This document shows, one piece after another, positions 1 through 31,561 of a stretch of DNA of 31,561 nt. Numbering within the stretch: the stretch's first letter is position 1; each line of letters begins with the position of its first letter. Source of the DNA: a virus; the IMG/VR virus record IMGVR_UViG_3300009514_000068, positions 1-31,561 of that record; one strand, given 5' to 3'. The position numbers and the translations under genes are program-made. Below the pieces are notes generated by a model that saw nothing but the letters and a program-made list of their open reading frames with translations, did not search any database and was not told the DNA's origin.

Positions 1-116
1 AACCCCGCGTGCGGGCGCTCGTCCCCCGTGCCGAGGAACTTACCCGCCTTGGCGTCGAACGGGGTGTCCGGCTTCCCGTGGGGTCGCGAGCGCTTCTGCC
101 TGGGGTAGAGGGGCAT
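1..116 (-). CDS. Partial hypothetical protein (C-terminus beyond window)
   Basis: An open minus-strand frame starts at ATG 116-114, sharing one base with the TAA stop of the upstream gene (TAATG), and runs off the left edge after 38 codons. It begins MPLYPRQKRSRPHGKPDTPF, is rich in Arg, Lys and Pro, and has no stop. The tight overlap is the same translational-coupling arrangement seen through the whole late operon, which is the main support. No family is recognised. By position it is probably another virion-associated protein. Confidence 0.55.
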   Translation of the reverse strand, partial: MPLYPRQKRSRPHGKPDTPFDAKAGKFLGTGDERPHAG

Positions 117-1000
117 TAGGGGGAGAACGCCTCCGCGCTGCCCGCGCCGAGGGACGCCGCGAGGGCCCCGATCTGGCTGAGGTCGGGGTAGCCGTCGGTG
201 CGCCGCTCAATGGCGCGGGCCAGCGCCTCGGTCGCCTGGTTGCGAATGGCGATCTGCTTGTCCTTGGCCCCGTGCAGGAAGTTCCGCAGCCGCTCCCGCG
301 CCTCGAGGAGCCGGGAGCGGACGGCCTTCTGCTCGTCGTAGACCTTGTGCTTCAGCTCCAGTTGCCGCTGCTCGATCGTGTCGTTCACCACGTTGAGCGC
401 CCGGGTGCGCTCCCGCTCGACCCCCGCGGAGACCACGGTCCACACCGTGGCGTTGTTCATGCCCCGGTCGATCAGGCTTTGCTGAGCCTTGCCCAGCTCC
501 GCGTCGAAGCGGGCGTTGGCCTCGGCGAGCTGGGCCGTGCCCCAGTCGTCGAGGTCCCCGGTCACGTCGGTGTCGTAGCTGGTGAAGTCGCTGGTGATCG
601 CGGTGAAGATCGCCTCGATCGCCGTCTCGTAGGTGGTGTCCGCGGTCTCCAGGGTGTTGTAGGAGTCCTCCGTCTGCCCGAGGATCTGGAGGTAGATCAC
701 GATGATGTCGTCGTAGCGCTGGTCGTTGAGCTGGCGGCCCTCGTTGTAGGCGGTGGTGTAGCTGCTGACGAGGTCGGCGAGCACCTTCTCGGGCTTGATG
801 ATCCGCCGGTAGAGGAAGTACGTGGTGGTCGCGCCGCGGGTGATCGTGCTAAAGACGATCCACCCCTGCGCGTTGAGCGACGCGACCTCGGACGGGGTGT
901 AGACGCCCACGGTGGACTCGGTGTCGTACCACCCCGACACCGACTCCGCGACCTTGGTGGTGAGCGGCGTGTCCTGAATGACTGGGATCAGCTTGTCCAT
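116..1000 (-). CDS. Putative virion structural protein, helical C-terminal half
   Basis: This 294-residue protein has no recognised enzymatic motif. The first ~60 residues look like a small beta domain (WYDTESTVGVYTP, GWIVFSTITRG). From about residue 70 it is predominantly helical, with a long charged stretch (residues ~165-275) full of Arg, Glu, Ala and Gln that looks like coiled coil (ERERTRALNVVNDTIEQRQL). A good Shine-Dalgarno (AGGAGG) lies just upstream of the ATG. It sits among tail-fibre-like genes in the late operon, so a tail or internal virion protein is the best guess. The assignment is positional, not by homology. Confidence 0.72.
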   Translation of the reverse strand: MDKLIPVIQDTPLTTKVAESVSGWYDTESTVGVYTPSEVASLNAQGWIVFSTITRGATTTYFLYRRIIKPEKVLADLVSSYTTAYNEGRQLNDQRYDDIIVIYLQILGQTEDSYNTLETADTTYETAIEAIFTAITSDFTSYDTDVTGDLDDWGTAQLAEANARFDAELGKAQQSLIDRGMNNATVWTVVSAGVERERTRALNVVNDTIEQRQLELKHKVYDEQKAVRSRLLEARERLRNFLHGAKDKQIAIRNQATEALARAIERRTDGYPDLSQIGALAASLGAGSAEAFSP

Positions 1001-1010
1001 GCGGGGCCTC

Positions 1011-1904
1011 CTACGGGGTCTCTTCCACCCAGGCCGAGGGCCCGCCCGTGCGGACGAACCAGAGGGTGCCGCTCCCTGCCGTTACCGTCGCCCATGACCC
1101 CGCGGCTGACGATTCCAACTGCTCGCCGTCGTCCATGGCCGTCGCCGACCCGTCCCACAGGATGTTAGTCCCTGCCGGAGGGTCAAAGCCCACGGTCCCG
1201 GAATCCACCTGCACGATCGTGAACGTCAGGCCAGACGCAATCGCAGGCAGCGGGAACAGAACGTCGGTCGCCCCCGCGCCGGCGTTAGTGAGCATGTCCC
1301 CCAGGTCGGTCGTCGCGAGCGCGTAGCCGGTCGTCTTGTCCTGGATACCCCGGTTCGCGCGGACAGGCACACCAACTACAAACTCGGAAGCGTCCAGCGT
1401 CCCGACGACCGTCCCGCCCGCGTGGAACTCCAGCGTGTCCGCGAGCGCCGTGGGCCGACCGATGCCGGTGTCGGCGTCCCCGCTGAAGGACAGGCCCGGA
1501 TCGTCGTCCGGGTCCGCGAGGAACTGCATCGCGTTCTGCGCCGCAAGGCCGCCCGTGCCCCAGGCGAACGTCAGCACGCCGTTGACCGTCGAGCCGAACT
1601 GATTGGCGCCGATCCGGTAGAACCCGACCCCGGTGCCGTCGTCGTCGCTGGTGAACCCCAGTGACGGGTTGGTCACCGTGCCGTCGCCGATCTGGGCCCT
1701 GGACAAGCTCAGCGTGCCCGCCCCGTCGCTGGTGATCGCCCCGTTGTCGAGGCTCAGTGAGCCGGTGCCGGTGAGGTTCACCACGGTGATCGACCCGGCC
1801 CCGTCGAACGTGACCCCCTGGTAGTTGGAGGCGGCCCAGGCCACCCCGACGAACCCGGTGAAGAGGAGCGCGCCGGCCAGGAGGAACTTGATGTCTTGCT
1901 TCAT
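1011..1904 (-). CDS. Signal-peptide-bearing tail-fibre-like protein
   Basis: The start is set at ATG 1904 (MKQDIKFLLAG), two bases after the upstream TAG; an in-frame start at 1949 would overlap that gene. The first ~26 residues form a classic Sec signal peptide: Lys, a hydrophobic core, then an AWA-type cleavage site. The body is Gly/Thr/Asp-rich beta repeats (SLSLDNGAITSDGAGTLSLS). It includes the DPGLSFSGDADTGIGRP motif, which I recall as common in tail fibre/receptor-binding proteins of environmental phages. A C-terminal module (NILWDGSATAMDDGEQ) resembles the end of the neighbouring 417-residue protein. Role inferred: adsorption or surface structure. The secretion signal is unusual for a virion protein. 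Confidence 0.8.
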   Translation of the reverse strand: MKQDIKFLLAGALLFTGFVGVAWAASNYQGVTFDGAGSITVVNLTGTGSLSLDNGAITSDGAGTLSLSRAQIGDGTVTNPSLGFTSDDDGTGVGFYRIGANQFGSTVNGVLTFAWGTGGLAAQNAMQFLADPDDDPGLSFSGDADTGIGRPTALADTLEFHAGGTVVGTLDASEFVVGVPVRANRGIQDKTTGYALATTDLGDMLTNAGAGATDVLFPLPAIASGLTFTIVQVDSGTVGFDPPAGTNILWDGSATAMDDGEQLESSAAGSWATVTAGSGTLWFVRTGGPSAWVEETP

Positions 1905-1906
1905 GA

Positions 1907-3160
1907 CTACTCCGGGTTGACCGTTCCGCCGGGGGTGTTGACCACGCACCAGTAGGTGCCATCGTGCTCCATCTCGAAGCCGCTGCCGAGGGCCCCGAGT
2001 TCCAGGCCCGTGCCCGCAGCGATCAGCCCGTTACCCCAGAGGATCTGCTCGGAGGCTTCGGGGCGGACGGTCACGAGGAAGGCCGCGGTGCGAATGAACC
2101 GGACTCGGTAGCCTGCCACGCCCGCGGGGCAGGTGAGGATCACGGCCCCGGCGGCCCCCGTGTTGGTGTGCAGGTAGTCGTACATGACCGCCGCGAGCAG
2201 CGTGTCGGTGGCCGCGTTGGCCTGGACGCCGGTGCCCTTGAGCCTGGAGATCGCGGCCTTGCGCTGGCCATGCCCAGTCCCGTCCTGGTCGAACACCAGG
2301 ATCTCGTCGGTCGGGACGAGGGCCGCGCCAATGTCCGTCGCGTCCGTGACGATCGCGTCCATCTCGTCGCGCACGGCCTTGCTGGTGGGGATCGACACGT
2401 CGCTGCCGGCGGTGAAGCCAGACGCGCTCGTGGTGACCGTCTCGCCCGCCTGGAGCGTGTCCGAGTCAGCCCACTTGGCCAGGACCCCGGCGGTGCCCGA
2501 CCCGTCGATCGCGGCCGACGCCGCCATGAAGGTGGCCAGTTGCGCGGCCGTGACCTCCTTCGGCGTGGTCCCGCCGTCGAGCAGGTAGAGGGTGTCGGCC
2601 GCGTCCACGACGCCCGAGGCGGTGAGCCCGCCGACGTAGGCCGCGAGCCCGGCGTAGACCAGGTCGATCACGTCCTGGGCGGTGACCTTCATGCCGACCC
2701 CGGCCTGGGTGATCACCATGAGGTCGGCGGCGGCGAACGCGCCGCTCCCGTCCCCGAGGCTGCTGAACTCGAGGATCGCGGCCTCCTTCTGGGCCCGGAC
2801 GTACTCGGCGAGGACCGCGGCGGTGACCGTCTTCTCAGTGGACCCGCCGTCCTTGAGGAGAAGGATGTCGGCGTCGTCGGGGGAAGCCTCGGCGACCTTG
2901 CCCCACATGATGTCGATCCCATGCTGGAGCGCGGTCTCCAGGGCCACCGGCTTCACCGTGCTGTCGGTGTCGTCGAGGATGTAGACCTTGTCCGCGGTCG
3001 CGACCCCGGCGGCCGCGGAGACCGAGGCCAGCTCGGAGAGCACGAAGGTGACGATGTTGTCGACGGTGATCCGGCGGGGGGCGGCCGCCTTGCTGGTCGG
3101 AATGATCTCGGTCCCGTCAGCCGGGGCCCCGTCCGTCATGTCGGTGATCTTGATGCCCAT
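1907..3160 (-). CDS. Tail-fibre-like protein with internal ~25-residue repeats
   Basis: This 417-residue protein starts MGIKITDMTDG, a form common in phage tail/baseplate appendages. Four or five copies of a degenerate repeat are visible: IIPTSKAAAPRRITVDNI, VYILDDTDSTVKPVALETAL, ILLLKDGGSTEKTVTAAVLA, LYLLDGGTTPKEVTAAQLA and ILVFDQDGTGHGQRKAAISR. Each is a beta strand, a D/G turn, then a T/K-x-V-T-A-x-x-L helix cap. The C-terminus (residues ~340-417) is a compact beta module ending GTYWCVVNTPGG. Start and stop overlap both neighbours (TAATG at 3160). Likely a trimeric fibre or spike component; receptor specificity cannot be read. Confidence 0.8.
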   Translation of the reverse strand: MGIKITDMTDGAPADGTEIIPTSKAAAPRRITVDNIVTFVLSELASVSAAAGVATADKVYILDDTDSTVKPVALETALQHGIDIMWGKVAEASPDDADILLLKDGGSTEKTVTAAVLAEYVRAQKEAAILEFSSLGDGSGAFAAADLMVITQAGVGMKVTAQDVIDLVYAGLAAYVGGLTASGVVDAADTLYLLDGGTTPKEVTAAQLATFMAASAAIDGSGTAGVLAKWADSDTLQAGETVTTSASGFTAGSDVSIPTSKAVRDEMDAIVTDATDIGAALVPTDEILVFDQDGTGHGQRKAAISRLKGTGVQANAATDTLLAAVMYDYLHTNTGAAGAVILTCPAGVAGYRVRFIRTAAFLVTVRPEASEQILWGNGLIAAGTGLELGALGSGFEMEHDGTYWCVVNTPGGTVNPE

Positions 3161-4755
3161 TACCGGTGCCTCCCGAGTTGGCGGGCTACCACCGCCACCA
3201 CCTCATACGACCAGGCTGTCGTCGACGAGAGCCAGATCACTGCCCATGCCCCGCGGGTACGCGGGCGCGACACTCTGTTGCGCCCTTCCGTCCACGTCCC
3301 GCTGGCCGCGGCGCTCGTCGGGTCCTGCCCGTCGAGCACCAGATTCAAGTCTGCGAGCGCGTCCTCGGCCGCCTCGGCCGCGCTCGGGCCCATGACGACC
3401 CGCCAGGTGACGGGGCCTCCGAGGTCCTCCACGACGCCGTTGATCTCGGCGAGGAGGGCGTCGCGCACGTCGTTGGCCGCGATACGGACGGGCCCGATCA
3501 GGAGGTGGCTCTCCAGGTCCTCGCCGTCGTCGTCCTCCTGCCCGTCGAGGAAGTAGCGGACGTAGCCGTCCTGGGAGGCGATCACCACGTTCCCCAGGCC
3601 CGCCTCGGCCAGGTGGGCCGCCGCGAGCGGCTGGTGGAATCGGTCGTAGCGCTGGGGCCAGAAGGCCCGGTTGTCGAGGTCGATCCACCAGTGGGTCCCC
3701 ACGCCCGGGTCCGCGGGGGTGAGGAACAGGTGGTAGCCGCGCCCCTCCGGGTCGTAAGCCATGGAGACGGTGGTCGTGCTGGTGTCGATCTCCCGGAGTT
3801 CGTCCGGGACCCGCTCGGCGCTGAAGCGGGTCGGGGCCGCCCGCGTGCCCGCCGACCAGACGTAGACCCCGTCGTGGGAGAGGAACACCAGGGTTCCGTC
3901 AGGGCTCATGGCCCAGGCGTTGGTGTCCACGATCCCCACGGAGTCGGAGACGTTCTCGAGGCGGCCCGTGGCGGGATCCCCGCGCAGGACCCACAACTCG
4001 CTGGCCGTGGCCATGACGAGGACCTGGTCGTGGATCGGGATCATGGCCGTGAGCACGTCGCCGACCACGCCCGCGTCGGAGAGCTGGCCCGCGATGGCGG
4101 CGGTCGGGTTCGCGGCGTCGGCGCCGTAGTCCCAGTCCCCTGGGTCGCTGACCCGGGAGGCGTACCACGCCTGGTCCGACCCGGCGAGGAAGATCCGGTC
4201 GCGGTAGAGGGCGATCAGGGGTTGCCCCGTGGGGACGGCCACGCTCGTGGTGGCCAGCACGGGCTCGACCACCCCAGTGGCCGGGCTGAAGACCTGGAGC
4301 GTCGTGTCGGCGAAGTACACCCGCCCGCCGCGCACGACCCCCTGGAGGGCCCCGGTCGAGACGGTGGCGGCGAAGTCGATGGTCGTGGAGCCGTCGTCGG
4401 TGACGATGTCGACCCCGTCGGGGCCCTCCAGCTCCGCCGTGGTCGTCGTGGCCACCCCGGCCCGGATGTACCCGAGGGTCCCGTCGACCACGTAGACGAG
4501 GTCGTAGCGGCGGGTCCCGCCCGAGTCGATGTAGCTGACGGGGATCAGCGCTGTGACCGACCCACCGAGGTCGGTCGGGCACAGCTTCGCCAGTCCGGGG
4601 CGGGACCCACCCCTCCGACGAGTCTCGGAGGGGCCGACAGTCCGCACGTTCAGCGCCCAGGGAGCGCTGAACGGGCGGGTCTGCTGGCGGTAGGGACCCC
4701 GCCGCGACACCCCGGCCAGGGGGAAGGCCAGGGATTTTGTCGCGGTCCTGGGCAT
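3160..4755 (-). CDS. Putative tail/stabilisation protein, beta-propeller-like
   Basis: 531 residues. The N-terminus contains SAPWALNVRTVGPSETRRRGGSRPGL, an arginine-rich loading segment resembling the start of podoviral DNA-stabilisation/tail-needle-adjacent proteins (P22 gp10 class) in position and style. The remainder is repeated short beta strands (DLVYVVDGTLGYI, GRVYFADTTLQVFS, YRDRIFLAGSDQAWYAS, DGTLVFLSHDGVYVW, GNVVIASQDGYVRYFLDG), consistent with a beta-propeller. No catalytic motif is visible. Its place between fibre proteins supports a tail-hub or spike-base role. The P22-class link is an analogy, not a confirmed homology. Confidence 0.72.
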   Translation of the reverse strand: MPRTATKSLAFPLAGVSRRGPYRQQTRPFSAPWALNVRTVGPSETRRRGGSRPGLAKLCPTDLGGSVTALIPVSYIDSGGTRRYDLVYVVDGTLGYIRAGVATTTTAELEGPDGVDIVTDDGSTTIDFAATVSTGALQGVVRGGRVYFADTTLQVFSPATGVVEPVLATTSVAVPTGQPLIALYRDRIFLAGSDQAWYASRVSDPGDWDYGADAANPTAAIAGQLSDAGVVGDVLTAMIPIHDQVLVMATASELWVLRGDPATGRLENVSDSVGIVDTNAWAMSPDGTLVFLSHDGVYVWSAGTRAAPTRFSAERVPDELREIDTSTTTVSMAYDPEGRGYHLFLTPADPGVGTHWWIDLDNRAFWPQRYDRFHQPLAAAHLAEAGLGNVVIASQDGYVRYFLDGQEDDDGEDLESHLLIGPVRIAANDVRDALLAEINGVVEDLGGPVTWRVVMGPSAAEAAEDALADLNLVLDGQDPTSAAASGTWTEGRNRVSRPRTRGAWAVIWLSSTTAWSYEVVAVVARQLGRHR

Positions 4756-4765
4756 GGCTACCTCG

Positions 4766-5848
4766 CTATCGGCCCCAGAACTCGATCAGGAAGATCCCGG
4801 CCGTGTAGGTGGCGTCGCCACCGGTCGCGCCCGCCAGGTAGAGGTAGGAGTTGGCCGCCGGGAGCGCCGTGAAGACGGCCTCCTGGCCGGCGGTCAGGCT
4901 GCCTCCGTTGACGAGGATCGCCTGGCCGGCCAGGCCGGTGACGTCCGCGTCCTCGGTGCCGGTGGCGTCCGTCGAGGAGTAGATGTCGATGTCGGCGTCG
5001 CCCGTCGCGGGAGACTCGAAGCACTTCACCTTGCCGGCGATGATCGTGCCGTGCGTCGCAGCGGTGATCTGCCCGAAGTGGCAGTTGGCCGCGGAGTCCT
5101 CGCCGATGATGTCGTTGGCCGTGCCGCCGGAGTTGAGCCCGGTGAGGTCGATCAGGATCTTGGTGTGGAACAGGGTCCCGATCTTGTGGACCTGGTGCTC
5201 GATCACCCCGGCCCCGTCGAACCCGGTGCCGGGCACCACGTCGCGCGCCGACTGGTCGCAGACCGCGTCGATCTCCGCAGCGGTCGCCGAGACGACCACC
5301 CCGTCGTTGGCCGCGTCCGTGAGCAGCACGTTGGCGGTCGCGGCCCCCGGGTCGGGGAAGCTGAGCACCGAAGCCTGGCCCATGGCCGCGTTGCTCAGCG
5401 TGACGTTCGTGTCGGCGTCGTTGTTGACCGCGGCGATGATCAGCTTCCCGCGGGCGGCGGTCGCCGGGAAGACGTCGACCGTGCCCACGGTGCCGGAGGC
5501 CCCGGCGTCGAGGTTGACGCAGTCGAGGTTGCGGAAGTCGCCCGCGTCCTTGTTGGCGTCCACGATCACGGCGGTCGAGGCGGTGACCACCCCGGCGGTT
5601 GCCCCAATCAGGGCCTCCTGGGCCGCGGACAGCGCTGCCACCGCGTCGAAGTTGCAACTCGTGACCGACCCCTCGTTGACGTACAGCGCCGTGCCGGCGC
5701 CGCCGTCCGTGTGCATGAAGAGACACCCAGTGACGTAGCCGGCCGTCCCATCGGTGGGCACGGTGGCCCCGCTAGCCAGCCGGAGGTCGTCGCCGTCCTC
5801 GGCCTCTGGGATGGAGATGTTCAGAATCTTGCCGACACGCTTGATCAT
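4766..5848 (-). CDS. Putative virion structural (tail/decoration) protein
   Basis: 360 residues, acidic and rich in Ala, Gly, Thr and Asp, with the all-beta composition typical of virion proteins. The stretch GYVTGCLFMHTDGGAGTALY, followed by NEGSVTSCNFDAV, resembles a segment I associate with structural proteins in environmental phage genomes. Later strands (ILIDLTGLNSGG, YSSTDATGTEDAD, YLYLAGATGGDATY) suggest a C-terminal jelly-roll or fibre-like domain. It starts at ATG 5848, three bases after the stop of the 63-residue gene. No enzymatic motif is visible. Confidence 0.75.
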   Translation of the reverse strand: MIKRVGKILNISIPEAEDGDDLRLASGATVPTDGTAGYVTGCLFMHTDGGAGTALYVNEGSVTSCNFDAVAALSAAQEALIGATAGVVTASTAVIVDANKDAGDFRNLDCVNLDAGASGTVGTVDVFPATAARGKLIIAAVNNDADTNVTLSNAAMGQASVLSFPDPGAATANVLLTDAANDGVVVSATAAEIDAVCDQSARDVVPGTGFDGAGVIEHQVHKIGTLFHTKILIDLTGLNSGGTANDIIGEDSAANCHFGQITAATHGTIIAGKVKCFESPATGDADIDIYSSTDATGTEDADVTGLAGQAILVNGGSLTAGQEAVFTALPAANSYLYLAGATGGDATYTAGIFLIEFWGR

Positions 5849-5851
5849 GGT

Positions 5852-6043
5852 CTACTCCTTCGCGGGTTCTTCGCCCGCTGCTTCCCAGCGCTCAACGGAT
5901 TCGGCGACCAACCGCTCCGTCAGCTCGATTTCCTCGAGGGTGATTTGTTCACCCGACTGGAACCTCTCGATCAGGGCGACCAGCGGCGGCGCGAGCTTCG
6001 CACACCGCAGCACCAGGCCCAGGATCAGTAGTGCGATCTCCAT
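5852..6043 (-). CDS. Small membrane-anchored protein (possible lysis-cluster member)
   Basis: 63 residues: MEIALLILGLVLRC begins a short hydrophobic segment (residues ~3-25), followed by a strongly acidic amphipathic helix (SGEQITLEEIELTERLVAES, then VERWEAAGEE). One N-terminal membrane helix with a charged cytoplasmic or periplasmic tail fits many small phage membrane proteins, including holin-like and Rz-like ones. It lies next to a lipoprotein candidate and a membrane coiled-coil protein. That cluster is the only hint of lysis function; no family is recognised. Confidence 0.65.
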   Translation of the reverse strand: MEIALLILGLVLRCAKLAPPLVALIERFQSGEQITLEEIELTERLVAESVERWEAAGEEPAKE

Positions 6044-6045
6044 GG

Positions 6046-6411
6046 CTACTCCCTCTCGAAGTACTGCCGGATCCGGCTCACCACGCTGGCCACCAGCGCC
6101 ACCCCGTCAGGATAGGGCCGGTCGGCCCTCAGGGCCAGTGCCCAGGCGTGGAGGATCGCCTGCCCCTCGGTGATCGCCGAGTCGATCACCCAGACCGCGT
6201 CGGGCTCGAGCTTGTCGGCCTTGCGGAGTTCGGCGGCCACGTCTACGACGGTGGCGAAGGTGATCGCGCTGGCCTGGTACTGGTCGCCGGGGCTCGTGCA
6301 GCCGGAGAAGGCCGCGCCCATGGCGCCGGCGACGAACACGGCGACGAGCAGCCAGAGGGTGGCATAGTGCGCCGGGTGGGGGTAGGCGGGCCCGGGGTTC
6401 ACGCGGGGCAT
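6046..6411 (-). CDS. Putative phage lipoprotein (spanin-like position)
   Basis: The start is chosen at ATG 6411 (MPRVNPGPAY); a longer frame to 6564 would run through two other genes and is Arg-rich shadow. The 121-residue product has a hydrophobic segment (residues ~18-36) ending AAFSGC, with Cys38 as a possible lipobox cysteine, though Phe at -3 is atypical. The mature part is helical (ITFATVVDVAAELRKADKLE). A membrane-anchored lipoprotein beside small membrane proteins could be an outer-membrane spanin if the host is Gram-negative. If the host is Gram-positive, it may be a surface lipoprotein. Confidence 0.65.
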   Translation of the reverse strand: MPRVNPGPAYPHPAHYATLWLLVAVFVAGAMGAAFSGCTSPGDQYQASAITFATVVDVAAELRKADKLEPDAVWVIDSAITEGQAILHAWALALRADRPYPDGVALVASVVSRIRQYFERE

Positions 6412-6536
6412 GGGGGCCTCGGGAGTTTGATCTTCTTGGTCTCCTCGCGCAACTCTTCGGCGAGGTCGTCGAGGTCGGCGTCGTCGAGGGCCTCGACGAG
6501 GCATTGCGTGGCGTGCTTGCGTTCCTCTTCGGTCAT
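6399..6536 (-). CDS. Small acidic helical protein (45 aa)
   Basis: A 45-codon gene starts at ATG 6536, overlapping the TGA of the upstream membrane protein (ATGA), and ends 13 bases inside the next gene. Product: MTEEERKHATQCLVEALDD, then ADLDDLAEELREETKKIK and a Pro-rich tail. It is almost entirely amphipathic helix. Support is the 4-base overlap and the coding-like sequence; function is unknown. Confidence 0.5.
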   Translation of the reverse strand: MTEEERKHATQCLVEALDDADLDDLAEELREETKKIKLPRPPCPA

Positions 6537-6928
6537 GTGCCCCCGTTGCCCAGCTTGCGGGCAACTGCTGCGTTGATCACTTCCTGGAGCGCGCGGCTCT
6601 GTTGGCGTTCCAACTCCAGCAACTCCTGGAGCCGCTCGCACCTCGACGTACAGGTGTCGAGGTGGTCGAACCGCACGTTGATCTTGCCCCGCAGCGCCTC
6701 GAACGCGGCGTCCACGGCCGACGCGAACACGGCCAGGCTGACCGGGATCTCGGCCAGGACCTTCGCCTGCACGTCGGTGAGCCCGCCGTCCGCGGCCCGC
6801 TTGGCGAGGAGTTGCCGCACGAGCCACCCCACCGCGAGCACGAGCACGACGCACGCCGCCGAGAGCACGTACTGCGCGGTCGCGTCTCCGAGCACCTCGG
6901 CGGCCTTGGTGGGGTCGACGGGGGGCAC
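6533..6928 (-). CDS. Membrane protein with C-terminal coiled coil (holin candidate)
   Basis: The start is GTG 6928, sharing one base with the TAG of the preceding gene (TAGTG). The longer frame from 7024 is Arg/Gln-rich shadow. In the 131-residue product, residues ~17-40 (YVLSAACVVLVLAVGWLVRQ) form one transmembrane helix. A linker follows, then a coiled coil (CERLQELLELERQQSRALQE). A single membrane helix plus a coiled-coil tail is seen in some phage holins and hemolysin-XhlA-like proteins. The lysis role is inferred from topology and its neighbours. Confidence 0.68.
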   Translation of the reverse strand: MPPVDPTKAAEVLGDATAQYVLSAACVVLVLAVGWLVRQLLAKRAADGGLTDVQAKVLAEIPVSLAVFASAVDAAFEALRGKINVRFDHLDTCTSRCERLQELLELERQQSRALQEVINAAVARKLGNGGT

Positions 6929-7395
6929 TACGGCAACTGCGGCAGCAGGGCGTCCCTGTCTGCGTTGAGGGCGTCGAGGGTCGCCTGGGCCTTGACGGTG
7001 GACTTGCCGTTGGCCACCAGCCACGCAATCGCGTTCTCCACCCCAGCGATTTCAATGCTCAGCGACATGACCCGGCTGCGCAGGCTCGTCGCCGTCGTGT
7101 CGGCCAGGGCCGCGTCGATCTGCGCCTTGCCGCCAGCGCCCATCTCGACCAGCCGGTTCTCAGTCGCGTGCGCCTTGCGGTACTTCTTCGGCACGCCAGC
7201 CACGCCGCTGAGGTCGGGGTTGTAGAGGTAGGCCCCCGGGCCCCACTGGGCGTCCAGAGACGACGGGTCGGCGCTGTGGCGCTCCAGCAACTCGCCCGTG
7301 CTGGGGTTGCGCAGCGTCTTGTGGATCGCGTCCCCGGCGAAGGCCAGGCCCGCGCAGAGGCAGCAGAGGAGGGCCGCGACGGTGAGCTTGTTCAT
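6928..7395 (-). CDS. Secreted hypothetical protein
   Basis: 155 residues beginning MNKLTVAALLCCLCAGLAFA, a textbook Sec signal peptide with AFA cleavage near residue 20. The mature part has a short Pro/Tyr-rich region (WGPGAYLYNPDLSGVAGVPK) and a helical C-terminus (RSRVMSLSIEIAGVENAIAW). The ATG overlaps the preceding gene's TGA by four bases. No family is recognised. It is one of five consecutive late genes encoding apparent exported proteins, which suggests action in the envelope or on the cell surface rather than only in the virion. Confidence 0.72.
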   Translation of the reverse strand: MNKLTVAALLCCLCAGLAFAGDAIHKTLRNPSTGELLERHSADPSSLDAQWGPGAYLYNPDLSGVAGVPKKYRKAHATENRLVEMGAGGKAQIDAALADTTATSLRSRVMSLSIEIAGVENAIAWLVANGKSTVKAQATLDALNADRDALLPQLP

Positions 7396-8126
7396 TCCAT
7401 TCCTCCAGGAGCAGGCCAGACGTAAAGCGGTTTTGAGCCGTCCTTCGTGGAGCCATTGAAGTTCGTTAGGTGGTGCCCACCGACTGCATCCGGCTCTGCC
7501 GTGGATCCCGTGCCGTATAGAGGGTAAAACGCCACCAGTTTGTCAGGTAGCACATGCGCGGGGTTGGCCCCCGAAGCCAGCGACCCGGCATTGCCGGGGT
7601 TGATGTCGCTCGCATAGAAGGCCGCATAACCGACGCCACCGGAATGCGGGAGCAGCGTGGCGTTACCCCGCAACGCCCCCACGCATAGGTGTTCACACTG
7701 CGACCACGTCACGCTTTCCGTAGCGGCACTAGGGGCGCCGGTCTCCACCCCGTCCACGTAGACGGTGTGGTCGTTGGCACCCGCGCTGGCGCCGATCAGA
7801 TGCGTCCACTGGTTTACCGTGGGGTTGTCCGTGTGGTCGGTGAACGTCGCCCCGGATACCTCTTGAAGTTGCCAGCGCCAGTCAGTGGCGCCGATAGACA
7901 CCACAATGGCGTAGCGATTCGTGTTCGCGGCGTCCCCGACCGCCGCCAGGGTGCGGTTCCCGCCCGTATTGTCCACATAGCCCCAAGCAACCACGGACAC
8001 CGGGAATGCGGTGAATGGCTGTGTGCTGCTGTGGATGTATTCACTGGACGCGTCGTCGAAGAGACGCCCCGCCGACGCGCTCCCTCCCAGGGAGAGGAGC
8101 AGGAGGAGTAGAAGGGCGCGCTTCAC
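7392..8126 (-). CDS. Secreted LamG/concanavalin-like lectin-fold protein
   Basis: 244 residues from a GTG start (TAGTG overlap with the upstream stop). MKRALLLLLLLSLGGSASAG is a signal peptide. The rest matches the LamG/ConA-like jelly roll pattern: FTAFPVSVVAWGYVDNTGGN, RYAIVVSIGATDWRWQL, NQWTHLIGASAGANDHTVYV then DGVE, the last being the hallmark 'x-W-x-H-x-x-x ... YVDG' segment. A C-terminal block (LVAFYPLYGTGSTAEPDAVG) is also typical of phage LamG proteins. Likely carbohydrate binding during adsorption. Substrate unknown. Confidence 0.82.
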   Translation of the reverse strand: MKRALLLLLLLSLGGSASAGRLFDDASSEYIHSSTQPFTAFPVSVVAWGYVDNTGGNRTLAAVGDAANTNRYAIVVSIGATDWRWQLQEVSGATFTDHTDNPTVNQWTHLIGASAGANDHTVYVDGVETGAPSAATESVTWSQCEHLCVGALRGNATLLPHSGGVGYAAFYASDINPGNAGSLASGANPAHVLPDKLVAFYPLYGTGSTAEPDAVGGHHLTNFNGSTKDGSKPLYVWPAPGGME

Positions 8127-9106
8127 TAGCTACTCGAATACAGGTGAACGAGGAGGATCTCGGCGTCCCCCACCATGTCGTCGGTGAAGGAGCCGCCACT
8201 CGCGGGGTCGCGGGCGATCTCCAGAATCAACACCTCCCCGGCGAGCACCGAGTCGAGGGTCGCGCCGCCGCTCAAGGTCACGGTCGTGGTGGTCATGGCC
8301 CCGCTGGTGCCATCCGTGGTGTCGGTAACGCGGGTCTCGGTGCCCCAGCCGTCCGCGTCGATGTCGTCGGTGCCCGGCGTGATCGCGTAGGGGCGGATCG
8401 CCCAGGTCACGTCGCCGGTCACGGCGCTCGTAGCCGACCAGGTGATGTCCAAGGTGAGGTCGCCTGCTGCGGTGTACGTGAGGGGGACAGCCACGCGAAG
8501 GTAGGCCGCCTCCTTCGTGGTGTCGTCGAAGTCCATGAGGTGGATTGGGGCAGGGCCCGCCCCTCGCGTGTCGAGCGTGGGCGTGCTCGTGCTGCTGACG
8601 GGGGCCACGAGGCTGGTGGCCAGGGCTCGAATGTCCACGGCGCGGGGGCCCGCGCCTCCTGCGGTGGCCCACGCCATGGTGCCGCCGGACGTGACGGCGA
8701 GGTACTGGTCGGTGGTCCCGGCCGCGCCTGCGCTGTCGAGGACCACGTTGGGGGTGAGGGAGCCGGTGATGGTGGTGTCACCGCCCAGCGCAGTGGTGCC
8801 AGTGACCGACAGGGAGCCCACCGTCATCAACTGCGTAGACGTGCTGCCGAGGGTCAACGTGGCGTCCAGGGTCTCGCCCCCTGTGTCCGCCGCGCCCTGC
8901 CACGAGCCGTCGGATTGCTTGGCGAGGACCTGGCCGGTGGTGGCCGACGCGGCCTGCACGGTGCCGCCGAACGCCTCCTCGAGCACCTCCGCGGAAACGT
9001 CCTCCGTGACGGCCCGGCCCTGGCCTTCCGCGGGCCCGGCCAGCAGCACCAGCCCCCAGGCCGCGAAGGCCAGGAACAGCAGCGAGAAGAAGGTTCGGTT
9101 GCGCAC
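8126..9106 (-). CDS. Secreted tail-fibre-like protein
   Basis: 326 residues from GTG 9106. The N-terminus (MRNRTFFSLLFLAFAAWGLV, continuing to AEGQG) is a signal peptide or anchor. Residues ~60-150 show the repeated beta-strand style of phage fibres (TLTLGSTSTQLMTVGSLSVT, TTALGGDTTITGSLTPNVV), with a TTDQYLAVTSGGTMAWAT motif typical of fibre shafts. The C-terminal ~150 residues form a separate beta domain (YLRVAVPLTYTAAGDLTLDI). Likely receptor-binding or decoration. Presence of a signal peptide is unexpected for a fibre. Confidence 0.78.
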   Translation of the reverse strand: MRNRTFFSLLFLAFAAWGLVLLAGPAEGQGRAVTEDVSAEVLEEAFGGTVQAASATTGQVLAKQSDGSWQGAADTGGETLDATLTLGSTSTQLMTVGSLSVTGTTALGGDTTITGSLTPNVVLDSAGAAGTTDQYLAVTSGGTMAWATAGGAGPRAVDIRALATSLVAPVSSTSTPTLDTRGAGPAPIHLMDFDDTTKEAAYLRVAVPLTYTAAGDLTLDITWSATSAVTGDVTWAIRPYAITPGTDDIDADGWGTETRVTDTTDGTSGAMTTTTVTLSGGATLDSVLAGEVLILEIARDPASGGSFTDDMVGDAEILLVHLYSSS

Positions 9107-9118
9107 GGGGCTCTCCTA

Positions 9119-9607
9119 CTACTGCGGGTCGGCTGCGTAGCCGTAGACGGAGTCGAAGCTGATCGTCCCGGCGCTGATGTTCAGGATCCTCAGCTCGAAG
9201 TGAGTCGCCGCCCGCGTGTCGAAGCTGAGCGGCTTGCCGATCTGATTGGTCCCGTTGGTGACCGCGGTCGGGCCGGAGATCGCCGTGCTGGTCTTGATCT
9301 GGGCGATCCCGGTGCGGGTGCGGGTCGTGCCGACCTGAGTGTAGAGCACGCACATCAGAGCAGCCGTCGCCGAGTCAGAACTGTGGGCGACCGTGACAGA
9401 AGCCGTGGGGTTCCCCCAGGTCTTGCGGAGGTCGAGGCCGCCCCGCAGCGGGGAGGAGATGTCCCCCGAGTCGGCCGCCGAGTGGGAGCCGGAGGGCCCT
9501 CCGCGGTAGGCCGAGGGCGCGCTAGCCAACCGGTTGTAGGAGTCGACCCCGGCGTAGGCCAGGCCGGCCACCAAGGCCACGATCAGTAGTGCGACTGCGT
9601 GCTTCAT
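9119..9607 (-). CDS. Secreted hypothetical protein
   Basis: 162 residues: MKHAVALLIVALVAGLAYAG is a signal peptide with AYA cleavage. The mature domain is Ser/Thr/Gly-rich beta (NPTASVTVAHSSDSATAALM, HFELRILNISAGTISFDSVY). It looks like a small single-domain beta sandwich. It lies between the adaptor gene and the secreted fibre-like gene. No recognised family. Confidence 0.7.
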   Translation of the reverse strand: MKHAVALLIVALVAGLAYAGVDSYNRLASAPSAYRGGPSGSHSAADSGDISSPLRGGLDLRKTWGNPTASVTVAHSSDSATAALMCVLYTQVGTTRTRTGIAQIKTSTAISGPTAVTNGTNQIGKPLSFDTRAATHFELRILNISAGTISFDSVYGYAADPQ

Positions 9608-9616
9608 GCTGGCCCC

Positions 9617-10396
9617 CTAGTAGGTGGTGCCTTTGTAGGTGATATCGTAGCTGACGCCGGTTTCCCCGTGGCGGGGGATCACCGCCTGTTCGTCCGGGGC
9701 GCCCATGTGCCCGTAGTGCTGCGCCCCGACGCTCCGGTCCTGGCGGATCGCGGCGATCAGCATCCGCTCGAACTCGGCGGTGTGGATCCCGCGCTCGTCG
9801 TTGGCCCGCTGCTCGGCGACCGACAGGCACGCCTGCACCAACAACTCGGAGTGGCGCATTCCCCCGAGGGGGTACTGGACCGTCGCGGAGAGCTTCCCGG
9901 CGTACGCCTCGTAGCGGTAGGTCAGCACGTAGGCCCCATCCGGGACCGGCCACCAGGCCACCTCGAGCCGCTGCCCGCCGCTGGTCTGGACCTTGTGGCG
10001 CACCCGCGCGACCTGCGGCGGGGCGGTGTCGTCGGAGCGGGAGAGCAACTCCTGGAGGCGCTGCTCCGTGACCTGGACCGCCGAGGCCCGGTGCTCGCTC
10101 TGGTCGAAGTGGAAGTTCCCCAGGACCCGGCCCAGGTTCTCCGGGAGGTCCTGCGTGCCTGCGTCCGCGACGGTGGTCAGGGTCGTGACCGGGTTGAGGA
10201 AGGACCACTGATAGCCCGCCTCGGCCCCCTCGGCCGCGGGCGGGTAGTAGAACCGCCGCACGCCCGCCTGGACGTAGCGATCCGCCTCGGCCCGCTGGTC
10301 CACGGACCAGGCCGACGCGGTCGAGCCGTAGCCCAAGAAGGCCGCCACCTCCACGAGGAGGTCGTCGTAGCTGATCGACAGCTCCGACTCGGCCAC
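9617..10396 (-). CDS. Head-tail adaptor/connector protein
   Basis: 259 residues from GTG 10396. The N-terminal helices (SYDDLLVEVAAFLGYGSTAS, QRAEADRYVQAGVRRFYYPP) and the following YQWSFLNP match the pattern I associate with head-tail connector/adaptor proteins of environmental podophages, in which a short helical region with ...ADRYVQAGVRRFY-P precedes a beta domain. Position after capsid genes and before tail genes agrees. Expected role: ring below the portal joining head to tail. No distinctive catalytic residues. Confidence 0.78.
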   Translation of the reverse strand: MAESELSISYDDLLVEVAAFLGYGSTASAWSVDQRAEADRYVQAGVRRFYYPPAAEGAEAGYQWSFLNPVTTLTTVADAGTQDLPENLGRVLGNFHFDQSEHRASAVQVTEQRLQELLSRSDDTAPPQVARVRHKVQTSGGQRLEVAWWPVPDGAYVLTYRYEAYAGKLSATVQYPLGGMRHSELLVQACLSVAEQRANDERGIHTAEFERMLIAAIRQDRSVGAQHYGHMGAPDEQAVIPRHGETGVSYDITYKGTTY

Positions 10397-10399
10397 GCG

Positions 10400-10642
10400 C
10401 TAGCCCCCGAATCCCTTCTTGAGCCGGTAGAGCAGGATCACGAAGGCGTACCCGTCTGCGGTGAGGTTGCCCGGCTGGATCTTGTCCTTGATGTACTTGA
10501 ACTCGTTGTAGGTCTCCACGAGGCCGTCCGGGAGCCGGCCCTCGTAGCCGAGGTGCTGGAGCATACTGACGCCGGCCTCGTTGATGCGGTTCTCGATCTC
10601 GACCTCGGTCTCCTGGGTCTTCAGGGTCTTCGTCTTCGGCAT
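10400..10642 (-). CDS. Small conserved-looking helical protein near connector
   Basis: The true start is ATG 10642 (MPKTKTLKTQETEVEIENRI), 80 residues; a longer same-frame extension is Arg-rich shadow. Charged helical N-terminus, then a Tyr/Lys-rich segment (NEFKYIKDKIQPGNLTADGY, AFVILLYRLKKGFGG). A Shine-Dalgarno (TAGGAGAC) precedes the ATG. Position between capsid-associated and adaptor genes suggests a minor head-completion factor. Function unknown. Confidence 0.65.
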   Translation of the reverse strand: MPKTKTLKTQETEVEIENRINEAGVSMLQHLGYEGRLPDGLVETYNEFKYIKDKIQPGNLTADGYAFVILLYRLKKGFGG

Positions 10643-10664
10643 TCGGTCTCCTAGGTGGTGTGCG

Positions 10665-10690
10665 CCGGGGCCCGCCGAAGCGGGCCCCGG
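10665..10690 (-). terminator. Very stable UUCG-capped hairpin between capsid and connector genes
   Basis: An 11-bp perfect stem with a four-base loop. On the transcribed (minus) strand the loop reads TTCG closed by C-G, the exceptionally stable cUUCGg tetraloop. There is no U-tract, so an intrinsic terminator is doubtful. An mRNA-stability, processing or attenuation element downstream of the abundant capsid genes fits better. Confidence 0.6.
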
Positions 10691-10701
10691 GCACGGGAGG
10701 G

Positions 10702-11793
10702 TTAGGCTTCGGTGGCACCCCCGGCCACGTCCTGGGTGAACCAGCGGGCCCCCTGGAACAGGCCGTACCAGGCGTCGGCCGCCACGTCCATGCCGTTGAT
10801 CTCGGCGAGGGCGCTCGATCCGTCGAGCCGGATCCCGTTGGTGACCAGGTCGATGGTGAAGTCGTTGGTGGTCATGGCCCCCAACAGAATCACGCACTTC
10901 TTGTCCCCGGGCAGGACGCCCTGCGCGAGGTCGATGTCCACGTCCGCGGCGAGAGTGATCCCGCCCTGAACGTAGGTCAGCCCGTCCACCATGTAGGGCA
11001 TGGCCCCACTGCCGGCGTTCGGCGGGTTGAGGACCTCGATCCCCCCGGACTCCTCGCCGTCGAGGAGATCGCAGAGCGCGGTCGGGTTGCCCGTGTAGAT
11101 CACGCCGATGCACGTCAGCGCCGCGTCCGGGGTCGCGTCCACCGCCGAGGAGGCGAGCACGATGGTCGTGGCGTTCGTGATCGAGGAGATCAGGTACTTC
11201 CCGGGGATCACGGTTCCGGTCCCGTCGTCCTCACCGCCGAACAGCAGGACGGTGTCCCCCGCGGTGAAGTCCGACGAGTCGGCCACGGTCAGGGTCACCC
11301 CGTCCGTGGCGAGCGACCAGCCGGTGCCGTCGTTCTCCTGCTCCAGCGCCGCGGTCACGGTCTGGCGCGGGATCGCGCTGCCCCGGCCGCGGTACTTGCC
11401 GGTGTAGAACCGGCCGCCGCTCGACGCCCCGGTGCTCACCCCGATGTTGTACCGGCCGTTGGCCATGAACGTGATCAGCCCGGTGCCGATCACGGTGTCG
11501 ACCGCGAGCGCCACGGGCACGGACTTGGAGCCCGGCTCGTAGATCGTGATCAACTGCCCGGTGGACTTCGCCGAGTAGTTGCGCTCGGCAACCCCGGCGA
11601 ACCAGCGGTTGTTGGTGACGGTCGGGCGCTCCACTCGACTCGACCGCCTGGCGTCGGCGGCTGTCGCCGTGCCTCGGTCCGCGTCGTAGCAGACGGCCTC
11701 GCCCTGGAAGAGGGCGTCGGTACCCGTGTACCAGACCTCCGCCTTGATTCCCTTGCCCACCTTCTCGTGAGCATTGATTGCGTGAGAGATCAT
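10702..11793 (-). CDS. Capsid-associated/decoration protein candidate
   Basis: 363 residues encoded directly after the major capsid gene. N-terminal segment NAHEKVGKGIKAEVWYTGTD; middle and C-terminal beta-rich blocks (LATDGVTLTVADSSDFTAGD, then TVLLFGG, and GKYLISSITNATTIVLASSA) with DGTGTVIPG loops. No enzyme motif. In several phage families the gene immediately after the major capsid encodes a decoration or minor capsid protein, and the composition suits that. RBS AGGAGGAG just upstream of ATG 11793 is among the strongest in the window, in line with high expression. Confidence 0.72.
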   Translation of the reverse strand: MISHAINAHEKVGKGIKAEVWYTGTDALFQGEAVCYDADRGTATAADARRSSRVERPTVTNNRWFAGVAERNYSAKSTGQLITIYEPGSKSVPVALAVDTVIGTGLITFMANGRYNIGVSTGASSGGRFYTGKYRGRGSAIPRQTVTAALEQENDGTGWSLATDGVTLTVADSSDFTAGDTVLLFGGEDDGTGTVIPGKYLISSITNATTIVLASSAVDATPDAALTCIGVIYTGNPTALCDLLDGEESGGIEVLNPPNAGSGAMPYMVDGLTYVQGGITLAADVDIDLAQGVLPGDKKCVILLGAMTTNDFTIDLVTNGIRLDGSSALAEINGMDVAADAWYGLFQGARWFTQDVAGGATEA

Positions 11794-11808
11794 GTGCCTC
11801 CTCCTTTC

Positions 11809-12843
11809 TTACTTGGAGATGACGGCCTGGCGACGGAGATCCGTGCAGACCATGTTGAGGGACGCGTCGAGGTCGACGCGGCGAACCAGGTGCTTCCCGG
11901 GGACCATGTACGGAGCGCTGAGGTTGTTGGCCCATCCGGCCATGACGCCCACCGCCATCTTCTTCCAGTCGATCATGTAGACCGGGTCGGCGCTGTCGTC
12001 GTCAAGGTAGGGCGCGTAGGTCAAGGGCGTGCCCTTGAACATGGCGCGTCCGTCCTTGGACGCCAGGTCGTTGCCGAGGCTCATGTTCTGGTCCTCGACG
12101 ACCTCCTCGAGCAGCCCGATGATGTCGCTGTTGAGGTAGATCCCGTTCTTCATGGCCCCGAGGTCCGGGACCGCGTGGCTGACGGGCGAGCGGAAGCGGC
12201 TCTTGCGGTGCGCCGTCCGCATCTTGCGCAGGAGGTCCGTCTTGCTGACGGACGTGTACTGCGCGGTCCAGTTGGCCCAGCGAGCGTAGGTCCCCTGGGA
12301 GATCCCCGCCTTGCCGCCGGTGAACCCGCTCGGGTTGCCGCCGTTGAAGCCCTCGGTCGCCGACCGCGTGATCCAGTAGGCGATCCCGAAGGGGGTCTTC
12401 AGGTCGGAGCTGTCGACCGGCTTCGACCAGAGGATTTCCTCCAGCAACTCGAAGAGGCTGACCATCATGCCGACGTAGCGGGTGCGGACCAGATCCACGA
12501 TGGCCGTGCCACCGCGCTGGAACGCCTTCTCCCGCTGGTCGTAGATGTAGTGCGCGTTGACGTGCCGGGGGTCCACGGTCCCGGCGACCATGTTGTCCGT
12601 CAGGCTCGAGCCGTCGGTCTCGTAGAGCCCGACCGTCTTGGCGGTGTGGTTGTGGTCCATCTGGACCTCGAACTCCCAGTTCTCCCCGCCGGAGAACTGC
12701 TTGCTCCTGCCCTTCCACATCTCGCGCACCGCGACGTGGTCTTGCAGATCCGTCTGCATGTCCACGAACGCCCCGCGCTTGATGAACTGCTGCTGCGTGA
12801 GCAGAACAGCGTCGTCGATTTCGCTGAATGCGAGACCAGCCAT
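11809..12843 (-). CDS. Major capsid protein
   Basis: 344 residues. Sequence style and genome place (after scaffold, before connector) match phage major capsid proteins: N-arm (MAGLAFSEIDDAVLLTQQQF), E-loop/P-domain-like stretches (NHTAKTVGLYETDGSSLTDN, QREKAFQRGGTAIVDLVRTR), an A-domain-like central part (NGIYLNSDIIGLLEEVVEDQ) and a C-terminus with GKHLVRRVDLDASLNMVCTD. It likely adopts the HK97 fold, though the fold cannot be verified from the sequence alone. It would self-assemble with the upstream scaffold into the procapsid. Strong RBS (GGAGGAT). Confidence 0.87.
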   Translation of the reverse strand: MAGLAFSEIDDAVLLTQQQFIKRGAFVDMQTDLQDHVAVREMWKGRSKQFSGGENWEFEVQMDHNHTAKTVGLYETDGSSLTDNMVAGTVDPRHVNAHYIYDQREKAFQRGGTAIVDLVRTRYVGMMVSLFELLEEILWSKPVDSSDLKTPFGIAYWITRSATEGFNGGNPSGFTGGKAGISQGTYARWANWTAQYTSVSKTDLLRKMRTAHRKSRFRSPVSHAVPDLGAMKNGIYLNSDIIGLLEEVVEDQNMSLGNDLASKDGRAMFKGTPLTYAPYLDDDSADPVYMIDWKKMAVGVMAGWANNLSAPYMVPGKHLVRRVDLDASLNMVCTDLRRQAVISK

Positions 12844-12864
12844 GCTGATCCTCCTTCGTTAAGC

Positions 12865-13779
12865 CTACAAGCCGAACTTGCGCTCCAGCATCTCAGCGAT
12901 CTCGGACCCCGCGTCAGGCCGTTCCTGCGCGCGTCGTCCGGTCGGTCGCTGAATCCGCTGGCCGCTTCTCTTGCTCGCAGCCCTTCCCTTTTGCTTGAGC
13001 CTCGCGGCTTCCATTTCACCGCCGAGGACCAACTTCACAGCCTCGTCGAAGACCACTCCGTCGGTGGCGTCCTTCCCGGCGGCCTTGTAGCCCGCCTTGA
13101 GCACGCCGAACTTCTCCCGAACTGCCGACCGCTTGTCGGCGTCACCCTTGGTGAAGTCCTTGACTCCCTCGAGCTTCGCGTCGAGCCAGTCTTCCGCCTG
13201 GCCACCACGCAAGTTCTCGATGGTCTCCTGTTGCTGCTTGATGATCTCCTTCATGCTCTTGGCAAAGGCTACGATCGTCTCGTCGTAGGTCTCTTCGTCC
13301 AGATCGGGGATCGCAGACAGCAGATCGTCCACGCCGGCCGGTTGACCGTCGCCGCCGGCGTCTGAGCGACTGCCGGCGCCCCCTTCGGCACCCTCAATCC
13401 TGGCGCACATAGCGGTCAGGAGGGCTTCGTTGGGGTACTGCTTGATTTCACTGAGCGGGATCCCGGCGCGGATGGCGCGCTCGATCACCTCGTCGCTGGG
13501 GCCGGGCGGGGGCTCGTCGGCCTCGGGCTCGTCGTCGGCCTCATCGTCGGCCTCGGGCTCCGGGTCGTCCGCCTCGGGCTCGTCGTCGGCGTCGGCGTCG
13601 TCTGCCTCGGGCTCGGCGTCCGCCTCGGGCTCCGGGTCGGCGGCCTCGGGCTCGTCGGCCTCGGCCTTGGGCTCCGGGTCGGCGGCCTTCGCCTCGCCCT
13701 TCATCTCCCCGACCGCCGCCTCGACGCCCGCTTCGATCTCGGCCTTGACGCCGTCAATGTTCGCCACGCTTGCTCCCAC
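12865..13779 (-). CDS. Scaffold protein
   Basis: 304 residues from GTG 13779 (an internal GTG ~4 codons later is an alternative). Residues ~30-95 are a low-complexity acidic tract of repeating Glu-Pro-Glu-Ala-Asp units. Then comes a helical middle (DETIVAFAKSMKEIIKQQQE) and a Lys/Arg-rich C-terminus (RASKRSGQRIQRPTGRRAQE). Acidic N-terminus, central coiled coil and basic C-terminal capsid-binding tail are classic scaffold features. It lies between the zinc-ribbon gene and the capsid gene. The GC-rich repeat is prone to copy-number change. Confidence 0.85.
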   Translation of the reverse strand: MGASVANIDGVKAEIEAGVEAAVGEMKGEAKAADPEPKAEADEPEAADPEPEADAEPEADDADADDEPEADDPEPEADDEADDEPEADEPPPGPSDEVIERAIRAGIPLSEIKQYPNEALLTAMCARIEGAEGGAGSRSDAGGDGQPAGVDDLLSAIPDLDEETYDETIVAFAKSMKEIIKQQQETIENLRGGQAEDWLDAKLEGVKDFTKGDADKRSAVREKFGVLKAGYKAAGKDATDGVVFDEAVKLVLGGEMEAARLKQKGRAASKRSGQRIQRPTGRRAQERPDAGSEIAEMLERKFGL

Positions 13780-14114
13780 TAGTAGTAAGCCGCTCGGTCG
13801 AAGAAGCCCCGCGCCTTGAGCGCACGCTTCCGGTGGCTCGCGCTCGTGTAGATCGGGTCCCCGTCCTTGGTGACCTCGGTCGGGACTCCCACCCGCTTGA
13901 ACTCAGCTCGGAGTTGGTCCGCCTGCTCGGCGTTCACGCCGCTGGCGTAACACGCCATGGGCCACCCTTTGGCGGCCGGGACGGCCACGCCGCCGGTGAT
14001 GATCCGGCGCACCGGGAGGCTGCACTCGGGGCAGTCCACGCGGGGCGCGGACCCCATGGGCTCCTCGACCTCGAGCACCCCGCAGTCCTCACAGCGGTAG
14101 GCGAAGGTGGTCAT
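13779..14114 (-). CDS. FmdB-like zinc-ribbon protein
   Basis: 111 residues. N-terminus YRCEDCG...CPECSLPV carries two CxxC pairs ~20 residues apart followed by VRRIITGG, the FmdB/CxxC_CxxC_SSSS regulatory zinc-ribbon pattern. The C-terminal half (FKRVGVPTEVTKDGDPIYTS, ASHRKRALKARGFFDRAAYY) is conserved-looking and basic. Phages often carry such a ribbon between portal and scaffold. Role unknown, perhaps head assembly or host transcription. The ATG overlaps the portal stop (ATGA). Confidence 0.77.
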   Translation of the reverse strand: MTTFAYRCEDCGVLEVEEPMGSAPRVDCPECSLPVRRIITGGVAVPAAKGWPMACYASGVNAEQADQLRAEFKRVGVPTEVTKDGDPIYTSASHRKRALKARGFFDRAAYY

Positions 14115-15847
14115 GAGATGGGCCTCCCGAGGGCGGCGGCTTCACTGGCCTGCACCCCGCCGCCCATGAGCATCCTCGTCATCACGTCGTCCTTCCCGGC
14201 GCGGGTCGCGCCCGGCCGGTTCACGCGCTCGTAGGTCCTCGTGGTGCTGTTCGGCATGAGGTTCGGGTTTTGGTCGCCCCCCTGCTGCGGGTCGCCCTGG
14301 ACCGGCTCGCCAAACACGACGAGATCCTTGATCTCCTCCACGTTCGACAGGCGGGCCACCAGCTCGAGGAGCCGCTTGAAGTCGATGTTCCCGCCCTGCT
14401 GCTGGATCATGGGCAGGGCCGGGTAGACGAACCGCTCGAGGACCTGGCCGACCTTCTGGAGCCGGAGCCCGGGCGTGTCCTCCTCCATGGAGTACGGGTC
14501 GATGTCCAGGTTGTAGTCGAGGAAGTCGCCCTCTCGGGTCTCCTCGGACCAGTAGCGCTTCAGGACGATGTCGGTGCCCTCGATCGGCTTCTCGATCGAG
14601 CGTTGGCGGATCGGGTCGGTCCACTCGTACCACGCCAGCGCCTTGAAGATGTCCCGGGCGAACTCGATCGTGTCGGACTTCATGCGGTCCATGCGCGCGC
14701 TCGCGGCCTGGGTCAGCATCCGGTCCTGGCTGGCGGTGTCCGACTGCGGGCTCAGCCCGCCCAGCGCGTCGAGGTTCCCCGCGAAGTGGTTGTAGAGGTC
14801 GCGGGTCTGGAGGAAGAACGCCAGGGTCGGCGCGTCGATCCCGCCCACCGACAGCATCTCGGGCTTCTGCCCGGTGTAGCGGATCCCCTCGCCGTCGCTG
14901 GCCTTCTTCAGCGCCTCGACGCTCTCCTCGTTCCCGCCCGCGAAGGCGGCCACGGTCTTCTTGGCCTCGGCCTGCTTGGCCAGCTTGCGGAAGACGGTGT
15001 TGGCCAGCTCATGTAGGTCGATCCACAGGGCCACGGGCGGGAGCGGCAGGAGGTTCCCCGGCACGTCGCTGTAGGCCAGGGTGTAGTACGGGCCATGTTC
15101 GGGTCCGTCCCAAGGCACGACCCGGAAGAGTTTCTGGCTCGTCACCCCGTAGGTGAGCACCTGCTGCGTCTCCGGCAGCCAGACGTCGCGGAGCCAGACC
15201 TTGTCGGCGTAGAGGTCCGCGCCCTCGTCTGTGCCGACGCCCTCGGCGCGCTCCTCGCCCTGGTCGCCGCTCACCGTGTGGTCGTCGGGCTCCACGTCGG
15301 AGCCCTTCCCCTCGTACATGGCGCGGGCCGCCTCGAGCCCGAGCCAGTAGTCGTTGCCCTCGAACTGGATCCCCTGGCGCGACTTGGCGCTCATGTCGAG
15401 GAAGTAGTCGTCCAGGCTCACCACGTCCACGAACGGCTCACCCACGTCGTGGTCCAGGATGCAGACCCCGCTGGAGCACAGCCCTACCTTGCAGACGCCG
15501 ATCCCGAAGATCGACTCAACCACCGCCCTGCGGAGGGTGCGGGCGAGCCCAATCTCCTCGGGGATCTGGTTGAGCGCCAGCTCCATGTTCCGGGCGTAGG
15601 GCCGCAGGTGGTCGACGGCCGTGTTGACCATGACGCGGGGGGCCCGGGCCGCGAGGTGGCGCACGTAGATCGTGACCGCAAGCTCCAGCAGGTTCGTCGG
15701 GACGCGGCGGTCGGCCCCGTTCTTCGCGTAGTGGCTGCCGACGTATTGGCGGATCGCGGCTACACGCTGCCGCCGCGGCTCGTCAAGTTGGCGAACCGAC
15801 CACTCGACCGCCGTGCGGAGCCGCTTGAAGTTGACCTTACCCGGCAA
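14111..15847 (-). CDS. Portal protein
   Basis: 578 residues. The product begins with basic helices (NFKRLRTAVEWSVRQLDEPR), then a long helical/beta mix with the wing- and stem-like layout of podoviral portals. Telling segments: LLELAVTIYVRHLAARAPRV, ALNQIPEEIGLARTLRRAVV, FVDVVSLDDYFLDMSAKSRQ and a C-terminal helical barrel region (KVGQVLERFVYPALPMIQQQ). It follows terminase and precedes scaffold, as expected. The start is TTG 15847 (MPGKVNF): an AGAGGTAGGG-type Shine-Dalgarno lies 5-8 bases upstream and no in-frame ATG or GTG exists in the leader. A 12-mer forms the DNA port of the head. Confidence 0.9.
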   Translation of the reverse strand: MPGKVNFKRLRTAVEWSVRQLDEPRRQRVAAIRQYVGSHYAKNGADRRVPTNLLELAVTIYVRHLAARAPRVMVNTAVDHLRPYARNMELALNQIPEEIGLARTLRRAVVESIFGIGVCKVGLCSSGVCILDHDVGEPFVDVVSLDDYFLDMSAKSRQGIQFEGNDYWLGLEAARAMYEGKGSDVEPDDHTVSGDQGEERAEGVGTDEGADLYADKVWLRDVWLPETQQVLTYGVTSQKLFRVVPWDGPEHGPYYTLAYSDVPGNLLPLPPVALWIDLHELANTVFRKLAKQAEAKKTVAAFAGGNEESVEALKKASDGEGIRYTGQKPEMLSVGGIDAPTLAFFLQTRDLYNHFAGNLDALGGLSPQSDTASQDRMLTQAASARMDRMKSDTIEFARDIFKALAWYEWTDPIRQRSIEKPIEGTDIVLKRYWSEETREGDFLDYNLDIDPYSMEEDTPGLRLQKVGQVLERFVYPALPMIQQQGGNIDFKRLLELVARLSNVEEIKDLVVFGEPVQGDPQQGGDQNPNLMPNSTTRTYERVNRPGATRAGKDDVMTRMLMGGGVQASEAAALGRPIS

Positions 15848-15869
15848 AAATGCCCTACCTCTACCGGGC

Positions 15870-15878
15870 AGAGTAGCA
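15870..15878 (-). promoter_or_regulatory. Candidate extended -10 promoter upstream of portal
   Basis: The minus strand reads TGC-TACTCT, a TGN + TANNNT extended -10, with TTGTGG 18 bases upstream as a -35. Predicted initiation near 15863 leaves a ~16-base leader holding the portal Shine-Dalgarno. The same nonamer recurs at 18992-19000 and nearly so at 19284-19292, all on the minus strand outside confident coding sequence. Confidence 0.5.
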
Positions 15879-15920
15879 CGGAGGGTTCTTACCCCACAAG
15901 TAGTGTGACGCCCCCGCAGA

Positions 15921-15960
15921 GGCTCCCCCCAGCGCGCCGAAGACGCGCTGGGCGGGAGCC
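15921..15960. terminator. Long GC hairpin between terminase and portal genes
   Basis: GGCTCCC-C-CCAGCGCG / CGCGCTGG-G-c-GGGAGCC folds into a ~16-bp stem with one bulge and a 7-base loop. It is followed by no U-tract on either strand, so it is more likely a processing or factor-dependent termination element than an intrinsic terminator. It separates the terminase block from the portal promoter in the 178-base gap 15848-16025, which otherwise holds no gene. Confidence 0.5.
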
Positions 15961-16025
15961 ACCCCAGACGGGGGAGGGGCCTCTAGACCTTTTCGCAGTC
16001 TACCCGTACCTGGGGCACAGGGCTA

Positions 16026-18014
16026 CTACCAGCCCTCGCCGAGCCGGTCCGCCGCGGGCGCCATGGCTTCCCTCGCGCGCTTGCGGCGCCAGGCCAGGGA
16101 GCCCGGCGGCTCTTGCGGTTCGTCGGCCTTGGTGAGGGCTTGCCGCTCGTAGACCCCGAGGCAGCAGAGCGCGTCGGCGATCACCTCGTCACCGTGGGCC
16201 GTGCGCGCCCCGCTCGGGTCCTGCGAGTTCGCCGACGCGCTGTGCTCCACCCCGCCGTCGGGCCGGCGAATGAACTGGAGGCACTCGATGAGCCCCTGCT
16301 CGGAGCGGTTGATGAATCGGTGGTCCGACAGGGCCGCCCGGTAGTCCTCGAGCAGCGCGTTGCGGGCTTGCGGGTTCAGGTAGTACCCGGGCTCGTCGCT
16401 GATCCTGCGGGTGACCTTCTTCTCGTAGCGGCGGTAGTAGATGTCCCCGTAGCCCTCCTCGATCAACCGCTTGGTGAACACCTTCCCGGTCGGGCCCGAC
16501 GCGTCCCACACCATGTAGGCCCCGTTGAAGAAGTGGGCCAGCGCCATGGCCAGCCCCGCGAACGGGTGCGGCCGGAGGTGCGGCGTCCGCAGGACCGCGA
16601 CCTTCTCGCCGGTCTCGCGGTCGGCCACGCTGCACACGCTGTTGGAGGCGCCCGTGCCCGCGCTGATGTCTGCGCCGAGCACGAACTGGCGGTCCTTCGC
16701 CGGGCGCCCGCCCTCGCCGAGTTCCATCCACAACTGAATCAGCCCGTTCTTATCCTCCCGGAACTGCTTCGGCTGGAAGGACCCGCGGTCGTACTCCAGG
16801 TCGCCCACGGTCGTCGGCTCCCGGGCATACTGCGCCTTCAGCACCTCGATGAACCGCGGGTCGAAGAACGGGAAGGCGGACCCGAGGAAGTCGATGTCGA
16901 GTTCCTGCGCGACCTCCTGCGGGCTCACGCAGCGGGAGCATTGGCTGTCGTACCACGGGCTTCGGACCCTCGGGTCGAGGACGTCCAGGTCGAACGGGTA
17001 GTCTTCGGGGTAGGCCACGCTCTTAGGCGGCTCGCCGCGTCGGGTGACGGTGACGACGCCCCGCCAGTTGTCGAGCAGCACGGCCCGGCCCGTCTCCCGG
17101 TCGGTCGTGTAGAGCCCGCGTTTCTTGATCGGGTGTTGGCTCCAATGCAGACGCAAGACCCGGGCGTTCGTCTTGTGTACCACCTCGTAGAAGGCGTTGT
17201 TCGCCCCCTGCGGGGTGGAGTTGAAGATCCGGCACGTCGTCGTGCTGCGGGTCGCATTCAGCACCTTGAATCCGTCGGCCAGGTCGAAGGCCGCGTGCTC
17301 GTCAATGAACATGGCGGTTCGGCGGTCGCCTCTCCCTGCGTCGCCCGTGGTGCTCTCCCCGTCGATCACGGAGTTGTTGTCGGCGTTCGCGAGGTGGAGG
17401 AGCTTGCGGTTCGGGTCGCGGTCCCCGAGCCAGCGGTCAGTCGGGAGCAGCCATTGAGGCAGGTGCTTGTGGATGAAGTCGATCTTCCAGAAGAGGGCCT
17501 TCGGGTTGCCGCGCTTGTCGACGTAGTCCTCGTTGCGGCTGACGATGAGGAAAACCAAGTCGGATTGGAAGTGCCACATCCACTCGAAGACCGTGAGGCC
17601 CATCCAGCTCGCGCCCATGTCGCGGCTCTTGGGCACGGCCACGTCCTGGCCGATCTCGATGCACTCGACCATGGTGAGCATGGCCTCGTCCTGGAAGTCG
17701 TACGGAATGAACGGGACGACCTTGACCTTCGCGCGGGGGTCGAATGTCCAGACGAACGCCGACACATAGAAGAGTAGATCCTCCTTGCACATGGTGCGGA
17801 TCTGCGAGGCCGCGTCGGGGTCGGACGCGGTCTGCATCAGCAAGTCCCGGCGGAACCGCAAGTTCGCGTCGAGGTCCTTGGGGACGAGGTGGTAGTGGGG
17901 GCTCGGCCCCGAGTATATGCCCGCGCGATAGTTCGTTCGCATCGCGCGATCGGCTTCGACTGGGCCGCCGGACGCCGCTTCCCGCTCCAATCTCCTCCTG
18001 TCAACGTCGGCCAT
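16026..18014 (-). CDS. Terminase large subunit
   Basis: 662 residues. The ATPase domain has an adenine-binding/early segment (PYDFQDEAMLTMVECIEIG), a viral-type Walker A (VPKSRDMGASW, about 128-138) and Walker B (AMFIDEHA, about 234-241). The C-terminal RNase H-like nuclease has the first Asp in VLGADISAGTGAS and a late HGDEVIADALC motif holding the downstream acidic residues. The KSRxxG-S Walker A variant is normal for large terminases. It cuts concatemers and drives DNA into the head through the portal. Overlaps the preceding small gene by 14 bases. Confidence 0.95.
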   Translation of the reverse strand: MADVDRRRLEREAASGGPVEADRAMRTNYRAGIYSGPSPHYHLVPKDLDANLRFRRDLLMQTASDPDAASQIRTMCKEDLLFYVSAFVWTFDPRAKVKVVPFIPYDFQDEAMLTMVECIEIGQDVAVPKSRDMGASWMGLTVFEWMWHFQSDLVFLIVSRNEDYVDKRGNPKALFWKIDFIHKHLPQWLLPTDRWLGDRDPNRKLLHLANADNNSVIDGESTTGDAGRGDRRTAMFIDEHAAFDLADGFKVLNATRSTTTCRIFNSTPQGANNAFYEVVHKTNARVLRLHWSQHPIKKRGLYTTDRETGRAVLLDNWRGVVTVTRRGEPPKSVAYPEDYPFDLDVLDPRVRSPWYDSQCSRCVSPQEVAQELDIDFLGSAFPFFDPRFIEVLKAQYAREPTTVGDLEYDRGSFQPKQFREDKNGLIQLWMELGEGGRPAKDRQFVLGADISAGTGASNSVCSVADRETGEKVAVLRTPHLRPHPFAGLAMALAHFFNGAYMVWDASGPTGKVFTKRLIEEGYGDIYYRRYEKKVTRRISDEPGYYLNPQARNALLEDYRAALSDHRFINRSEQGLIECLQFIRRPDGGVEHSASANSQDPSGARTAHGDEVIADALCCLGVYERQALTKADEPQEPPGSLAWRRKRAREAMAPAADRLGEGW

Positions 18015-18345
18015 TGATCTCCCCGGCCGCCTTCACCACCGCCATGGCGAAGTGGGCGGCCTCCTCATAGGTGTAGCAGAAGCGCACCTTCGTGGCGCCG
18101 GCCACCACCTCGAGCACCACTTGCTTCGTCTCGGCGTTGGTCCCGACGCTCAGGGTGGGGGCGGGCGCTTCCCCCATGCGCTCCGCGATTCGGCGCTCTA
18201 GTGCGGGGGTGTCCTCGGGGTCGGGGCCCCTGAATCCGTCGCAGCGGCTAAACTCGGGTAGGGTCTTCTCGACGCCCCCCGGCGGGGGGACGAAGTCCGC
18301 CGCATGCTGATACTCAGGGTAGCCGCAGTCGGCGCAGTCGGTCAC
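18001..18345 (-). CDS. Small Cys-containing hypothetical protein before terminase
   Basis: Start GTG 18345, overlapping the TGA of the upstream gene (GTGA). The upstream in-frame extension to 18639 is Arg/Pro-rich shadow. The 114-residue product begins MTDCADCGYPEYQHAADFVP with a CxxC and a later Cys (SRCDGF), suggesting a small metal-binding N-terminus. The C-terminal half is a beta-alpha unit (KQVVLEVVAGATKVRFCYTY, EEAAHFAMAVVKAAGEI). Position next to terminase makes a packaging accessory possible. No family is known to me. Confidence 0.65.
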   Translation of the reverse strand: MTDCADCGYPEYQHAADFVPPPGGVEKTLPEFSRCDGFRGPDPEDTPALERRIAERMGEAPAPTLSVGTNAETKQVVLEVVAGATKVRFCYTYEEAAHFAMAVVKAAGEINGRR

Positions 18346-18770
18346 GGATCTACCTCCTCGAAGGCGTCGGGTAGTGCTGGTGTGGGGGCGGCGCGCGGTG
18401 CGGCGGCGTGAGGGCTTGGCCCCACGTGGGCGCTCGTCTCCACGGCCTCGTCCCGCATGGCCTGGATCCGCTCGATCAACTCGATCGTCAGCTTCCCGTC
18501 GACCACCTTCGCCGCGCCCTGGTCGAGTTGCGCGCGGGACGGCAGTAGCTTCGCCCACAGCTTCTCCACGAACCAGGCCAGGCTGGCCGGGTCCGTCCGG
18601 CACTGGAGCAGGAGCGTCCACGCGAACGGGTCCGGGCACTCGTCGGGGTCGGGTCTCGCCACCGCGATGTTCCGGGACACCCAGCGCACGATGGCGGGCT
18701 CGCTCGCCTTGCGTCCCGCCAGGCCCGGTGGGGCCGGGTCTAGTGGGGGAAGCGTCTTGCGCTTCGCCAT
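18342..18770 (-). CDS. Terminase small subunit candidate
   Basis: Start ATG 18770 (MAKRKTLPPLDPAP), sharing its A with the upstream TAA. 142 residues. The core WVSRNIAVARPDPDECPDPF, then AWTLLLQCRTDPASLAWFVE and KLWAKLLPSRAQLD, is all-helical and ends with a Pro/Ala-rich tail (GPSPHAAAPRAAPTPALPDA). A short helical DNA-binding-sized protein directly before the large terminase is the usual place of the small terminase. No helix-turn-helix can be confirmed, so the call rests on context and on a vague resemblance to pre-terminase genes of environmental podophages. Confidence 0.55.
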   Translation of the reverse strand: MAKRKTLPPLDPAPPGLAGRKASEPAIVRWVSRNIAVARPDPDECPDPFAWTLLLQCRTDPASLAWFVEKLWAKLLPSRAQLDQGAAKVVDGKLTIELIERIQAMRDEAVETSAHVGPSPHAAAPRAAPTPALPDAFEEVDP

Positions 18771-19003
18771 TACGCGGTGCGCTCCAGCAGGATCGGGCCT
18801 TGGTCTGGTGTCACGGCGACGACCCGGAAGGCCAGCTTCACTCCGCTGACCCAGTACGGCCAAAGGTGGCCGACCACTCGGGGCAGGAGGTTCAGATCAA
18901 CCCACTGCTGCTCACCCACAGCCATGTCGGAGATCACACGTCGGGTCCGTTCATGCAGCTTGGCGCGCGCCCCTCGACTAGTCGTTTGGGGAGAGTAGCA
19001 CAT
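18770..19003 (-). CDS. Small basic hypothetical protein, first gene of late operon; start uncertain
   Basis: The frame ends at TAA 18770 and is open to ATG 19003 (MCYSPQTTSRGARAKLHERT; 77 residues). A shorter start at 18925 (MAVGEQQWVDLN) gives 51 residues. The C-terminal segment QWVDLNLLPRVVGHLWPYWV, followed by SGVKLAFRVV, looks genuine. The codons just after ATG 19003 contain the candidate extended -10 TGCTACTCT. If that promoter is real, the longer start cannot be used from that transcript. No Shine-Dalgarno precedes either. Function unknown. Confidence 0.5.
   Translation of the reverse strand: MCYSPQTTSRGARAKLHERTRRVISDMAVGEQQWVDLNLLPRVVGHLWPYWVSGVKLAFRVVAVTPDQGPILLERTA
18992..19000 (-). 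promoter_or_regulatory. Candidate extended -10 promoter for terminase block
   Basis: Minus-strand TGC-TACTCT identical to the motif before the portal gene. Predicted start near 18985. No convincing -35 is visible at the right distance, which is acceptable for an extended -10 promoter. It lies at the 3' end of tRNA-like element 1. Confidence 0.4.
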
Positions 19004-19124
19004 GGGTCGGCGCGGAGTCGAACCGCCTGCTTCACGGGAGTCCCAACTGGAGACGAGCAGGGAGTCGCACCCTGACACCCGCGACAGGCCCGCCCCGAGC
19101 GTGCTACAGCCCGGGGACCGACCC
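19003..19124 (-). ncRNA. tRNA-like element 1
   Basis: Minus strand. A perfect 7-bp acceptor-like stem (GGGTCGG 19124-19118 / CCGACCC 19010-19004) is followed by A in the discriminator position. A canonical T-arm has loop TTCGACT and 4 of 5 stem pairs directly before the 3' acceptor strand. A D-like hairpin (CCCCG...CGGGG) and a 5-bp/7-base hairpin (CAGGGTGCGACTCCCTG) lie between. At ~121 nt it is too long, has no U33 in the anticodon-like loop, and has ~19 extra bases between D-like and next arm. CCA is not encoded. It may be a degenerate or noncanonical tRNA. The surrounding 10-bp inverted repeat (CATGGGTCGG) is exact. Confidence 0.35.
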
Positions 19125-19125
19125 A

Positions 19126-19230
19126 TGCCGGGGGCCGGAATCGAACCGGACGCCTCCGATCACCCCTCGTTGAGTGGCCCGTGTCGACCCGGACCCGAAG
19201 GAATCGGTGTGCTCCCTACACCACAGCGGC
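19126..19230 (-). ncRNA. tRNA-like element 2
   Basis: Minus strand. The 5' part TG-GTGT-AGGGAGC-ACAC looks like a tRNA D-arm (T8, 4-bp stem, Gly-rich loop). The 3' part TCCGG-TTCGATT-CCGGC is a T-arm followed by CCCCGGC and discriminator A. The acceptor pairs only GCCG/CGGC plus one further pair with the 5' end at 19230. Between them lie a GTCCG/CGGGC stem with an 8-base loop and a CACTC/GGGTG stem, like a long variable arm. About 105 nt. I could not fit a normal anticodon arm with U33, so it is not called a tRNA. Confidence 0.35.
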
Positions 19231-19283
19231 GTGCTGGGGCGCGGCGAGTCTCGAGTGCCCCGTCTTACACGCCCAGCAAGGGT

Positions 19284-19292
19284 AGGGTAGCA
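19284..19292 (-). promoter_or_regulatory. Candidate extended -10 promoter for tRNA-like elements
   Basis: Minus-strand TGC-TACCCT, one base different from the other two late promoters, immediately followed by an overlapping second TACCCT. Initiation near 19277 would give a transcript carrying both tRNA-like elements and then the late operon. Confidence 0.4.
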
Positions 19293-19349
19293 CCGGGCCC
19301 CGGGCGGGGTCCTCAAAAATCACAAAAATCTGTGTGAGAGGGGCCGATT

Positions 19350-19425
19350 CCCACGCGATTTTTCGCGTGGGGCGCCCGCAATCCCGCCTAGTGGGCGGGT
19401 CTTGGCCCGCGCGAAAAATCGCGTG
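19350..19425. repeat. Nested inverted repeats with A/T5 loops
   Basis: CCCACGCGA-TTTT-TCGCGTGGG (19350-19371) is a perfect 9-bp hairpin. The sequence CACGCGATTTTTCGCG (19352-19367) recurs as an exact 16-bp reverse complement at 19410-19425, whose core also folds on itself. Between them CCCGC...GGGCGGG can pair. This gives alternative hairpins or a ~75-bp cruciform. A bidirectional regulatory or terminator-like site is plausible. Confidence 0.6.
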
Positions 19426-19967
19426 GGGCTCACGTGGGGGCCGCACGCCGCGCGCCCACGAGCCACGCTGCCGCAGCGGCGCGAGCCACGCCGCGCGCCC
19501 ACGCGCCCCGCGCCACGCCCGTGGCGCCGCAAAAACGGGGGTTCGGGGGGCGCGAGGTGACTCGGAGTCCCGCGGCGCGATGGGGTGGGGGGCCTGGTAA
19601 AGACTTACGACGGCCCCCGGGGGGTGGCCCGCCCCGCCGCGGCGCCTGGCCCCCTCGAGCCCCAGCCTCAAGCCCTGGCCCTGCAAGGGCTCAAGCCCCG
19701 GGTACAAGCTGGTCGAGCTGTGCACCAAAGGTCGGGGGAGGGATCCACGTGCACCCTACCTTCGTTCGGTGGCGTGCAAGCCCTGGTGTTGGGGGTCTGC
19801 TGTCCAGCGTGCTGGACAGGGGGGAGTCGGGCTGCTCGGCGGGGCTCGGCGGGGGGAGTCGAGCGGGTCCAGGCCCCTCGGCGTCGCAACCCCTAGGGCA
19901 CCTAGTCGCTCCACCCAGGTGTTCCATAATGGCGCAGGTGGTCCATTTCGTTACACTCCGCTCCCAC

Positions 19968-20000
19968 CCACGATATCTCGTGGGGACGATATATCGTCCC
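19968..20000. promoter_or_regulatory. Two tandem palindromic operators
   Basis: CCACGA-TATC-TCGTGG (19968-19983) abuts a perfect 18-bp palindrome GGGACGATATATCGTCCC (19983-20000), both centred on CGATAT-type half sites. They lie ~10 bases downstream of a candidate TACACT -10. Repressor or initiator binding is inferred; no cognate regulator gene was recognised in the window. Confidence 0.6.
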
Positions 20001-20171
20001 TTGCCCTCTCGCCTCACCCCGAGCCCGTCACAGCCCGCAAGCTCCGTGAGGCGTCACGACACCCCGCGCACCCTGATCGGCTCGCCACGGCCCTCGTTGG
20101 GGCCTTGTCGTGGGCACCACGCCAGGCCCGTGCTCATGGATCGCGCGAGACTCTCTCATCAGGCGATCGCT

Positions 20172-20264
20172 TTCGCATTTTGCGAATCCGTTCGCATTTT
20201 GCGAACCTTGACCCCGCCTCGATTTAGCACCAACGGTCTGGAGTTACGATTCGCAGAATGCGAA
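20172..20264. promoter_or_regulatory. Three TTCGCA-N3-TGCGAA operators
   Basis: Exact 15-bp inverted repeats at 20172-20186 and 20191-20205 (both TTCGCATTTTGCGAA, 19 bases centre to centre) and 20250-20264 (TTCGCAGAATGCGAA). Arms are identical and only the spacer differs, as expected for binding sites of one dimeric regulator. The third touches a candidate TACGAT -10 (20245-20250) ~100 bases before the first early gene, so it is well placed to control the early operon. Confidence 0.7.
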
Positions 20265-20361
20265 CGTCGAGCACGTTCAATGCAGGGTTTAGCTTTGGTG
20301 CGACGGTTGCTGAGATTCTCGACGTTCCGACCCGAGCCGACCAAACCCACGGAGACGACCC

Positions 20362-20571
20362 ATGGACACCCCCGATTGCCCTGGTTGCGGAAACCCTACC
20401 AATGGGCCGAACCTCTGCGGCCCTTGCGACGACGAACGCACTACCTCGCCCTGCACGCAATGCCCCGACGGGTTTGGTGACTACCACGCGGATGCCACAG
20501 GCGCCGTCGTCCCTACCACCGAGCGGGGAGAGTGGATCTGCGAGGTCTGCTTGGAGGCGCTGCGAGGGTAG
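20362..20571 (+). CDS. Small zinc-ribbon protein (first early gene)
   Basis: 69 residues with four Cys pairs: CPGC (6-9), CGPC (~19-22), CTQC and CEVC near the C-terminus, so it can hold two zinc sites. Starts at ATG 20362 after GGAGACGACCC. It is the first gene of the rightward arm, downstream of the three TTCGCA operators, which suggests early expression. Small Cys-rich proteins of this type in phages are often host-takeover factors, but no target can be named here. Confidence 0.7.
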   Translation: MDTPDCPGCGNPTNGPNLCGPCDDERTTSPCTQCPDGFGDYHADATGAVVPTTERGEWICEVCLEALRG

Positions 20572-20629
20572 CCGCTCGGCGCGATGCCCCGGATCGGATC
20601 CGGCCCGGACCCCGGGGTGACAGGGGATC
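20572..20629 (+). ncRNA. Intercistronic structured element, family A copy 1
   Basis: Begins right after the stop codon: CCGCTCGGCGCGATGCC, then hairpin CCGGA-TCGGA-TCCGG (20589-20603), then a 26-base tail ending GGGGATC that contains ACCCCGGGG. Copies 2 and 3 have the same frame, tail and length but a different stem (AGGGA/TCCCT). All stem positions that change do so in complementary fashion. Confidence 0.65.
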
Positions 20630-20659
20630 GCCCGAACTGACCTAACCCCTGGAGACACC

Positions 20660-20893
20660 ATGGCCCGACTCCGACTCACCCCCGACGGACTCCGACTCAC
20701 CCCCGACGACCTCCGCCACTGTCGCGAAACGTGGGAGGGTCTGCAGGACCCTTGCGGCGCACCCGATTGCGCCGACGGCGGGTGCGACTGCCAGGCGTCC
20801 GAAATCATCATGACCAGCCTCGGTTACGTCGACGTCTGCCACGACGGGGACGTGGTCGCCTACGGGCGCATGATCGCCTACGTCGGCGACTAG
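20660..20893 (+). CDS. Small Cys-rich hypothetical protein with N-terminal duplication
   Basis: 77 residues. A 21-base unit is exactly duplicated in tandem (20667-20687 and 20688-20708), giving RLTPDGL-RLTPDDL. A Cys-rich middle (HCRETWEGLQDPCGAPDCAD, GGCDC) may bind metal, and the C-terminus (VDVCHDGDVVAYGRMIAYVG) is beta. RBS is GGAGACACC before ATG. Function unknown; the neat duplication suggests a recent slippage event. Confidence 0.65.
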   Translation: MARLRLTPDGLRLTPDDLRHCRETWEGLQDPCGAPDCADGGCDCQASEIIMTSLGYVDVCHDGDVVAYGRMIAYVGD

Positions 20894-20944
20894 GCGCGAA
20901 GCCAGGGATCAAATCCCTCCCGCACCCCGGGGTGACAGGGGATC
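20894..20944 (+). ncRNA. Intercistronic structured element, family A copy 2
   Basis: Directly follows TAG 20893: GCGCGAAGCC, hairpin AGGGA-TCAAA-TCCCT (20904-20918), then the 26-base tail ending GGGGATC (one base different from copy 1). The hairpin plus flank also mimics a tRNA T-arm in layout (GGG-ATCAAAT-CCC). Confidence 0.65.
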
Positions 20945-20967
20945 ACCAACAGAGGAGGAATCGACCA

Positions 20968-21189
20968 ATGACCTATGAATGGCGTGTTGAACTCGCCGAC
21001 TCCACCCGTACGGGATACCGCCTGTGGTGCACCGTGGCTTACCAGTCAATGGCTGAGAACATCGCTCGGCGCGAATGCCGTAGTGGTGTCACCGCTCCTC
21101 TCTGGCGCGTCGTGGGCCCGGACCGGCGCGTCACGTGGGCAGGGAGCCACGGCGCCCTGGTCGAAGCCTACGGACAACCCGAGAAGTAG
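20968..21189 (+). CDS. Small hypothetical protein
   Basis: 73 residues starting at ATG 20968 after GAGGAGGAATCGACCA, the leader motif shared by many genes of this arm; upstream in-frame sequence lies in the family A spacer and is not coding. Product: MTYEWRVELADSTRTGYRLW, CTVAYQSMAENIARREC, then PLWRVVGPDRRVTW. Short alternating strands and a helix suggest a small alpha/beta fold. No motif recognised. Confidence 0.65.
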   Translation: MTYEWRVELADSTRTGYRLWCTVAYQSMAENIARRECRSGVTAPLWRVVGPDRRVTWAGSHGALVEAYGQPEK

Positions 21190-21247
21190 CCGCCCGGCGC
21201 GACGCCAGGGATCAAATCCCTCCCGGACCCCGGGGTGACAGGGGATC
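21190..21247 (+). ncRNA. Intercistronic structured element, family A copy 3
   Basis: Follows TAG 21189: CCGCCCGGCGCGACGCC, hairpin AGGGA-TCAAA-TCCCT (21207-21221), tail of 26 bases ending GGGGATC (21241-21247). 5' part matches copy 1, hairpin matches copy 2. Same spacing to the Shine-Dalgarno as copy 2. Confidence 0.65.
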
Positions 21248-21270
21248 ACCAACAGAGGAGGAATCGACTC

Positions 21271-21834
21271 ATGGATGCCGACGACCACGCCCACGAAGAA
21301 CTGCCGCGCTACCGCGATTGGGCACCGACAAGCTTCGACACCCCCGGACTCCGCGCCGAGACAATGGGCGGATACGCGGGCTCGCCGGCCCGCGGCTATG
21401 AGGACGCGGACGACGATATCGATCGCTCAGATTGGCTCGTGCTCCCTGTGAGCCAGACCCGGGACTCGGGCGCCCTCGCGCGGAGCAACTACGCCGCGGC
21501 GACGGCGTCTCTCGACGCGGTGGACCCCGGCGCGATCGACCACGAAGATCATCGCTTCGGCCACTGGGGTCCGGGCTGGGTCGAGATCCTGATCGTGCGG
21601 CCGCATACCCCGTGCGCCACGGTCGCGGGTGAGATCCTCTGCGCTCTCGCCGACTCCCCCGTGCTCGATGAGGAAGCCTACTCCGATCTGGAGTGGGAGG
21701 AAGCGGCGGAGTCGTGGCGCTGGGCAAGCGTGCGCGATCGCGTGGAGTCGTGCCAGCGCCACGGGGTGTCGGTGTTTGCGGCTCGGCGGGACGCCATCCC
21801 CGAAGGTTGCTGGGAGGACTGGCGCGGGGAGTAG
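21271..21834 (+). CDS. Conserved hypothetical protein of phages/plasmids
   Basis: Start ATG 21271 after GAGGAGGAATCGACTC; the longer frame from 21235 lies in the RNA element. 187 residues. The middle carries LVLPVSQTRDSGALARSNYA and DHRFGHWGPGWVEILIVRP, a pattern I recognise from a widespread uncharacterised protein of phages and mobile elements (SQTRDSxxLxxSN ... HRFGHWGPGW). The C-terminus (VLDEEAYSDLEWEEAAESWR, HGVSVFAARR) is helical. No catalytic residues assigned. Confidence 0.75.
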   Translation: MDADDHAHEELPRYRDWAPTSFDTPGLRAETMGGYAGSPARGYEDADDDIDRSDWLVLPVSQTRDSGALARSNYAAATASLDAVDPGAIDHEDHRFGHWGPGWVEILIVRPHTPCATVAGEILCALADSPVLDEEAYSDLEWEEAAESWRWASVRDRVESCQRHGVSVFAARRDAIPEGCWEDWRGE

Positions 21835-21848
21835 CGCGCGCCGCCACC

Positions 21849-21893
21849 ACCCCCGCACGGCGCCGCCCGGTTCGAGTCCGGGCCCGGGGGATC
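21849..21893 (+). ncRNA. T-arm-like intercistronic element, family A' copy 1
   Basis: A 45-base sequence identical to that at 22479-22523. It contains a T-arm look-alike (CCCGG-TTCGAGT-CCGGG, 21866-21882). Outer CCCCCG (21850-21855) can pair with CGGGGG (21885-21890), giving an acceptor-plus-T-arm 'minihelix' shape with CACGGCGCCG in place of D and anticodon arms. Ends GGGGGATC, like family A. Confidence 0.6.
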
Positions 21894-21916
21894 ACTACTA
21901 CCAGGAGAATCGACCA

Positions 21917-22468
21917 ATGACCATCCGACTCAACCGCCAAACTCTGAGCGTACTCGCGTGCGCTCACCCCGACGCGACCCGCTACGCGATGAACGGTGTC
22001 CACATCGACGGCGCCGGCCTAACGGCCACGGACGGCAAGTGCCTGGCGCACGTCACGCACGGCGAACCCGTGGAGCTGGCGCCCGATACGACCTATGCCA
22101 GCGCCAGCATCAAGGCGCTCGCCAAGACGCTCGGCCGCAACGGTGAGGCGACGCTCCAAGACGGCGTCGCGACCCACGGCACGAGCACGCACGCGCTGGC
22201 ACAACTCGCGGGGATCTTCCCCCCGTACTCCGAGGTCATGCCCCTCGGCGAGCGCACCGAGGTGGGGATTGACCTCGCCGTGCTCGAACGCGTGGTCAGG
22301 GCCGCGCGGGCCTTCTTTGGCCCGCGGCGGAAGGGCGACGGTCCCAACGTCATGCGGCTTGCCTTCGACGCGGATAAGCCCGCCGACTGCGCCATCACGC
22401 TCAAAGCCAGCGACGCGGCCACCGGCCGGACCTTCACGGGACTCGTGATGCCGTTGCTGCTCGACTAG
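21917..22468 (+). CDS. Half-length sliding-clamp-like protein (DnaN/beta-clamp family)
   Basis: 183 residues; ATG 21917 follows AGGAGAATCGACCA. Clamp landmarks visible: ATDGKCLAHVT near residue 37 (the ATDGHRLA motif), FPPYSEVMP near residue 101 (compare FPDYxxVIP of bacterial clamps), VGIDLAVLERVVRAAR, and C-terminal GLVMPLLLD (like VVMPMRL). Bacterial beta clamps are ~366 residues with three domains; this is about half, so it may form a ring from more subunits or act as a minimal clamp. Would tether a polymerase or other replication protein to DNA. A DNA polymerase is not in the window. Confidence 0.7.
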   Translation: MTIRLNRQTLSVLACAHPDATRYAMNGVHIDGAGLTATDGKCLAHVTHGEPVELAPDTTYASASIKALAKTLGRNGEATLQDGVATHGTSTHALAQLAGIFPPYSEVMPLGERTEVGIDLAVLERVVRAARAFFGPRRKGDGPNVMRLAFDADKPADCAITLKASDAATGRTFTGLVMPLLLD

Positions 22469-22478
22469 CCCCACCCCC

Positions 22479-22523
22479 ACCCCCGCACGGCGCCGCCCGG
22501 TTCGAGTCCGGGCCCGGGGGATC
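22479..22523 (+). ncRNA. T-arm-like intercistronic element, family A' copy 2
   Basis: Exact 45-base copy of 21849-21893, 630 bases downstream and again between a stop codon and the next Shine-Dalgarno. Perfect identity while flanks differ argues for recent copying or strong selection. Confidence 0.6.
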
Positions 22524-22564
22524 CCGGCTCGCATGCCGCGGGCCGCTAACCGAAAGGGCCGACC

Positions 22565-22963
22565 ATGATTACCACCCGACCCCGCCCGCTCGACGGGCTT
22601 ATCTGCCCCATCTGCCGAGACCCCGTCGACCCCTACGCAGACGACGCCGCCGCCTGGACCGCGGACCCTACCGCCGTGGTCCACCGGGAGTGCGACCCGA
22701 CCTATCGCTGGGTCGTCCAGACCGCGAGCGCAAGTATGCCCCGCACATGCTGGGGCCGCTACGGCCGCGTCGCGGTCCTCGAGCTGGAGCCCGACTGGGA
22801 CGGGCCCGTGGCGATGATCTCCGCGCGGGCCCGCGGCGTGCGGCGGGTCATCTGCACATGGGAACGCCTCAACATCGGGTCGACGGATCGCTGCGCGTTC
22901 GCGCGGGCGCTGGCGGCGGCTGACGAGATGGTGGCGGAGCACAACGCGCGGCTGGCGTCATGA
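22565..22963 (+). CDS. Zinc-binding hypothetical protein
   Basis: 132 residues. N-terminal CPICRDPVDP and a later HRECDP give a C-x2-C...H/C zinc-finger-like unit in the first 45 residues. The C-terminal part (RVAVLELEPDWDGPVAMISA) is beta, then a helix (CAFARALAAADEMVAEHNAR). Start at ATG 22565 after GAAAGGGCCGACC. Unknown role in the early arm. Confidence 0.65.
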   Translation: MITTRPRPLDGLICPICRDPVDPYADDAAAWTADPTAVVHRECDPTYRWVVQTASASMPRTCWGRYGRVAVLELEPDWDGPVAMISARARGVRRVICTWERLNIGSTDRCAFARALAAADEMVAEHNARLAS

Positions 22964-23295
22964 TCTGCGCCGACACGGATGAGCCCGTCCAGCCGGCCGG
23001 GACCTTGGGCGGGGTCGCCCAGTGCGCCTCGTGCTACCTCGAGGGGCGCAAAGAGGCGTGCCCAACGTGGCAGCACTACCTCCAGGCCACCGGGCCCAAG
23101 CCCCGGGCCCCGGGCCGGGTCCACCGGCGGACGGCCACGGGCGACGTCCGATGCTCCTGGTGCGAGGCGCCCGCCGGCGAATCGCTCTGGGCGCCTGGCT
23201 GGCCGGAGCGGTGGATCGGCGACGCCTGCCGACGGCACGCGGAGCTGTACGGGCGCCGGCCCGGGTTGGACGTGCGGCACGCGAGGATTGACTGA
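22960..23295 (+). CDS. Zinc-ribbon hypothetical protein
   Basis: 111 residues. The ATG overlaps the previous TGA (ATGA). Two Cys pairs (CASC, later CSWC) plus isolated Cys residues suggest two small zinc sites. The C-terminal part (WAPGWPERWIGDACRRHAEL, YGRRPGLDVRHAR) is basic and Trp-rich. It may act with the preceding zinc protein, given coupling. No family recognised. Confidence 0.62.
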   Translation: MICADTDEPVQPAGTLGGVAQCASCYLEGRKEACPTWQHYLQATGPKPRAPGRVHRRTATGDVRCSWCEAPAGESLWAPGWPERWIGDACRRHAELYGRRPGLDVRHARID

Positions 23296-23303
23296 CCACC
23301 ACG

Positions 23304-23319
23304 CCCGCCTATGTGCGGG
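23304..23319 (+). promoter_or_regulatory. Shine-Dalgarno-proximal hairpin (partial family B leader)
   Basis: CCCGC-CTATGT-GCGGG stem, followed at once by AAAGGAG and ATG 23332. It corresponds to the 3' hairpin of the family B leaders but lacks their P1/P2 domain. Confidence 0.5.
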
Positions 23320-23331
23320 AAAGGAGACGAG

Positions 23332-23631
23332 ATGACCGAACGTTTTGACGAGGCCACCCCAGAGGACGTGAACCCGGACTGGGAGCCCTTCCCGCATCGC
23401 ATCATGATCGCGGGCCCATTGGGACTCACGCCCCTCGCCGGATTCGGTGACTACACCGACGCGTGGGCCTACCTCGCTAGCCAGTTGAAGCCTGGGAATT
23501 ACAAGGTCGGCACCGTGTTTGAAATCTGGGCCAGGGGCGTAGCCGCTTGGCGCTACGAGGTGATTGGCGAGGCGGGCTTGTGGTCGCGCGAGGACCTGAC
23601 ACGCCGCACCAACTACGAGGGGACCCCGTGA
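23332..23631 (+). CDS. Hypothetical protein with MTE-RFDEA N-terminus
   Basis: Start ATG 23332 after AAAGGAGACGAG; an in-frame ATG at 23311 lies in the leader hairpin loop and has no Shine-Dalgarno. 99 residues: MTERFDEATPEDVNPDWEPF, a beta middle (GNYKVGTVFEIWARGVAAWR) and a charged tail. The N-terminus is shared with the 51-residue gene at 24031 (MTEQERFDEA). The two also share 5' hairpins, suggesting segmental duplication. Function unknown. Confidence 0.6.
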   Translation: MTERFDEATPEDVNPDWEPFPHRIMIAGPLGLTPLAGFGDYTDAWAYLASQLKPGNYKVGTVFEIWARGVAAWRYEVIGEAGLWSREDLTRRTNYEGTP

Positions 23632-23948
23632 CCCGCGGCACGGTCTGCGCGGCGTGCAAGATCATCTACGCCACGCCGGAGTTCGAAGACCTACTGGAAA
23701 TGCTCCGGCCGCACTTGAAGACGGACGCGGTCCGCGAAGCGCTCGCCGAGTTCACGGTAACGGTCGTCAACAAGCCCCCTGCGGTCTGCTTGGACTGTGG
23801 AGCGGAAACCGCAAGGCAGATAACGCGCGACCTATGCCTCCGCTGCGGTAAGGCCGCGGAGGTCCACGTGGTCGGAGCGACAGACGTCCACGGAGTCTCA
23901 TTCGAAGAGTTCTGGTGTTCGGAATGCTACGACGGGAGAGCAACGTGA
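23628..23948 (+). CDS. Multi-zinc-ribbon hypothetical protein
   Basis: Start GTG 23628 overlapping the previous TGA (GTGA); the longer frame from 23547 is shadow. 106 residues with four Cys pairs: CAAC near residue 6, CLDC, CLRC and CSEC, compatible with two zinc sites flanking a helix (FEDLLEMLRPHLKTDAVREA). Another of the many small CxxC proteins of this arm. Unknown target. Confidence 0.65.
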   Translation: MTRGTVCAACKIIYATPEFEDLLEMLRPHLKTDAVREALAEFTVTVVNKPPAVCLDCGAETARQITRDLCLRCGKAAEVHVVGATDVHGVSFEEFWCSECYDGRAT

Positions 23949-23950
23949 AA

Positions 23951-24021
23951 GTCCCGGCGGGGAGTCGAAACGCCCGCGAGGGCGTCCGGGACGCAAACGC
24001 CCGCCAAGTGCGGGAGAGGAG
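23951..24021 (+). ncRNA. Leader RNA family B copy 1 (candidate cis-regulatory RNA)
   Basis: P1 GTCCCGG/CCGGGAC (23951-23957 with 23986-23992); a 12-base one-sided bulge CGGGGAGTCGAA (23958-23969); P2 ACGCCC/GGGCGT capped by GCGA (GNRA). Then hairpin CCCGC-CAAGT-GCGGG (24000-24014), 2 bases before the AGGAG of ATG 24031. The bulge's GGCGGG can instead pair with the CCCGCC of the 3' hairpin, freeing or exposing the ribosome site differently. Confidence 0.6.
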
Positions 24022-24030
24022 AATCGACCA

Positions 24031-24186
24031 ATGACCGAACAGGAACGCTTTGACGAAGCCGTACTGGCCCTGGCTGAGGAAGACGGAGCCCGCATTGTCG
24101 TCATGATCCCCGGAGTCTGGGAAGTGGTGTCCGAGTACTACAACAACGCGGCTCTCGACCGGATGCGCGAAGGAAACGACCAATGA
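24031..24186 (+). CDS. Small hypothetical protein (51 aa) under leader B1
   Basis: ATG 24031 with AGGAG 9 bases upstream; ends TGA 24186, overlapping the next possible start. 51 residues: MTEQERFDEAVLALAEEDGA, RIVVMIPGVWEVVSEYYNNA, ALDRMREGNDQ. One helix, a short hydrophobic strand and a second helix. N-terminus matches the 23332 protein. Too short for recognition; the structured leader directly before it is the strongest argument that it is a regulated gene. Confidence 0.55.
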   Translation: MTEQERFDEAVLALAEEDGARIVVMIPGVWEVVSEYYNNAALDRMREGNDQ

Positions 24187-24206
24187 TCCACTTGAGGAGA
24201 CGACCA

Positions 24207-24413
24207 ATGATCAGAGACCAAAACGGGCGGGCCGTATTCAAGCACGTGCGCCAGGAGGAAGCGGGCTGGGGCTGCAACGTATGGTTTGGCGGCTGCAACG
24301 GGCTGGCAACCTCGCTGCGCCGCCACTACTACCGCACTCGAGCGGAAGCGCGCAACGCGGACATCAGCGACGGCGCGGGAGTCCTGCGACACGGCCCCTA
24401 CCTCGCCCGCTGA
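24207..24413 (+). CDS. Small basic hypothetical protein
   Basis: 68 residues from ATG 24207, preceded by GAGGAGACGACCA, the arm's usual leader. An alternative ATG at 24183 (ATGA overlap, AAGGAAACGACCA upstream) adds eight residues, whose codons include the Shine-Dalgarno of the shorter form. Product MIRDQNGRAVFKHVRQEEAG, WGCNVWFGGCNGLATSLRRH, YYRTRAEARNAD. Basic, with a central CNVWFGGCNG that could be a small beta hairpin. No family recognised. Confidence 0.55.
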   Translation: MIRDQNGRAVFKHVRQEEAGWGCNVWFGGCNGLATSLRRHYYRTRAEARNADISDGAGVLRHGPYLAR

Positions 24414-24421
24414 AGATGGCC

Positions 24422-24487
24422 CCCGGCGGGGAGCCGAAACGCCTTCGGGCGTCCGGGACGCAACACCCGCTGAATGCGGGAGAGGAG
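24422..24487 (+). ncRNA. Leader RNA family B copy 2 (candidate cis-regulatory RNA)
   Basis: P1 CCCGG/CCGGG (24422-24426 with 24453-24457); bulge CGGGGAGCCGAA (24427-24438, one base different from copy 1); P2 ACGCC/GGCGT capped by TTCG instead of GCGA; 3' hairpin CCCGC-TGAAT-GCGGG (24466-24480); SD AGGAG 24483-24487. Stable-tetraloop swapping with the stem kept is a hallmark of RNA-level selection. Lies before ATG 24497. Confidence 0.6.
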
Positions 24488-24496
24488 AATCGACCA

Positions 24497-24883
24497 ATGG
24501 ATACCCACCTTGCCACGGCGCGCCGAGCTTACCTCGCCTTACCCACCCCCGACCCTACCGCCGCCCGCTACGTGCGGGCACTCGAGCGGGCGCTTGGCCT
24601 GGCCACCGAACCGCCGCGCGTCGTGACCACCGCCGCCGCGCGGTTCAACGGCCGCGCCCAGCGCCAGGCCAGCGTCGAAACCCTCAGCGACGGGACGGTG
24701 CGCCTGCTGAGCTACGGCACTCCCGTTAGCTACTTCCAGGCGGGAGTGCTCTACCAAGTGCCGCCGGGTACCTACTCCAACACGACCACGAGCCACCAGA
24801 GCAAGTGGGCGCGCGAGCTGGGCTACCCCAAGGCGGTGACCGTGCCCACCGATGACCCGCTGCTAACCCTGGTGGGCGCGTGA
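24497..24883 (+). CDS. Hypothetical protein under leader B2
   Basis: 128 residues; ATG 24497 after AGGAGAATCGACCA; upstream in-frame sequence is the leader RNA. N-terminus helical (TARRAYLALPTPDPTAARYV); the C-terminal domain ETLSDGTVRLLSYGTPVSYF, then YQVPPGTYSNTTTSHQSKWA, resembles a domain seen in uncharacterised phage and plasmid proteins (xLLSYGTPV ... YS-TTSxHQ). Function unknown. The stop overlaps the recombinase GTG. Confidence 0.65.
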   Translation: MDTHLATARRAYLALPTPDPTAARYVRALERALGLATEPPRVVTTAAARFNGRAQRQASVETLSDGTVRLLSYGTPVSYFQAGVLYQVPPGTYSNTTTSHQSKWARELGYPKAVTVPTDDPLLTLVGA

Positions 24884-25599
24884 CGTGGGCCGTTGGCTAC
24901 TGCCGGGTGTCGACCACCGGGCAGGCGGACGACGGCCATTCGCTCGGCGAGCAGGAGGCCCGGATCCGGGCCTACTGCGGGCGGCGGGGGTGGGATGTGG
25001 CGGTCCTGCGGGACGCGGGGATCAGTGCGGCCGTGCCGCTGGCCCAGCGGCCGGCCGGAGCCCAGCTCCCCGGGCCGGCGACCCATGTGGTCGCGGTGCG
25101 GCTCGACCGGCTGTTTCGCAGCACGCGCGACGCGGTCATGACGCTCGACGCCTGGCGGGGGCGAGTCGACCTCCACCTCCTCGAGTTCGGCGGCGGGGAG
25201 TTGGACACGAGCACGCCCATGGGGCGCATGTACTTCACGCTCGCGGCGGCCTTCGCCGAGCTGGAGCGGGGCCTGATCAGCGAGCGGACCAAGGCGGGCC
25301 ACCGCGGCGCGCTTCGGGAGGGGAGGATCCCGGGCGGCCGGCGGCCGTACGGGTTCCGCGCCGGGCCAGGACGGGCCGCGGTGCCGGTGCCTGAGGAGGT
25401 CGCCACGGTGCGGCTGATGCTCCGGTGGCGGGACGCCGGGCTCCCGTGGGGCGAGATCGCGACCGAGCTGAACGAGCGCGGGACCCCCACCGCCGGCGGC
25501 CGGCGCGGCCCCGGGGCCTGGCGCGGGCATGTGGTGCGGCGGATCGTGGAGCGGTATGCGGATCCGCTGTGGGCGGCGCTGCTGGACGCGGCCCCGTGA
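24880..25599 (+). CDS. Small serine recombinase (resolvase/integrase family)
   Basis: GTG 24880 overlaps the previous TGA. 239 residues. Resolvase domain (1-~140): YCRVSTTGQADDG with nucleophile Ser11; VAVRLDRLFRSTRD with the catalytic Arg cluster; MGRMYFTLAAAFAELERGLI then SERTKAG. A shortened Recombinase domain follows (RRPYGFR ... VPEEVATVRLMLRWRDAGLP, IATELNERGTPT). The zinc-ribbon and coiled-coil regions of large serine integrases (450-600 aa) are absent. It may promote integration, resolution or cassette exchange. A repeat-rich AT island follows two genes later. Confidence 0.85.
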   Translation: MTWAVGYCRVSTTGQADDGHSLGEQEARIRAYCGRRGWDVAVLRDAGISAAVPLAQRPAGAQLPGPATHVVAVRLDRLFRSTRDAVMTLDAWRGRVDLHLLEFGGGELDTSTPMGRMYFTLAAAFAELERGLISERTKAGHRGALREGRIPGGRRPYGFRAGPGRAAVPVPEEVATVRLMLRWRDAGLPWGEIATELNERGTPTAGGRRGPGAWRGHVVRRIVERYADPLWAALLDAAP

Positions 25600-25859
25600 C
25601 GCAGTGCGCCAAGTGCGGGGCCGAGACGGGGCGGCCGCGGTTCTGCTCGACGCGGTGCAGCGCGGCCTGGCACCAGGCCGCGTGGCGCCGGCGGAACCCG
25701 GGGAGCGACCAGCGGTACTACTGGCGGGACCCTGAGCGGGCCCGGGCCCGGGACCGGGCGAAGTACCGGCGGCGCCGGGCGCACCCAGCGGGCGTGAATC
25801 GGTGCGGCCGGTGCGGGGGCGTCGGCCACAATCGGCGGAGTTGTGAGTCCGAGCCGTAA
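25596..25859 (+). CDS. Zinc-finger protein with CCHC knuckle, coupled to recombinase
   Basis: GTG 25596 overlaps the recombinase TGA (GTGA). 87 residues: N-terminal CAKCGAETGRPRFCSTRCSA (C-x2-C...C-x3-C, treble-clef style), a very basic middle (ERARARDRAKYRRRR), and C-terminal CGRCGGVGHNRRSC, an exact C-x2-C-x4-H-x4-C zinc knuckle (C70, C73, H78, C83). Nucleic-acid binding is very likely. It could supply the zinc domain missing from the neighbouring recombinase, or be independent. Confidence 0.7.
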   Translation: MTQCAKCGAETGRPRFCSTRCSAAWHQAAWRRRNPGSDQRYYWRDPERARARDRAKYRRRRAHPAGVNRCGRCGGVGHNRRSCESEP

Positions 25860-25951
25860 GTCCTTACCCCGCCCGTAAAGGCCAAAACGGGGCCCGATGG
25901 TGAGGCTGCAGCGAGGTATATGTATAACTAGACCAATTGGACCCGCTACCT

Positions 25952-26007
25952 TACCTGACACTTTAACCACAAGCGGAGCCGGGGGTTAAAATAGCACTTG
26001 TCAGGTA
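25952..26007. repeat. Nested inverted repeat
   Basis: TACCTGACA (25952-25960) pairs with TGTCAGGTA (25999-26007), and inside it TTTAACC (25962-25968) pairs with GGTTAAA (25984-25990). This gives a two-storey hairpin or cruciform. Confidence 0.65.
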
Positions 26008-26236
26008 CTATGGACGTAAGTCCTTATGTGGCCCGTAACCATCGTACCTGTACCCATCCTTTTTTATTTAACCCCGAGCATCCATATACTTTTTCCACTT
26101 CCACCACCCCAATTTCTGTATATATACATAGTACCACGCTAAGAGTACTGTCCGGTACGACCGTTACGGACACCGTAAGGACTTAAGGAGGTAGTACCTG
26201 ACAGCCGTAAGGACTTAAGTGGGTAGTACCTGACAG
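26000..26236. repeat. Composite repeat, one forward and two inverted copies
   Basis: A ~27-base unit (GTCAGGTACTA, 6 variable bases, TAAGTCCTTA) occurs at 26000-26026. Two near-copies in inverse orientation lie in tandem at 26174-26204 and 26206-26236 (32-base period). Each reads TAAGGACTTAAG...GTAGTACCTGACAG. Confidence 0.7.
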
Positions 26237-26249
26237 CCGCCTAAACCGC

Positions 26250-26360
26250 GATGGCCGACCGCGACCCGCCGATGGCCGACCGCGGCCCGCCGATGGCCGA
26301 TGGGGCCCGCGACCCGCCGATGGGGCCCGCGACCCGCCGATGGCCGATGGTGGACCCGCC
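26250..26360 (+). repeat. GC-rich imperfect tandem repeat
   Basis: Five to six imperfect ~20-27-base units of the form GATGGCCGACCGCGACCCGC. It could encode a short MADRDPP-like peptide repeat, but the frame runs into the PP-loop gene in another frame and lacks a Shine-Dalgarno, so I treat it as noncoding. Confidence 0.6.
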
Positions 26361-26371
26361 CCGGGCGGTGG

Positions 26372-26380
26372 TGGTAGACT
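26372..26380 (+). promoter_or_regulatory. Candidate extended -10 with leaderless spacing
   Basis: TGG-TAGACT, six bases before ATG 26387, so the expected initiation base falls on the start codon. No Shine-Dalgarno is present. Fits leaderless transcription. Confidence 0.5.
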
Positions 26381-26386
26381 CCCCGC

Positions 26387-26542
26387 ATGGCCCCCATCGA
26401 CATCGCCACCCTCCCCGTACTGATGAGATGCCCCGGCCGCTGGATCCTCGAGCGACCCGCCCCCCAGGCGCCGCCCAAGGCGGCGGTGCCCAAAGCCCTG
26501 CGGGGGATCAAGCTCCCAGTACTACGAACGAAATCCAAGTAG
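26387..26542 (+). CDS. Small basic protein (51 aa), probably leaderless
   Basis: ATG 26387 to TAG 26542: MAPIDIATLPVLMRCPGRWI, LERPAPQAPPKAAVPKALRG, IKLPVLRTKSK. Basic, Pro/Ala-rich centre, no motif. It lacks a Shine-Dalgarno but has TAGACT at the spacing of leaderless genes. An 8-bp inverted repeat (26518-26546) straddles its stop. Function unknown; moderate support only. Confidence 0.45.
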   Translation: MAPIDIATLPVLMRCPGRWILERPAPQAPPKAAVPKALRGIKLPVLRTKSK

Positions 26543-26546
26543 TACT
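26518..26546. repeat. Inverted repeat between small gene and PP-loop gene
   Basis: AGTACTAC (26518-26525) and GTAGTACT (26539-26546), separated by 13 bases. It overlaps the stop codon of the 51-residue gene and lies ~23 bases before the candidate promoter of the next gene. Possible operator; GTAGTAC also occurs in the nearby island repeats. Confidence 0.5.
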
Positions 26547-26568
26547 GGCGAAGCCCCTGGGCCCTCGG

Positions 26569-26574
26569 TATCCT
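26569..26574 (+). promoter_or_regulatory. Candidate -10 (leaderless) for PP-loop gene
   Basis: TATCCT, seven bases before GTG 26582. Initiation is expected at about 26581-26582, the start codon itself; no Shine-Dalgarno is visible. Confidence 0.5.
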
Positions 26575-26578
26575 TGCC

Positions 26579-26602
26579 CACGTGAACCGACCAACCCAAC
26601 CA
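26579..26602 (+). repeat. 24-bp direct repeat, left copy
   Basis: Exact match to 27442-27465. It begins CACGTGAACCGACC and ends ACCCAACCA. It spans the first codons of the PP-loop gene. Confidence 0.85.
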
Positions 26603-27448
26603 AAGCGCGGCGAACTCGCCACCGTCCTGAACTTCAGCGGGGGGAGTCAATCGACCGCTCTTCTCTGGATGGTGATCCGGGGGGAGATAGAGTGCCCGCC
26701 CAACTTCCTGGTCCTCCACGCGGACCCGGGCATGGAGGCGAGCGCCAGCTACGACATGGTCGAGTACATGAAGCGGGCCGCCAAGACTGTGGGCATTGAC
26801 GTTGTGACCGTCCCCGGGCCCAACCTTTACGACGACGTGCTAACGTTACGCGACCGCGGCACGGTTCGCCTGGACAACGCCGCCTGGTTTACCCAACGCC
26901 CGTCAGGCTCTCGGGGCCGACTCCGGCAGAAATGCACCCGCTACTACAAGGTCCGCCCCATGGACCGCTGGCTGCGTCAGTGGATTGAGGACACGCACGG
27001 GATCAGTCGCAGAGCTTCCCGCCTCGGCGAAGGCGTCGTCATCAAGTGGATCGGGTTCGGGGCCGACGAGCAGCGCCGCGTGAAGCCGAGTCCGCGGAAG
27101 TACATCAAGTTCGACTTCCCCCTGATCCGCCTCGGGATGACCCGCGAGGACGTGAGCGCCTACTATCGCCGGATCCAGAAGCCTGAGCCCCCGCGCTCTG
27201 TGTGTAATGGGTGCTTCGCGCACTCCCTCGCCGACCTCCGCGCCATGCACGACGCCCGCCCCAACGACTACGAACAGGCGTGCAAGGTGGACGACGCGGT
27301 GCGTAACTTGGAGCAAGTTGGGGTCGAGGACCCTGTTTTCGTATCCGACACCTTAATCCCACTTCGCCGTCTGCCCACGGTCGGGTGGGACGTCAAGCGC
27401 GAGCGGGCATATACCCCCCGCTGTGACTCGGGGTACTGTTTCACGTGA
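26582..27448 (+). CDS. ATP-pyrophosphatase (PAPS reductase-like) phage protein
   Basis: 288 residues from GTG 26582. The PP-loop is LNFSGGSQSTALLW (SGGxxST, residues 19-25). Further marks of the phage/DndC-like branch: HADPGMEASASYDMVEYM, QKCTRYYKVRPMDRWLR, SVCNGCFAHSLADL, and a C-terminal CDSGYCF. The family adenylates or sulfurates substrates. Some members act in DNA phosphorothioation or other base modification, but no partner modification gene is present, so the substrate is unknown. It is framed by 24-bp direct repeats. Confidence 0.8.
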   Translation: MNRPTQPKRGELATVLNFSGGSQSTALLWMVIRGEIECPPNFLVLHADPGMEASASYDMVEYMKRAAKTVGIDVVTVPGPNLYDDVLTLRDRGTVRLDNAAWFTQRPSGSRGRLRQKCTRYYKVRPMDRWLRQWIEDTHGISRRASRLGEGVVIKWIGFGADEQRRVKPSPRKYIKFDFPLIRLGMTREDVSAYYRRIQKPEPPRSVCNGCFAHSLADLRAMHDARPNDYEQACKVDDAVRNLEQVGVEDPVFVSDTLIPLRRLPTVGWDVKRERAYTPRCDSGYCFT

Positions 27449-27465
27449 ACCGACCAACCCAACCA
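27442..27465 (+). repeat. 24-bp direct repeat, right copy
   Basis: Exact copy of 26579-26602, overlapping the stop codon (TGA 27446-27448) of the PP-loop gene. The unit between repeats is 863 bases from start to start, i.e. one gene. Confidence 0.85.
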
Positions 27466-27497
27466 GACACGCAACGGCGGGGTACTTTGGTCGGTTC
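27447..27497. repeat. 11-bp inverted repeat downstream of PP-loop gene
   Basis: GAACCGACCAA (27447-27457) and TTGGTCGGTTC (27487-27497), 29 bases apart. The left arm is part of the right direct repeat. The rest of the 27449-27602 gap holds a GC hairpin (GCGGGG...CCCCCGC) before AAAGGAG. No gene seen. Confidence 0.6.
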
Positions 27498-27602
27498 CTC
27501 CGCCGCTCGTCGCGCTGCCCCCCGCCAGGGGCCCACACCCCTGGCGGGGGCGCGGCCGACCTAACGCAACGCGGGGTGGGACCCCCGCAAAGGAGCCGAC
27601 CG

Positions 27603-28238
27603 ATGAAGATCACCTTGAAACAAGTCCTCTCGTTGAAACCGTGCTACAGCGAGGATCGGATACGCAAGATCGCCGCTGGACGCAGCAGCATGACGTTGCG
27701 CGAAATCTTGGCCATGGACAGGATCCCCGCCAGGGACCGCCTCTGGGTCGCTCTACGTGTGTTGCCCGCACGGACAGTGCGACTCTTCGCCGCTGACTGC
27801 GCCGTCCGCGCGCTGATCCGCGAAAGGGACGCTGGACGTGAGCCGGACCCTCGGTCATGGGAGGCTGTGAGGGTGGCCCGCGACTACGCGCTGGGTGAGG
27901 CCACTCGCGCTGAGCTAGACGCCGCCCGCGCGGCCGCCGCCCGCGCGGCCTACGCCGCCACCGCCACCGCCACCGCCACCGCCACCGCCACCGCCACCGC
28001 CACCGCCACCGCCACCGCCGCCACCGACGACGCGGCCTACGCCTACGCCCACGCCGCCGCCGCCGACTCCGCCGCCGCCGCGGCCGACGCCTACGCAGCC
28101 GCCGACGCCGCCGCAGCCTACGCCGCCAACGCCGCCACCGTCTACGCCGACTACACCGCCGCCGCCACCTCCGCCGCCGAGGAGGAGCAAACGCAGATCA
28201 AGCGCCTGGTCGCCCTGCTGGATTGGATCGACCCATGA
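27603..28238 (+). CDS. Ala-rich repeat protein with conserved N-terminal helical domain
   Basis: Start ATG 27603 after AAAGGAGCCGACCG (the longer frame from 27423 is noncoding). 211 residues. The N-terminal part LWVALRVLPARTVRLFAADC, then DPRSWEAVRVARDYALGEAT and RAELDAARAA, resembles a domain I associate with proteins of high-GC bacteria that continue in (A/AA)-rich repeats. Residues ~115-200 are (Thr-Ala)n and Ala/Tyr/Asp repeats from a (GCCACC)n tract. Role unknown. Confidence 0.7.
   Translation: MKITLKQVLSLKPCYSEDRIRKIAAGRSSMTLREILAMDRIPARDRLWVALRVLPARTVRLFAADCAVRALIRERDAGREPDPRSWEAVRVARDYALGEATRAELDAARAAAARAAYAATATATATATATATATATATAATDDAAYAYAHAAAADSAAAAADAYAAADAAAAYAANAATVYADYTAAATSAAEEEQTQIKRLVALLDWIDP
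27955..28024 (+). repeat. (GCCACC)n hexanucleotide microsatellite
   Basis: About ten to eleven units coding for alternating Ala-Thr. A six-base unit keeps the frame when copy number changes, so length variation would be tolerated. Confidence 0.8.
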
Positions 28239-28861
28239 AGCGCCTCGTCGTCTACGTAGCGGGCCCCCTGGGCGACCCGCCCGCCCTGGCCCACGTGGCC
28301 ATGGCCCAGCGCGCCGCGACCGCCGTGCGGGGCTTCGGCCATGTGGCCATCGTGCCCCACCTGTCGGCCTACGAAGACGCCGTCGAGCCCCGCCCCCGCC
28401 GCGCGTGGCTCGACGATGACCTCGAGATCGTCTCCCGCTGTGACGTCGTCCTCCGCCTGCCCGGCGACTCCCCCGGGGCCGATGAGGAGGTGGCCCACGC
28501 CGAGGCCCTAGGCATCCCGTGGGTCCGACACCCCGAGGACATCCGCGCCGCGTACGACGCGCGCCACGCGCACCGCGCCGCCGCGCGGGCCGCCATGTCC
28601 CCCGCCGCCGAGGCCGGCAACGCGGCGGGGCCCGCCCCGCGCGTCACCCCCCGCTGCACCCCCACATGGGTCCCTGGCAAGGCCGAGGCCGCCTACAAGG
28701 GGGTCGTGGAGCTGGCGGGCCGCGTGGACGCCCTCACGGCCGGCCTGGCGGACGTCATGCGCCAGCTCGCGGCGGCCGAAGCCCACTTGCAACGGCTGGA
28801 GGCCCGAGTGGACCTGGTGGAGGAGCACCCGGACTGCGGGCGGGGGCTGGCCGACGCATGA
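28235..28861 (+). CDS. DUF4406/nucleoside deoxyribosyltransferase-like protein with C-terminal coiled coil
   Basis: ATG 28235 overlaps the previous TGA. 208 residues. VYVAGPLGD at residue ~6 (substrate loop), PHLSAYEDAV, and RCDVVLRLPGDSPGADEEVA, followed by HAEALGIPW, are DUF4406/Nuc_deoxyrib_tr signatures. Family members bind nucleotides; phage versions are often annotated as deoxyribosyltransferase-like. The C-terminal ~60 residues (KGVVELAGRVDALTAGLADV, EAHLQRLEARVDLVEEHP) form a coiled coil, an unusual addition. Confidence 0.75.
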   Translation: MKRLVVYVAGPLGDPPALAHVAMAQRAATAVRGFGHVAIVPHLSAYEDAVEPRPRRAWLDDDLEIVSRCDVVLRLPGDSPGADEEVAHAEALGIPWVRHPEDIRAAYDARHAHRAAARAAMSPAAEAGNAAGPAPRVTPRCTPTWVPGKAEAAYKGVVELAGRVDALTAGLADVMRQLAAAEAHLQRLEARVDLVEEHPDCGRGLADA

Positions 28862-29073
28862 GGCCCCACGACTGCATCGAGTGCGGCGCCCCCGTCCAAC
28901 ACTCCCCGCCCGGCTGGGGCCGATACGAGTACTGCCCGCTCTGCATCGCGGAGCACCACCGCCGCGCCGCGCAGCTCCGCGCCGAGCGCAAGCGCATCGT
29001 GGCCATGCGGCCCCACCACCCTATCTCCCCCGAGCCCTACGCCCGCCCCGTCCACCGCTACGTGGGGCCATGA
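28858..29073 (+). CDS. Small zinc-ribbon protein
   Basis: ATG 28858 overlaps the previous TGA (ATGA). 71 residues: HDCIECGAPVQHSPPGWGRY, EYCPLCIAEHHRRAAQLRAE, then a basic tail. C-x2-C...C-x2-C suggests one zinc site. Sits just before the helicase gene, with which it overlaps by four bases, so it could be a helicase accessory. Target unknown. Confidence 0.65.
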   Translation: MRPHDCIECGAPVQHSPPGWGRYEYCPLCIAEHHRRAAQLRAERKRIVAMRPHHPISPEPYARPVHRYVGP

Positions 29074-30644
29074 TGGAACTCCGCCCGTACCAACGTGACG
29101 CCGTGGCCGACGCCCTCGCGTGGGTGGCCACCGCCCCGCCCGACGGCCGCATCCTCTACGCATGCCCCACGGGCACCGGCAAGAGCCTCGTACAGTTGGA
29201 GTTACAGCGCCAACTCCGCGCCCAAGGGCGCGACGCGTGGATCTTCACCCCGAAATTGGACATCCTTCGGGGCTACCTCGAGAAGCGCGGCGTCGACCCG
29301 GGGGAGTGCGGGCCCGACGAGCTGGAGCGGCTGGGCCGCGAGCACCACATCATGACCACGAGGCGGGCCCACAACCGCGAGATCAAGGGCAGACTGACCC
29401 CGCCCGAGGTCGTCATCATGGACGAGGGCCATCACGCGGTCAGCGGGAATAAGACCTCCGGCCTCCTCTTCGCCATGGGCGTGGATTGCCGCTGGATCGG
29501 GTACACCGCCACCCCCTTCCGCGGCACGCCGAAGAGCACCGCCGAGTTGGAGGCCGACTGGCCCGAGATCGTGGAGGTCCTCTCCATCGAGGAAGCCGTC
29601 CGCGACGGATGGTGGGCCCAGCCCCGCATCGAGGTGGTCCCGCTGGTGGACGACGACGCCATCAAGGTGAGCGCCGGGCAATTCCAGGTGAAGTCCGCCA
29701 CCAAGGCCGTGGGGAGCCGCGTGCAGGCGATCGCGGAGTTGCTCGCCAACCGCCTCTCACTGGAGGGCGACCAACTCAACTCCGTGGGGGAGATCGTGCC
29801 TGGAGAGCCGGTGCGGCCCACCGCCGTAGCGATCCCGAGCAGGGAAGTAGGCTATCAACTGGTGGAGGCCCTCGACGCGCTGGGCGTGGACGCCGCCGTG
29901 ATGCAGGCCGGCACGAGCCACCCCGAGCGGCACAGGATGTTCGAGCAGTGCCGCGCCGGCCAGCTCGTGATCGTCAGCGTGAAGGTGATTTCTGAGGGCC
30001 TGGACAAGCCGTGGCTGCGCAGACTCTTGGACGCGCGCCCGACCACATCCCCTGTAGAATTCCTCCAGTATCTGGGGCGCATCACCCGCCCCGATCTCAT
30101 CCCCCCGGAGTACCTTTGCGCCTGCCGCAATGTGGAGCGGCACGGGTACTTGCTGGGCGGGGCCATCCCCCGCGGCGTCGTGAAGCAGGCGCAGGAGGCA
30201 TTCGACAAGCCGTCCAAGCGGGCCGGCCAGCGCCAGGTGGGGCTCGAGGAGCTGGGCCGCTTCAAGGCCATCAGCCTGCCGTTGGCCGACGGCGTGCGGG
30301 CGACCATGTACATCCTCTACTCCGTCGCCCCCTCCGGCGTCACCAGCCAGTGGTGTACGATCCAGGACCCGTGCGCCGCCGAGCCGATCCACGCCATGCG
30401 GAGCATCGCGGCGAAGGAGGGCGAGGAGAAGCGCCCCGCGTCCGCCTACGGCCGCTGGCAGCGCGTCGAGGGGATCCCGGACCTCCAGGGATTCGCCACG
30501 CAGACGGGGTGGAGGATGACCCCGAAGCAACAGGCATGGTGGGAGCGCTCCGCGCGCAGCCGGGGCCTCGACCCCGACGCCAAGGTCACCGCCAGGGTGT
30601 TCCAAGCCTTGCCGATCCTCATGGATCTGGGAGTGCGACTGTGA
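29070..30644 (+). CDS. SF2 DNA/RNA helicase
   Basis: 524 residues from ATG 29070 (ATGATG; the longer frame from 28881 is shadow). Motifs in order: Q/adjacent RPYQRDAV; I (Walker A) CPTGTGKSL about 32-40; II IMDEGHHA about 114-121 (DEGH form); III TATPFR; later SREVGYQLVEALDALG and VKVISEGLDKPWLRRL; VI QYLGRITRP. This resembles phage replicative/repair SF2 helicases. Coupled directly to a Cas4/RecB-like nuclease, so together they may process DNA ends. Confidence 0.9.
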   Translation: MMELRPYQRDAVADALAWVATAPPDGRILYACPTGTGKSLVQLELQRQLRAQGRDAWIFTPKLDILRGYLEKRGVDPGECGPDELERLGREHHIMTTRRAHNREIKGRLTPPEVVIMDEGHHAVSGNKTSGLLFAMGVDCRWIGYTATPFRGTPKSTAELEADWPEIVEVLSIEEAVRDGWWAQPRIEVVPLVDDDAIKVSAGQFQVKSATKAVGSRVQAIAELLANRLSLEGDQLNSVGEIVPGEPVRPTAVAIPSREVGYQLVEALDALGVDAAVMQAGTSHPERHRMFEQCRAGQLVIVSVKVISEGLDKPWLRRLLDARPTTSPVEFLQYLGRITRPDLIPPEYLCACRNVERHGYLLGGAIPRGVVKQAQEAFDKPSKRAGQRQVGLEELGRFKAISLPLADGVRATMYILYSVAPSGVTSQWCTIQDPCAAEPIHAMRSIAAKEGEEKRPASAYGRWQRVEGIPDLQGFATQTGWRMTPKQQAWWERSARSRGLDPDAKVTARVFQALPILMDLGVRL

Positions 30645-31395
30645 GAGCCTCCACCCTCCCCAGCCTCGCCAAATGCACTGGGTTCGTCTTCTTGCGGGAC
30701 TACGAGAGGAGCCTCGGGATGAGTAGCAGCAGCGGGGCCGCCGACACCGGCACATGCGTAGGCCGCATAATCGAGCTGTGGCACCGCGGGGGCGAGGACG
30801 CGATCGCCCTCGAGGAGGCCGTGCAGCGCGCAGGCGCGGAGTCCGCGACCACCTGCCCGCAGGCGGACCTGGACCAGGCCACATCGTGGGCCGTCAAGTA
30901 CGCGGCCGACATCCGAAATCAAGGCGGCGTGGTGATCGCGGAGATGCAGGAGGGGGCCGTGCAGACCACGCTCGACCTGCGGCCCGACTACGACGGCGAG
31001 GTCGTGATCAAGGGCCACCCCGACCAGATCCGCCGCGGCGTGGCCGGGCTCGAGGTGTGGGACGTGAAATCCGGGGACAAGCGCTGGTACGGCGGGGAGA
31101 TGACCCGCATCTACGCGTGGCAACTTGCCGCCTACGCCGTGGCCTGCACCGACACGTGGGGCGAGGAGGTCCGCCCCGGCGGGATCATCCGCTTGCGCGA
31201 CTACGACGGCCGCGGGGCCGTCCTGCACCCCGTCTCCTGGACGCTCCAGACCGCCCGGGGCATGCTCGCCGAGGCCGCCTACCGCATCGCAGAGTTGCAG
31301 CGCGGGATCGTCTGCATGACCCCCGGCTTCTGGTGCTCGTGGTGCCCCGCCGGGGACCCGGGCATGTGCGCCGCGCAGATCGACGTGGTGTTGGG

Positions 31396-31399
<4 letters not shown>
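30641..31399 (+). CDS. PD-(D/E)XK nuclease, Cas4/RecB-like
   Basis: GTG 30641 overlaps the helicase TGA. 252 residues. Nuclease core: IKGHPDQIRRGVAG then LEVWDVKSGDKRW (GHxD ... D-x-KSG), a PD-(D/E)XK active site. A C-terminal Cys cluster (IVCMTPGFWCSWCPAGDPGM, then C) suggests an iron-sulfur site as in Cas4/AddB nucleases. Partner of the SF2 helicase; likely DNA end processing, recombination or host DNA degradation. The frame upstream of 30641 overlaps the helicase and is not coding. Confidence 0.85.

Positions 31400-31561
<162 letters not shown>

Follow-up and report, generated by a model that had tools for sequence, protein, structure and literature searches.

Two exact copies of a 46-nt repeat, located at 21848-21893 and 22478-22523 on the plus strand of a 31.6-kb viral record (the window, being the whole stretch of DNA that was analysed), occupy spacers of an early operon, and each copy is tentatively read here as a compact tRNA-like minihelix that provides tRNA-like punctuation in the early polycistronic mRNA. 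As an observed feature the repeat is confirmed to be real, and no third copy is present in the record. The window element probably belongs to a small set of natural minihelices that recur before phage genes. Cutting of the phage message at the element by host tRNA enzymes is plausible, and the functionality of the window's own copies is the least certain step, because these copies have no sisters and possess a weak outer stem.

Anatomy of the repeat and its place in the early operon

A sequence-only reading of this DNA had reported identical 45-mers starting at 21849 and 22479, each with CCCGG-TTCGAGT-CCGGG and an outer CCCCCG/CGGGGG stem. Both the identity of the copies and the two stems are indeed found, whereas the exact repeat measures 46 nt and starts one base earlier in each copy; the wider stretch around the copies is 56 nt long and 95% alike. 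In copy 1, a 5' acceptor-like strand CCCCCG (21850-21855; 22480-22485 in copy 2) is followed by a 9-nt linker, CACGGCGCC (21856-21864), which replaces the D and anticodon arms and carries GG at position 4. The T-arm comes next (21865-21883; 22495-22513 in copy 2), having a 6-bp stem GCCCGG/CCGGGC and the loop TTCGAGT, and after one bulged C the element closes with the 3' acceptor-like strand CGGGGG (21885-21890; 22515-22520 in copy 2). The resulting stack comprises 12 pairs, six of the T-stem and six of the outer stem, plus the bulged C. The T-loop matches every consensus letter of TTCRANY, so that the arm has the 5-bp stem, the TTCRANY loop and the G53-C61 pair by which T-arms were defined. 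Behind the 3' strand, both copies continue with ATC and lack CCA.

The placement in spacers given by the sequence-only reading is likewise correct, each copy having a stop codon on its 5' side and a start codon on its 3' side. Copy 1 lies between a gene ending at 21834 and a DnaN-like clamp gene (21917-22468, plus strand; phrog_947, E 1.5e-11), and copy 2 lies between the end of the clamp gene at 22468 and a gene starting at 22565. The small early genes on the plus strand begin at 20362 and include a serine recombinase gene (24880-25599), and a divergent terminase (phrog_2) is encoded on the minus strand. Neither the clamp nor the protein encoded at 24497-24883 has relatives in viral_contigs, and the clamp has none in the phages database.

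The T-arm is rare in this sequence context and unlikely to be there by chance: 5-bp T-arms with a TTCRANY loop occur twice in the window, these two being one repeated sequence, compared to a mean of 0.05 and a largest count of 2 in 60 dinucleotide shuffles. Given the T-arm, an outer stem was obtained in 4.2% of cases with shuffled upstream DNA and in 2.0% with random upstream stretches of the window, and an outer stem combined with the linker GG in 1.3% and 0.5%, respectively. The outer stem alone is therefore weak evidence and not unusual at such high G+C. The isolated 46-mer does not fold more stably than its shuffles (z -0.38). When folded within its surroundings, the T-arm of copy 1 reached a mean pairing probability of 0.58-0.83 with flanks of 40-150 nt and 0.06 with flanks of 20 nt, and that of copy 2 reached 0.82-0.89 but 0.05 with flanks of 40 nt. 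With flanks of 20-150 nt, the pairing probability of the outer stem ranged from 0.04 to 0.67 in copy 1 and from 0.03 to 0.33 in copy 2 (0.44 and 0.33 at 80 nt; 0.10 and 0.32 at 150 nt). The prediction in context is thus a T-arm in most foldings and an outer stem that often fails to form.

Structured elements are present in spacers s1-s5, s7, s8 and part of s6 of the early operon. Family A occupies the spacers before the genes starting at 20660, 20968 and 21271 (s1, 20572-20659; s2, 20894-20967; s3, 21190-21270; all plus strand). A local alignment of s4, a spacer of family B to which the minihelices belong, with s1 spans 38 columns and was equalled in 3 of 300 shuffles, so that s1 is probably distantly paralogous to the spacers that hold the minihelices, and families A and B probably stand in the same relation to each other. 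T54 and A58, in tRNA numbering, are letters with a role in the T-loop. In family A the hairpin loops read ATCAAAT (s2 and s3) and ATCGGAT, in which T54 is not kept and A58 is lost in one, so that the T-loop belongs to family B and not to every operon spacer. The statement that the repeat ends like family A holds in part, since family A ends in AGGGGATC and family B in GGGGGATC, the latter alone not being rare in the window (5 observed compared to 3.1 expected). The 16-mer tail of family A matched two contigs, apparently inside coding DNA. Family C is found in the spacers before 24031 and 24497, with stems kept and hairpin loops that differ. Several of these spacer elements are followed by a Shine-Dalgarno and start-associated repeat, GGAGAATCGACCAATG (21904-21919, plus strand; also at 24018 and 24484, and at 20955 with 2 mismatches).

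Compact minihelices in other phage contigs

The viral_contigs collection was searched for a T-arm followed by a Shine-Dalgarno sequence and then ATG, which yielded at least 120 loci. Among the 127 pattern matches listed, 91 fall inside ARAGORN tRNA or tmRNA genes and 36 outside; a stem of at least 6 Watson-Crick pairs over a linker of at most 30 nt accompanies 10 of the 36 (shuffled rate 7.1%) and 2 of the 91 (rate 4.5%). These loci contain 66 distinct orphan 5-bp T-arms (outside ARAGORN genes) and 314 in tRNA genes. A linker of 7-12 nt, a range set after the first examples were known, combined with a stem of at least 6 Watson-Crick pairs was found in 8 of the 66 orphans and in none of the 314 tRNA T-arms. 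Shuffled controls gave a mean of 0.39 and at most 3 (n=200), swapped 3' sides a mean of 0.41 and at most 3, and two scrambled-loop controls on the same loci gave 0. In a second sample of forty further stretches plus small loci, representing more T-arms from the same contigs, none of 39 new orphan T-arms was compact (expected 0.16-0.25), most of them being longer odd tRNAs when judged by eye. The compact form is thus not general among orphan T-arms, and amounts to 8 of 105 when both samples are pooled.

The eight compact elements (L088, L107, L123, L161, L180, L186 and two in L196, L numbers denoting loci) resemble the window element in several respects. Each of them, like the window element, has a GG that begins at linker position 2, 3 or 4; single-case shuffle rates for this are 0.12-0.36 and their product over the seven non-sister cases is 4e-6. 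The helix has 12 layers in L123, L107, L161, L180, L205 and the window and 13 in both L196 copies, and L088 and L186 have 11 pairs plus an A/A mismatch, reaching 12 layers only if the mismatch is counted. L205, found in a search for T-arms only, is the second element of the contig of L123; it has 7 + 5 pairs and GG at position 4, and its trailing leader is nearly identical to that of L123. The contig of L123 and L196 each carry two elements before two genes, like the window. All eight elements lie shortly upstream of start codons, a position that was pre-selected for five of them and not for L161, L180 and the L196 element at 1127. The window element has the same stem of at least 6 bp, linker of 7-12 nt, GG at position 2-4, T-arm and downstream start codon, and adds the bulged C.

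L161 and L180 come from sister phages, being identical over 150 of 150 downstream bases and over 96 of 111 aligned upstream bases. Three pairs of their T-stem have changed on both sides with pairing kept, and slid controls show no such changes; in this comparison of two sequences only, 66 of 500 shuffles reach the observed covariation value, and the outer stem is invariant. The recurrence of compact minihelices, the linker GG and these double changes partly support the minihelix interpretation of the sequence-only reading.

BLAST of the minihelix regions of L196, L161, L088 and L123 against the phages database gave no match, and the L186 region gave matches whose coordinates and feature names place them in the tRNA array (best 30 of 237 records). 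The L186 element is located where that tRNA array ends, and those of L138 and L107, judged by eye, come after tRNA-like sequences, positions that suggest descent from tRNAs. With some hesitation, we propose a phage class of natural tRNA 'top halves' of about 40 nt and 12-13 layers that would serve as mRNA punctuation before protein genes and might be derived from tRNA genes that have lost the D and anticodon arms. Orphan T-arms whose outer stems match over linkers of 18-28 nt were also seen in L089, L111, L138, L156 and L176, and these are possible intermediates between tRNA and minihelix.

Proposed processing and competing explanations

The element is not a cloverleaf tRNA gene, as ARAGORN finds 0 genes and the linker is only 9 nt. 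Rfam gave 0 matches at gathering in the window and no tRNA match at E 5 within 19000-29000, and no family (tmRNA, YrlA or others) lay on the minihelices of the window or of six scanned loci. An intrinsic terminator, i.e. a G+C hairpin with a T run, was rejected since no site occurs at either copy.

RNase P accepts minimal substrates that consist of an acceptor and a T-arm, and it cuts intergenic regions of bacterial operon mRNAs as well as the C4 precursor of P1/P7. The likeness of the latter cases to the present one would be host RNase P acting on a polycistronic mRNA or phage RNA, which is putative here. Minimal pre-tRNA substrates and external guide sequences share the 12-layer stack, the T-loop and the short linker with the element; in the available text of PMC11143913 they are laboratory constructs or guides, whereas the element is natural, resides in phage mRNA and lacks CCA. 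According to the accessible part of PMC4919913, RNase P measures the T-stem/acceptor stack from the elbow to the cleavage site, and for this enzyme the D-loop seems dispensable, whereas the substrate must have a T-loop-like loop. Such a ruler would be suited by 12 stacked layers that carry a T-loop and a docking GG. The linker GG might dock on the T-loop as G18-G19 of the D-loop do, in which case a stack of about 12 bp would end on one side in a tRNA-like elbow. Host RNase P on the 5' side, and possibly RNase Z on the 3' side, could then take the element for the top half of a pre-tRNA and cut at position 21850 in copy 1 and 22480 in copy 2, perhaps with a second cut after 21890 or 22520, respectively. 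Each downstream gene would be released with a short leader, and the clamp gene and its neighbours would be separated into units that each have ends and a decay rate of their own. RCCA 3' of the acceptor aids cleavage by bacterial RNase P; both copies have ATC at this place, and in the absence of CCA any cutting would rather be weak or of the RNase Z type. To our knowledge, natural minihelices are known mainly as laboratory substrates, and no description of natural phage minihelices was found in the open-access literature searched. If cut by host tRNA enzymes, they would allow phages to split polycistronic mRNA without a nuclease of their own; natural minihelices would become a testable class and would account for some of the T-arms left out by tRNA finders.

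A generic intercistronic hairpin leader, spread by duplication and affecting mRNA stability or translation, with an incidental or relic T-arm look, is possible if rather doubtful. It fits the structured elements that occupy almost all long spacers of the early operon (families A, B and C), the resemblance of B to A and a comparable duplicated spacer hairpin in a terL relative (L009), and the family A spacers without a T-loop in equivalent positions count against a minihelix. It leaves unaccounted for a T-loop on a 5-bp stem that is rare by chance and an acceptor/GG form that is found again elsewhere; a general protection of Shine-Dalgarno sequences by spacer folds is not supported, as s5 is the one spacer out of 7 that is clearly better than its shuffles.

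An unlikely origin is a decayed tRNA or integration scar, in which the 3' part of a tRNA was left by recombination, was duplicated later and has no present role. In its favour, the closest similarity of the element is to a tRNA-like element that the phage itself carries upstream of terL and that s4 matches without gaps over 31 bases, a match equalled by 0 of 300 shuffles; the elements of L186, L138 and L107 also follow tRNAs or tRNA-like sequences. In the available texts, partial tRNAs are common at integration sites (PMC9897764) and the likely attP of halovirus HF2 is a tRNA-like gene (PMC8707807); these have the T-arm and 3' acceptor strand in common with the element and are integration-linked and without a nearby 5' acceptor strand, whereas the element has one. 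A 3' fragment would come without the GG and without a matching 5' acceptor strand located 9 nt upstream, and both copies are placed alike relative to the start codons without adjoining the recombinase gene. Nor is there a match to host tRNAs: no exact 23-mer of the element occurs in genome_contigs and, at 2 mismatches, a match was found in 1 of 387 genomes of Verrucomicrobiota, the host phylum inferred from terL relatives, so the sequence-only suggestion of a scavenged host tRNA fragment is not borne out.

It is quite improbable that a G+C-rich duplicated spacer merely happens to fit a T-arm with an outer stem. The G+C content near 69%, the outer-stem rates of 2.0-4.2% (0.5-1.3% with GG), the unremarkable fold stability and the exactness of the repeat, which makes it one event and not two, leave room for chance, but the 0.05 T-arms per window multiplied by the stem odds come to about 1 in 500 or less, and to 1 in 1500 or less with GG, and the compact class exists in other contigs.

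Least probable is a DNA-level element (an operator, promoter or start-associated repeat): the position before start codons, the repeated Shine-Dalgarno sequence, and the parts available of PMC3203893 (ESAS thought likelier DNA sites) and PMC8707807 (promoter activity of HF2 intergenic repeats) speak for it, and the 0 sigma-70-like sites in 20200-24900 speak against it, as do the compensatory changes in L161/L180 and the conserved T-loop letters, which point to RNA.

Two further known systems resemble the minihelix reading in part. The SAS/ESAS of cluster K mycobacteriophages, a short conserved sequence at start codons with inverted repeats upstream of it, likewise recur directly in front of genes in non-structural regions; the start-associated repeat of the window differs from them, and the T-arm hairpin upstream of it is present in family B and absent from A. 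In the accessible text of PMC3203893, the inverted repeats of ESAS give no support to pairing in RNA and no T-loop is described, whereas the element has a T-loop. Non-canonical and armless mitochondrial tRNAs have the loss of arms in common with the element. As far as the available text of PMC7609411 goes, these tRNAs keep the anticodon part and decode, whereas the element is without an anticodon arm.

Relatives, host and further elements of the phage

Relatives of terL were found at 20 loci in viral_contigs, or at 45 when an alignment served as the query. Two genome contigs also hold such relatives, one belonging to a Verrucomicrobia MAG and the other to Cerasicoccus frondis, a member of the phylum Verrucomicrobiota, and from these we infer a host in that phylum. 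Sister copies of the 45-mer were absent from viral_contigs (28-mer query), and the phages database gave only weak matches (E of at least 1; best 20 of 146 records). In relatives by terL and helicase (L003-L076, 0.80 Mb), picked without regard to T-arms, 0 minihelices and 1 control match were found. The sequence-only reading had named missing conservation in sister phages as a point against itself, and this tells against it in part, there being no copy in these 0.80 Mb of terL and helicase relatives; the window element consequently has no sister for a covariation test.

Upstream of terL, at 18995-19240 on the minus strand of the window, two tandem tRNA-like elements were missed by ARAGORN and Rfam. 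The first ends in CCCCGGC-A after its T-arm, and the second has matching 7-bp acceptor strands, GGGTCGG/CCGACCC, but about 97 nt ahead of its T-arm. tRNA or odd tRNA-like genes also lie just upstream of terL in relatives (L011, 9237-9311; L018, 9938-10018; L019, 8184-8267; L041, 180-253), that of L018 having a 13-nt anticodon loop and that of L019 an irregular anticodon arm. In Cerasicoccus frondis (L042), a degenerate tRNA-like sequence at 3582-3652 stands beside a serine recombinase homologue (3799-4473); it is likely a prophage edge and possibly an attachment site, and its 3' end is single-copy in that genome.

The duplicated hairpin spacer of L009 (6422-6474 and 6921-6973) is 74% alike and located between early genes. 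Ribozyme families were matched above gathering in L014 (Hammerhead II, 593-661, minus strand) and L019 (Twister-P5, 5732-5800, minus strand), and L123 has a weak Hammerhead II match (4935-5001, plus strand). In the window, the family C leaders (23953-24033 and 24420-24499, plus strand) conserve CGGGGAGYCGAAACGCC and look like structured RNA. The AT-rich stretch at 25860-26250, after the recombinase, has long inverted and direct repeats (25999-26048/26154-26203, 26173-26236) and is a possible attP or replication origin. Finally, a (GCCACC)n run lies within an alanine-rich ORF at 27954-28020, and a (GCGCCC)n run at 31476-31553 is close to the contig end, where the assembly may be unsure.
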